A stretch of 40,322 nucleotides of DNA from a virus: IMG/VR virus record IMGVR_UViG_3300031972_003247, positions 1-40,322 of that record. One strand, 5' to 3'. This document shows, one piece after another, positions 1 through 40,322 of the stretch (position 1 is the first letter of the stretch; the number at the start of each line of letters is the position of its first letter). The notes beneath the pieces are model-generated. The model was not told where the DNA came from. It was given only the letters and a program-made list of their open reading frames with translations, and did no database searches. The translations under genes and the position numbers were made by a program.

Positions 1-903
1 CTAAGCGGCAACCCCGTCCACCACATCGAGCAGGTCTTCGGCCTCGATGTGGCCGTAGCGATCCGCCGTGATCTGAACCGAGGCATGGCCCGCCAGCTTC
101 GACACCTTGGCCAGCGGGAACCGCTTCATGGCCTTGGTCAGGGTGGTGTGCCGGGTGGTGTGAAACTTCACGAGCGAGAAGTCATAGCCGCGCGCAGCCA
201 TGTCCTGCCTGATCGCCTTCCACATGCCCCACAGTTCGCCGGGCGTGAACGGGAACAGCGGCCCGTTGCCCGCCTGTAGGCGCAGTTCAGGGAGCATGGC
301 CACGATCTCACCCGTGAGGGGCAGGGTGCGGGCCTTCTTTGATTTGGTGGAGTATCGCTCGAACGTCACGAAGTGCCGGGCCTGACCCTTCACGATCCGC
401 TTCTCGATGTGGCCGGGCCAGACCCGCAGGGCTTCGCCACGGCGACAGGCGGTGGACAGCAGGAACCGGATCAGCGCATCGAACCGGCGCCAGTCGCGGT
501 GGGGTTCGGCCTCGCGCCGGGCGGCGATGACCTCGAACATCGCGACCAGTTCATCGTCGGAAATGATGCGGTCCTGCACGTTGTCGATTTCGAAGGATGG
601 AAAGGTCGGCTTGGCCAGCAGCAGCGGTTGACCCTTGTCGTCCGTCATCTTCGTGGCCAGCAGCAGCGCGTTGGACAGGGTGTCCATGCGGCGCTTCACC
701 GTCGCGGGCGCCAGCGGCTTGCCGCCACGGCCCGTGGCCATGTCGGAGGCCAGCGTCTTAAGCCGGGTGTAGTGCAGCGTGGCGATGTCCTCGGAGCCGA
801 TCAGGCGGCGCAGGATTCGCAGGTTGGATTGGAGCGTGGCGGTCGAACGATGCGCGGACCACTCGGTCAGTTCGCAGACCTTCAAGAGTTCATCGACGGT
901 CAT
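1..903 (-). CDS. Tyrosine recombinase (phage integrase)
   Basis: This 300-aa protein would catalyse site-specific integration and excision of the prophage. An N-terminal core-binding SAM-like region spans about residues 1-100 and the catalytic domain about 112-295. I can see the family residues: Arg154 in TACRRGE, a lysine-rich beta-hairpin at 186-191, His248 and Arg251 in FHTTRH, Gly272-His273 in LAGH, and the nucleophile Tyr283 in DRYGHI. Length and motif spacing are normal for the family. The ATG at 903 overlaps the stop of the upstream winged-helix gene by 4 nt (ATGA), so the two are probably translationally coupled and share the promoter near 1423-1451. Its position at the far end from the phage polymerase fits a prophage boundary. 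Any att site would lie outside the window on the left. Confidence 0.93.
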   Translation of the reverse strand: MTVDELLKVCELTEWSAHRSTATLQSNLRILRRLIGSEDIATLHYTRLKTLASDMATGRGGKPLAPATVKRRMDTLSNALLLATKMTDDKGQPLLLAKPTFPSFEIDNVQDRIISDDELVAMFEVIAARREAEPHRDWRRFDALIRFLLSTACRRGEALRVWPGHIEKRIVKGQARHFVTFERYSTKSKKARTLPLTGEIVAMLPELRLQAGNGPLFPFTPGELWGMWKAIRQDMAARGYDFSLVKFHTTRHTTLTKAMKRFPLAKVSKLAGHASVQITADRYGHIEAEDLLDVVDGVAA

Positions 904-1415
904 GGACTGTCCTTCAATCTGGCCAGAGCCGTGCGGACGCGGCGGGCCATGGCCTCGCCCTTGGGTGTCAGGCGGATGACCTTGCGGCGCGCATCGGACG
1001 GGTCGGGTTCGAGTTCGATCCAGCCCAAGCCATCGGGAGCCTGATCAGACGGAGCGGTCAGCAGCAGGTAGGATCGGCCGATTGCCTGACCCAAGATCGG
1101 CTGGCCTTCCTTGTCGGAGCCAGCCAGTTCACGGAGTTCGGACACGATAGTCTCGTGGCCCATGGCCTCGCGCTCCACCATCATGGCGAAGGCGAGCATC
1201 TGACGGAGGCTGGTGCGCGGCGGGGCTTCCTCGGCCAGCGCGCGAAGGGCCTCACTGAATGCTGCGTAGGACCATACATCACGGGCCAGACCCGTGGGTG
1301 TCTTGGGGCGCGGGGCAGGGGCGGGGGCTTTTCGGGGCGACATGATGCGACGATCCTTCACGACTCGCGTGGAAGGATCGGTGATCGGTGCATCAATGAA
1401 AAGGTCGAGGTTCAT
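900..1415 (-). CDS. Winged-helix (MarR-like) regulator upstream of integrase
   Basis: The 171-aa product starts MNLDLFID. Its C-terminal half resembles a MarR-type winged helix: a helical stretch, then a wing-like segment (GWIELEPDPSDARRKVIRL), then LTPKGEAMARRVRTAL, the usual ending of such domains. I infer a DNA-binding regulator of integrase or lysogeny; no closer family is recognised. The start at 1415 is chosen because a near-consensus promoter places the transcription start at about 1416, so the mRNA would begin at or next to this ATG (leaderless). A longer reading from 1469 would begin upstream of the promoter. MSPRKAP at 1343 is a possible internal start. The gene overlaps the integrase by 4 nt and probably forms a two-gene lysogeny operon with it. 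Confidence 0.7.
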   Translation of the reverse strand: MNLDLFIDAPITDPSTRVVKDRRIMSPRKAPAPAPRPKTPTGLARDVWSYAAFSEALRALAEEAPPRTSLRQMLAFAMMVEREAMGHETIVSELRELAGSDKEGQPILGQAIGRSYLLLTAPSDQAPDGLGWIELEPDPSDARRKVIRLTPKGEAMARRVRTALARLKDSP

Positions 1416-1422
1416 CAGCGAG

Positions 1423-1451
1423 ATTCTACGGGCGGTAAATAGATGTGTCAA
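1423..1451 (-). promoter_or_regulatory. Sigma70 promoter for regulator-integrase operon, likely leaderless
   Basis: On the minus strand, TTGACA (1451-1446) is separated by exactly 17 bp from TAGAAT (1428-1423). Only 7 nt lie between the -10 box and the ATG at 1415, so transcription should start at or next to the AUG, giving a leaderless message as for lambda cI from PRM. No Shine-Dalgarno fits in that space. The hexamers and spacing are read directly; the leaderless start is inference. Confidence 0.75.
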
Positions 1452-1494
1452 CGCAAGCATAGCGTTCACGCAATGGGCGTGGTAGAACGAGGAT

Positions 1495-1842
1495 ATGGAC
1501 AGAGAGAACTTTCAGACCCTCGGCGAAATTCGTTCATACGAGCGCGCGACGGATCAGCGGCTTGCCGACGAACTTCGCGTCACGCGCCGTGACAAAAGCT
1601 GGATGAAAACCTCGGCGAAGATCGGAGCCGTTGGCGCCGCCGTGCTGGCCTTCGCGTGGCTCGGGCCGCTCACAGGCGTGGCGCAGATGGTCGTCGGCCT
1701 GATCGGTGTGCTGATCCTCCTGAACATCACCGGATGGTGGGTGATGGAAGGGTTCAGCGAGATCGGCGACCGGCTCCGGTCTGGCTCCGACAAGGATGCA
1801 GAGATCGCCCGGCTCCGGTCGCGTCTGGCCAGTCGCAACTGA
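1495..1842 (+). CDS. Small two-TM membrane protein
   Basis: This 115-aa protein has a polar N-terminus (residues 1-40). Two adjacent hydrophobic segments follow at about 43-60 and 63-83, then a charged C-terminal tail (EIGDRLRSGSDKDAEIARLRSRL) that looks like a short coiled coil. An AACGAGGAT ribosome site precedes the ATG. It is divergent from the regulator-integrase operon and lies 18 nt ahead of the next secreted-protein gene, so the two probably form a small plus-strand unit. No family is recognised. A moron-type envelope protein expressed from the prophage is one possibility, by inference only. Confidence 0.7.
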   Translation: MDRENFQTLGEIRSYERATDQRLADELRVTRRDKSWMKTSAKIGAVGAAVLAFAWLGPLTGVAQMVVGLIGVLILLNITGWWVMEGFSEIGDRLRSGSDKDAEIARLRSRLASRN

Positions 1843-1860
1843 ATTGTGGATAGCGTGGGC

Positions 1861-2292
1861 ATGAGAACCTTACCGATTCTAATCGCAGCGGTGATGCTCG
1901 CTGTCACCGCAGGTTCCGCCACGGCCTCGGAGCAGTTCAACCTGAACTGTGAAGGACAGCGGCGGTTTGAAGATCGAACCGAACCGGTGACGATCATTAT
2001 CCGTGTCGATCTGGAGCGGCGGCTATGGTGCCGAGACGAATGTCTCGGAATGCGCGAGATCGAAAGCGTATCGCCGGTTAATCTCATCCTTGAGAATGAG
2101 ATCGATTTGATCGTCAGTGAGAGCCGCCCGTTCTCCTCCTATCCCACCAAAAAATACCTCATGTTGAGCCGAACCGAAGGCATATTCGCTGAGGGGGTTC
2201 TTCATCCGTTCAATGAAATTTTTAGTGGGGGCGGGCGTTGCACTGTCGCCCCTTTCACCGGCTTTCCAGCCGACCCGGTAACATTGTTCTGA
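1861..2292 (+). CDS. Putative secreted/periplasmic protein
   Basis: The 143-aa product starts MRTLPILIAAVMLAVTAG and carries a Sec signal peptide with likely cleavage after about residue 21 (SATA-S). The mature part has four cysteines (in NLNCEGQ, LWCRDECLG and GGRCTV) that could form disulfides, which suits a periplasmic protein. The ATG at 1861 is preferred over a GTG at 1846 because it gives a standard signal peptide, although no strong ribosome site precedes either. It lies just downstream of the two-TM protein on the same strand. No family is recognised. By context it may be a lysogenic-conversion or exclusion factor, but the sequence does not show this. Confidence 0.65.
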   Translation: MRTLPILIAAVMLAVTAGSATASEQFNLNCEGQRRFEDRTEPVTIIIRVDLERRLWCRDECLGMREIESVSPVNLILENEIDLIVSESRPFSSYPTKKYLMLSRTEGIFAEGVLHPFNEIFSGGGRCTVAPFTGFPADPVTLF

Positions 2293-2326
2293 ACATGCAC
2301 GGCTCGCCGACTGCCGCGCTTGAAGT

Positions 2327-2554
2327 CTAATCCATCTGCCCGTGCCGCAGGAAATATGCCTCTGCAAACAGCGCGGATTCCTCGATGTCCTCTTCGGCCT
2401 TGGCCAAGTCCCGCGCGATTTCGTGCTTGCGCGTGGCCAGCTTGGACATTTCGGCCCGCATGTTGCCGATGGCCACAAGCTGGCGCTGATACGCGGCCAT
2501 GTAGCTGGCGAGGACGCGCGGGGTTAGTTCCGCTTCGGTGAAGGTAGTTTTCAT
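2327..2554 (-). CDS. Small helical protein, unknown
   Basis: This 75-aa protein starts MKTTFTEAEL. It is almost wholly helical and strongly charged, with a coiled-coil-like run from about residue 20 to 65 (MRAEMSKLATRKHEIARDLA then KAEEDIEESALFAEA). The start at 2554 is chosen over a longer reading because homologous-looking composition begins there and the upstream extension would cross the neighbouring divergent gene. No family is recognised. Its start faces the small membrane-protein gene at 2588 across 33 bp, which must hold any promoters for both. Confidence 0.55.
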   Translation of the reverse strand: MKTTFTEAELTPRVLASYMAAYQRQLVAIGNMRAEMSKLATRKHEIARDLAKAEEDIEESALFAEAYFLRHGQMD

Positions 2555-2587
2555 GAGACGGTCGGTTGAACGCCGGGGGAGCGAAAT

Positions 2588-2800
2588 ATGTGGAATGCGC
2601 TTGCGGGTTTGCTGATTGCGGCCCTGATCGGAATGTATCTCGCGTCGTTCTGGCTCAAGAGCGAGGCGTTCTGGGGGCGGGTGCACAAGAGCATGATAGC
2701 GGTTTTGGTCATCAGCGTGGTTGGAGTGTCCTTGGTGATGTGTGCCGAGGGCGGAAGCGACGAGACGCTATTCGAGCGCGAGTATCGAGGGCGCAGATAG
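2588..2800 (+). CDS. Small two-TM membrane protein
   Basis: This 70-aa protein has two hydrophobic helices at about residues 4-22 and 36-54, joined by a short charged loop, and a polar arginine-rich C-terminus. A GGGGGAGCG ribosome site lies about 5 nt before the ATG. The two-TM hairpin and small size resemble phage holin or superinfection-exclusion proteins, but no signature allows a specific name. It is divergent from the 75-aa helical gene and convergent with the next small minus-strand gene. Confidence 0.6.
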   Translation: MWNALAGLLIAALIGMYLASFWLKSEAFWGRVHKSMIAVLVISVVGVSLVMCAEGGSDETLFEREYRGRR

Positions 2801-2813
2801 GCCGGTTCCGCCA

Positions 2814-3035
2814 TTAGGTGAGCATCCCAATAGCTTGGCCAAGTGCGCCGCCGATCACAGCCCCCATCGCCATGCACGCCAGCATCACCTTGATGAGGGC
2901 ACGTTCGCGAAGAACTTTATCCCGTTCGCGCTGGCGTTCAGCTTTGACCAACATCCATTCGGACTGGCGCCGGTTGAGGATGCGGGCGGCTTGTGCGGCG
3001 GTGACGGGCTTGCCGTCGTAGTGGAACCCCGACAT
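2814..3035 (-). CDS. Small protein with C-terminal membrane helix
   Basis: This 73-aa protein starts MSGFHYDGKPVTAAQAARIL. A basic helical region follows (residues 18-48, rich in Arg and Lys), then one C-terminal glycine-rich hydrophobic segment at about 50-71 (VMLACMAMGAVIGGALG). The start at 3035 overlaps the stop of the HNH endonuclease gene by one base (TGATG), so it is probably translated by coupling. A tail-anchored topology is inferred. No family is recognised. Confidence 0.6.
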   Translation of the reverse strand: MSGFHYDGKPVTAAQAARILNRRQSEWMLVKAERQRERDKVLRERALIKVMLACMAMGAVIGGALGQAIGMLT

Positions 3036-3526
3036 CACGCGACCCTCGTGACGGTCCACGAACCGTCATCGTTCGCGGCCGGGGCGACCCGGAAGTCTTT
3101 TCCGGTGCGGCGGCGAGCGGCCCAGACCGTTGAGATGATGCTCTGGCGACCTACAGGATTGGACTCGAAAGCCTCGCCGACTGAAAGCTGGTGCCACGGA
3201 TAAGAGAAACCGATCCTCTGTCCGAGGACCACGCTGTCGAGCAGGTTTTCGGAGCGCGTGCAGTAGCGCAGGTTCGAAGGCCGGTTGTCGGTTTTGACGC
3301 AGTTGCCGTGCGCCACATCCAGACCTTCCGGTCGCGGTCCATGGAAGGCCAGCGCGACGAGGCTATGAACGGTCTTGCAGATCATCCGACCGCCGATGCG
3401 GACGTGAACGGTCTGGTATCCCAGAGGATGTGGTTGGGGTTTCAGGACGCACCCAAACGGGCTGCGAATTCGTCCGAGGTCTGAAGCCTCATATTTTGAA
3501 CCGGGTATCGGTCGCCATGTCTCCAT
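3035..3526 (-). CDS. NUMOD4/HNH homing-type endonuclease
   Basis: This 163-aa protein starts with a NUMOD4-like motif: METWRPIPGSKYEASDLGRI then RSPFGCVLKP, the W-x-x-I...Y-x-x-S-x-x-G-x-x-R-S pattern. It continues with GYQTVHVRIGG and TVHSLVALAF. The HNH core reads GLDVAHGNCVKTDNRPSNL (residues 69-86), with His73, Asn81 and Asn85 in the usual H-N-N places, then RYCTRSENLLD. Such enzymes cut DNA and often move within phage genomes. Length is normal for free-standing phage HNH enzymes. A terminator-like hairpin with a T-run lies only 12-47 nt ahead of the ATG, so leader regulation is possible. The downstream small gene overlaps its stop. Confidence 0.85.
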   Translation of the reverse strand: METWRPIPGSKYEASDLGRIRSPFGCVLKPQPHPLGYQTVHVRIGGRMICKTVHSLVALAFHGPRPEGLDVAHGNCVKTDNRPSNLRYCTRSENLLDSVVLGQRIGFSYPWHQLSVGEAFESNPVGRQSIISTVWAARRRTGKDFRVAPAANDDGSWTVTRVA

Positions 3527-3537
3527 TGTCAGTCACC

Positions 3538-3573
3538 AAAAAGGCCCGCCGATGGACAAGATCGGCGAGCCTT
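3538..3573 (-). terminator. Intrinsic terminator / leader hairpin before HNH gene
   Basis: On the minus strand a 13-bp stem (3573-3561 with 3553-3541, one G-U pair) encloses a 7-nt loop and is followed by five T residues (3542-3538). It sits directly upstream of the HNH endonuclease start at 3526. It either stops minus-strand transcription from the right or acts as an attenuator in the leader. Its loop and flanks resemble the hairpin at 7286-7316. Confidence 0.7.
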
Positions 3574-3950
3574 CGGTGTGAACTTGGATAGGAGAATCCG
3601 GCTGTTCAAAACATGGCCCGACGCGCGACTTGTCCTTCGTGCGTGCGGATATGTTTTTATTTAGTCGGTGATTGCGCCGGTTATGTCGGCAGTTATGCGG
3701 AGTGCGTCGAAATACGCTTCAATTCCGGCTTCATTTTCCCGTTCGTATTATCCCAACGGTGAAAACGTCGGCGTATTAAACGCTAATGTAAAACTGGTGT
3801 TGTGTATTGCGTGCACAAAACGTCGGCAGAGTTTCACTTTTTTAGTGAAACTGTTCGCATATCGGTCAAGTGGGTCTGCGTTACCGCAAGTAACGTGCTT
3901 GTGGATACCAAAAAAAACCCTTCACCTCGACCGGAGAGTGTGCTTCCATA
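3574..3950. other. AT-rich noncoding region with palindromes and repeats
   Basis: No convincing gene is seen here, and the stretch is visibly more AT-rich than its surroundings. It holds an 8-bp perfect hairpin with a T5 loop (GTTTCACT/AGTGAAAC, 3831-3851) and a 6-bp hairpin (CGTTAC/GTAACG, 3879-3895). It also holds an 11-bp direct repeat AAAACGTCGGC (3762-3772 and 3817-3827) with a related GTCGGCAG near 3685. The clustering suggests a regulatory or replication-initiation region, which is inference only. Confidence 0.4.
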
Positions 3951-4041
3951 GCGTGGTCGCTCGGGCATGGTTCGCCCACGCCAAGCGACCCCCGGCTGCA
4001 ACCGGGGGCCATTTAGACAGTCGTTAGAAAGGAGGTGCCCG

Positions 4042-4122
4042 GTGTTGAGCGAACATCGGGTGGGTGAGGACGCATCGGGGGTTCAGCCGGTGGTCCAATA
4101 TCCCATCCTCAGAATAGGTTGA
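4042..4122 (+). CDS. Possible 26-aa small protein behind an ideal Shine-Dalgarno
   Basis: A GTG at 4042 lies 4 nt after AGAAAGGAGGTG, a near-perfect ribosome site, and opens a 26-codon frame (VLSEHRVGEDASGVQPVVQY then PILRIG) that ends at TGA 4120-4122. The intrinsic terminator starts 4 nt later. A TTG at 4045 is an alternative start. The start codon lies inside a 9-bp stem, so translation might be gated by RNA folding. It could be a short secreted-signal or leader peptide, or no gene at all. Coding character cannot be judged at this length. Confidence 0.3.
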   Translation: MLSEHRVGEDASGVQPVVQYPILRIG

Positions 4123-4125
4123 GGA

Positions 4126-4155
4126 AGGGGCGGTCCTGTCGGGCCGCCCCTTTTC
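4126..4155 (+). terminator. Rho-independent terminator
   Basis: GGGGCGG (4127-4133) pairs with CCGCCCC (4144-4150), extended by an outer A-T pair, and is followed by TTTTCTTT. This ends the structured-RNA or small-frame transcript and isolates it from the SRAP gene 80 bp downstream. Confidence 0.85.
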
Positions 4156-4233
4156 TTTGACCCATTCTCGCGCAGTTGTCCAATATGCCGAGGCTTATGC
4201 GGCACCAAAGGCCGACCAGTCAGGCAGACGACA

Positions 4234-4785
4234 ATGTGCAATCGGTTCAGGAACGACAAGGATTTCGCTGCGTGGGAGCGTGAGTTCACGTCGCGTAACA
4301 TTGTCATCTTCCGAACCAATGATGCGACACCAAATCGGGGTGTCCATGGCGATGTTCGCCCGACTGATCCCGCCTTCGTGGTTCGCCATGACGGCGCAGT
4401 GGAAACGCTGCCATGGGGCTTTCCGGGGCCACGAGGACCGGTGATCAACTACCGATCAGAGGGACGCGACTTCCCGCTGGACCGACGCGCACTGATCCTC
4501 GCCACCGCATTCTACGAGACGACACCGCCCGTCGATCCGAAGCAGAAGCGGAAGGACTGGTGGGTGTTCGAGGCTCGCCATCCCTTCGCTTTGGCGGGCT
4601 ACGTCCGAGACGGTCGGTTCAGTCTGCTGACGGCAGACGCTGGCCCTGATGTGGTGGCGATCCACGACCGGCAACCCGTGGTCGCGGTAGCTGACGACTG
4701 GAATAGCTGGCTGACTGATCCGTCCAGCGACATCCTCAAGCCGTCAGCGGCTAATACCCTGACGGTGCAGCCTCACAAGGGGTGA
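4234..4785 (+). CDS. SRAP (HMCES/YedK-like) abasic-site peptidase
   Basis: This 183-aa protein belongs to the SOS-response-associated peptidase family, which forms a thiazolidine DNA-protein crosslink with abasic sites in single-stranded DNA. The residues needed are present: Met1-Cys2 (the catalytic Cys after Met removal), Asn72 and Arg74 in NYRSEG, Glu95 in TAFYET, and His144 in IHDRQPV. It is slightly shorter than YedK (about 220 aa) but keeps the core. It precedes an orphan methyltransferase by about 180 bp, both on the plus strand. In a phage it may protect replicating DNA, whether its own damaged or base-excised DNA; this role is inferred. Confidence 0.9.
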   Translation: MCNRFRNDKDFAAWEREFTSRNIVIFRTNDATPNRGVHGDVRPTDPAFVVRHDGAVETLPWGFPGPRGPVINYRSEGRDFPLDRRALILATAFYETTPPVDPKQKRKDWWVFEARHPFALAGYVRDGRFSLLTADAGPDVVAIHDRQPVVAVADDWNSWLTDPSSDILKPSAANTLTVQPHKG

Positions 4786-4854
4786 CTTGGGTGTCAGGCA
4801 GGCGATGTGCTCGGAGGCCGACCCGAAGATTGTCTCACAAGACCGCAGGACTGC

Positions 4855-4895
4855 AACCATAATATGTTGTTGTTTTTATTGGTCTAAAATAGGTG
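4855..4895 (+). promoter_or_regulatory. AT-rich putative promoter region for methyltransferase
   Basis: The gap between the SRAP and methyltransferase genes contains a conspicuous A/T stretch with TTGTTG runs and a TAAAAT hexamer (about 4885). A -10-like box is plausible, but no well-spaced -35 box is present. Confidence 0.3.
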
Positions 4896-4962
4896 ACAGA
4901 TCAGAGAACTGGGGCATCATTTGATTGTGGCCGCTGAGGGTCACGTCAGCCCGGAGGCGCCT

Positions 4963-5883
4963 TTGTCGAACATCTCGTTTTTCCGTCGCAGCGAATGTGC
5001 GGCTAACGACAACAAGGTGGTCCCGCCGCCGACCCCGCCGACCCTGAACCTGCACCTCGGAGACTGTCTCGATGTGCTAAAGGCCGTCGCGGATTCCTCG
5101 GTCCATCTGGTGGCTATCGACCCGCCCTACAACACCACTCGCCTCCAATGGGACAAGGCGATCCCGTTCGAAGAACTGTGGCCGGAACTGCGCCGCATCC
5201 TGACCCCTACCGGCACTGTGGTCATGACGGCGGCGCAGCCCTTCACGTCCATGGCTGTGATGTCGGCGCCTGACCTCTTTAAGTTCGCCATGGTCTGGAA
5301 AAAGAGCCGGGCGACCGGACATCTGCTGTCGAAGAACCGCCCGATGATGCAGCACGAGGATGTCCTTGTGTTCTCCAAGGGCGTGACCGCTCACCCGGAC
5401 AGGTCCAGCCGCCGCATGACCTACAATCCGCAGGGCATGGTGGAACTGGAAACGCCGATCCGCACGCGCAACGGTCGCCAGTCTGGTCTCTACAACAACA
5501 ACGGCCAGATGGGGGGGGCCAACGGTTTCCATCACTTCGACGGGAAGGGGTATCAGACCTTCAATGGGGGCCGCGTTCGCTACAAGGACGAGGTGCGCGT
5601 GCAGACCCACACCGGTTTTCCCACTTCCATTCTGTCGTTCGATAGCGTCCACATGCCGGTCCACTCGACGCAGAAGCCCGTTGAACTTTTCGACTACCTG
5701 ATCCGCACGTTCAGCAACCCCGGCGATGTGGTCATGGACCCGACCATGGGGTCGGGAACCACGGGCGTGGCTGCTCTGGCTGCTGGGCGCCACTTCATCG
5801 GTGTCGAACGTGATCCCGTCTATTTCCAGATCGCCAGTGGCCGCATCAACGGGGCATTCGAGCGCGGAAAGGAAGCGGCATGA
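4963..5883 (+). CDS. Orphan beta-class DNA methyltransferase
   Basis: This is an S-adenosylmethionine-dependent amino-methyltransferase (N6-adenine or N4-cytosine). Catalytic motif IV, DPPYN, comes first (residues 53-57 from the chosen start). The SAM-binding motif DPTMGSGTTG comes near the C-terminus (259-268). That order, with the target-recognition region between, defines the beta class, which also contains CcrM and M.HinfI. I chose TTG at 4963, which has GGAGG 5 nt upstream; an in-frame TTG at 4921 lacks one. No restriction endonuclease is adjacent, so it is probably an orphan enzyme protecting phage DNA or modulating expression. Its stop overlaps the next small gene by ATGA. It lacks the CcrM C-terminal extension, so GANTC specificity should not be assumed. 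Confidence 0.9.
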   Translation: MSNISFFRRSECAANDNKVVPPPTPPTLNLHLGDCLDVLKAVADSSVHLVAIDPPYNTTRLQWDKAIPFEELWPELRRILTPTGTVVMTAAQPFTSMAVMSAPDLFKFAMVWKKSRATGHLLSKNRPMMQHEDVLVFSKGVTAHPDRSSRRMTYNPQGMVELETPIRTRNGRQSGLYNNNGQMGGANGFHHFDGKGYQTFNGGRVRYKDEVRVQTHTGFPTSILSFDSVHMPVHSTQKPVELFDYLIRTFSNPGDVVMDPTMGSGTTGVAALAAGRHFIGVERDPVYFQIASGRINGAFERGKEAA

Positions 5884-6020
5884 ACAACATTCCCGAAGCC
5901 ATCCCCGCGATGATCGAACAGCAGCTTCGCGAAGCCGAGAGCCAGAAGCGATCCGACAGAGCCAAGGCCGCGTGGAAGCGGCGCAAGGCTAACCCGATGC
6001 CGGTGAAAGCCGCCGCCTGA
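5880..6020 (+). CDS. 46-aa basic small protein coupled to methyltransferase
   Basis: The ATG at 5880 overlaps the methyltransferase stop by 4 nt. The frame encodes 46 residues, beginning MNNIPEAIPAMIEQQLREAE and ending with a very basic stretch (AKAAWKRRKANPMPVKAAA). It looks like one amphipathic helix with a basic tail and could bind nucleic acid. No family is recognised. The perfect coupling to a confident gene is the main reason to believe it is real. Confidence 0.55.
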   Translation: MNNIPEAIPAMIEQQLREAESQKRSDRAKAAWKRRKANPMPVKAAA

Positions 6021-6022
6021 CT

Positions 6023-6277
6023 TCATCCGTCAGGCTGGCCGAAGTCTCTCCCGATCAGCGATCCACCGGACAGGTCCACGCTCAACCCAAGCTTGGAACG
6101 CGCCGAAGCATAGTGCTGACGCGCGTTCTGGGCTTCGGCCAAAGCGCCGTTCAACTGATAGTCCATCCGTTCAATCTGACCGACCAGCAGCGCAATGATC
6201 TCGTCCTGTTTGTTCAGCCGCTCTTGCGCCCGGTCGAGGGCTTCGGCCAACAGGCCGTTGATTTCTTCTTGTGTCAT
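6023..6277 (-). CDS. Small coiled-coil protein
   Basis: This 84-aa protein is predicted helical for residues 1-62. Heptad-like spacing of Leu and Ile (ALDRAQERLNKQDEIIALLV then GQIERMDYQL) suggests a coiled coil, followed by a Gly/Ser-rich tail. It has no cysteines and no membrane segment. It is convergent with the methyltransferase unit, ending 2 nt past it. Its upstream leader contains a 9-bp hairpin (6299-6327) and the AT-rich repeat cluster further up. No function is recognised. Confidence 0.6.
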   Translation of the reverse strand: MTQEEINGLLAEALDRAQERLNKQDEIIALLVGQIERMDYQLNGALAEAQNARQHYASARSKLGLSVDLSGGSLIGRDFGQPDG

Positions 6278-6298
6278 AGCTTCATTCTAAAGTTTGCG

Positions 6299-6327
6299 CC
6301 TCCGACCATCTGTTTGCAGGTCGGAGG
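6299..6327. other. Perfect 9-bp hairpin in leader of coiled-coil gene
   Basis: CCTCCGACC (6299-6307) and GGTCGGAGG (6319-6327) form a perfect stem with an 11-nt loop, 22 nt upstream of the minus-strand start at 6277. No T-run follows on either strand, so it is not an intrinsic terminator. It may be a leader RNA structure or protein site. Confidence 0.5.
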
Positions 6328-6417
6328 GCGGTTTCATGCGCCGCCGCCGCCACCACGCTTCCCCGTATTTCAGGAGAGGTCTGGCATCGAGCAGAAGCGA
6401 GAGGGCAGGTCCGCCCT

Positions 6418-6562
6418 GTATTAATAGAGATCACCCAAAATACTCGAAAACTGTATTTCGAGGGGTCTCCCTCTATTATAGAGAGAACGGCCAAAGGCCC
6501 GTATTTCGACAGGGGTCTCCCTCTATTAATATAGTAGGTATTGTAGGTATTAATAGAGGGAG
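6418..6562. repeat. AT-rich repeat cluster (direct and inverted repeats)
   Basis: A 26-28-bp direct repeat (GTATTTCGA then GGGGTCTCCCTCTATTA) occurs at 6453-6478 and 6501-6528, the second copy with a 2-bp insertion. The second copy runs into a perfect 15-bp inverted repeat, CTCCCTCTATTAATA (6517-6531) and its complement (6548-6562). TATTAATAGAG-like boxes recur near 6418 and as CTCTATTATAGAG near 6469. The segment is far more AT-rich than its flanks and holds no credible gene. Iteron or operator function is inferred. Confidence 0.7.
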
Positions 6563-6577
6563 CGATTGCCTCCCGAA

Positions 6578-7267
6578 CTACTCGGAAAGCGGAGCAGCCG
6601 AGCCGGTGGACCAGCCGACGAGAGCGGCCAGCTTCGATGATCGAGACTGCAACATGGCGTGGCCCACCAGACCCTTGCCCTTAGCGTCTCGACCGTCGAA
6701 CGGCGCCGTGAACGCTTGGAAAGAGGGTGTGTGGATCAGGCAGCGAGGATCGCCCTCAAGGTCCAGCCAAACGACATGCTCATCGTTGTAGGGTGATCCC
6801 TCGCCCGGCATGACGTGTTTGCACACGCCGATGTAGCCAAGCCCTTCGGACGAAAGCCCCTCGATCTTCTGCATGGTGATGTCGCTGAACGTCACCTTCG
6901 ATTTGCCCGCGATCTTCACGGCATCGGCTGCTGGCCACATCTTGGCGCTGGCCTTCCAGTTCGGACGCTTCCAGTTGGTCACGGTCGCGGCGGTATAGGC
7001 TTTGATCTCGACACCGAACTGATAGGGGCCGCGCTTGTCCGAGTTGGTCCAGTTATCGAAGACAGTCGTTTGAAGCGCCGTCACGGTGTCGAACGCTGGC
7101 ATGGGCGTGATGACCGTCGCCGCGCTCTTGAACTGTGTGTCCGCCAGCCGTTCGCACCACCGCATGAAGTCGGGGTTCTTACGCATGAAGTTGTAGAGAA
7201 GGGCAGGGTCGTTGCCGATGCGATCAAGGTGCTCGATCACATCCTGAAATGGGTCATAGGGAAGCAT
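6578..7267 (-). CDS. Unrecognised 229-aa phage accessory protein
   Basis: The product starts MLPYDPFQDVIEHLDRIGND. It is a soluble mixed alpha/beta protein with Trp-rich segments (TNWKRPNWKASAKMWPAADA) and no signal or membrane segment. The start at 7267 is chosen because a longer reading from 7303 would begin inside a terminator-like hairpin. A promoter (TTGGAT, 17 bp, TATATT, 7374-7346) and that hairpin precede it, so expression may be controlled by attenuation or readthrough. The repeat cluster lies just past its stop. I cannot assign a family. Confidence 0.65.
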   Translation of the reverse strand: MLPYDPFQDVIEHLDRIGNDPALLYNFMRKNPDFMRWCERLADTQFKSAATVITPMPAFDTVTALQTTVFDNWTNSDKRGPYQFGVEIKAYTAATVTNWKRPNWKASAKMWPAADAVKIAGKSKVTFSDITMQKIEGLSSEGLGYIGVCKHVMPGEGSPYNDEHVVWLDLEGDPRCLIHTPSFQAFTAPFDGRDAKGKGLVGHAMLQSRSSKLAALVGWSTGSAAPLSE

Positions 7268-7280
7268 GTAAATCCAAAAA

Positions 7281-7316
7281 CAATAAGGCCCCACGATGTG
7301 CAAGATCGCAGGGCCT
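7281..7316 (-). terminator. Leader terminator/attenuator hairpin
   Basis: On the minus strand a 12-bp stem (7316-7305 with 7297-7286, including two G-U pairs) and a 7-nt loop are followed by TTATTGTTTTT. It lies between a putative promoter and the start at 7267. It can terminate the SIR2 transcript from the right or attenuate the downstream gene. Confidence 0.7.
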
Positions 7317-7345
7317 CAAGGTTTTCGGATTGACTGACAGGAACC

Positions 7346-7374
7346 AATATACGTTCCCATCCATATTTATCCAA
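7346..7374 (-). promoter_or_regulatory. Putative sigma70 promoter
   Basis: On the minus strand TTGGAT (7374-7369) is 17 bp from TATATT (7351-7346), in a visibly AT-rich patch. The predicted start near 7339 gives a leader of about 70 nt that contains the 7286-7316 hairpin. Confidence 0.5.
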
Positions 7375-7467
7375 TATCTAAATGGCCCTGATCAGCGTCT
7401 TGCACATCGCGGAACAGGTTATGGACCTATTTAGACAGAGGGGCCGATTTGATGTCCATATCTTTCG

Positions 7468-8538
7468 TCAGGAGCGTAGGAGGTTGCCGACATCAGCCAT
7501 AAAGGCTCCGGCTGTGCAGTCGAGCGAACGGCTCTTGAATGCGCGAAGCTCTGCCGAGTTTGTCCCGTTGAGCATATTGGTAATCTCACCCGAGGATGCG
7601 TCTACGTCGAATGGGGACATGCCAAGCGTCGTGAACCAGATTTTTGAGGCGCGCGACCTTGTGTCTGGGCGCAGTAGGTCGAGGTTCTGTTTGAGAAAGC
7701 TAAACCCGAGAAAGACGATCTGTTCAGCGTCTTGAACCGCTTTTCGGATCGAAGCCAAGAGTTCTTCATCTTCAACGGTTTCCGTGAAGGTTCGTAGGCG
7801 CGACCCAGCTTCAATCACTTCGCTAAAGTGTAGGTTTTTCCAGTGCCCGAAGGGTAGGGCGCCGCCCGTTTCTTTCTGCCAAGGAAGGTGCCCGATCTTC
7901 CCGTATGGGTGAATGATTTTGAGGTGGCTCATTACATCAGCAGCGGCGGCATCGTCAAAGCCGCACAATTCGCGGACGGCGTGGTAAAGGTAGTGTTCGA
8001 TCACCCGGTCGTAGTTGAACGTGATGATCGTGATGTTCTTGAAGATATCCGTCGCTCTGTCGAGTGATACGTCTTCTTGGAGGCGGAACATCAATTCCTG
8101 AAGCCAATGCGGCTTCCGAGCGAGTTTATTGCTTATGGAGGGAAGGTCGATCCTGTCGCTGTCGAGGATGCTGTCCTGTTCGGCAGCGAGGATGGCTCTC
8201 GCTATAGCAATTTTGCCGATTCCGACCTTTGCCCCGTCGTCTCGGTGCAGGTGAAGATATCGGTCGATTGAGGAAGCATGGCGGATGCCCGGTGCCATGG
8301 CATTTGCAGCCAAATCCCACCGACGTTCGCCGCGCCGCTGGCCAGCCTGAACTATCGCTGACAGCAGAACTTCATCAGAGCCGCGACTGGAGATCACTAC
8401 AAAATCACGGTTTTGCTCCCGCCGACCGATGACGGATAGCTGATCGGCGATCTGGTCCTTCAAACCGTCGCCAATCGGAAGGCGGTATTCCGCGCTACAT
8501 CCGGCGCCGATGACGAAGGTGGTCGGTCGATTGAACAT
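7468..8538 (-). CDS. SIR2-like domain protein, candidate defence effector
   Basis: This 356-aa protein has the signature of SIR2-like (SIR2_2-type) proteins, many of which are NAD+-consuming abortive-infection effectors. Motifs in order are FVIGAGCS (residues 8-15, nucleotide-binding loop), SSIDRYL (89-95), ITFNYD (172-177), the catalytic-type His210 in IHPYG, and FLGFSF (276-281). No other domain is evident. Cytoplasmic location is expected because there is no signal peptide. It begins 10 nt after the lipoprotein stop, so the two form an operon. In a prophage it would most likely kill or arrest cells infected by competing phages. NADase activity and the trigger are inferred, not shown. Confidence 0.85.
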   Translation of the reverse strand: MFNRPTTFVIGAGCSAEYRLPIGDGLKDQIADQLSVIGRREQNRDFVVISSRGSDEVLLSAIVQAGQRRGERRWDLAANAMAPGIRHASSIDRYLHLHRDDGAKVGIGKIAIARAILAAEQDSILDSDRIDLPSISNKLARKPHWLQELMFRLQEDVSLDRATDIFKNITIITFNYDRVIEHYLYHAVRELCGFDDAAAADVMSHLKIIHPYGKIGHLPWQKETGGALPFGHWKNLHFSEVIEAGSRLRTFTETVEDEELLASIRKAVQDAEQIVFLGFSFLKQNLDLLRPDTRSRASKIWFTTLGMSPFDVDASSGEITNMLNGTNSAELRAFKSRSLDCTAGAFMADVGNLLRS

Positions 8539-8548
8539 CGGGTGGAGC

Positions 8549-9019
8549 CTACTCGACCTCGTAGGTGTCCGAGGTCATCGGCTCGCCGTTCATGAACGTG
8601 TTGATGCTGATGGTCGGGCCATCCACCGTGAAGCGAACGGTGTCCTCGTATCGCCAGCGACCGGGTTGGCCATTCTCGACCATGCGCCATTGCGCCGAGC
8701 CTTCGGCCACGCTGCACTCGTTGGTCCAGACTGTGCCGTCATCGCGGGTATAGCGAACGCGGTATAGGCCGTTGTCGGACGAGATCACGCGGATGATCGC
8801 GGGGTCACGTCCGTTCAAGCTGGCGATAGCGGCGCGACAAACCCGGCCCTTGTCCTCATCCGACAGCGACACGAGTGTCGGGTCGCCAGCATCTGCCAGT
8901 GGCTCTTCCACAGCCGGTGTAGTTTCGGCTTCGGGCGGGGTGTAGGTCGTGTTCGCTGTTGGGTCTTCACCACACGCGGCAAGCATCGGTAGCGCGGCAA
9001 GCGCGATCAGTCTTTTCAT
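8549..9019 (-). CDS. Lipoprotein co-transcribed with SIR2-like protein
   Basis: This 156-aa protein has a type II signal peptide with lipobox LAAC (Cys16). A flexible Pro/Thr/Glu-rich linker spans about residues 17-45, and a compact C-terminal domain follows with Cys62 and Cys102 that may be disulfide-bonded. The residue after Cys is Gly, so outer-membrane sorting is expected. AGAGGGGG gives a strong ribosome site. It lies immediately upstream of the SIR2-like gene. It could be a superinfection-exclusion lipoprotein, or a sensor or partner for the SIR2 effector; neither is shown by the sequence. Confidence 0.8.
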   Translation of the reverse strand: MKRLIALAALPMLAACGEDPTANTTYTPPEAETTPAVEEPLADAGDPTLVSLSDEDKGRVCRAAIASLNGRDPAIIRVISSDNGLYRVRYTRDDGTVWTNECSVAEGSAQWRMVENGQPGRWRYEDTVRFTVDGPTISINTFMNGEPMTSDTYEVE

Positions 9020-9045
9020 GGCTTTCCCCCTCTAATGAGGATGCG

Positions 9046-9073
9046 ACTCTAACGAGAAGGGGAGGAAGGGCAA
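9046..9073 (-). promoter_or_regulatory. Possible promoter of lipoprotein-SIR2 operon
   Basis: On the minus strand TTGCCC (9073-9068) is 16 bp from TAGAGT (9051-9046). It lies 27 nt upstream of the lipoprotein ATG and just past the preceding gene's stop. It is a moderate match only. Confidence 0.35.
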
Positions 9074-9076
9074 CGG

Positions 9077-9319
9077 TCAGTCGCGGGTGAACAAATCGCG
9101 CTGATCTGGATCAGCTTGTGACACCCGCTCTGGCTCCAAGATCGTGAAGAGATCAGGCGGACGGCTGGCCACGCCGAACGCACATCGTTGAGCGGCTTCG
9201 CCATCGGCGAGGCAGACATAGCCCCACGCCAGCCCGTCCCGTTCACCCTCGCTGATCAGGGCGCGAGCCTCGGGAGATAAGGGCGCCCAATTAGGCGCCC
9301 TCTTGATCCGCCGGGCCAT
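9077..9319 (-). CDS. Small protein coupled to ArdC-like gene
   Basis: This 80-aa protein starts MARRIKRAPNWAPLSPEARA with a basic N-terminus, followed by an acidic, probably helical region and a short C-terminal DLFTRD. The ATG at 9319 overlaps the ArdC-like stop by one base (TGATG), so it is translated with that gene. No family is recognised. It may be an accessory to the antirestriction protein. Confidence 0.6.
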   Translation of the reverse strand: MARRIKRAPNWAPLSPEARALISEGERDGLAWGYVCLADGEAAQRCAFGVASRPPDLFTILEPERVSQADPDQRDLFTRD

Positions 9320-10845
9320 CACGCGGCCCACGCTTCGTCATGGCCCCAGACGTGGCGGTAATCCTCGCGCAGTTCCCTTTCGATGGCGCGGATCAGCATG
9401 TCAGGCGAGATCGGATTCATGTTGTCAGATGCATCCCACGACGGCGCCGCCACGTCGGGAAAGAACCCGGCTTCCCATGCCGCATAGGCCGCATCGTCCA
9501 GCGCCATCCCGCCTTCGCGGATCAGCTTGCGACGAAAGGGCTTCTCCTGATGCCAGCTATCAGCGTCGATTGAGCGGAGTTCGCCCCCGGTATCGACCAC
9601 GCCACGCAAGGCCAGAAACTCGCACAAGGTGAGATCAGCGCGCCCCTTTCTCGCACGCGGCGGGAGATCGTCAGGGAAGGGCACCACGGAGCCGTCAAAG
9701 GGTTCCGGCTCCATGGGCGCGGGTTCCGGCTCTTGCGGCTCCACGGCCCGGAAATCGGCCCTCTTGGCCAGTTCCTTTTCGAGCCTTTCGACTTCAAGAG
9801 CGAGGGCATGGGCGGCATTGCGCCAATCGGCGCGAGCGCGGCTGTCACAGGCCCGGCGATAGGCGGCGAGGGCGATAGCCGCGCCCCCGCCATTAGGGCC
9901 ATCGTCGTCGCCCGGATCGTTAGCCGTGGCGGGTTCCTTCGCCGCTACAGGCTCCGACACCACGGCCACGGGCGCAACCGGCCGCACCACGGCGCCAGCC
10001 TCCGAACCGGCCAGTTCAAACAGATGATCACAGGCGGCTTGAGCCTTGGACGCGGCGGTAAAGATCGCGCGCTTGTCCGCTTTCAGGACATCAAGCCAAG
10101 AGGCCAGATAGGAGGCGTGGTCAGGACGAGGATCGGCCGCGATACCCAGACGCGCCATGGCGAAGGCGGCACCAAGTTCCGCCACCAATTCCTCAACCGC
10201 ATAGGCCCGATCTCCGAACCGCTTTCCGAACGTGCGATCAAGCCGCGACGTGTGGCCGGTCCAATGCGTGAGTTCATGGGCCAGCGTCCCGTAATAGCTT
10301 GGCGCGTCCACGAACGCTGCGAAGGGCGGCATTTGAACAAGGTCATGGGAAGGCGAGAAGAACGCACGGTTGCCGCCGTGCTGGATCGTCGCGCCTGTGG
10401 CCTTGGCCCATGCATCGGCCGATGCAATGCGTTCGGGCGAGTTCACGTTGATGGGTTCGGCCGTGGCCAGATGTTCCGGCAAGCCGTCAATCTGATCGGC
10501 GTTGAAAACCGAATAGGTTTTGAGGAAGGGAATCTCTCGATCATCCTCGCCTTCGCCGGGCGTGAACTTGCCGTAGTAAACGATGGCCGTGGCCTTCGAT
10601 CCTTTTTTGACCGATGCGCCTAAAGCCTTCGCTTGATTGAACGTGAGCCAGTGACGGCCGGTGAACCCGTTATCCTCGGCCGCGCCCCACAAGAGCAGGA
10701 CGTTGACCCCTCTATAGGGTTCGCCATTGGACCGCATGGGCATGACCGGCATTCCACCGGACCACGGCTTGTTCCAAGGGCGGACACCGGCTTTAAGCTG
10801 GCGAACAATGGAGTCGGTGACGGTTTGGTAGGTGTCGCGTTTCAT
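9319..10845 (-). CDS. ArdC-like antirestriction protein with zincin metallopeptidase domain
   Basis: This 508-aa protein has an ArdC N-terminal ssDNA-binding-type domain (residues 1-125; note RDTYQTVTDSIVRQLKAG, PWNKPW, PYRGVN). A zincin-like metallopeptidase domain follows (about 150-280) with HELTHWTGH (190-198) and a downstream EELVAELGAAF (219-229) that should supply the third zinc ligand. A Pro/Glu-rich linker leads to a C-terminal domain (about 420-508) of unknown role. The ATG at 10845 is chosen from the conserved MKRDTYQ start. ArdC-like proteins protect incoming DNA from host restriction. The gene carries the palindromic TTGTCTTAACGCAA site 11 nt before its start. Confidence 0.9.
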   Translation of the reverse strand: MKRDTYQTVTDSIVRQLKAGVRPWNKPWSGGMPVMPMRSNGEPYRGVNVLLLWGAAEDNGFTGRHWLTFNQAKALGASVKKGSKATAIVYYGKFTPGEGEDDREIPFLKTYSVFNADQIDGLPEHLATAEPINVNSPERIASADAWAKATGATIQHGGNRAFFSPSHDLVQMPPFAAFVDAPSYYGTLAHELTHWTGHTSRLDRTFGKRFGDRAYAVEELVAELGAAFAMARLGIAADPRPDHASYLASWLDVLKADKRAIFTAASKAQAACDHLFELAGSEAGAVVRPVAPVAVVSEPVAAKEPATANDPGDDDGPNGGGAAIALAAYRRACDSRARADWRNAAHALALEVERLEKELAKRADFRAVEPQEPEPAPMEPEPFDGSVVPFPDDLPPRARKGRADLTLCEFLALRGVVDTGGELRSIDADSWHQEKPFRRKLIREGGMALDDAAYAAWEAGFFPDVAAPSWDASDNMNPISPDMLIRAIERELREDYRHVWGHDEAWAA

Positions 10846-10856
10846 GGGCCTATCCG

Positions 10857-10870
10857 TTGCGTTAAGACAA
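10857..10870. promoter_or_regulatory. Palindromic site copy 1 (TTGTCTTAACGCAA)
   Basis: This is a 14-bp element with dyad symmetry TTGnnTTAAnnCAA, 11 nt upstream of the ArdC-like ATG. It is identical to two further copies at 11070 and 11135. It is probably an operator for a dimeric regulator that controls this antirestriction operon. Confidence 0.65.
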
Positions 10871-10885
10871 AGATTGGGGAAGGGT

Positions 10886-11059
10886 TCAGGCGAACGAGAA
10901 GAGCCAGCCGTTGATCGAGAGGCGTTCGCCCGTGTCGTCACAGATGGCTTCAAACTGGTCATCAAGATCGGCATCCGCCTTGACCCAGACAGTCAGGTCA
11001 TACGGGCCGCCGGTTAGATCAATGAGGCGGTCAAAGCCGGAAGGGCTGTCGGTGATCAT
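10886..11059 (-). CDS. 57-aa small acidic protein
   Basis: This short gene encodes 57 residues beginning MITDSPSGFDRLIDLTGGPY and ending with GWLFSFA. It is acidic and probably a small alpha/beta fold. It lies 41 nt ahead of the ArdC-like gene on the same strand and carries the same 14-bp palindromic element 10 nt before its ATG. That repetition supports it as a real, co-regulated gene. No family is recognised. An anti-restriction or anti-defence role is suggested only by company and size. Confidence 0.6.
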   Translation of the reverse strand: MITDSPSGFDRLIDLTGGPYDLTVWVKADADLDDQFEAICDDTGERLSINGWLFSFA

Positions 11060-11069
11060 CGGGAAGCCT

Positions 11070-11083
11070 TTGCGTTAAGACAA
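11070..11083. promoter_or_regulatory. Palindromic site copy 2
   Basis: This is an identical TTGTCTTAACGCAA element, 10 nt upstream of the 57-aa gene start at 11059. Confidence 0.65.
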
Positions 11084-11134
11084 GCAATGACCGTTGCCTA
11101 ACCGATGTCGATTCGAACCGTCAACCCCTAATCG

Positions 11135-11148
11135 TTGCGTTAAGACAA
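11135..11148. promoter_or_regulatory. Palindromic site copy 3
   Basis: This third identical TTGTCTTAACGCAA element lies 51 bp from copy 2. Downstream on the minus strand GGGG and a TTG open only an 8-codon frame (MTVRIDIG), so it may serve a leader peptide or simply be a distal operator. Confidence 0.6.
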
Positions 11149-11551
11149 AAAAGGTAGGCTAAAAAACCAACACGCTCGCGCTCTCGCGAACGCATGCCCG
11201 CACGATCACGCGCGCCCATGCTCGCGCGTATAGATACGCTGGCGGGTCAGGCTCGATTGCCATTGTTAGTGGCATTCGAACTGAATCATTTCAGAGGGTT
11301 AGCCAAAGGTCGCACGACGATCACGCCGGAATCATCTTTCGAAGCCATTAGGGACAGTCAGGAAGCTGCTTCCCCCATGGTGCGAGATGAATGATGTGCG
11401 GACGATGGACCCCCACCGGGGGGACTACGCTGCGCCCACACGTAAAAATACCCATTCAGATACGCGACCCAAATTTAAATCGGACCGGCCACGATTGGAC
11501 TTTCGCGCCCCAAGCGCGCAGGTTGGGGATCACCACACACCCAACGGGAGT
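11149..11551. other. Divergent intergenic region
   Basis: This stretch separates the minus-strand ArdC unit from the plus-strand small genes. It contains two small hairpins, TGCCA/TGGCA (about 11259) and CTGAA/TTCAG (about 11281). AT-rich patches appear near 11440-11480, including AAATTTAAAT, and may hold promoters. A 66-codon plus-strand frame (11194-11394) lacks a ribosome site and I do not call it. Nothing else is supportable. Confidence 0.35.
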
Positions 11552-11557
11552 ATGGCC

Positions 11558-11749
11558 ATGGCGAGGTTCTATCTTCGAGTTCAAGGTATGCAGGGTGAGA
11601 CCCCTACGACCGAACCCCTCGATGCCGCTGACATCGAAGAGGCGCGCACGCTCGTTGAGATGCGCTTGCTACTGTCGAACGACTTCAAGGAAATCCGCCT
11701 TTATCAGCGCGACCATGAGGTCGGCGTGTTCCGGCCATCCGCCGAATAA
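11558..11749 (+). CDS. 63-aa small protein, unknown
   Basis: The product begins MARFYLRVQGMQGETPTTEP and ends with RLYQRDHEVGVFRPSAE. It looks like a small alpha/beta domain with an acidic middle helix. The second of two in-frame ATGs (11558) is chosen because GGGAG then lies 7 nt upstream; the first ATG (11552) is too close. It is the first of three short plus-strand genes, each followed by the ACCGTCTCGACC element. No family is recognised. Confidence 0.6.
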   Translation: MARFYLRVQGMQGETPTTEPLDAADIEEARTLVEMRLLLSNDFKEIRLYQRDHEVGVFRPSAE

Positions 11750-11755
11750 TCTCCC

Positions 11756-11791
11756 ACCGTCTCGACCGTCCGCCTCCACGGTCTGGACGGT
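11756..11791. repeat. ACCGTC hairpin element, copy 1
   Basis: A 14-nt arm ACCGTCTCGACCGT (11756-11769) and ACGGTCTGGACGGT (11778-11791) pair at 12 of 14 positions around an 8-nt loop. It begins 6 nt after the 63-aa gene stop. No T-run follows, so a canonical intrinsic terminator is not supported. Confidence 0.65.
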
Positions 11792-11891
11792 TGACCCGAC
11801 ACTCCAATTTTAACGGCAATCAACCTTGTTCGCCAAACGTCGATTAATGACGTGCGCCGACAATGCGCGGGTAATTGGAGAGGGCTACCTG

Positions 11892-12086
11892 ATGCGCGCG
11901 ATGGGCTTCCTTATCGGCTTGGTGATGCTGCCGTTCTTCTGGCCAGCGACGGTTGTGATCTGGATGCTGTGCATGATCCCTCCGAAGCCAAAGCCGGTCC
12001 ATGTGGAGCGCGTCGGTGATTTCAGGATCATTCGAGGCCGACGCTGCGTCCTGCACTACGATGGCCTTTGGTATCCCGTGGACTGA
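11892..12086 (+). CDS. 64-aa membrane protein
   Basis: The product begins MRAMGFLIGLVMLPFFWPAT. One long hydrophobic segment, or a tight pair, covers residues 4-32. A short basic/proline region (PPKPKPVHVERV) and a polar C-terminus ending in GLWYPVD follow. GGAG about 11 nt before the ATG supports this start over an upstream TTG. It is the second of three plus-strand small genes. A prophage-encoded inner-membrane exclusion protein is possible but unproven. Confidence 0.6.
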   Translation: MRAMGFLIGLVMLPFFWPATVVIWMLCMIPPKPKPVHVERVGDFRIIRGRRCVLHYDGLWYPVD

Positions 12087-12124
12087 GCGACCCTCACACC
12101 ACGGCCCTTCTATAGGCATCACTC

Positions 12125-12136
12125 ACCGTCTCGACC
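12125..12136. repeat. ACCGTCTCGACC element, partial copy 2
   Basis: This reproduces the left arm of the hairpin element found at 11756 and 12488, without the matching right arm. It lies 38 nt after the 64-aa gene stop. Confidence 0.5.
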
Positions 12137-12169
12137 TTCCCGGCGCACGATAGATCGGCCCTCTGGAAA

Positions 12170-12472
12170 ATGAAGAACTGGAAGCAGTTTCGCGAATACA
12201 TCGTGCTGATAGCCATCCTCGCAGGGGTGATGGTCGTCGTTGCCCTATTCAAATGGGATGAACGCAATAGGCTCGTGACAAACGCGGTCGCGGCGGCGGA
12301 AGCCGAAGGCTATACGGATGTCCAGTTCCGTCTGGTGCGACCCAGCCGAAGGCTCGCGGTAGCGTGTGGTCAAGTCGATGGGCAGGGCGCGGTGTTTGGA
12401 CGTGATCGCCGTTTGCTGGTCGTTGACCGTGACGAGTTCGCAGCACCACGCTACCGGAGATTCTGCGAGTGA
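12170..12472 (+). CDS. 100-aa membrane-anchored protein
   Basis: One N-terminal hydrophobic segment spans residues 9-27 (EYIVLIAILAGVMVVVALF), preceded by a short basic stretch. A soluble domain of about 70 residues follows, with two cysteines (in VACGQVD and RRFCE). The topology suggests an inner-membrane protein with a periplasmic domain. It is the third of the plus-strand small genes, is followed 15 nt later by the second full ACCGTC hairpin, and is convergent with the terminase. No family is recognised. Confidence 0.6.
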   Translation: MKNWKQFREYIVLIAILAGVMVVVALFKWDERNRLVTNAVAAAEAEGYTDVQFRLVRPSRRLAVACGQVDGQGAVFGRDRRLLVVDRDEFAAPRYRRFCE

Positions 12473-12485
12473 CTGGCTGATCCGC

Positions 12486-14219
12486 TCACCGTCTCGACCG
12501 TCCCTGTCCACGGTTTGGACGGTTCCCGCTATTCAATAGGCCCCCTACGATGGTGCCCGCGAAGAAGCGTTCCTCGAACTCCCGGTTCAGCTTCTCGATG
12601 TGCTGGGCTTCGGACTTCTGGGTGTCCACGGCCATGTGCGCTTTCCAATATTCTGCGGCTTGGGCCAGCACGTCGATCCGGTCGTCGTGCTTCAAGGCTC
12701 CGCGCTGGGCGGTGATGCGGGTCATCTGATAGAGGCCGCGATAGCTGGCATCGGCTTTCAAATCCTCGCGGATCATCGCGATGTCCATCACCAGTCGGTG
12801 TTGCTTCATGATCGGTTCGAGTGATCCGATGATGCGCTTTTCCTTCTGTCCGCTGACCTTCACGCCTTCCAGTCGGCAGGGATGCTTGCGAGCGAGGACG
12901 GGCGCGAGAAGCTGACGGAACATGCCGTCACCCCAGTTGTCCTCGACCACCACGACATTGACCTTTTCGTCGCGTGCGATCTCGGCCAGCTTTTCGAGCG
13001 TGGCTTCCGAAGTGCCGTTGGAGAAGCCTCCCCATTTTCTGACGAAGATGCGGCCATGCAGGAACTTGGTGACGACGTAGGCTGTCTCGTCGGCGCCGGA
13101 ACCTGCGGGGTCGATGTGGAGCGCGGCTCCGGTGAAGGGCGCCCAATGCTCCGATGTCTTGAAGGGTCGATAGAACCTGTCGCCCGTGAAGCCCACGGCC
13201 GGGAGATCGCCGATCTGATATTCGGGCGAGGATGCGTAGGCGATGGAGACGGGCGCCTGTGCCGCGTCCACGTCCATGACGATCAGGTCGGAGAGTTTGA
13301 GCGGGTATCGCTCGGCATCGGACATGGCCGTGTCGAGCATCATGTGAAGCATGAACTCGGCTGACGTGCCGTCGAGTTCGGTGGCTTGCAGCTTGTGTTC
13401 GGTGAAGCGGTCGGGATCGACCGATGCGCCTCCGAGGATCGAGAAGCCCTTCGGTTCGCAGAGGGTCGGGTCTTTGGCGATGTCGCCAGTGATCATCGGC
13501 GCGAGCGTGGAGCCGTAGTTCGCGATCTTGTTCGGGAGGGGATAGCGGGCTGGCCAGACACGCACGTCGTAGCCGCGCTTGGACAGGTCGTTGTAGATCG
13601 ACTCTGCGGTCTGCGGGGTTCCGAGGTAGATGATCTCTGCGTCGGCGGTCGTCTTGAGAATCTTGCCGAACTCGGAGAGGCCCCGGCGCAGCTTGTCGCG
13701 CTGGTCCTCGGTGCCCGAGTTGTTCTGCTGCTCCACGTCATCAGGGATCAGGATGTCGGCGCGGTTGCCCGCGAGGCGCCCGCCGATGCCGAGGCAGGAC
13801 ACGGACGGCTGACGGTCGGGGAGGGCGGGTCCGACATCGAACGCCAGCGTGGACATCCGCTGACCCAGCTTGGGTCGCAGTTCGGCCCAGAGATCATCAC
13901 CGGCAGGGTGTTCGATGATCTGCTTGATGAGGTTGGCGTTGCCGATGGCACCCGCTTCGCCAGACGCGACGATCAGGACTTTCTTCTGAGGGTCGTTCCA
14001 GAGTTTCCAGACGGCGTAGGCGCACGTCAGGAAGGACTTGCCGACTCCGCGATAGGCTTCGACCACGCGGCGGTTGGGGCCGTGGGCGAGGTAGTCTGCG
14101 ATGTCGAGTTGGACGCGGGTGGGCGCCGGGAGATCGAGGACGTGCTTCCAGACGTGGCGCACGAAGATGTCGAAGCGCGACCGGAGAAGATCGCGGTAGG
14201 TCAGGTTTTCAGGGTTCAA
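12486..14219 (-). CDS. terL: Terminase large subunit (T7 gp19-like)
   Basis: This 577-aa ATPase-nuclease packages phage DNA into proheads. The ATPase domain has Walker A AYRGVGKS (55-62), matching the T7 RGIGKS form, and Walker B ADILIPDDVE (154-163). The coupling region is IIYLGTPQ (196-203). The nuclease domain shows Asp370 in HIDPAGSG, VVVVEDNWGDGMF (422-434) and HDDRID (511-516). Length is close to T7 gp19 (586 aa). It starts at a TTG (14219). No clear ribosome site is seen, and a short ATG-TGA mini-frame overlaps the start. It is the last late gene, as in T7. Confidence 0.95.
   Translation of the reverse strand: MNPENLTYRDLLRSRFDIFVRHVWKHVLDLPAPTRVQLDIADYLAHGPNRRVVEAYRGVGKSFLTCAYAVWKLWNDPQKKVLIVASGEAGAIGNANLIKQIIEHPAGDDLWAELRPKLGQRMSTLAFDVGPALPDRQPSVSCLGIGGRLAGNRADILIPDDVEQQNNSGTEDQRDKLRRGLSEFGKILKTTADAEIIYLGTPQTAESIYNDLSKRGYDVRVWPARYPLPNKIANYGSTLAPMITGDIAKDPTLCEPKGFSILGGASVDPDRFTEHKLQATELDGTSAEFMLHMMLDTAMSDAERYPLKLSDLIVMDVDAAQAPVSIAYASSPEYQIGDLPAVGFTGDRFYRPFKTSEHWAPFTGAALHIDPAGSGADETAYVVTKFLHGRIFVRKWGGFSNGTSEATLEKLAEIARDEKVNVVVVEDNWGDGMFRQLLAPVLARKHPCRLEGVKVSGQKEKRIIGSLEPIMKQHRLVMDIAMIREDLKADASYRGLYQMTRITAQRGALKHDDRIDVLAQAAEYWKAHMAVDTQKSEAQHIEKLNREFEERFFAGTIVGGLLNSGNRPNRGQGRSRR
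12488..12523. repeat. ACCGTC hairpin element, copy 3
   Basis: ACCGTCTCGACCGT (12488-12501) pairs with ACGGTTTGGACGGT (12510-12523) around an 8-nt loop, as at 11756. It overlaps the last codons of the convergent large terminase gene, so both transcripts would contain it. Confidence 0.65.
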
Positions 14220-14240
14220 TCAGACATGCGCGCACAGGCC

Positions 14241-14260
14241 CGCCCGCGATCACGCGGGCG
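14241..14260. other. 20-bp GC palindrome between terminase genes
   Basis: CGCCCGCG (14241-14248) and CGCGGGCG (14253-14260) form a perfect 8-bp stem with a 4-nt loop in the gap between the small and large terminase genes. There is no T-run. It could be an mRNA processing or stabilising hairpin. Confidence 0.5.
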
Positions 14261-14279
14261 AGGCTGGCTGCGGGGTGGG

Positions 14280-14555
14280 TTAGTGTTTTGCGGGAAGCGA
14301 GAGGGCTTCCATGTCGATGTCGAGTTCGCCCAGCTTGCCCGCGAGGTTTTCCATCTTGGGGGCGGTGGCTGGCGCGCTCACGCCGTTGGCGGCGAGGAAG
14401 CGAGCGGCTTGGGCGATTAGCTGCGGACTGACCGCATAGTCTGGATCATCGGGGTGGGCTTCGGCGCGGGCGATGGCCCGGTCCAATTCATCCATGATCG
14501 AGGACGCGACCAAACTGTGCATCTGGTCCAGCTTCGTTTCGGTGGCCCTGCTCAT
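14280..14555 (-). CDS. Terminase small subunit (T7 gp18-like)
   Basis: This 91-aa protein starts MSRATETKLDQMHSLVASSI. It is helical throughout, with the SPQLIAQAARFLAANGV segment typical of podovirus small terminases, which bind the DNA end and recruit the large subunit. It is close in length to T7 gp18 (89 aa). The start at 14555 overlaps the preceding gene's stop by ATGA. It sits directly before the large terminase, the conserved T7 order. Sequence similarity is by eye, so position carries much of the weight. Confidence 0.85.
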   Translation of the reverse strand: MSRATETKLDQMHSLVASSIMDELDRAIARAEAHPDDPDYAVSPQLIAQAARFLAANGVSAPATAPKMENLAGKLGELDIDMEALSLPAKH

Positions 14556-14788
14556 TTGACCACCATGTTGATGATGAAGGTGGCGACGGAGGCGACTGCG
14601 GCGGCGGCGCCGATGAGCCATGCCTTGCCGCGTTCGAGGGCGCGGAGGCGGTTATCGTGGTTGTCGAGTTCCTTTTTGACCTCGGCCTTTTGGTCGGCGA
14701 CGAGGGCGATCAGCGATGTGAGTTGGCCGTGGATACGGCCGAGCATGTATCTCAGATCGCCGTCGAGTTGGTGGTTTGGATCGTCCAT
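14552..14788 (-). CDS. Holin/XhlA-like single-TM protein (gp17.5 position)
   Basis: This 78-aa protein has a helical, charged coiled-coil region (residues 20-52, including QKAEVKKELDNHDNRLRALE) and one C-terminal membrane helix (about 55-76). That is the architecture of XhlA-type lysis accessory proteins. Its place between tail-fibre genes and the small terminase is where T7 keeps its holin, gene 17.5. I therefore infer a role in lysis timing. It overlaps the small terminase by 4 nt. A spanin or unrelated anchor is also possible. Confidence 0.6.
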   Translation of the reverse strand: MDDPNHQLDGDLRYMLGRIHGQLTSLIALVADQKAEVKKELDNHDNRLRALERGKAWLIGAAAAVASVATFIINMVVK

Positions 14789-14825
14789 TGATCCTTTCGT
14801 TCTGATTTGAGGGTGGTGGTGATGG

Positions 14826-15323
14826 TTAGCTAATGCCGCCCCCGATGGAGACGAACCACGTCACGGGAATGTCTATGTCGACCCCGTTGTAGGTGAAGCG
14901 GGCCGTGAATGAGCCTGACCAACTTCCGCTGAAGTTGTTGAAAGAGGTGTAGCCCGAGAGGCTGATGCCTACAGACGCGACCCCGTTGTTAGCCAGCACG
15001 ACAGGCGTTGCCGAGGTGTTGGTCATACCGAGAGGGGGCGTGGAAGACAGGCTGAGATAGCTTGTGGTTATCCCGGTGGAGGGGGTGCAGGTGCCACTTG
15101 TCGAAGGCCCTCCAAAATAGGAAGTGCCGAACATGTTCTCTGTGCTGAACATATAGGAGGAGCCGGGGATGCTCACGCTGAACGCGCTCAAGCCGACGAG
15201 ATCGGCCGACGTGAACGCGGAGCCGATGCCAGCGACGGCGGCAAGCTCGGCGGAAGAGAATGGGAAGCCGAGGCTCCATTCCGATTCCAGATCGCCTGAC
15301 GTGAAGGTCGAGCCGATGGTCAT
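14826..15323 (-). CDS. Virion/tail-associated protein, Ser/Thr-Gly rich
   Basis: This 165-aa protein is rich in Ser, Thr, Gly and Phe, with very few charged residues. It contains repeated short motifs (GSTFTSGDLE, IGSAFTSADL) near the N-terminus and a beta-rich C-terminus (FTARFTYNGVDIDIPVTWFV). It overlaps the long fibre gene by 4 nt, so it is probably a fibre-associated or decoration protein. No family is recognised. Confidence 0.65.
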   Translation of the reverse strand: MTIGSTFTSGDLESEWSLGFPFSSAELAAVAGIGSAFTSADLVGLSAFSVSIPGSSYMFSTENMFGTSYFGGPSTSGTCTPSTGITTSYLSLSSTPPLGMTNTSATPVVLANNGVASVGISLSGYTSFNNFSGSWSGSFTARFTYNGVDIDIPVTWFVSIGGGIS

Positions 15324-17452
15324 AGGCCAGCCTCCGCGAGACGGACCCGAAGGTCTTTCACTTCGGCGAGCAGCGCGTAGAGTGTCACCCGGTCATTGAC
15401 CGCCAGTTCCTTGAAGCCTTGCTCGTTCTCTTCGTCGGCTTCGATCACGGCGAAGGGTGCGACACCCTTCTGCATTTCCTGTGCAATTGGACCCCACTCG
15501 AAGCGTCCGTTTTTCCAGTAGGAATAGACGTTCGTGCCGTCGATGAAACGGGCGTGGTCGGTGAGCGGGAGGATGTCAGTCTTCAGCCGTTCGTCCGACG
15601 TGATGCTGAAGTCCGGCATCTGGACGGTGTTGTAGAAATAGACCCTGCGGTTGCCATAGAAATAGGCGACGGCTTGGCCCGCTCCCGTCTGGAAATAGAA
15701 GTTGCCCGTGGTGCTGTTGGCCGCGCGGAAATAAACGTGGCCATCGTCGTGCAGGTAGAACCGATTGTTGCCACGGCTATCCTGCTGCCACGATTGCCAC
15801 GTCGAGAGATTGAAGGTTTGAAGACTCCCCTCGTGCCAGACCTTGCTGGCGCCGAGTAGCAGATCGTTGCCAGCGAACCGGGCGCGCTCGACCCCGTTGA
15901 TGGTCAGTCCGATGATGCCGTTGGATACGCTGTAAAATCCCGAGTTGCTGTCATTGGCGAAGCTAATGGTAGGGGCCGACACCGTTCCGTCCGCTGCGAG
16001 CAGCTTGGTCGGGTCGAGGCTGGTTGCGTCCCAGACGTAGCCCCTGCCATTTAGGTAGATGCGGGCGGCTCCGCCCGTCCCTCCGGTCTTGCCCAACACC
16101 AGTTGGCTGTCCACGCCATCCCAATACAGTCGGAGGCGCGACCCCTCGTCGTAAGCCGATCCATACGGATACATTTCGAAGTAGCCGTTGTTGTGGGTCA
16201 GGTTGGCGCGCACCTGACCCGAGCCGAAATTGGCGCCCGACAGGCTGGCCTTGGCGTCCAAGGCCGATTGCAGACCACTGACATCCCCGATGCCATGGAC
16301 GTGGCCCGAGTAGCTGACCTCGCGCCACGGTGACATGGCTGCCGCGCTGGTGCCGGATCGGACGTAGGATCGGCCATCGTGATAGGTCGTATAGCGTTGA
16401 ACCATCCACGAACTGACGAGGCCATAGACCTCCAGAGTGCCCGCACCATAATCAGCGGTCGGGTAGTGTCGGGCCGCCGTCGCGTTGACGTTCAAGTTCT
16501 GCTGGTAAACGCCCGTCGTGGACACCGTGTTCAGATCAGTGGTGCCCAACAGCCCTCGGTATTCGATTCCGGTGAAGCCCGTGATCTCGTTCCACGAGTG
16601 CCCATGCGCGGAGGCCGGGAACGACGACGGCTTGCCGGTGATGGAGGTCCATTCCGGGGTCAGGTCAGCGAGGACCGTGTAGCTGGCCGAAGAGGTCTTG
16701 GACCCTACGCCGCCATAGACACGACGATAGCCGTCCGTGGTGGTGACGATGGAGCCTTGGCCAATCTCGTCCTGCTGCTGCTGCGTCAGGTCAGAAAGAT
16801 CGCCCGAGGACGCGAACTGTAGCTGGCTTGGCAGGACCGGGATGCGGTCTGGCGCCAGCACGCCAACGATCCGATCCGCGTCGAGCGTGTCGGTCTTTCG
16901 ATCATAGTTCGCCGGGTTGAAGGTCTGTGCGGCGGCGGCGGAAGCTGCTGCATTCGACGCGGCGCCCGTAGCTTCTGATGCAGCCTCAACGGCCTCTTCC
17001 CGAAGCTGCTCCACCACGATCCTGTCGGCCGTGGTGTTTGCCCCCATACCTTCGGCGAGTTCAGCCCAATAGCGAGCGTTCGCCTCGTGATTGCCCGCGA
17101 AGCTACGGTGCTGTTTGGCGAGGTTTCGGGCCGCGATGGATGCTGCTTCGTGCGCCGCTGCGAGGTCGGCCTTCGTGGTGGCCGTCTGCGCCGACAGGTC
17201 GGCTGCTTCTGCATAGACACCAGCGTTGGCCATGGCCGTGACCGCTGCTGCGGCCGGGCCTTCTACCATGTCGGCGAAGTGCGCGGGGGAGGGCACAAGG
17301 GTTTCTCGCCCGAGCGCATCCACGAGCGGATAACGCCCATCATTATTCGGCCCGCCATTGGCGGACCCGCCCAACCAATTGCGAAGCTGGGCTTCGCGTT
17401 GGTTCCAAGTCTGGATCAGTTCAGTGATCTGCTGGGCGACCGAGCCGGTCAC
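15320..17452 (-). CDS. Tail fibre/spike with pyocin-knob and S74 chaperone domain
   Basis: This 710-aa protein is likely a host-recognition fibre. The N-terminal 190 residues are coiled-coil-like and alanine-rich. A pyocin-knob-like module follows at roughly 295-385 (TTDLNTVSTTGVYQQN and YTTYHDGRSYVRSG). The C-terminus (about 617-710) is a peptidase S74 intramolecular chaperone: ITSDERLKTDI with the Ser619-Asp620 site, then GPIAQEM and a terminal helix with AEVKDLRVRL. This family trimerises fibres and then cleaves itself off. The start is a GTG at 17452 and the gene overlaps the downstream one by ATGA. Confidence 0.88.
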   Translation of the reverse strand: MTGSVAQQITELIQTWNQREAQLRNWLGGSANGGPNNDGRYPLVDALGRETLVPSPAHFADMVEGPAAAAVTAMANAGVYAEAADLSAQTATTKADLAAAHEAASIAARNLAKQHRSFAGNHEANARYWAELAEGMGANTTADRIVVEQLREEAVEAASEATGAASNAAASAAAAQTFNPANYDRKTDTLDADRIVGVLAPDRIPVLPSQLQFASSGDLSDLTQQQQDEIGQGSIVTTTDGYRRVYGGVGSKTSSASYTVLADLTPEWTSITGKPSSFPASAHGHSWNEITGFTGIEYRGLLGTTDLNTVSTTGVYQQNLNVNATAARHYPTADYGAGTLEVYGLVSSWMVQRYTTYHDGRSYVRSGTSAAAMSPWREVSYSGHVHGIGDVSGLQSALDAKASLSGANFGSGQVRANLTHNNGYFEMYPYGSAYDEGSRLRLYWDGVDSQLVLGKTGGTGGAARIYLNGRGYVWDATSLDPTKLLAADGTVSAPTISFANDSNSGFYSVSNGIIGLTINGVERARFAGNDLLLGASKVWHEGSLQTFNLSTWQSWQQDSRGNNRFYLHDDGHVYFRAANSTTGNFYFQTGAGQAVAYFYGNRRVYFYNTVQMPDFSITSDERLKTDILPLTDHARFIDGTNVYSYWKNGRFEWGPIAQEMQKGVAPFAVIEADEENEQGFKELAVNDRVTLYALLAEVKDLRVRLAEAGL

Positions 17453-17464
17453 GTCAGGCAGGGC

Positions 17465-17665
17465 TTAGTCCGCCTTCGGTTCCGTGTCGGTGGAGGCCGC
17501 TTCCTTGGCGACCTGATCGGCCAGCTTCATCCCCTCGACCATGGCGCGGATGACGGCGAGCCGCTTATCCACGTCGGTGAGTTGATCTTGAAGCTGGGCC
17601 TTGGTCGCGAGGATGGCGACCTCTTGTTGGTGAAGTTGTTGAATGACGGAGTGAGAAGTTTGCAT
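17465..17665 (-). CDS. 66-aa coiled-coil protein between fibre genes
   Basis: The product begins MQTSHSVIQQLHQQEVAILA and is one continuous predicted coiled coil to about residue 55, with an acidic tail. It lies between two tail-protein genes with short spacers, so it is co-transcribed with them. It could be a small fibre-assembly or connector protein. No family is recognised. The start at 17665 is taken at the short frame, because a longer reading would overlap the upstream confident gene completely. Confidence 0.6.
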   Translation of the reverse strand: MQTSHSVIQQLHQQEVAILATKAQLQDQLTDVDKRLAVIRAMVEGMKLADQVAKEAASTDTEPKAD

Positions 17666-17696
17666 AGAGTCCTTGGAAAAGGTTGGAGTTAGTTGG

Positions 17697-18461
17697 TCAG
17701 TAGCCGGTGACATCCACGATCCAGTGCATGAGATCGCCATCGGTGTTGACGGTATCGGGGGTGGATTCCGCGTGGAGATATGAGCCGCTCTCGAACCGAT
17801 ACATGCCCGCCGCCGCCGTGGTGGCTCCCACGTTCGCCGCTGAGTGGTAGCTGTTGAGGTCCATGAACTTGAAACCGGGGGGGACGTTGCCGGGGGTGCG
17901 GCGTGCGTCGATCTGTGTGCCAGCGAAGTAGAACGTCCCCTGCACGGCGGCATAAACCCGGCCAGCCGGGACCGGGATGCTCTCGGTGTAGCCAAACATG
18001 CCCAGTCCGCCCGAGTTCAAGAACTGGGTGTCAGTGGGGGGCGTGATGTTGATCACATCCACCACCCGGAGCGTTTTCATGTTGGAGTCCCACGCCAGCG
18101 TTCCATCGGCTTTGAACACCTGCAACCCGAAGCCGGTGTTGATGCCTTGGCCCACGGCGGCATTGTCGAAAACCCAATAGTTCATCGTGAAGTCCGAAGA
18201 GGACTGCGCGCGGAATTGGAACGTGCGCGTCGAGCCGCTAACCTGAACGCCGTGCATGGCGATGGCCGCTGGCCCGTTGAACGCCACGATGGGGTTCTGT
18301 GCGCCGGTGACGGTGACAGAGCCGATCCGCATCGGATTTGGGTGCGGGTCGGTATCGTAGATCATGTTGACCGAACCCTTTTGGCGAAGGGCGAACCCGG
18401 CATAGTCTTGGTCGATCTGGACGGTATTGCCGTCGTTGAAGCTTTGGAAACCCGCAGTCAT
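17697..18461 (-). CDS. Tail-associated structural protein
   Basis: This 254-aa, beta-rich protein starts MTAGFQSFNDGNTVQIDQDY. The same N-terminal pattern (M-x-AGFQ-x-F-x-D) opens the next upstream protein, indicating a shared attachment segment. The C-terminal part has repeated Gly/Ala/Ser-rich strands typical of phage surface proteins. It lies in the tail-fibre cluster. Similar small proteins in phages are annotated only as hypothetical virion or tail proteins; I infer a receptor-binding or fibre-cap role. Confidence 0.65.
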   Translation of the reverse strand: MTAGFQSFNDGNTVQIDQDYAGFALRQKGSVNMIYDTDPHPNPMRIGSVTVTGAQNPIVAFNGPAAIAMHGVQVSGSTRTFQFRAQSSSDFTMNYWVFDNAAVGQGINTGFGLQVFKADGTLAWDSNMKTLRVVDVINITPPTDTQFLNSGGLGMFGYTESIPVPAGRVYAAVQGTFYFAGTQIDARRTPGNVPPGFKFMDLNSYHSAANVGATTAAAGMYRFESGSYLHAESTPDTVNTDGDLMHWIVDVTGY

Positions 18462-18475
18462 TCCATATTTATCGG

Positions 18476-18763
18476 TCAGTAAATGCCGTAAACTATGTCG
18501 TGATCTGTGTTGTAGGACGCGCCGCTATTGTTGAACGTCCACGAGAGCGTGTTTCCAGATACCGTGATCTTGGGTGCGAACACGGTCCAGCTACCGCCCT
18601 TGGGAATGGCGCTCCAAAACGGCTCCCCTTTGGAGAACGCTGCGTTGGTGACTGACCCGTTCGATTTCCCCGTGGTCACAACATTGATGACCGTAGCCAC
18701 GCGGGTGGACGTATCGAGATCGACCGCGCCGGAATCGTCGAAAGTCTGGAAACCGGCTGGCAT
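18476..18763 (-). CDS. Small tail-associated protein sharing N-terminus with its neighbour
   Basis: This 95-aa protein begins MPAGFQTFDDSGAVDLDTST, clearly related at its N-terminus to the 254-aa protein downstream, and has a beta-rich body. Its ATG overlaps the stop of the tail-fibre gene by one base (TAATG). The shared N-terminal segment may be a docking motif for the tail. Function is inferred from position. Confidence 0.65.
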   Translation of the reverse strand: MPAGFQTFDDSGAVDLDTSTRVATVINVVTTGKSNGSVTNAAFSKGEPFWSAIPKGGSWTVFAPKITVSGNTLSWTFNNSGASYNTDHDIVYGIY

Positions 18764-20331
18764 TACCAGCGTCCCCAGCGAACACGGAGGGTTCCCGCGC
18801 TGTCATAGACGCGGCCCCCGTTGTGGTCGATTTCGGTGCGTTCGCCGGATGAGCCTGACCGCCAAACCGCGTTGCGGAAATAGACGGTGTTGCCGCTCAC
18901 GGTGAACGGCGACACGGACGATGATCCGTTGGAGACACGGAACACGTCAGCCTGAACGTCGAACGTGGAAGTCACGCCGTCATTGCCGCTGACCCAGCCA
19001 CTGATCTTGCCGTTCACGTTGAAGGCCAGACCCGCGATGGCAGACACATCGCCGTTGAGGTTGGCGGCGGCTTGCTGGATTTCGGTGATCGAGACGTTCT
19101 GATCGCCGATCTGGGACTGAACGGTGCTCAAGGTTCCAGACAATGCGCCGAACTGTGTGGTGCGGGCGGTCTGTTCCGTGACGACGGCGGCGGCTGCTGC
19201 GTCGGTAGCGGCTTCGATGCCCGACAGGCGGGTGGCGAACGTCTGACCGCCACCAACCTGCACCTTGTTCATGTCGAGGATGAAGGCGGTCCCGGCGCCG
19301 TTCTTGGCGCCCATGATCGCGATGGTTTCGGCTATCGCTTCGTCCGCGTTGGCGCGGACTGTGGCTTCGTTCTCGACGGCGGCTTCGACATCACCGACGA
19401 GAGCAGCGAGGGCTTGGCGGGCACTGGCCTCTGCGGAGATCGCATCGGCGCGAGCCTGTGCTTCGTCCACCACGGCGGCTTCATTGCCCTCGACGCGGAC
19501 CCCGAGGGTGTCCAGCGTCGAGGTGACGGCTTCAAGGGCGTTGGCCCGAGCCGTGGCTTCCTGCTGGATCAGCGCGAGCGCGTTGTCTGTCTCGGCGTAG
19601 ATCGCCGAATACCGCTGGCCCAACGATTCCGTGGGCGACACCATCACCGAGTCCATGTCGAGGATGAAGGCGGTGTTGCCCGAGTTCACGGCGCCGATCA
19701 GCGCGATGCGGTCAGCCAAGGCGGTGTCGCCTTCGATCCGCGCATCCACCTCGTCTTGGATGACGGTGGCGATGCCAGCACCATCACCGATCTCTGCGAG
19801 CGCATCGACCACGCTCGTGAGCGTGTCCATGCGAAGGGCCTGTGACGTGATGACGGAGGCGTTCAGGTCGATGCTGGTGAGCGCATCGCGGAAGCGGTTC
19901 AGGAGGTCGTCGCCGAGTTCTGAAATGCGAAGCAGTTCGTCAACGAGCGAAGCCGGGTCAGTGACTACCCCGAGGTTGTCGCCGAGCCTGACGCGGGCCG
20001 TGTTGAGCGACTGATTGTAGAGGTCATCGAGTTCCTGCCAGCCGTAGAGAAGCTGACGGATCGCGCGGTTCTGTTCCTCCGCTGTGAGGATCGAACCGTT
20101 CTGGAATGTGACGGCGGGGGCATCGAGCGGTGTGCGCCGCCGGATGACGACGGCCGTGCCTTCGGGCACGTCGAACAAGAGGCGGATGCGGCTCTCGCTG
20201 ACCCACTCAAAGTCGCGCTGGCCACCGTTGACGGTGACGATGACATGCGAGCGTTCGAGGTAGGGGAAAGAGAAGTCGAACTCGCGCTGCCCTGCGGCGG
20301 CGAAGTAGGCGATATTTGAGGCGTAAGACAT
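18763..20331 (-). CDS. Tail fibre protein with T7 gp17-like N-terminus
   Basis: The N-terminal 130 residues match the T7 gp17 tail-attachment domain: REFDFSFPYLERSHV, VTVNGG, RIRLLFDVPEGTAVVIRRRT, then GSILTAEEQNRAIRQLLYG. The middle (about 170-430) is a long coiled-coil shaft with a duplicated unit (residues 212-250 and 340-378, both containing TAFILDM). The C-terminus (about 440-522) resembles the beta-rich end of J/DUF1983-type tail proteins. At 522 aa it is near the T7 gp17 length (553). It is separated from the internal virion protein by an intrinsic terminator, so it may have its own promoter. Confidence 0.88.
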   Translation of the reverse strand: MSYASNIAYFAAAGQREFDFSFPYLERSHVIVTVNGGQRDFEWVSESRIRLLFDVPEGTAVVIRRRTPLDAPAVTFQNGSILTAEEQNRAIRQLLYGWQELDDLYNQSLNTARVRLGDNLGVVTDPASLVDELLRISELGDDLLNRFRDALTSIDLNASVITSQALRMDTLTSVVDALAEIGDGAGIATVIQDEVDARIEGDTALADRIALIGAVNSGNTAFILDMDSVMVSPTESLGQRYSAIYAETDNALALIQQEATARANALEAVTSTLDTLGVRVEGNEAAVVDEAQARADAISAEASARQALAALVGDVEAAVENEATVRANADEAIAETIAIMGAKNGAGTAFILDMNKVQVGGGQTFATRLSGIEAATDAAAAAVVTEQTARTTQFGALSGTLSTVQSQIGDQNVSITEIQQAAANLNGDVSAIAGLAFNVNGKISGWVSGNDGVTSTFDVQADVFRVSNGSSSVSPFTVSGNTVYFRNAVWRSGSSGERTEIDHNGGRVYDSAGTLRVRWGRW

Positions 20332-20350
20332 TCATCCTTTCATCAACCCA

Positions 20351-20385
20351 CGCCAAAAGCCCCGACCGTCAGGGACGGCCGGGGC
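20351..20385 (-). terminator. Intrinsic terminator upstream of tail fibre gene
   Basis: On the minus strand GCCCCG-CCGTC pairs with GACGG-CGGGGC (20385-20359) with one internal mismatch and a 3-nt loop, followed by four T residues (20358-20355). It lies between the gp16-like stop and the gp17-like start and would limit transcription into the fibre cluster. Confidence 0.8.
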
Positions 20386-20413
20386 GATCAGGGGGACTGT
20401 GGATAGAGGGTGG

Positions 20414-23400
20414 TTAGAGGCTGGGTTCGAAGTTCAGAACTTCGTCCAGTTGGTTGGCCGTCACGCCGTAGCGGCGAGCGCGGTTCTGAACCTGATGGTC
20501 CTGCAAGCCCCGGCGTTCGCCGAAGTCTTCAGCCTGTTCCATGCCGGTTCTGGCGACCATTTCTCGGATGATCGGATCATCCCGATAGCGGCCCGCCCGG
20601 ATCGCGCGGTTGGCGCCCCTACGATACCGACTGACCATCGTGGTGATGGCATCGGCTCGCTGCGGATCGGCCCATGACAGGTAGGCATCGGACTCGATCA
20701 GTTCGCGAAGGGACTCGTGCATGTTCCGGCCGCTCGCATCCCTGAACTCCTGCCCCTGAATTTGCAGAAGGCGGGCTTGCTCATTCGGCTCGATCTTCTC
20801 GTTGTTGAAGCGAGCCGGTGGCCGTCTGGCCAGTTGGATTTCCGGGTTGATCTGGGCCAGTGCCGACACTTCCAGTTTCACGATGTCGTCGGTCATCACC
20901 GAGTTGCGCGGGAACTGGAATAGGCCCGTCTGTCCGTCTTGACGGACCATGGGCAGACCCAGCCAGTCGCGGCGTTCGGGCAGGGTTTCGGACCACAGGG
21001 GAATGTTCGCGGCGAAGGCTTCCAAGAAGCCCCGTGCTTCACGAATGGTCGGGTCACTGTCCCAAGCGAGGTTGCGGACGATAGCCGGGGTGAACGAGTC
21101 GCCCAGCTTCTTCGCGACCGCGCGACCGACGCGCTCACCCGTGGAGGCATCATCGCTCGCGAACGGCGGATAGATCATCTCAAAGAAGTCAGCCACGCCT
21201 TGGAGCGCGGCCTTGTTGAAGATGTTCTGCTGAACGGCTGCGAGCATACCGCCAGCGATGGCGGCTCCCTGTTCGGGAGAGTGATCATGCTTGTTCAGGA
21301 CTTCCAGCGTATCGACCGTCAGCCCGATCATTTCGGCCAGCGGCGAGAACTGCGCGTAGGCATACCAACGCCCGCCGATGCGAACCGAGTAGGGCCGAAC
21401 GCCGTCCTGTTGTTCGGACGGCTTGCGCGATCCGGTGATGTCGCCGTTGGCATAGAGCATGGCGGCTGTGCCGATCAGACCCATGCCAGTGACCATGCGG
21501 GCCATGGCGAGGTCGGCTTCGGCGCCACCACGTCCAAGCTGTTCGTCCAAGGTCTTGGCGGCGAGGAAGTAGTTGCCGAAAGCGTCTCGGTTCTCCTTGG
21601 CCATCCATGCCATCGCAGGGTTCCGGTCCACGAGGCCAGCGCGCACGAGGGCGAGCGGGGTTCGCAGGAACGGGACGTAGAAAGCCTTGAGGACGGGGAA
21701 CATCTTCAAGAATTTCTCGGCGGCTTGGACCTTGGGTCCGCCCGTCTGGAACGCCAGCATCCGAGCGTGGTCGGCGGCTGCGGCTTGGAGGTCCACACCC
21801 ATGATGATCTGGGCTGCTTGTTCGAGCCGTTCGTCGCTCTGAACCGTGCGGGCCTGACCGGAAATATCCGCATCACCGAAGCCAGCGTCACGGAACGCTG
21901 TCCGCGATTGCTCCAACGCTTCGGCCGTGGGTTCGGTGAAGATGTTGGTGTAGGTCTGGCGATAGACGCGCTCTGCATCCTTGCCGCGCATACGGGCCGA
22001 ACGATAGCTGGCCTCACGGCTGGCCAAGGCGTTCAGTTGCATCCGGCGACCCATGACCTTCGTGAACTCGTCCATCGCCAGCGTGGGTCTGACACCGAGG
22101 GTGCGGAGTGAGGCGAAGACGGATGTTGCGGCCATGTCGGGGACGGACTTGATGCCGCCCTTGCGCCACTTGGCGAGACGCGCGGAGTTTACCTCGAACG
22201 GAATCTGCGGAGCGACATAGCCGATCCGCGTTTCCATGTCGGATTGCGGGCGGGCCTCTTTGAACGCTCTTGCCGACATCCGAGCCGCTTCGATGAAGGA
22301 CTGGTGGACCCCGGCGACGTAGGCGTTGGCCTCGCGGAAGGTGACGGCTTCTCTGGACGTGTGGCCGAGCAGGGTGCGGCGAAGCGGACTGGTGATCCCG
22401 GCCGCGACGTAGCGTTCCCCGATGTTGGCGACAGCGTGGAAAACCGATCCGGCCACGTTGAGCATGGCCGTGGTCGGGGTCGAGAGGTAGCCGCTGACGA
22501 TGTAGTAGCTGACGTAATCGGCGAACCCCATCTTACGGACCTTGCGGAGTTCGTCGCGAAGGCCGTTCGCGCCACGGCGGTTGTAGGCTTCACGCATTCG
22601 TCCTGCGGCCTTGGCCATGGACTCGGCATCGGTGGCGCCGTTCATCGCATCCGACATCGCATCCCATTGGGCTTGGATGTCGTTGAGGACGGCGGTGCGC
22701 TTCTTCTGCGCCTTCATGATGTTCAGGGCGCGAGCGACCTCGGATTTCGAGCCAGCCGCCATCGCGTCCATCATCACCGTGGCTTGGAGTTCAGCGGCCA
22801 CGTCGGCGATCTGGGATGCGTCCGCCTTGCCACCCTTGAGGGCGACTTCGAACTCGCCCAGCTTCACGGCCAGTCGGTCGGTCTGCTGCGCGGCGATGGT
22901 TTCGATGGCGTGGATTTTGGCCGATACGCCACCGTCTCCGGTGATGTCGGCATGGGCCTTGATGACATCCGACATGGTGAGGCCGAACATCGTCTGACGC
23001 TGCTTCACCGAATTCCAAGTGCGGGTGGCATCCCCGGCCGCGTCGTAGAGCGGGCGGAAGATCGAGGACATGACATCCGACAGTTCTTGGAACTTGTCGG
23101 GATCAGCCATCAGCTTGTCGAAGTCGAAGAAATCCTTGTTCCAATGGCTGTTGCCCGGCCCAAGATCGAATTGCTCCTTGCCCAACCAGCGCACGAATTG
23201 TTCGACACGATCCGGCTTGATGAACTGCTTGAGGCTATCGAGGTGAGCGAGCGCGGCTCTCGTCCGTTCAGGTGATCCGACCACTCCCCAATCCACGCCG
23301 TTCCAAGGATCGTTTGACGGATCGTTCGCGTCGGGGCGTGCTTGTTCGGATGACTGGTTCTGGTCTTGGCGCTGGCCACCGCCCGGCTCGTCAGCCCGCT

Positions 23401-24352
23401 CGATAGTCGGCAGGTTGGTGGCTTCGGGGTCAGGTTGTGCGCGCTGCGATTGGGTCCAGTCGTTGCGGCTCAAAGCCGGTTGGGTCATGGCATCGACGGT
23501 ATCGAGTTCATCCCTGATCGTCTGGGCCGTGTCAGTCTCGGTTCGGAGTTGGGCTTCGCGTTGGGCGCGCAGTGCGCCACGGCTGTTCTGGATCGCACGA
23601 ACGCCAGCCCCGGCGCCTTCGATGGCGCCCACGAAGGCGCCGCCAGCCGCACCGGACAGGAGCGTTCGGTTGAGATCGTAGTTGTCCTCGACACCGGAGT
23701 TAACTGCGGACGTTTGGGCCAGCACATCGACACCGGCTGCGACACCGGCTTGAACGCCGACGCGAGCGAGGGCGGTCGATCCGCCTGTGACATAGGAGAG
23801 GGGATCAAGGGCGGTTGCCCCGAGCGTCCCGACCAACGCTGCGCCACCGTGCAAGGCTCTGTCCGCGAAGCTGTCACCAGCTTCCCAGAAGGGGTCTTCT
23901 GAGGACGTGGCGCGGAACTCGGCGCGGCGAGTGCGCTCGCGCTCGATGTCAGCCATCGCGTCTGCTTCGGCACCGGCTCCGACTTGGGAGCCGAAGCCTT
24001 CCATGACACGGCGTGAACCGGCCACCATTTCGGCGATGTCGGCAACCGGGTTCAGGTCGAAGAAGCCGCGATTGCGATTGGCGGCATGGGTCGGCCCACG
24101 AGAGCCGCGAAGGTAGCCCTCACGCCAGCCTTCGGCGATCCAGCTTTCCTGCCAAGTGTTCGAGAACACTTCGCCCAAGCGTTCGCCAGCGGTGCGTTTC
24201 GGGGAGAGCGCGGATGCGGCGTTCAGGTGCGCCTGTCTGGAGGCGGGTGATGTGCCGTAGTGTTCGGCCAACGCCCGCTCCATGACGTGGCGCGGAGTTC
24301 CATCGGGGAACTCCACAATCCGACCGTCAGGGCCGGTCACTCGTATGGTCAT
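20414..24352 (-). CDS. Large internal virion protein (T7 gp16 position)
   Basis: This 1312-aa protein matches T7 gp16 (1318 aa) in size and place. In T7 such a protein is ejected to form the DNA channel across the envelope. It begins MTIRVTGPDGRIVEFPDGTP. A hydrophobic, Ala/Gly-rich stretch follows at about 170-260 (ALVGTLGATALDPLSYVTGG), then a long helical body. I do not see the transglycosylase motif that opens T7 gp16; the lytic domain appears instead in the preceding protein. It overlaps that gene by ATGA. Confidence 0.85.
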   Translation of the reverse strand: MTIRVTGPDGRIVEFPDGTPRHVMERALAEHYGTSPASRQAHLNAASALSPKRTAGERLGEVFSNTWQESWIAEGWREGYLRGSRGPTHAANRNRGFFDLNPVADIAEMVAGSRRVMEGFGSQVGAGAEADAMADIERERTRRAEFRATSSEDPFWEAGDSFADRALHGGAALVGTLGATALDPLSYVTGGSTALARVGVQAGVAAGVDVLAQTSAVNSGVEDNYDLNRTLLSGAAGGAFVGAIEGAGAGVRAIQNSRGALRAQREAQLRTETDTAQTIRDELDTVDAMTQPALSRNDWTQSQRAQPDPEATNLPTIERADEPGGGQRQDQNQSSEQARPDANDPSNDPWNGVDWGVVGSPERTRAALAHLDSLKQFIKPDRVEQFVRWLGKEQFDLGPGNSHWNKDFFDFDKLMADPDKFQELSDVMSSIFRPLYDAAGDATRTWNSVKQRQTMFGLTMSDVIKAHADITGDGGVSAKIHAIETIAAQQTDRLAVKLGEFEVALKGGKADASQIADVAAELQATVMMDAMAAGSKSEVARALNIMKAQKKRTAVLNDIQAQWDAMSDAMNGATDAESMAKAAGRMREAYNRRGANGLRDELRKVRKMGFADYVSYYIVSGYLSTPTTAMLNVAGSVFHAVANIGERYVAAGITSPLRRTLLGHTSREAVTFREANAYVAGVHQSFIEAARMSARAFKEARPQSDMETRIGYVAPQIPFEVNSARLAKWRKGGIKSVPDMAATSVFASLRTLGVRPTLAMDEFTKVMGRRMQLNALASREASYRSARMRGKDAERVYRQTYTNIFTEPTAEALEQSRTAFRDAGFGDADISGQARTVQSDERLEQAAQIIMGVDLQAAAADHARMLAFQTGGPKVQAAEKFLKMFPVLKAFYVPFLRTPLALVRAGLVDRNPAMAWMAKENRDAFGNYFLAAKTLDEQLGRGGAEADLAMARMVTGMGLIGTAAMLYANGDITGSRKPSEQQDGVRPYSVRIGGRWYAYAQFSPLAEMIGLTVDTLEVLNKHDHSPEQGAAIAGGMLAAVQQNIFNKAALQGVADFFEMIYPPFASDDASTGERVGRAVAKKLGDSFTPAIVRNLAWDSDPTIREARGFLEAFAANIPLWSETLPERRDWLGLPMVRQDGQTGLFQFPRNSVMTDDIVKLEVSALAQINPEIQLARRPPARFNNEKIEPNEQARLLQIQGQEFRDASGRNMHESLRELIESDAYLSWADPQRADAITTMVSRYRRGANRAIRAGRYRDDPIIREMVARTGMEQAEDFGERRGLQDHQVQNRARRYGVTANQLDEVLNFEPSL

Positions 24353-26529
24353 TCAAGGCTTCCAGTGGATGGGTTGTAGCGAAGCGCCGTGCTTGCGCTC
24401 GTGCTCGCAGTCCGGTTCGCGCCGGGCGTTCGACCGCCGCCCCCGCCGTTTGCAGTGGGAGACGGAGCAGGACCGGCGAAGGAGAAGCGACCGCGATAGG
24501 CCGCCAGCACTTCGTCAGCAGCCGTCATAGGATCGGTGTTGTTGGCGACACGGCGTTCGTAGTCGATCATCGCCTCTGCGGAGATGCGGAGGGCCACGGG
24601 GTCAGGGTCGATGCCAGCGAAATTGCTGAGTGATCCGGCGACGTAGCTACGGGCGACCGTAGCTGCGCGGCGTTCCTCGGGCGGGATGCCGCGATCTGCA
24701 CGCGAACCGGCTGCGGCGCGGTTGACGATTTCCAGATAGGAGCGCGTGGCCGCACGACCGACACCGAAACGCCCAGCCTCATAGTCGGCCGTAGCCGATG
24801 CCGTGATGGCCGAATAGTTCGGCTCTGGCACGGCGAAGCGCGCTGCGTATCCGAGCACGAGGTCTTCGTCGGCTTCGCCTTCGTCCAGATAGTTGCGGTA
24901 GCTGCGGTAGGCGCCGCCAACCGTCATCCCTTCCTGCGGGGTCAGAATGCCGGTGTGAACTGCGTCCTGAACGAGCGTGTCCACGGACTCGCCCGCCATG
25001 TTGCGGTTCCAGAGATCGAGCAGGAGATCGTCTTTCGCTTCGGCGCGAGCCTCGGTTTGGAGACGTTCATTGCGGCCTTCCACGCCGTCCATCGCCGACA
25101 TGACGCGGGCCTGTTGGGCGGGAGTGAGGACAGCCACGCCGGGCGCACGAGGGCGCCGGGTTTCTGCGGGAACTGCTTCGGCGTTCTCGACGGGGGCGAC
25201 TGCTGTAGCCGGGGCGCCGGGCGCCGGTTGACCGAACACAGTCGTCGGATCGACGGCCACGCCGCCACGGCGAACCGTGAAGTGAAGGTGGGGTCCGGTG
25301 GAGTTGCCGGTGTTGCCCGACAGCGCCACGACATCGCCTTGGGTGACGGTCTGGCCAACCTCGACGTTGATGGAATCCAGATGGGCGTAGCCAGTCGTGG
25401 TGTCGTCGTCGTGGCGGATGATGACGGTGTTGCCGCCGCGTCCACGGTTGCCCGCGAACTCGACAACGCCACCGGCTGCGGCGCCGACAGGGGTTCCCAC
25501 GGGAACGGCGTAGTCCAGCGCGACGTGGTTGGTCGATGCGCCGGGGAGGGGAGCGCGACGGGCGCCCGAGCCGGATGAAACGCGCGTGCCCTCGGGCACA
25601 GGCGGACGGAACACCTGCGGTTCAGGCGCGGGCGCCGGGGCAGGTTCAGGTTCAGGGGCGACCGGCTCCGATGCAGCAGCTTCGGGCGCGGCTTCGGTCG
25701 GGACTTCCGAGTCCAAGAGATCGCCACCACGGCGCATGTCGAGCAGACGGCCGAGTGCTTCGGTGTCGCCAGTCTCCTGCGCGTAGGTGATGACCCCGTT
25801 CACGACATCATCCATGACCGCGTTGCGATCCAGACCGGCCGCCACGAGGGTGTCCACCTGTCCGAGAATGTCCACGTCCTCGCCAGCGGCCAGAGCCGCT
25901 TGGACTTCGCCGACAGTCAGGTCCATCAGTTCGCGGTCAGTGCGCTCTTTGAGGGCAGTCGAAACCTGCGCGTTGGTGCTGTGTGACCATCGCAGCATCC
26001 GCGTTCCAACCTGCTGGCGCACGTCGTCGTGGTCGAACAGGTCCGTGGTTTCTTGGATGAACGCGATGGAGCGGTCGCGGGTGTAGGTTTCGATGTCCTC
26101 GACAGTCGCGCCAGCGTTGGTCATGCGGTCCAGTTCGGCCGTCATCTCACGCTCAAAGGCGGACTGGCGGGCCGAAGCGTTCACCGAATAATAGGCGCGC
26201 TGGTAGGCGACGGCCTGTGCCCGAGCCGGGTCCATTTCGGCTCCGGTCGAAGCGTCGGTCATACCCGCTGCGAAGTCTTCGTCGGCTTGCACTTCGGTCT
26301 GTGCGAGGTCCGCACGGATGTAGGCTTCGGCCGCGTCGTTGGTCAGGCCAAGGACACGTCGGATTTCATCGAGCCGCCCGCCGTCGCTGACGTAGCCGTT
26401 TCGCATGTCGGCGCGGACTTGGGCGCGGGGGAGGTCGTTGTCGCGGCGCGTCGGCAGGATGGCATCACGGTTGTTCGTGATGCGCTCCTGCGTCAGGTTG
26501 CGAAGAGATTGTCTGGATACATCAGCCAT
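24349..26529 (-). CDS. Internal virion protein (gp15 position) with M23 peptidase domain
   Basis: The 726-aa protein has a helical N-terminus (1-270) and a Pro/Ala/Glu linker (about 280-312). An M23/LytM zinc endopeptidase domain follows (about 318-432), then a helical C-terminus. The metal-site residues are visible: His335 and Asp339 in TNHVALDYAVPVGTPV, His383 in GYAHLD, and His414 and His416 in GPHLHF. M23 enzymes cut peptide crosslinks in murein, so this protein probably opens the wall during DNA ejection. Its start overlaps the gp14-like gene by 8 nt. It replaces the gp16-borne transglycosylase of T7. Confidence 0.87.
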   Translation of the reverse strand: MADVSRQSLRNLTQERITNNRDAILPTRRDNDLPRAQVRADMRNGYVSDGGRLDEIRRVLGLTNDAAEAYIRADLAQTEVQADEDFAAGMTDASTGAEMDPARAQAVAYQRAYYSVNASARQSAFEREMTAELDRMTNAGATVEDIETYTRDRSIAFIQETTDLFDHDDVRQQVGTRMLRWSHSTNAQVSTALKERTDRELMDLTVGEVQAALAAGEDVDILGQVDTLVAAGLDRNAVMDDVVNGVITYAQETGDTEALGRLLDMRRGGDLLDSEVPTEAAPEAAASEPVAPEPEPAPAPAPEPQVFRPPVPEGTRVSSGSGARRAPLPGASTNHVALDYAVPVGTPVGAAAGGVVEFAGNRGRGGNTVIIRHDDDTTTGYAHLDSINVEVGQTVTQGDVVALSGNTGNSTGPHLHFTVRRGGVAVDPTTVFGQPAPGAPATAVAPVENAEAVPAETRRPRAPGVAVLTPAQQARVMSAMDGVEGRNERLQTEARAEAKDDLLLDLWNRNMAGESVDTLVQDAVHTGILTPQEGMTVGGAYRSYRNYLDEGEADEDLVLGYAARFAVPEPNYSAITASATADYEAGRFGVGRAATRSYLEIVNRAAAGSRADRGIPPEERRAATVARSYVAGSLSNFAGIDPDPVALRISAEAMIDYERRVANNTDPMTAADEVLAAYRGRFSFAGPAPSPTANGGGGGRTPGANRTASTSASTALRYNPSTGSLE

Positions 26530-27022
26530 TTAGCGGCGGTCCTTCTTCTGCTTTTGCACGGCTGATTTGAAGGCTCTTGCCCGCGTAGTAGCCTTGGACC
26601 CCTGCTGTCGCGATCCGAAGACCAGCACCAAGAACGGTGGGCTTCTGGACGCGCGAGAACATGGCGTTCGCCTCGGCGGCGGACGCTTCTCGTTGGGTGT
26701 CTGCGTTAAGTTTGGTGCGCTCTGTGTGGAGCGTGTTCTGCATCAGCGAATCCATCAGCAGGGACTCGATGGACCCGCCGATATTTAGCCCCGCTTCACC
26801 GGCCGCGACCTTGATGCGGGCCTGTTCGCGCCTTGCTGCGCGCTGGCGGTCATTGATCTCTGTCGTTTCGGCGACCGAGATTTGTTCCTGCTGCTGCTCG
26901 AATTGGTTCTGAATGGCCTTGTTCTGGGCCTTGGCGGCTTTGATCTCGCCGACGACCTGAACGGCCGTGGTGACGACGGAAAGCACCATCATGGTGGCGA
27001 TGCCACCCGTAGGATCACAGAT
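26522..27022 (-). CDS. Internal virion protein (T7 gp14-like), possible ATC start
   Basis: A helical, Gln/Glu/Ala-rich protein occupies the gp14 position (about 166 aa; T7 gp14 is 196). It opens with a hydrophobic stretch (TMMVLSVVTTAVQVVGEI) and has a Gly-rich centre (AAGEAGLNIGGSIESLLMDS). The best start by homology and ribosome site (GGGAGGG, 8-nt spacing) is ATC at 27022, giving CDPTGGIATMM after the start residue, like the MC-type starts of this family. An ordinary ATG at 26992 has only a weak site. An ATG reading from 27151 lies inside the upstream gene. It overlaps the gp13-family stop by 8 nt, a coupling arrangement. Confidence 0.75.
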   Translation of the reverse strand: MCDPTGGIATMMVLSVVTTAVQVVGEIKAAKAQNKAIQNQFEQQQEQISVAETTEINDRQRAARREQARIKVAAGEAGLNIGGSIESLLMDSLMQNTLHTERTKLNADTQREASAAEANAMFSRVQKPTVLGAGLRIATAGVQGYYAGKSLQISRAKAEEGPPLNG

Positions 27023-27533
27023 GGGTTGGTCCCTCCCTTGTGCTGGAAAATAGATAGAAGGGTCGCTCTTCGCGCCCGTGGTGCATGTCCACGTCTTCCA
27101 CCACGAACCCGCTTCGGCGCAGCCAAACAAGGCTGACGTGATTGCGGGCATCGACGTGGTTGAACAGGCGGCGCCACCGTTTGTGGAGGATGTCGAGATG
27201 GGCGGGGGTCCGCCGTCCGATTGCGATCTTCACGCCCCGACGATCCATGCCGGGCGTTCCCATCATCCAGACGACACCCTCATCCTCGGAAGGCGTGGGG
27301 GCGCCTCCGAGGATGCAAACCGGCTCGCCATCGGCGCAGACGATCCAGCCCATTTCCGAAAGCATGACGCTCGCGAAGAGGCGCACGGTCGGGTCGAGAT
27401 CGCTGGTCAGGCCGTCTTCGGCCGTGGCTTCCAGTTCGGCGAGGTCTTCGGGTCGAAGGTTCTCGGCGATGTGTTCGATCCAGTCGTAGGTTTGTTCGGC
27501 CGAAGCCTCTCGGAGATCGTGGATGGTAATCAT
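27015..27533 (-). CDS. Phage Gp13-family protein (T7 gp13-like)
   Basis: This 172-aa protein starts MITIHDLREASAEQTYDWIE. Its central segment, MGWIVCADGEPVCILGGAPT, then WMMGTPGM, HLDILHKRWRRLFNHVDARN and VWLRRSGFVV, is the pattern of the phage Gp13/GNAT-like family found between tail tube B and the gp14-like protein. T7 gp13 is needed for virion assembly. The GNAT-like fold is a family observation; acetyltransferase activity is not established here. The start at 27533 follows a GGGGGAGG-like site, and the upstream extension is not family-like. Confidence 0.8.
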   Translation of the reverse strand: MITIHDLREASAEQTYDWIEHIAENLRPEDLAELEATAEDGLTSDLDPTVRLFASVMLSEMGWIVCADGEPVCILGGAPTPSEDEGVVWMMGTPGMDRRGVKIAIGRRTPAHLDILHKRWRRLFNHVDARNHVSLVWLRRSGFVVEDVDMHHGREERPFYLFSSTREGPTHL

Positions 27534-27564
27534 GGGAAAGGGGGAGGGCTGACCGCCGAAGCGG

Positions 27565-29757
27565 TCAGGCCCTTGCTCTGTTGTGATAGAGGGCTTCCCA
27601 CTCCGCGCTAACGAAGGTGGAGCCGACATAGGTGTCGTTGGTCACGCGGATGCGGACCTGCGTGTTCTGGCCATAGACCTGAAAGGCGTAGGCGCCCGTG
27701 TGGTAGGCGGGGCGGTTCAAGAGGAAGTCGCCAGACCCCAGCGTTTTGCCGGTCATAAGAGCCAGCTTGCCGGGTAGGATTTCCTCGGTGAGCGCGGTCG
27801 CGCCTTCGCGATACGGGAACACCTCGGTCTTGAAGTAGGCCGTGTCCCGGTAGTTCAGGGTGAAGGTCCGAATCTGTAGGCGACCCGTCGTGATCGCCAC
27901 GTTGTCGCGGCGAAGGTAGATGGTCGAGAACTCCACGATCATGTCGTAGGTCTCGCCGCAAACGACCGGCCCAGCGTTCTCGATGCCGGGGACGCTGACG
28001 ACATTATCGTCATCCCAGACATAGGTTTCAGGGTCGATCAGAGACTCGGGTCGCCCGGTGAAAGCGCCACCACGAACGAGGCGGAAGCGATCTTTGTCAG
28101 GCTCATACGGCAGGACGAATTCGGTTCTGTCTCGCACGGCGACGAACTCGCCTTGAACCGTGGCCCGACGATCCAGATGGATTTGGTTCTCGGTCTGGTC
28201 AGGGTGTGCCCCCAGCTTGAGATCGACCCGTTCGAGGAACAGGCCGTCATCCCGCTGGATCACGAGGAACAGGAAGCCACGAAGGTAGCTGCCAGCCACG
28301 ACTTTGGCCCCGGCGCCCAAGTCCCATTCGTGCCAAGCGGACTGGACCTTCTCGTTCCCCGACAGCCAGTAGAACTGATAGACGAACACCTTGTTCGAGG
28401 CGCCATCGGTCAGGACGAAAAGCGTGTTGATGTCATCGGCCGGAATGAGGCCGTGCACACCAGCGGGAATGTAGTTGGGGCAGTGCGCCGTCACGTCCGC
28501 CGCCGTCACCGCATCGGCTCCCGACAGGCGGGTATATTCGCGGATCATGGCCGCGCCGTTGCGTTCGACAGCGAAGTAGATTTCGGACCCGAGCGGGGCG
28601 AGGCCAGCGCGGATGTTGACCGTGTAGTTCGTGGTCGGGCGGATCGCGATGGACTCCGCGCTCAATCCCATTTCGCCGTTGGACAGGCTGAATTGGGTTT
28701 GGTCGGAGGTCAGCAGAATGCCGTCCGCGTGGGTGGTCGCATCGGCGAGGATCGACACCTTCGTGGACGTGGCCCCGATGTCGAGGACATCGCTGGACAG
28801 GTAGTCCAATTGGGACATGCGCCAGAAGTTGCCGAAGTCTCCCGTGACCGACATCACGCAGTTCTCGTCGTAGAGAAACGCCAGTCGATTTTGGTAGAAG
28901 AACACCTTGCGGATGGCGCGACCGACGAAGCCCGGAGCCGGGTTCGTGATGGTGTCGCCAACCTTGCGCGGCGCCCACGAGAAGGGGGCGAAACGGAACA
29001 CGCCATCGGCCCCGCGAACGAGTGCGTGAGGCATGGTGGATGCGTCGAGCGCGTTGACCAGTCCGCCCGGAACCGTCTCTTCCCACACGCCGCCGCGACG
29101 GACGACATAGTAGGACACGAAGCCGGAAGTCTCGTCGCCTTGAACGCGGTAGAGCGCGCCTTGGGCTGGCGCTTCGGGCAGTTTGTCGAACCGCTGGACA
29201 GTGCCGGTCAGCCCACCAACGGCTTGGTTCGGCTGATACTGATAGGCGGCGCCCGGCGCGTAGGGCACTCCGAATTGGTCGAAGCCATACTGGCGGTTCA
29301 GCCACAGATAATAGTTGGGGTCGGCCTGTTCGTCGTCGCCGACACCGGCCATGGCGACCACGCGCTTGCGGTTCACGATGAAGGTGTAGTCGGCGACCGT
29401 GAACATGGAGATGTCCGACGAGAAGTCAGACGCTCCGGTCAGGTAGGACCAACCGCCCGGCGCCTCGACGGTCTGTTCAGAACCATCGAAAGCGTCGAAC
29501 ACGCGGAGCGAGCCTTGCGAGGCAATGACGACATACTGTTCGCCAGCATCGCGGTTGATCGTGTGGACGAAGGCGTTGGCCGGGGCAGTCTCCATCAGCT
29601 TGGCCACCAGTTCGGTGGGCGCCCGCTTGCCCAGACCGTGGGCCAGCGACGACCAAGAGTTGGTCTGGACTTCCAGTTGGTCGGTGGAGCGGACGAGGGG
29701 GGATTGCTGGGAGACACCGCCGTGAAGGGCGGGAATGGATCGAGCGATCAGGCTCAA
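27565..29757 (-). CDS. Tail tubular protein B (T7 gp12-like)
   Basis: This is the distal tail nozzle protein. The N-terminus, SLIARSIPALHGGVSQQSP, aligns with T7 gp12 (ALISQSIKNLKGGISQQ), which argues for the TTG at 29757 as start, overlapping the tail tube A stop as TTGA. A TTG at 29769 is the alternative. At 730 aa it is close to gp12 (794 aa). It is beta-rich throughout, with FYQNRLAFL and similar segments typical of the nozzle fold. It binds fibres and gates DNA exit. Confidence 0.9.
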   Translation of the reverse strand: MSLIARSIPALHGGVSQQSPLVRSTDQLEVQTNSWSSLAHGLGKRAPTELVAKLMETAPANAFVHTINRDAGEQYVVIASQGSLRVFDAFDGSEQTVEAPGGWSYLTGASDFSSDISMFTVADYTFIVNRKRVVAMAGVGDDEQADPNYYLWLNRQYGFDQFGVPYAPGAAYQYQPNQAVGGLTGTVQRFDKLPEAPAQGALYRVQGDETSGFVSYYVVRRGGVWEETVPGGLVNALDASTMPHALVRGADGVFRFAPFSWAPRKVGDTITNPAPGFVGRAIRKVFFYQNRLAFLYDENCVMSVTGDFGNFWRMSQLDYLSSDVLDIGATSTKVSILADATTHADGILLTSDQTQFSLSNGEMGLSAESIAIRPTTNYTVNIRAGLAPLGSEIYFAVERNGAAMIREYTRLSGADAVTAADVTAHCPNYIPAGVHGLIPADDINTLFVLTDGASNKVFVYQFYWLSGNEKVQSAWHEWDLGAGAKVVAGSYLRGFLFLVIQRDDGLFLERVDLKLGAHPDQTENQIHLDRRATVQGEFVAVRDRTEFVLPYEPDKDRFRLVRGGAFTGRPESLIDPETYVWDDDNVVSVPGIENAGPVVCGETYDMIVEFSTIYLRRDNVAITTGRLQIRTFTLNYRDTAYFKTEVFPYREGATALTEEILPGKLALMTGKTLGSGDFLLNRPAYHTGAYAFQVYGQNTQVRIRVTNDTYVGSTFVSAEWEALYHNRARA

Positions 29758-30365
29758 TGCCGGAACCAAGCCATCCGGTTTCGGCGGCCGATCTTCACCG
29801 CCAGTTCGGGACTGGCCGTGAACATGTTGATGTCGGCAGAGTCAGCTTCCTCACGGCGCAGCGTCAGCCATGCCTTGTGCTCGTCTTCCTGATTGAAGCG
29901 GTCGAGGTTGATGTCGCCGATGACGCGGGCTTGGAACTTGCGGGCCGCTGCGATGACGCAGTAGCCGCGCGCTGCCTCGGGGAGGGAGTCGTATCCGAAG
30001 GACCAAGTGACCCGGCATTTGACGGGTTCGCTGATCTCCCAAGTGTGGTTGGCTGCGTCCCAGAGGGCGAAGACACCGGAGGGGTGCTTGCGCTGGATGA
30101 GATCGCAGTTCGGGTCCATCGGATCGACGCGCATGGCGCCAGCCGGGGTCACGATCAGATTGTCGATGTCGGGGGTGAGAACGTAGTTCTCATCCGTGTT
30201 GAACTTGAAGCCGTGGAGAAGGACTTGGCGAACGACCTTCGCCAGTTCGGCGCGGGCGATGTTCTGATCGGTGATGCCTGACGAGAAGGCGTTGACCGGG
30301 TGCTGACCGATACCGATCAGCATGTCATTTACGGCCTCAAGTTCCGTGAGGGGAGCAGCCAGCAT
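29754..30365 (-). CDS. Tail tubular protein A (T7 gp11-like)
   Basis: This 203-aa adaptor joins the portal to the tail nozzle. It begins MLAAPLTELEAVNDMLIGIG, the ELEAVN-ML-x-x-IG signature of gp11-type proteins, then GFKFNTDENY and DLPEAA-like RGYCVIAAARKF. T7 gp11 is 196 aa. AAAGGAGG precedes the ATG at 30365. A terminator lies between the capsid gene and this gene, so its expression depends on readthrough or a separate promoter. Confidence 0.92.
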   Translation of the reverse strand: MLAAPLTELEAVNDMLIGIGQHPVNAFSSGITDQNIARAELAKVVRQVLLHGFKFNTDENYVLTPDIDNLIVTPAGAMRVDPMDPNCDLIQRKHPSGVFALWDAANHTWEISEPVKCRVTWSFGYDSLPEAARGYCVIAAARKFQARVIGDINLDRFNQEDEHKAWLTLRREEADSADINMFTASPELAVKIGRRNRMAWFRH

Positions 30366-30394
30366 GGGCGCGGCCTCCTTTCGGAACGAGGTTG

Positions 30395-30433
30395 AAAAAT
30401 AAGGGCCGCCCCCCAAAACGGAGGCGACCCTTA
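30395..30433 (-). terminator. Intrinsic terminator after major capsid gene (T-phi analogue)
   Basis: On the minus strand an 11-bp stem (30433-30423 with 30410-30400, one G-U pair) and a 12-nt loop precede TTTTT (30399-30395). Its place right after the capsid gene matches T7 T-phi after gene 10, which raises capsid mRNA relative to tail genes. Confidence 0.85.
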
Positions 30434-30444
30434 TGTGTGGCGGA

Positions 30445-31398
30445 TTAGGTGCTTGCCGGTGCGCCGGTGCGGAGTTCCACAGCGTCGGACGCACGGAACA
30501 CGTCGGTTCCGGTCATCTGGCGAGCGAGGATCAGATGACCTTGCTTGCGGATTTGCTCTTCCGACTGCACGCTGACACCCATCACCTCGGCGGTCGCGAT
30601 TGCGTCCTTGGTGAAGACGGCGCCCCAAGTCGTGTTGGTGGCGATGCGGTAACGCGCCGGGATGGCGGTGTTAGCGCGGTCGTCGGCCCACGGGGTGATG
30701 TTGGACTTGACGATCTTGATGCCGTCGATGGTCTCAAGCGTGTGCTTGCGGATCGAAGCGTCGCCGCCGTTGAAGTCCTTGTTCAGGTTCTTGTCCGAGC
30801 GAGCGAGCAGATACCATTCGGACGGGCGCAGAAGGCCGAAGAGGTCTTCGCGGTCCACGCGGACGTGGGATTCGTCCAGTTGCTGCTTGGCTTCGGACAG
30901 CTTGTCGAACAGGCCCTGCACGTTGGTCAGGGTGGCGTAGGTGATCGGGGCTGCGGCCGGGCCGTCCAGCAGATCGTTGGTGCGAGCGGCCTTGATGACG
31001 GCGCGCATGGAGTTCTGGTCGAACTTGACCGCCAGTGCTTCGGCAAGCTGGCGAACGTATTCCGAACGCACGTCGTAGTGGTTCAGGGCTTCATCGACAT
31101 CGGCGATGAACACGTCCGAGATCAGCTTGTCGTCCGGGGTCAGGACGATCTCATCGTGTTCGATGACCTGACCGACGATTTCGGTGCCGGGCGTGTGGTA
31201 GGTTGCGGTGGCGCGGCCGACGCGCGGGAAGCGCAGCGACTTGCCGTTGTTGAGAGCGAACATGCGTTGCATGGGGCGCATGATGGTGGCGCGCTCGTAG
31301 GACGCTTGGACTTCGCCGCCGAACAGTTCGAGCAGCAGGGCGAGAGCATCGCCAGCCCCGGCCTGTTGACCGGGACGAGAAGGGGTAGAATTAGCCAT
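30445..31398 (-). CDS. Major capsid protein (T7 gp10-like)
   Basis: This 317-aa shell protein has the T7-type HK97-fold pattern: early SYERATIMRPMQRMFALNNG with KSLRFPRVGRATATYHTPG, a D-rich region (DVDEALNHYDVRSEYVRQLA), REDLFGLLRPSEWYLL, and a C-terminal GAVFTKDAIATAEVMGV. It is somewhat shorter than T7 gp10A (345 aa). AAGGAGCC gives a good ribosome site. A 252-bp gap separates it from the scaffold gene and a terminator follows, an arrangement suited to very high expression. Confidence 0.94.
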   Translation of the reverse strand: MANSTPSRPGQQAGAGDALALLLELFGGEVQASYERATIMRPMQRMFALNNGKSLRFPRVGRATATYHTPGTEIVGQVIEHDEIVLTPDDKLISDVFIADVDEALNHYDVRSEYVRQLAEALAVKFDQNSMRAVIKAARTNDLLDGPAAAPITYATLTNVQGLFDKLSEAKQQLDESHVRVDREDLFGLLRPSEWYLLARSDKNLNKDFNGGDASIRKHTLETIDGIKIVKSNITPWADDRANTAIPARYRIATNTTWGAVFTKDAIATAEVMGVSVQSEEQIRKQGHLILARQMTGTDVFRASDAVELRTGAPAST

Positions 31399-31650
31399 TA
31401 GGCTCCTTGGATTGATTGAAAGGGTTTGGTTGCTCCCCGGCGATCAATCGGAGTCCACGCGCCCGAGGGTGTCGGCGAACCGGCCTCGGCGTGACGGAGT
31501 GTTCCGTGTTGAGTTGATGGGGTGGAAAAAGGGAGCCGGGCTTTCACCGGCCGCTCACCCGTGAGGGCGATCAGTCATCATTGCGCCGATTGACGAAGCG
31601 GCCCCGCCGGGCCTGTCTCAATGGGGACAGGCGAGCGAGGTCTTAGGGTA
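31399..31650. promoter_or_regulatory. Leader region upstream of major capsid gene
   Basis: This is the largest gap inside the late operon and probably holds the capsid promoter used by the phage polymerase. It contains a perfect 7-bp hairpin (GCCTGTC/GACAGGC, 31611-31632) near the scaffold stop and further GC-rich hairpins near 31545-31570. I cannot identify the promoter itself. Confidence 0.45.
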
Positions 31651-32493
31651 TCAGAGGGTTCCGGCCGCTTTCGAACGGGCCATCTTTTCGGCCACGTCGG
31701 TGCGATAGGACGGCTGGGTTTCGTAGCGAGGATCATTCATCGCTGAGATCAGTTCCTTCCGGTCGCGGAACACGTCGCCCACGCCAGCGGATTCAGCTTG
31801 GATGAAGCTGCCTTCGCTCGGGCGGGCTGCGCTGAATTTCGCCATCAGCCATTCCACGCCCTGCTTGGCAGTCGAGGGATTGGCGATGAGGGAATTGTAG
31901 CTGTTGAGGTCTTCTTCGCCCATGTTCTGGGCCGCCCATGTGGACGCGGCCTTGAACTTGTCTTCACCGCCAGCGGCGGCGTAGGCGGTCTGGACCTGTT
32001 GGGCTTCCAGAGCCTTCACGCCAGCGAGGTAGATTTCGACATACTCGCGCGGGACGACCTTGGAGATTTCGGCCAGATGGTCTTCTGACACCTCGCCATT
32101 GGATTCCTCGTAGGCGGTGCGGAATGAGGCCATCGCCAAGGCGACGGGTGTTTCATTCACATCGGGAGCCGCCTCGATCTTGAGATCGTCGGGCTTCGGT
32201 TCGGCGCCCTCGGACGGTTTGTCCTTCGGCTCCGTGTGGAAGCGACGTTCAAGTTCGGTATGAGCCTTGGCCCACTCTGCGTATTTCACCTGACCCGTCT
32301 TCGCGTCCCAGAATTTCTCGGGGACTTCGGACGGGCGTTCAGCGGTGGATGACGCTTCCTGCTCCGCGTTCGGGTCCGCCTTCAATGAAGCGGCATAGGT
32401 CGAGGGGTCTGCGCCCTCGGGGAAGGCGGTGGCAGGAAGGCTGGAAAGATCGGGACTCGGGGTTTCGGCGTTGGCCGTTTCTTGGAGACTCAT
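31651..32493 (-). CDS. Capsid assembly scaffold (T7 gp9-like)
   Basis: This acidic, helical 280-aa protein lies between portal and capsid genes. The N-terminal third is disordered and Pro/Glu/Ser-rich. VPEKFWDAKTGQVKYAEWAK is the conserved scaffold motif seen in podovirus gp9 proteins. A helical C-terminal half ends with RKELISAMNDPRYETQPSYR and a basic capsid-binding tail. Length is near T7 gp9 (307 aa). AAGGAACCT precedes the ATG. Confidence 0.92.
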   Translation of the reverse strand: MSLQETANAETPSPDLSSLPATAFPEGADPSTYAASLKADPNAEQEASSTAERPSEVPEKFWDAKTGQVKYAEWAKAHTELERRFHTEPKDKPSEGAEPKPDDLKIEAAPDVNETPVALAMASFRTAYEESNGEVSEDHLAEISKVVPREYVEIYLAGVKALEAQQVQTAYAAAGGEDKFKAASTWAAQNMGEEDLNSYNSLIANPSTAKQGVEWLMAKFSAARPSEGSFIQAESAGVGDVFRDRKELISAMNDPRYETQPSYRTDVAEKMARSKAAGTL

Positions 32494-32515
32494 AGGTTCC
32501 TTGGGTTGGTGGTGT

Positions 32516-34027
32516 TTATTCCATCGCGGCGTTTACGGCCGCTTCGGCGACAGGACCGGCTGCGGCCCCGACCATCTGTTGGCTGGCTTGCGCCATCATC
32601 GCCTGTTGCTGTTCTTCGGCGAGTTGCTCTTCCGATTTCAGGAGGCTGTTCAGCGCGGTCACGCCATGCTCCACGCCCAGACGGGTGAGGAACGCGGTGG
32701 CGTTGACGTGTGCGGCGAACACCTGCGGGCCGAGAATCTGAACGCCATCGGACGCGAACGTGCGAAGGCGGTTCACCTCGGCTGCACGGCCCAGAGCCGC
32801 CATGCCGGTGACGACCTTCGGGGTGATGTCCGAAGGCAGATCAGGAATGAGGTTCTGTTCAGCCGCGAGATACAGGTAGCGGTTGGCGATGGGCAGTTGG
32901 AGTTCGGCGGACAGCAGCGAATAGGTGCCGCCCAGCGTCGTTTCCAATTCCTCGGATTGAGAGCGGATTTCCTCGGCCGTGACCCGTTCCGCATGACGGA
33001 AGTTCTGGGTCATGAACGCCTTGGCGACACGCTGTTCAATGCGTTCGGCCGTCGAGGCGACAACGGCGAAGTCCTGCGACTTCTGTAGCTGCACCGAACT
33101 GATCTCGTCGGCATTGCCGTAGAGGTAATCGCCGGATCGAGCGGCGGCCAGCTTGTTCACGTCGAGCGTGGAGTTCGGCGACACCAGATTGACGATGCGC
33201 GATGCAGCCGCCGAGAACTGGACGATGGCTTGCGACAGGTCTTCCAGCGACAGGAGGTCGCCGATGTATTCGGTGACGTGGCTGCGGCCATAGTCGGAGC
33301 CGGGCACGGCCAGCCAGCGGAGGGGAACCCAACCGCTCTTGTCGGCGGGAGCCTTGCCCTCGGAACCGGGGACGCGCTTGCCGTTGATTTCCTGATAGTG
33401 CTCGACGTTATCGCCGACGCGCTCAACGACCGTGAAGACATCGATGCGTTGTTCGTTGTCATGGCTTGGCGCGGGCAGGGCGACTGCGGCGCGCACTTCA
33501 TCCGACAGCGAAGACGGATAGACTTGTTCGCGCACGATGATGGTCAGGAACTCGCCAGAGGCGTTCCGCTTGACCACATACTGATCCAGTCGAAACAGGC
33601 GCGGCGGGGTCTTGGGCGGAAGCCACAGGAGCGAGTTGCCAGCGATGATCAGGTGGCGCAGGGCCTCGGCCATGACCGGCCGAACCCGCTTGTCTTCCAT
33701 GAGGGCGGAAGCGGATTGCGAGAATTGGGCGAGCGTTGCGTCAGCAGCGTTCTTTTCCTCGCCCAGCGCGGCGGCGACCTGTGCGTCCAGTTCCAATCGG
33801 AAGAAGGGAACATTGGGGGAGAACAGGGCCAGCAGGAGCCGGGAGGAAAGAGATCGGACACCATCGGCGCCGACTGACTGGTAGGGTTGGGACGGAACGT
33901 AGTGTTCGTTCTGGCCGTCGTGCGGGATCAAACCCGGAATCGTGAGGCGGGAGGCTTCACGCGCCGCTTCCAACGCTGTGGAGCGAGCGGAGGACAGCGC
34001 GTTGTAGCGCGCTGCTGCTGTGTTCAT
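32516..34027 (-). CDS. Portal / head-tail connector (T7 gp8-like)
   Basis: This 503-aa protein forms the dodecameric portal. It begins MNTAAARYNALSSARSTALE. It shows the podovirus portal pattern: GVRSLSSRLLLALFSPNVPFF near the N-terminus, HLIIAGNSLLWLP in the middle, NLVSPNSTLDVNKLAA, and RVTAEEIRSQSEELETTLGG, then YSLLSAELQLPI late. T7 gp8 is 536 aa. It directly follows the small gp7.3-like gene with no gap. Confidence 0.94.
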   Translation of the reverse strand: MNTAAARYNALSSARSTALEAAREASRLTIPGLIPHDGQNEHYVPSQPYQSVGADGVRSLSSRLLLALFSPNVPFFRLELDAQVAAALGEEKNAADATLAQFSQSASALMEDKRVRPVMAEALRHLIIAGNSLLWLPPKTPPRLFRLDQYVVKRNASGEFLTIIVREQVYPSSLSDEVRAAVALPAPSHDNEQRIDVFTVVERVGDNVEHYQEINGKRVPGSEGKAPADKSGWVPLRWLAVPGSDYGRSHVTEYIGDLLSLEDLSQAIVQFSAAASRIVNLVSPNSTLDVNKLAAARSGDYLYGNADEISSVQLQKSQDFAVVASTAERIEQRVAKAFMTQNFRHAERVTAEEIRSQSEELETTLGGTYSLLSAELQLPIANRYLYLAAEQNLIPDLPSDITPKVVTGMAALGRAAEVNRLRTFASDGVQILGPQVFAAHVNATAFLTRLGVEHGVTALNSLLKSEEQLAEEQQQAMMAQASQQMVGAAAGPVAEAAVNAAME

Positions 34028-34357
34028 TTAGCGGTGGTTCACGTTGATGTAGAGGTCATTGAGGCCCCGTCCCCCGCCGCCGCCGGTGATGGGCGGTGAA
34101 GTCCCTCCACCGGGTCGTGGGGTGAGCGGTGGACGTGTGGGTGTGGGAGTCAGCGGTGGGGTGACGGGATCGGGTGTGGTCGGCATCTGAACCCCGGCGC
34201 CCAGACGGTCGATACGCAGCGAGCGCACACCGCCCTGACGGGCTTTGATGATGGGGTTCAGTCCGTCCAAATACGGGTTGCGAAGGATCGCAGGTTCTTT
34301 CTCGGTGGCGGACCCTTGGGTGGGCGCGCTCACGATTTTCGGCTTGGCTGTGCACAC
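34028..34357 (-). CDS. Small virion protein (gp7.3-like position)
   Basis: The 109-aa protein begins MCTAKPKIVSAPTQ and has ILRNPYLDGLNPIIKARQGG then VRSLRID, a recurring pattern in small podovirus virion or tail-assembly proteins encoded just before the portal. The second half is a Pro/Thr/Gly-rich disordered stretch (PPLTPTPTRPPLTP), ending in NDLYINVNHR. It abuts the portal start. Homology to T7 gp7.3 is inferred from place and composition rather than clear similarity. Confidence 0.7.
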   Translation of the reverse strand: MCTAKPKIVSAPTQGSATEKEPAILRNPYLDGLNPIIKARQGGVRSLRIDRLGAGVQMPTTPDPVTPPLTPTPTRPPLTPRPGGGTSPPITGGGGGRGLNDLYINVNHR

Positions 34358-34369
34358 GGCGCGGGCCTC

Positions 34370-34585
34370 CTATCGGATAGGCGCGTCGGGACGCGACATG
34401 GATTGTTCAAAGTGGGCGCGGGCGGACTTCACCACCTCGCGTTTTCCCGCCTCGAACATCACTTGCTCGATGGTCTGGCTCGGCTTGACGGACGGCTCCG
34501 GGTAGAGGCGATCCAAGTAGTCGAGGAAGTCAGGGATGTTGGTGGGAAAGGGTTCGCGCTCGTGCCCGGTTGGGGCACGGCTCAT
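34370..34585 (-). CDS. 71-aa small protein upstream of portal module
   Basis: This is a helical protein with a conserved-looking centre (NIPDFLDYLDRLYPEPSVKP) and a basic C-terminal half (EAGKREVVKSARAHFEQ). The ATG overlaps the holin-like gene stop by 4 nt. It is coded in line with the late operon, but no T7 counterpart is recognised. It may be an assembly factor or a small virion component. Confidence 0.6.
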   Translation of the reverse strand: MSRAPTGHEREPFPTNIPDFLDYLDRLYPEPSVKPSQTIEQVMFEAGKREVVKSARAHFEQSMSRPDAPIR

Positions 34586-34767
34586 TCAGGTGCGCTGTCC
34601 TTGGTGAGGACACCGATCAGACCGGCGACGAACAGGCCACCAGACAGCATTGCTTCCAGCATTTCGGGGCTGATGGTGATCCCGATCAGGGAAGCGAAGG
34701 CGACGACACCGAGCCAAGTGGAGCGTTCGCGCAGACGGGGCGCGATGAAGGCGAGAATGGGTTTCAT
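34582..34767 (-). CDS. Holin-like two-TM small protein
   Basis: The 61-aa product has a basic N-terminus (FIAPRLRERS) and two hydrophobic segments (about 18-33 and 40-54) separated by a short turn (SPEMLEAM). It ends in a charged tail. This size and topology are typical of small class II-type phage holins, which permeabilise the inner membrane. It overlaps the following gene by ATGA. Together with the XhlA-like protein at 14552 it would give two lysis-related candidates. The assignment rests on topology only. Confidence 0.6.
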   Translation of the reverse strand: MKPILAFIAPRLRERSTWLGVVAFASLIGITISPEMLEAMLSGGLFVAGLIGVLTKDSAPE

Positions 34768-34815
34768 GGGAATGCTTTCGAAAATGGGCGCGGCGAACGC
34801 GCGATAAATCTGGGT

Positions 34816-35034
34816 ATGAAAAAGGAACTCCGACCCGAGGGCCGCTGGGCCGACCTGATCGAAAACCTGCTGGCTGAACCGCGAGCGGAGAAAAAATCCG
34901 TCAGGTTGGCCACGCTGAAACCCGAGCGGGTGTGCATGGTCTGTGACGAGATTCTGACCGGCAAGCAGAGGTCCGTTTGCTCAAAACAATGCGCGGACCA
35001 ACTCGCGAAGTTCAGGCGGGCGGGCGGCGCTTAG
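34816..35034 (+). CDS. Small zinc-ribbon-like protein on the opposite strand
   Basis: The 72-aa frame starts MKKELRPEGRWADLIENLLA and has two cysteine pairs, CMVC and CSKQC, separated by 12 residues, a plausible zinc knuckle. A basic C-terminus (KFRRAGGA) fits DNA or RNA binding. It is the only plus-strand gene candidate inside the late module, and it overlaps the end of the minus-strand 58-aa gene by 23 nt. No strong ribosome site is visible. The cysteine arrangement is the main evidence that it is real. Confidence 0.45.
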   Translation: MKKELRPEGRWADLIENLLAEPRAEKKSVRLATLKPERVCMVCDEILTGKQRSVCSKQCADQLAKFRRAGGA

Positions 35035-35188
35035 GCGCGGTCCACGCGCGGGCCTTCTTGAGGCCGACGTTCTCTTCGGACGGGAGCAAGCCAGCGGCTT
35101 CCAAAGCCTCACGCATGGCGGTCTTGGCTTCGATGACTTCGCCACGCGGATCGCTCGCGTATCGAGCCTTGCGTTGATCGCGGGTCAT
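35012..35188 (-). CDS. 58-aa basic small protein
   Basis: This short gene begins MTRDQRKARYASDPRGEVIE and ends with ARAWTAPKRRPPA. It is highly basic, probably two helices, and may bind nucleic acid. The ATG overlaps the stop of the preceding 96-aa gene by 4 nt, which is the best evidence it is translated. It is part of the small-gene set between the polymerase and portal. No family is recognised. Confidence 0.55.
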   Translation of the reverse strand: MTRDQRKARYASDPRGEVIEAKTAMREALEAAGLLPSEENVGLKKARAWTAPKRRPPA

Positions 35189-35475
35189 CCGTTGAACCTC
35201 CGAAGTTCACCTTCGGCGTAGTCGCGCAGGGCTTGGATGTGGATCGTGTGCGGGCCTTCCGCGTCGGACATCATGCGCTTGGCGCGTTCGACTTCTTCGT
35301 GGGGGTCCAGCTTGCACGCCTCGGCTGCGACGGTCGCTGCGAGGAAGATCGCGCGGACCTGATCGGCCGGGTCTGTGTTCTGGATTCTGCTGATTACGGC
35401 ATAGGCCGGTTCGCGGAGCGTCGAGACAGTCGATGCGGTGCGAACGCGGTCGCCGATGTTGAGAGAGTCAAACAT
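35185..35475 (-). CDS. 96-aa protein downstream of RNA polymerase
   Basis: The product begins MFDSLNIGDRVRTASTVSTL, suggesting a short beta-barrel-like start (IGDRVRTA), and continues as a helical acidic domain (VRAIFLAATVAAEACKLDPH, then EEVERAKRMMSD). CGGAG precedes the ATG. It is the first gene after the polymerase and overlaps the next by ATGA. No family is recognised. Confidence 0.6.
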   Translation of the reverse strand: MFDSLNIGDRVRTASTVSTLREPAYAVISRIQNTDPADQVRAIFLAATVAAEACKLDPHEEVERAKRMMSDAEGPHTIHIQALRDYAEGELRRFNG

Positions 35476-35513
35476 GGTTCTCCGAGGTTTCGTTCTTCAA
35501 TAGGCCCCCGGCT

Positions 35514-37943
35514 TCACCCGAAGAGGTAGTCGGCTCGCAGAACCTCGTTGATGTCGAAGTCACCGAGCGCGGGGAGTGGCGGCAACAGGTCCACGAATTC
35601 CGGGGGAAGCTGGGCGGCCAGTTCGTCGCGGAGCATGGCCAGACGATCCACGCCATACTGTTCGGCGAACGTCTCGCGCAGGATGTCGCGCAGATCGTAG
35701 GCATGGGCCGCGTGAACCCCGAAGCTGTCGTGGACAACGGCGATGTCCAGAATGCCGCGAGCACGACAACCGTTGGCCACGGCCATCAGGTGGGCCGCGT
35801 CGAGCGAATGGACGAAGTTCGGGCTGATGCCGTTCGCCTGTCGGCGCCCGTCCAGCTTCTTCGTTTCGGTCGAGACGTTCAGTTCCACGATCTTGGCGTG
35901 ATGGATCACGCGCACCACGCCCTGCTTGCGGTTCCGGTAGATTTGCAGGACCGGCAATCCAGCCGGTGTCGTCCACCAGATCGGGAGGCCAGCGGCGGTC
36001 ATCACCTTCGCGGCCTGACGTAGCCAATCCATCGCGGTGGAGGCCGCGATCACCGTCTCACTGATCGTCGTGAACAGATTGTGGGATAGGCAGAGTGCGC
36101 CGTCGTAGTTGTCGGCGCCCCCAAGGTGGGGCTGGCCGTTGGAGTCCAGTTCGCGAAGGGTCTGGAACACCATGTCGTGCATCCCGAACCGGGTCGCGCT
36201 GTAGGTGAAGGTCATGCACGGTCGCTTGGCGATCTTGCGTGTGACGCGACCGTGTTTCCAGACGGCCAAGGGCGCATCGTCATCGACCGCATCCACCTTG
36301 GCCTGAACGGCTCTGGCCACGTCCGCGTAGATGTCGGCCGGGCGGTCGGCGGGCGTGAGGTTCACGGCCTTGGCGCCTACAGGATCGCGGAGCAGGGCCG
36401 AGAAATGTTGAAGGCCCGAGTTCGAACCGTCGAGGCTGACAGGCAGATGCGAAACGTAAGCCTCGCCTTCGGTCATGTAGCCATGCCATTCGAAACAGGC
36501 GGCAAGCGCCATGAACGGATTGTCGGCAGTGGCCCAGAACCGGCGCCCGTCGAGCGGATCGACGGCTGAATCGATGATGGCTGGCGTGTTCTCGAACACC
36601 CAATCCAACCGCTCTTTGAACGACAGCTTGTCGTGGCCGAACATGTTGGCGAGGTGGACGGCCAACCAGTTGGCGCCTTCGGCCGTGATCGGATGGCCTT
36701 CGGCGAATTCCAGCAGACCCTTGGCGGTGTCGTCGCCTTGGGGGTGGGGGCCGGAAACCGGGATGGGATACATGCGCCCGCGAAAGTCGAGTTCGTGCGG
36801 GTAGTAGATCGCACCCTCGTCCGCGAACTTGTCCGCCACCCATAGACGCTGGCTGATCGACAGCCGCTTGGACATGGAAGAGGAGTTCGCCGAGTGGATG
36901 TCGGCGGCTGCTCGCTTCCACCGTTTCAGGGAGAGTTCGTCGCTGAACTCTTCGGGACGGTCGGGGAGGGGCAGGGGTTCGCGCCGGGGCAGTCCGCCGA
37001 GTTCGCCGCCTTCGTCCCAGATCGCGCGCATCACGGACAGGACGCGCGTGTTGATCCGCCATGCTGTGTCTTGGACGGCGTTCACCGCCGCATAGACCTC
37101 GGGCATGTCTACGTCGCGCAGGTAGTCGTGATAGGCGTGGTGCCACTGCTTCACGAGCCGCGAGCCGGGACGCTTGGTGATGTAGCCGCCCTTGAAAGGC
37201 GACACCCAGCGGCGGGGGCGGACGATCATCGGGAGGTGGATCGGCTCAAGAAGTTCGCATCGGGCGTGCTGGCGTTCGAGCCACTGATGCACGGCCTCGG
37301 TCGGACGAATGACCTTCGTGCCTCGGGCTGCGGATTCGATGACGAACAGGCCGGTGGCATCGCAGAATAGCTGGATGGCCTTCACGCCCGTGCGGGTGCG
37401 GATCGCGAGCGAGTATTCCTGATCGGCGCCGTGTTCGATCAGGGTGTTCTTGATGGCCTTGCGCTTCTTGTAGGACATCGTTCGCGAGGTGCGCTGCGAA
37501 CGGATCAGGCCGTCGAAAGCGTCCCGACGATTGCGCCGAAGGTTGCTCATCTCGATGTGTTCGATGAACGCGGTGGCCACTTCGTTGGCGGTGGCGGTGA
37601 GCTTCATGCCCGTGGCCACGGCATTGAGGACGATGCGGCCGGTCAGGTAGGCGGCTTCCTCGTGGCCGATCTGCGAAAGGATCAGATGGGCTTCACGCTC
37701 GCGTCCAGCGCCACCGGCCCCGATACGATTGCAGAACTCTCGCATCGCTTCGGCGGTCGGCTCGATAGCGAGGCGAAGGAGTTGGCGGCCGGGAGGAAGT
37801 TCGGCTTCGTCTTCTGCGGTCGATGCGTCATGGCGCCATGGCATAGGGCGACTGCTGCGATAGCGGTCACCACCAAGCGCACGGCTTTCGTCTTCAAGCG
37901 CGATTTGACGCGCTACTTTGTCTCGAAATGTTTGTTGTCCCAC
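35514..37943 (-). CDS. Single-subunit T7-type phage RNA polymerase
   Basis: This 809-aa polymerase should transcribe the phage late genes. All key elements of T7 RNA polymerase are present: DFRGRMYPIP (386-395), catalytic Asp505 in LDGSNSGLQHFSALLRD, KRPCMTFTYSATRFG with Lys573 and Tyr581 (T7 Lys631 and Tyr639), NFVHSLDAAHL (709-719), and catalytic His738-Asp739 in VVHDSFG. Length is near phiKMV-type polymerases and shorter than T7 (883). The N-terminal QIALEDESRALGGDRYR aligns with the T7 N-terminus, which supports the GTG at 37943. That GTG has no ribosome site and an in-frame TAG ends 3 nt before it. Its place right before the structural genes is phiKMV-like. Confidence 0.95.
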   Translation of the reverse strand: MGQQTFRDKVARQIALEDESRALGGDRYRSSRPMPWRHDASTAEDEAELPPGRQLLRLAIEPTAEAMREFCNRIGAGGAGREREAHLILSQIGHEEAAYLTGRIVLNAVATGMKLTATANEVATAFIEHIEMSNLRRNRRDAFDGLIRSQRTSRTMSYKKRKAIKNTLIEHGADQEYSLAIRTRTGVKAIQLFCDATGLFVIESAARGTKVIRPTEAVHQWLERQHARCELLEPIHLPMIVRPRRWVSPFKGGYITKRPGSRLVKQWHHAYHDYLRDVDMPEVYAAVNAVQDTAWRINTRVLSVMRAIWDEGGELGGLPRREPLPLPDRPEEFSDELSLKRWKRAAADIHSANSSSMSKRLSISQRLWVADKFADEGAIYYPHELDFRGRMYPIPVSGPHPQGDDTAKGLLEFAEGHPITAEGANWLAVHLANMFGHDKLSFKERLDWVFENTPAIIDSAVDPLDGRRFWATADNPFMALAACFEWHGYMTEGEAYVSHLPVSLDGSNSGLQHFSALLRDPVGAKAVNLTPADRPADIYADVARAVQAKVDAVDDDAPLAVWKHGRVTRKIAKRPCMTFTYSATRFGMHDMVFQTLRELDSNGQPHLGGADNYDGALCLSHNLFTTISETVIAASTAMDWLRQAAKVMTAAGLPIWWTTPAGLPVLQIYRNRKQGVVRVIHHAKIVELNVSTETKKLDGRRQANGISPNFVHSLDAAHLMAVANGCRARGILDIAVVHDSFGVHAAHAYDLRDILRETFAEQYGVDRLAMLRDELAAQLPPEFVDLLPPLPALGDFDINEVLRADYLFG

Positions 37944-37980
37944 CGACTATTTAGGGTCGGGGGCACGGGGTTATGTGCGG

Positions 37981-38511
37981 CTACAAGGTGGCCGGAAACG
38001 CCTCGTCCAGTTCCTGCTTTGCTCGCCGGATGTCAGACCGGCGGGCACCGTGGAAGCGTCCGAATGTGTCGAATACCCCGACGCGCGTCAGCTTCATGCG
38101 GGCGAACGATTCCGCATCATGTGGGAAGAAGAGATCGAACGTTTCGCCGACCGCCATTTTCTTTGGCAAGCCGCCCGCGAACGGCCCCCCAGCGAGGTCA
38201 GGAGTGTAGAGGCTGGTGATCGGGTTCACGATGGCGTGCTGGCTCTTCTTCCAGAACCGGGCTGGCGCGATGCGAATCCCCATCTGAGTGACTGTGAGTT
38301 CGGTTGGCCCGAAGTTCGTCATAGACAGCCGTAGATAGTGCGGCTGGTCTTCCTGCGGCCCGTTCCCAAAATGGGCGACAATGACCCCAAAACTGAGCCG
38401 CAGTCTGGCCTTGGGGTAAATCCACTTGGACCAGATATTCCAAACGAAAGCAGCGATAGCCACGAGCGCAGAGAATAAGGAAACAAGCAGTGCGTAGTCG
38501 GCTGTCTCCAA
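37981..38511 (-). CDS. Membrane-anchored protein of unknown function
   Basis: A TTG at 38511 gives 176 aa beginning with ETADYALLVSLFSALVAIAA, an N-terminal membrane helix of about 20 residues. A basic stop-transfer region (KWIYPKARLR) and a soluble domain of about 130 residues with beta-strands (LRLSMTNFGPTELTVTQMGI) follow. A longer reading to 38688 would hide the membrane helix mid-protein. It lies 37 nt upstream of the polymerase on the same strand and could share its transcript. No family is recognised, and whether it is phage or host is unclear. Confidence 0.6.
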   Translation of the reverse strand: METADYALLVSLFSALVAIAAFVWNIWSKWIYPKARLRLSFGVIVAHFGNGPQEDQPHYLRLSMTNFGPTELTVTQMGIRIAPARFWKKSQHAIVNPITSLYTPDLAGGPFAGGLPKKMAVGETFDLFFPHDAESFARMKLTRVGVFDTFGRFHGARRSDIRRAKQELDEAFPATL

Positions 38512-38841
38512 TGGCCCCCGCCCTTCGCCCCGTTTCCCGCCAGTGAGGCAGATGAAAGGTTTACTTCCTCGCAAATGGTTAACGAAAACGCCTGCCCGAT
38601 GGCCATGGCCATCCCAAAGCGGCCGCTCGGAAGGTCTGAAAAGGGTGGATTGTGTTGAAAAAGTCCGGCGAGACGACAACACCGGCAAATCTCATGCTTA
38701 CGGCGAAATCTCGCCCGCAAGAAATCAAACACTTAGGCGTTTGCGATGGCGTCCGGTTGGGCCGAAAAGGCCGCTCACGACGGACTCGCGGACTTTTTCA
38801 ACGGTATCGGTGGGAAGCGGACCTATGCTCAGGCCGCGTCA
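38512..38841. other. Noncoding segment with inverted repeats
   Basis: There is no credible gene. The main structure is a perfect 14-bp inverted repeat (38654-38667 and 38789-38802) bounding 149 bp. The remainder shows no terminator or well-spaced promoter that I can support. Confidence 0.4.
38654..38802. repeat. 149-bp segment bounded by 14-bp inverted repeats
   Basis: GTTGAAAAAGTCCG (38654-38667) and its exact complement (38789-38802) enclose 121 bp with no gene, and similarity weakly continues inward (GCGAG versus CGAG). The size and layout resemble a miniature inverted-repeat element or an insertion-sequence remnant at the junction between the prophage-like genes and the mercury locus. 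No flanking target duplication was identified. Confidence 0.5.
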
Positions 38842-39057
38842 CTAGCCACAGCACGAGGTGCCCTGCTGGATCGGTGGGCATGGAGTGTCCGCGTAAGAAC
38901 AGAACACACAGCAATCGCCGGGCAGCGGTCGCAACTTGGTCCCACAGCCAGCGCAATCGTAGAACCAGATGCAAGCGTCTGTCGGCATGGTTTCGGTAGC
39001 CACATGCCCGCAGTCAGGGCAGGTGAGGGTGGATTGTAGCAGGATGCCGTCGCTCAT
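38842..39057 (-). CDS. GDCCVxC-domain protein of mercury locus
   Basis: The 71-aa protein has the hallmark GDCCVFC (residues 47-53) and SYADTPCPP, preceded by CPDCGH (13-18) and a second pair in YDCAGCGTKL (34-42). It ends with a Cys pair. This family of small cysteine-rich proteins accompanies merT in many mercury operons, and some members use selenocysteine. Metal binding is expected from the thiols, but the precise role is unknown. It starts within the merT stop (ATGA). Confidence 0.85.
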   Translation of the reverse strand: MSDGILLQSTLTCPDCGHVATETMPTDACIWFYDCAGCGTKLRPLPGDCCVFCSYADTPCPPIQQGTSCCG

Positions 39058-39437
39058 CGCGCGGCCATCAAGACGCTCATCGCCCAAGGCTCAATGAAAG
39101 GCCCCCAAACCAGAGCGAGGCCAACCAGCACGGAAGCCAGAACAAGCAGCCAAAAAGCCGTCCGCGACGGTCGAGCGCAACTCACGTCAGTTCGGCACTT
39201 TCGAACCCGCCGCCAATGCAAGAGCCAGCCCACCATCAACACGAGCGCCGCAATGGCCGTCAGCCATGTTCGCGCTCCTGCGATGACGGCGGCTCCTGCG
39301 AAGGAAACTCCGGCAAGGGAGAGAGCGAGAGGCAACACGCAGCAAGCCGCCCAAGCGAAGACCGAGGCAAACCCTCCGACAGCAGCCGACGTGCTGACGA
39401 CAACATCGGGATTAGGGGGAGGCTTGTGGGTCATCAT
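39054..39437 (-). CDS. merT: Mercuric ion transporter MerT
   Basis: This inner-membrane protein takes Hg(II) from the periplasm to the cytoplasm. Three hydrophobic segments are visible (about 20-48, 50-75, 95-120). The first carries the vicinal Cys32-Cys33 in WAACCVLPL, and the loop after the second carries Cys81 and Cys87 (RRVRKCRTDVSCARP), as in classical MerT. It is 127 aa, the usual size being about 116. GGAG precedes two adjacent ATGs (39437, 39434). It lies divergent from merR across a MerR-type promoter. No merP or merA is within the window. Confidence 0.92.
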   Translation of the reverse strand: MMTHKPPPNPDVVVSTSAAVGGFASVFAWAACCVLPLALSLAGVSFAGAAVIAGARTWLTAIAALVLMVGWLLHWRRVRKCRTDVSCARPSRTAFWLLVLASVLVGLALVWGPFIEPWAMSVLMAAR

Positions 39438-39461
39438 GGGAAACTCCGTCCAATGTGATAG

Positions 39462-39492
39462 AGGCTACAACCCGTAGCCACTACGGGATCAA
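39462..39492 (-). promoter_or_regulatory. MerR-regulated merT promoter/operator
   Basis: On the minus strand TTGATC (39492-39487) and TAGCCT (39467-39462) are 19 bp apart, the overlong spacer characteristic of MerR-activated promoters. Within it is the dyad CCCGTAG-TGG-CTACGGG (39487-39471), the expected MerR operator. The layout is read directly; regulation is by family knowledge. Confidence 0.85.
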
Positions 39493-39511
39493 GTGCGTGA
39501 AGCGACAAAGG

Positions 39512-39949
39512 ATGACGATTGGAAGGTTGGCCCGCGAAGCTAGGGTGAACCTCGAAACCGTGCGCTACTATGAGCGTATCGGCGTCATGCCCGTGCCTGA
39601 CCGAACCGAGGGCGGACACCGTAGCTACGCTCCTGAACACGCTGAGCGTCTGAAGTTCATTCGCAGGTCTCGGGAGTTGGGATTCGGCATCGAAACCATC
39701 CGACGTTTGATTTCCTTGGGCGAGGCCGAGAGCCAATCGTGCTGTGAGGTGAGGGATATGGCGAAGGATCAGATCGCCAGCATCGACGCCAAGATCAGCG
39801 ATCTGACACGGCTCAGGCGGGTCCTTCAGCAGGCCGTAGTCGACTGTGGAGAGGGCACCGAAGTTCGTTGCCCCGTCATCAAAGAGTTGGGATCGAACGG
39901 AAGGCTAGCTGGTTCGACTGAGAGTGGTCGGCCACAGGGGATGAAATAA
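39512..39949 (+). CDS. merR: Mercury-responsive transcriptional regulator MerR
   Basis: This 145-aa MerR-family dimer has an N-terminal winged helix (MTIGRLAREARVNLETVRYY then ERIG) followed by the GGHRSYA wing and a long dimerisation helix. The Hg(II) ligands are present: Cys77/Cys78, Cys112 and Cys120 (Tn501 MerR Cys82, Cys117 and Cys126). The ATG at 39512 matches the family start; an upstream frame from 39455 would begin inside the operator. It is divergent from merT and controls the operator between them. Confidence 0.93.
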   Translation: MTIGRLAREARVNLETVRYYERIGVMPVPDRTEGGHRSYAPEHAERLKFIRRSRELGFGIETIRRLISLGEAESQSCCEVRDMAKDQIASIDAKISDLTRLRRVLQQAVVDCGEGTEVRCPVIKELGSNGRLAGSTESGRPQGMK

Positions 39950-39953
39950 GACC

Positions 39954-40322
39954 ATGAGCATCAGGCCCGGTTTCTACAGCGTTCGCCAATCTGGATCGGA
40001 CCAAGACCCCATGGACGACGAAGCGTGGGGGCTGGCTATGCTCTCGCACTTCAAGGACGGGCGCGTCGTTGGAGTTGATCAGGGCGGTTGCCGGGTGAGC
40101 GGGACGTATCAAGACCGTCCAGACGGCGGCATCGAACTACACATGATCTACGACCTCAAATGCGGGTCTCACCTGCCCAACGGAACCGTGCTGGAAGCCG
40201 ATCACCGGATTGAGGGCGATCTGGTTCTAACTGGCCAGACGGTCACTGGTGGCCATCAGCTTTTGGACATCGGCCTAGGCCCCATGTTCATCAGCTTAGA
40301 ATGGCTCGCAGAGGGGGTCTGA
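39954..40322 (+). CDS. Unknown protein downstream of merR (weakly GrlR-like)
   Basis: The 122-aa protein begins MSIRPGFYSVRQSGSDQDPM, 4 nt after the merR stop, and should be co-transcribed with it. The pattern YSVR...FKDGRVVGVDQGG...SGTYQ resembles small beta-barrel GrlR-like proteins, but only loosely. There are two cysteines (GGCRVSG and DLKCGSH). There is no membrane segment. It ends exactly at the window edge with TGA. Possible involvement in mercury response is by location only. Confidence 0.55.
   Translation: MSIRPGFYSVRQSGSDQDPMDDEAWGLAMLSHFKDGRVVGVDQGGCRVSGTYQDRPDGGIELHMIYDLKCGSHLPNGTVLEADHRIEGDLVLTGQTVTGGHQLLDIGLGPMFISLEWLAEGV

Follow-up and report, generated by a model that had tools for sequence, protein, structure and literature searches.

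A super-Shine-Dalgarno mini-ORF abutting a terminator ahead of SRAP and methylase genes in a phage genome: a plausible translation-coupled terminator or mini-mRNA

A virus record, IMGVR_UViG_3300031972_003247, carries a plus-strand element in which an exceptionally long Shine-Dalgarno (SD) sequence, a start codon held in a predicted hairpin, a 26-codon open reading frame (ORF) and an intrinsic terminator follow one another ahead of genes for a SRAP-domain protein and a DNA methylase. Judged from its sequence, the element is a plausible translation-coupled terminator or super-SD mini-mRNA. The reading that we favor, tentatively and at somewhat less than an even chance, is that ribosome loading on the mini-ORF, and not the peptide, is the output, and that it would suppress the abutting terminator so that transcription enters the SRAP and methylase genes. 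If this attenuator reading is true, a prophage switches its SRAP and DNA-methylase genes through ribosome loading on a throw-away ORF, and the extreme SD serves to open a locked start codon. Such a switch would be notable in hosts with an SD on only a minority of their genes; for Caulobacter crescentus, PMC4117421 gives 75.4% of genes without one.

Genomic context and probable host

The window, by which we mean the whole stretch of DNA analyzed, covers positions 1 to 40,322 of this virus record of 40,322 bases and includes the following genes.

1-903, minus strand: tyrosine integrase (Pfam)
3035-3526, minus strand: HNH_3/NUMOD4 endonuclease (Pfam), the left neighbor of the element
4234-4785, plus strand: SRAP-domain protein (Pfam PF02586), the first gene past the terminator
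4921-5883, plus strand: N6/N4 DNA methylase (Pfam PF01555), next after SRAP
12486-14219, minus strand: large terminase-like ORF, with relatives in five plasmid records annotated terL
32516-34027, minus strand: head-tail connector
35514-37943, minus strand: T7-like single-subunit RNA polymerase

Among named phages, Caulobacter phage S2B is the closest, with an RNA polymerase and a connector that are each 56% identical and an integrase that is 44% identical to those of the window. Relatives of the polymerase also occur in prophages of Caulobacter sp. D5 and Brevundimonas sp. ASV9 (59-60%) and, more distantly, in prophages of Novosphingobium and another Sphingomonadaceae genome (49-54%). Because the polymerase, connector and integrase are akin to those of Caulobacter and Brevundimonas phages and prophages, the host is probably a member of the Caulobacterales. 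To the left of the element, a strong minus-strand terminator (3574-3540, −23.2 kcal/mol) stops just short of the HNH endonuclease start codon at 3526.

Structure of the element and its mini-ORF

The features of the element and its upstream stretch are these.

3830-3852, no strand assigned: operator-like palindrome AGTTTCACT-N5-AGTGAAACT with perfect 9-nt arms, in an A+T-richer upstream stretch
3923-3928, plus strand: CACCTC, complement of GAGGTG 4032-4037 and a candidate SD-masking partner (predicted pairing, weak)
3955-3990, plus strand: hairpin 1 (−20.1 kcal/mol, z = −3.67)
3989-4008, plus strand: hairpin 2, CCCCCGG/CCGGGGG (−15.0 kcal/mol, z = −2.52)
4024-4037, plus strand: super-Shine-Dalgarno, an exact 14-nt complement of 16S rRNA
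4037-4061, plus strand: start-codon hairpin with arms 4037-4046/4052-4061 (−15.7 kcal/mol, z = −4.45)
4042-4122, plus strand: 26-codon ORF with GTG start and TGA stop at 4120-4122, peptide VLSEHRVGEDASGVQPVVQYPILRIG
4106-4125, plus strand: hairpin before the terminator, competing at the first stem bases (−7.6 kcal/mol for 4104-4125)
4123-4156, plus strand: intrinsic terminator with stem 4123-4136/4141-4154 and a T-rich tail (−27.1 kcal/mol for 4110-4156)

The stretch 3955-4155 has a predicted fold of −102.2 kcal/mol (z = −4.54), and none of 200 shuffles folded as well. Control 200-nt segments, taken at 100 places on both strands with 3955 excluded and scored against a noisy 16 shuffles each, had a mean z of −0.66 (sd 1.28), with 2 of 200 at z <= −4.5; by this modeling, the folding is unusual, not unique. 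The first-pass annotation of this DNA had described several stems ending in a strong terminator, which the fold and the terminator itself bear out, the latter (4123-4154) reaching −26.6 kcal/mol and ranking second among eight terminator-like sites scanned in the window. No Rfam family reached its gathering score anywhere in the window.

Strand preference is visible in the start-codon hairpin, which keeps only about half of its folding energy on the minus strand (−7.9 kcal/mol for 4038-4061 vs −15.7 on the plus), and a plus-strand RNA is therefore favored. A minus-strand RNA, whose start hairpin folds more weakly, is less likely yet conceivable, given z-scores of −2.5 for both 3912-4012 and 3900-4037. 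An antisense RNA was also considered, and for it the minus strand offers only a weak terminator-like site at 4055-4036, of six pairs, that is absent from a stricter scan. On the plus strand, the predicted accessibility of the SD varies with the 5′ end of the RNA, being mostly open in 4020-4155 and partly paired in longer RNAs.

The SD core AGGAGG ends at 4035 and the GTG begins at 4042, an optimal spacing of 6 nt. Another GTG, at 4035-4037, overlaps the SD and is too close to be a start, leaving GTG 4042-4044 as the plausible one; the hairpin encloses it together with the in-frame TTG at 4045. Earlier statements that the GTG sits inside a hairpin and that a 26-aa peptide is encoded hold for this start codon and this ORF. 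The codon usage of the mini-ORF is poor: 99.8% of 26-codon pieces from 18 phage ORFs outscore it, as do 22% of shuffled stop-free pieces, and its codons 24-25, AGA-ATA, are rare here (0.23% and 0.06% of 8866 phage codons). For this reason, the peptide is unlikely to be an established phage protein. A type I toxin mRNA was considered and set aside; the peptide has a GRAVY of 0.09 and, by reading, no membrane-length hydrophobic run. A repeat, GTKGTCCAATATSCC, occurs on the plus strand within the mini-ORF (4090-4104) and again just past the terminator (4175-4189); at up to three mismatches the window holds four matches in total vs 1.8 expected, which is not unusual.

A 14-nt complement of the 16S rRNA end

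The 14-nt sequence TTAGAAAGGAGGTG has a single exact copy in the window, at 4024-4037 on the plus strand, and at up to three mismatches one further place, where 1.58 are expected. It is perfectly complementary to the 3′ region of alphaproteobacterial 16S rRNA, over 12 nt of the mature tail plus two more: AGAAAGGAGGTG complements CACCUCCUUUCU, which we take to be the mature 16S end, and the remaining two bases pair with the precursor. The 12-nt match to the 16S tail noted in the first-pass annotation is thereby confirmed and, counting the precursor, extended to 14 nt. A 22-nt 16S-end pattern containing the reverse complement of TTAGAAAGGAGGTG is present exactly in 34 of 131 Brevundimonas genomes, the identity of the site as a 16S end being confirmed with Rfam for locus L051 only. 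From base composition, the 12-mer would be expected about 0.003-0.004 times per window, counting both strands. The anti-SD pairing energy of the element is −22.1 kcal/mol; the best among 38 other start sites in the window, which are mechanically called ORF starts picked by hand and not curated genes, is −13.6.

At L051, the match continues from the 16S end into the spacer (1501-1523, 22 of 23 nt), and mimicry of 16S and spacer was considered. We hold the part beyond the SD for chance, because about 0.5 such matches would be expected in 299 Caulobacteraceae genomes, of which one had it (E 0.0017 for one genome), and because 30 other spacers, from Brevundimonas, differ at this stretch.

Viral contigs indicate what such a sequence usually does. 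TTAGAAAGGAGGTG-N4-DTG occurs in them at 75 places (58 with ATG, 12 with TTG and 5 with GTG), in a scan that took only 14-mers with a start codon at N4 spacing and kept contig redundancy. Among the 71 closed ORFs behind these sites, 56 are at least 60 aa long, 8 have 20-59 aa and 7 fewer than 20. In these contigs, then, a perfect 14-nt SD beside a start codon can work as an ordinary ribosome-binding site and in most cases does. That such sites normally serve translation is shown by the preponderance of ATG and by the length of the ORFs behind the 14-mer, and this argues against a pure decoy.

Terminator, downstream genes and candidate promoters

The stop codon TGA 4120-4122 and the terminator stem, which begins at 4123, are separated by 0 nt. 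SRAP starts 79 nt past the terminator on the same strand and is followed by the co-oriented methylase; its own SD is weak (−5.0 kcal/mol). No sigma-70-like promoter scored within 3500-4260, neither upstream of the element nor in the interval between terminator and SRAP. By eye, a weak possible SRAP promoter, TTGACC-18-CAATAT, lies near 4157, and the palindrome at 3830-3852 is a possible control site of a promoter.

Farther along the window, CGTTGCGTTAAGACAA has three near-identical plus-strand copies (10855-10870, 11068-11083 and 11133-11148, with 0-1 mismatch), where 0.15 copies would be expected at up to three mismatches; these may be operators or promoters. In intergenic DNA, phage S2B repeats a motif of its own, resembling (C/G)TTGCGTCA(A/G)T. 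A phage-polymerase promoter at the element was considered and rejected: such repeats exist, yet CGTTGCGTTAAGACAA has no copy near the element.

Resemblance to CC2171

The best Rfam match of the stretch is to CC2171 (RF01867), which scores 22.7 bits over 4019-4150 (E 0.0038 for 231 nt), far short of the 75 that the family requires. Copies of this family over the cut-off occur in 146 of 249 Caulobacteraceae genomes. Its members typically start with TTCAACA-N3-GAAAGGAGGTGATCCAGTGTCTCATTG, which is a super-SD with GTG or ATG, and their start codon lies 15-16 nt from the first G of GAAAGG, as in the phage, where the distance from 4027 to 4042 is 15. A search of 61 Brevundimonas genomes for GAAAGGAGGTGN{3,6}DTG returned 42 places in 38 genomes, compared with 3 for a reversed-pattern control; 28 of the 30 loci inspected were CC2171, and the other two were ORFs of 74 and 190 aa. 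By these counts, the combination of super-SD and start is rare in Brevundimonas-like hosts and typical of CC2171.

CC2171, filed in Rfam as an sRNA, is probably a translated mini-ORF. All 59 distinct copies collected, under a requirement for UCUCAU after the start, contain ORFs of 20-24 codons ending in TAA, TAG or TGA, and four of the 59 read GUGAUCUCA, with the frame shifted and the length retained. The copy in virus contig L276 has a 33-codon ORF; the phage ORF has 26 codons. Between close pairs, which are not independent of one another, codon changes are mostly non-synonymous (157 vs 31 synonymous, and 246 vs 114). The peptides commonly begin with SHC and frequently end with E(V/A)(R/S)A, and the middle is not conserved. 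In these sequences, ORF, length and SD are conserved better than the peptide. In the accessible parts of the literature naming CC2171 we found no function; the RNA-related items were a Mesorhizobium sRNA survey and Rfam 15, which mentions a revised structure for the family. PMC4117421 reports two earlier predicted non-coding RNAs as translated.

With CC2171, the phage RNA shares the super-SD GAAAGGAGGUG (4027-4037), the start spacing, a short ORF and a G+C-rich terminator. There are also differences. After the start, 28 of 30 host sites inspected have UCUCAU, whereas the phage reads GUGUUGAGCGAA; the phage peptide does not start with SHC, and no ACGACGAUGGAGG-type stretch precedes its terminator; the stop abuts the terminator, whereas in locus L185 57 nt lie between; and in the phage, hairpins are predicted both upstream and over the start codon. 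Strong hairpins lie ahead of its GAAAGGAGGUG from 3955 on, so that a position near the RNA start, as the super-SD has in CC2171, would depend on the 5′ end of the phage RNA. CC2171 matches of 20-30 bits are numerous in Caulobacteraceae genomes, and of seven low-scoring loci examined, six (29-40 bits) lack the super-SD and are terminator-like. One locus in Caulobacter sp. D5 (L240) is a true divergent copy that scores only 29.1 bits, and a low score is therefore compatible with distant kinship. With 22.7 vs 75 bits, we do not call the phage RNA a CC2171 member.

Recombinases stand beside CC2171 in two virus contigs. In L277 (5450-9856), the copy lies about 150 nt from a serine-recombinase-like ORF (by eye), and this contig also encodes a T7-like RNA polymerase 62% identical to that of the window; in L276 (3868-5320), a weak, below cut-off Phage_integrase ORF lies less than 200 nt away. 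CC2171 may mark an integration hotspot. Because of these two contigs, we considered the phage element as an attachment site and rejected it: the integrase is 3 kb away, and the flanks of 4024-4037 are, by eye, unlike those of CC2171.

Search for relatives

Searches of phages found no match to the element (blastn) or to the peptide (tblastn), and blastn against plasmids returned six records with SRAP pieces only. Of 23 virus records whose RNA polymerase is related, five gave short matches at E <= 10, all 14-21 nt long and put down to chance. In viral contigs, exact patterns of the element had no hit, and hairpin 2 alone occurs in two places whose surroundings differ (by eye). In bacterial genomes, positions 3900-4130 gave matches at E <= 0.01, each shorter than 45 nt, in 6 of 131 Brevundimonas and 9 of 299 Caulobacteraceae genomes, two sets that overlap, and positions 3900-4165 matched 41 of 396 Sphingomonadales genomes at E <= 1e-4, where all 42 matches listed are confined to 4117-4163, which is the terminator hairpin with its immediate borders. 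Per genome, the best six (Brevundimonas), two (Caulobacteraceae) and two (Sphingomonadales) candidates were scored, a depth at which weak homologues could escape. With a covariance model built from the single sequence, the window was the only hit among 16 sources, and 199 genomes gave none, an empty result that is uninformative for such a search. Apart from matches that were terminator-like or very short, the sequences searched, which may lack the window's closest records, contained no relative of the phage RNA.

SRAP is matched in 95 of 249 genomes at E <= 1e-20. Six of these SRAP loci (L162-L167) were examined, and AAGGAGG is missing from the 400 nt ahead of each. The succession of SD, mini-ORF and terminator is absent from 13 related phage or prophage stretches; within the window it recurs once, at an internal GTG in the capsid gene's frame (30570, minus strand) with a terminator behind it.

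Proposed mechanism

In the reading that we favor, a plus-strand leader RNA would begin somewhere in 3640-3955, and its 12-14 nt SD would capture a 30S subunit, enabling the stable hairpin around GTG 4042 to be opened. The 26 codons would then be translated, and the ribosome would halt at the UGA abutting the terminator stem, where it would hinder folding of the terminator and let the polymerase read into SRAP and the methylase. Should loading fail, the start hairpin would stay shut and the RNA would end near 4156. The hairpins at 4061-4106 and 4106-4125 could pause the polymerase. An SD this extreme would serve to offset the −15.7 kcal/mol that lock the start codon; a strong SD is said, by de Smit and van Duin, to compensate for start-site hairpins.

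Several features argue for ribosome-mediated suppression of the terminator. The predicted SD pairing of −22.1 kcal/mol stands against −15.7 for the start hairpin, the spacing is optimal, and the stop-terminator gap is 0 nt, so that a ribosome can reach the terminator. The same 14-mer beside a start codon is apparently a normal ribosome-binding site in viral contigs; the codons are un-gene-like; and the co-oriented SRAP gene, with the methylase behind it, has a weak SD and no scored promoter between itself and the terminator. There is precedent in Escherichia coli, where, according to PMC4824070, a terminator a few bp past a translated stop codon is almost fully repressed, moving the stop from 28 to 5 bp from the terminator lowers its efficiency from about 90% to <10%, and the repression is abolished once translation is uncoupled. 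The same text adds that terminators in the first ~100 bp of a coding region are repressed only if the polymerase pauses, ribosomes otherwise rarely catching up with it there, and that in amino-acid attenuators leader and terminator stand >20 bp apart (PMC4824070); by that analogy, the mini-ORF, at only 81 nt, would fall inside the escape zone, which counts against our reading. So do the lack of a homologue and of a scored upstream promoter in the searches above, the possible own promoter of SRAP, the six SRAP loci without AAGGAGG and the dependence of SD accessibility on where the RNA starts.

Among known systems, a pyrBI-type attenuator likewise has a short leader ORF that reaches an intrinsic terminator before the controlled genes. 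In the pyrBI layout the leader stop codon lies beyond the terminator, whereas the phage stop precedes it; here, moreover, there is no known effector, coupling is only predicted, and the downstream genes are SRAP and a methylase. In both designs, RNA polymerase closely trailed by a ribosome would escape termination; for pyrBI, such coupling is described in PMC4824070. The strong 30S docking site beside a stable hairpin covering the start codon is also reminiscent of mRNAs whose hairpin-locked start site opens after 30S pre-binding, by standby or SD-compensated initiation; tisB, one such case, differs in relying on a standby site that is distant and single-stranded and on additional structure (PMC7708055).

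Alternative explanations

Without read-through, the same features would describe a self-contained CC2171-like short mRNA or dual-function small RNA that always ends at 4156 and has the peptide or the ribosome-bound RNA as its product. This close rival is possible, if on the doubtful side. CC2171 is the best Rfam match, host copies share the arrangement, which among inspected Brevundimonas loci is CC2171-typical, and L240 demonstrates how low a divergent copy can score; yet the phage falls far below the cut-off in a range where matches are many and most low scorers examined are terminator-like, and it has neither UCUCAU, the SHC start nor the ACGACGAUGGAGG-type stretch, while its stop abuts the terminator. 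Distinctly unlikely, in our view, is that the phage has its own functional analogue of host CC2171, in which ribosome engagement and not the peptide is what is selected, the translation capacity of the host is sensed or diverted, and the outcome is coupled to SRAP and the methylase. Somewhat less improbable, and still unlikely, is leftover or incidental intergenic sequence, in which a real terminator follows hairpins that arose by chance in G+C-rich DNA and a ribosome-binding site that is a relic with no present function. The searches found no conservation and no promoter, and 2 of 200 controls fold as well relative to shuffles; against this, a 12-nt 16S complement, a start-codon hairpin and a stop at the terminator are hard to obtain together by chance, given the expectation for the 12-mer alone.

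The first-pass annotation had offered three options, a ribosome-binding decoy, a gated small-peptide mRNA and an unknown regulatory RNA, and these are partly supported. The gated mRNA fits best of the three, with its optimal spacing, start codon in a stable hairpin and ORF ending at the terminator; an unknown regulatory RNA stays conceivable. Two features absent from that annotation are the stop codon's contact with the terminator and the presence of SRAP and methylase genes farther along the same strand. The decoy, an untranslated RNA tying up 30S subunits via the 16S tail, would explain the exceptional pairing strength, the hairpin over the start codon and the codons that are not gene-like, but it is weakened to the point of being very unlikely: the start codon is optimally spaced, the same 14-mer mostly precedes long ORFs in viral contigs, a single RNA species would be expected to titrate ribosomes only at very high abundance, and no reported case of the kind was recognized in the accessible parts of the best literature matches. 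The least probable reading, and a highly improbable one, is a riboswitch-like leader that senses a ligand or protein, the SD core GAGGTG 4032-4037 being masked by CACCTC 3923-3928 across hairpins 1 and 2. This pairing would close the junction of two strong hairpins and has a predicted probability of 0.50-0.65 in two partial RNAs (3912-4037 and 3912-4060); it consists of only six pairs, drops to 0.08-0.12 in 3905-4062 and four longer RNAs, and is accompanied by no Rfam family at threshold and no conservation in the sets searched.

Other features of the record

An ORF at 7468-8538 (minus strand) is SIR2-like/AbiH-like, both Pfam matches being below cut-off, and 9319-10974 (minus strand) encodes an ArdC-type anti-restriction protein (Pfam); with the nearby methylase and SRAP, these perhaps form a defense and counter-defense cluster. 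A gap of only 1.5 kb (34027-35514) separates the RNA polymerase from the connector, a position occupied in phage S2B by DNA polymerase and primase-helicase genes; neither was recognized in a reading of the window's ORF list. At the right end (39054-39949), a MerR-family regulator (Pfam) stands with a divergent small membrane protein, MerT-like by eye, and this end is perhaps host or cargo DNA.
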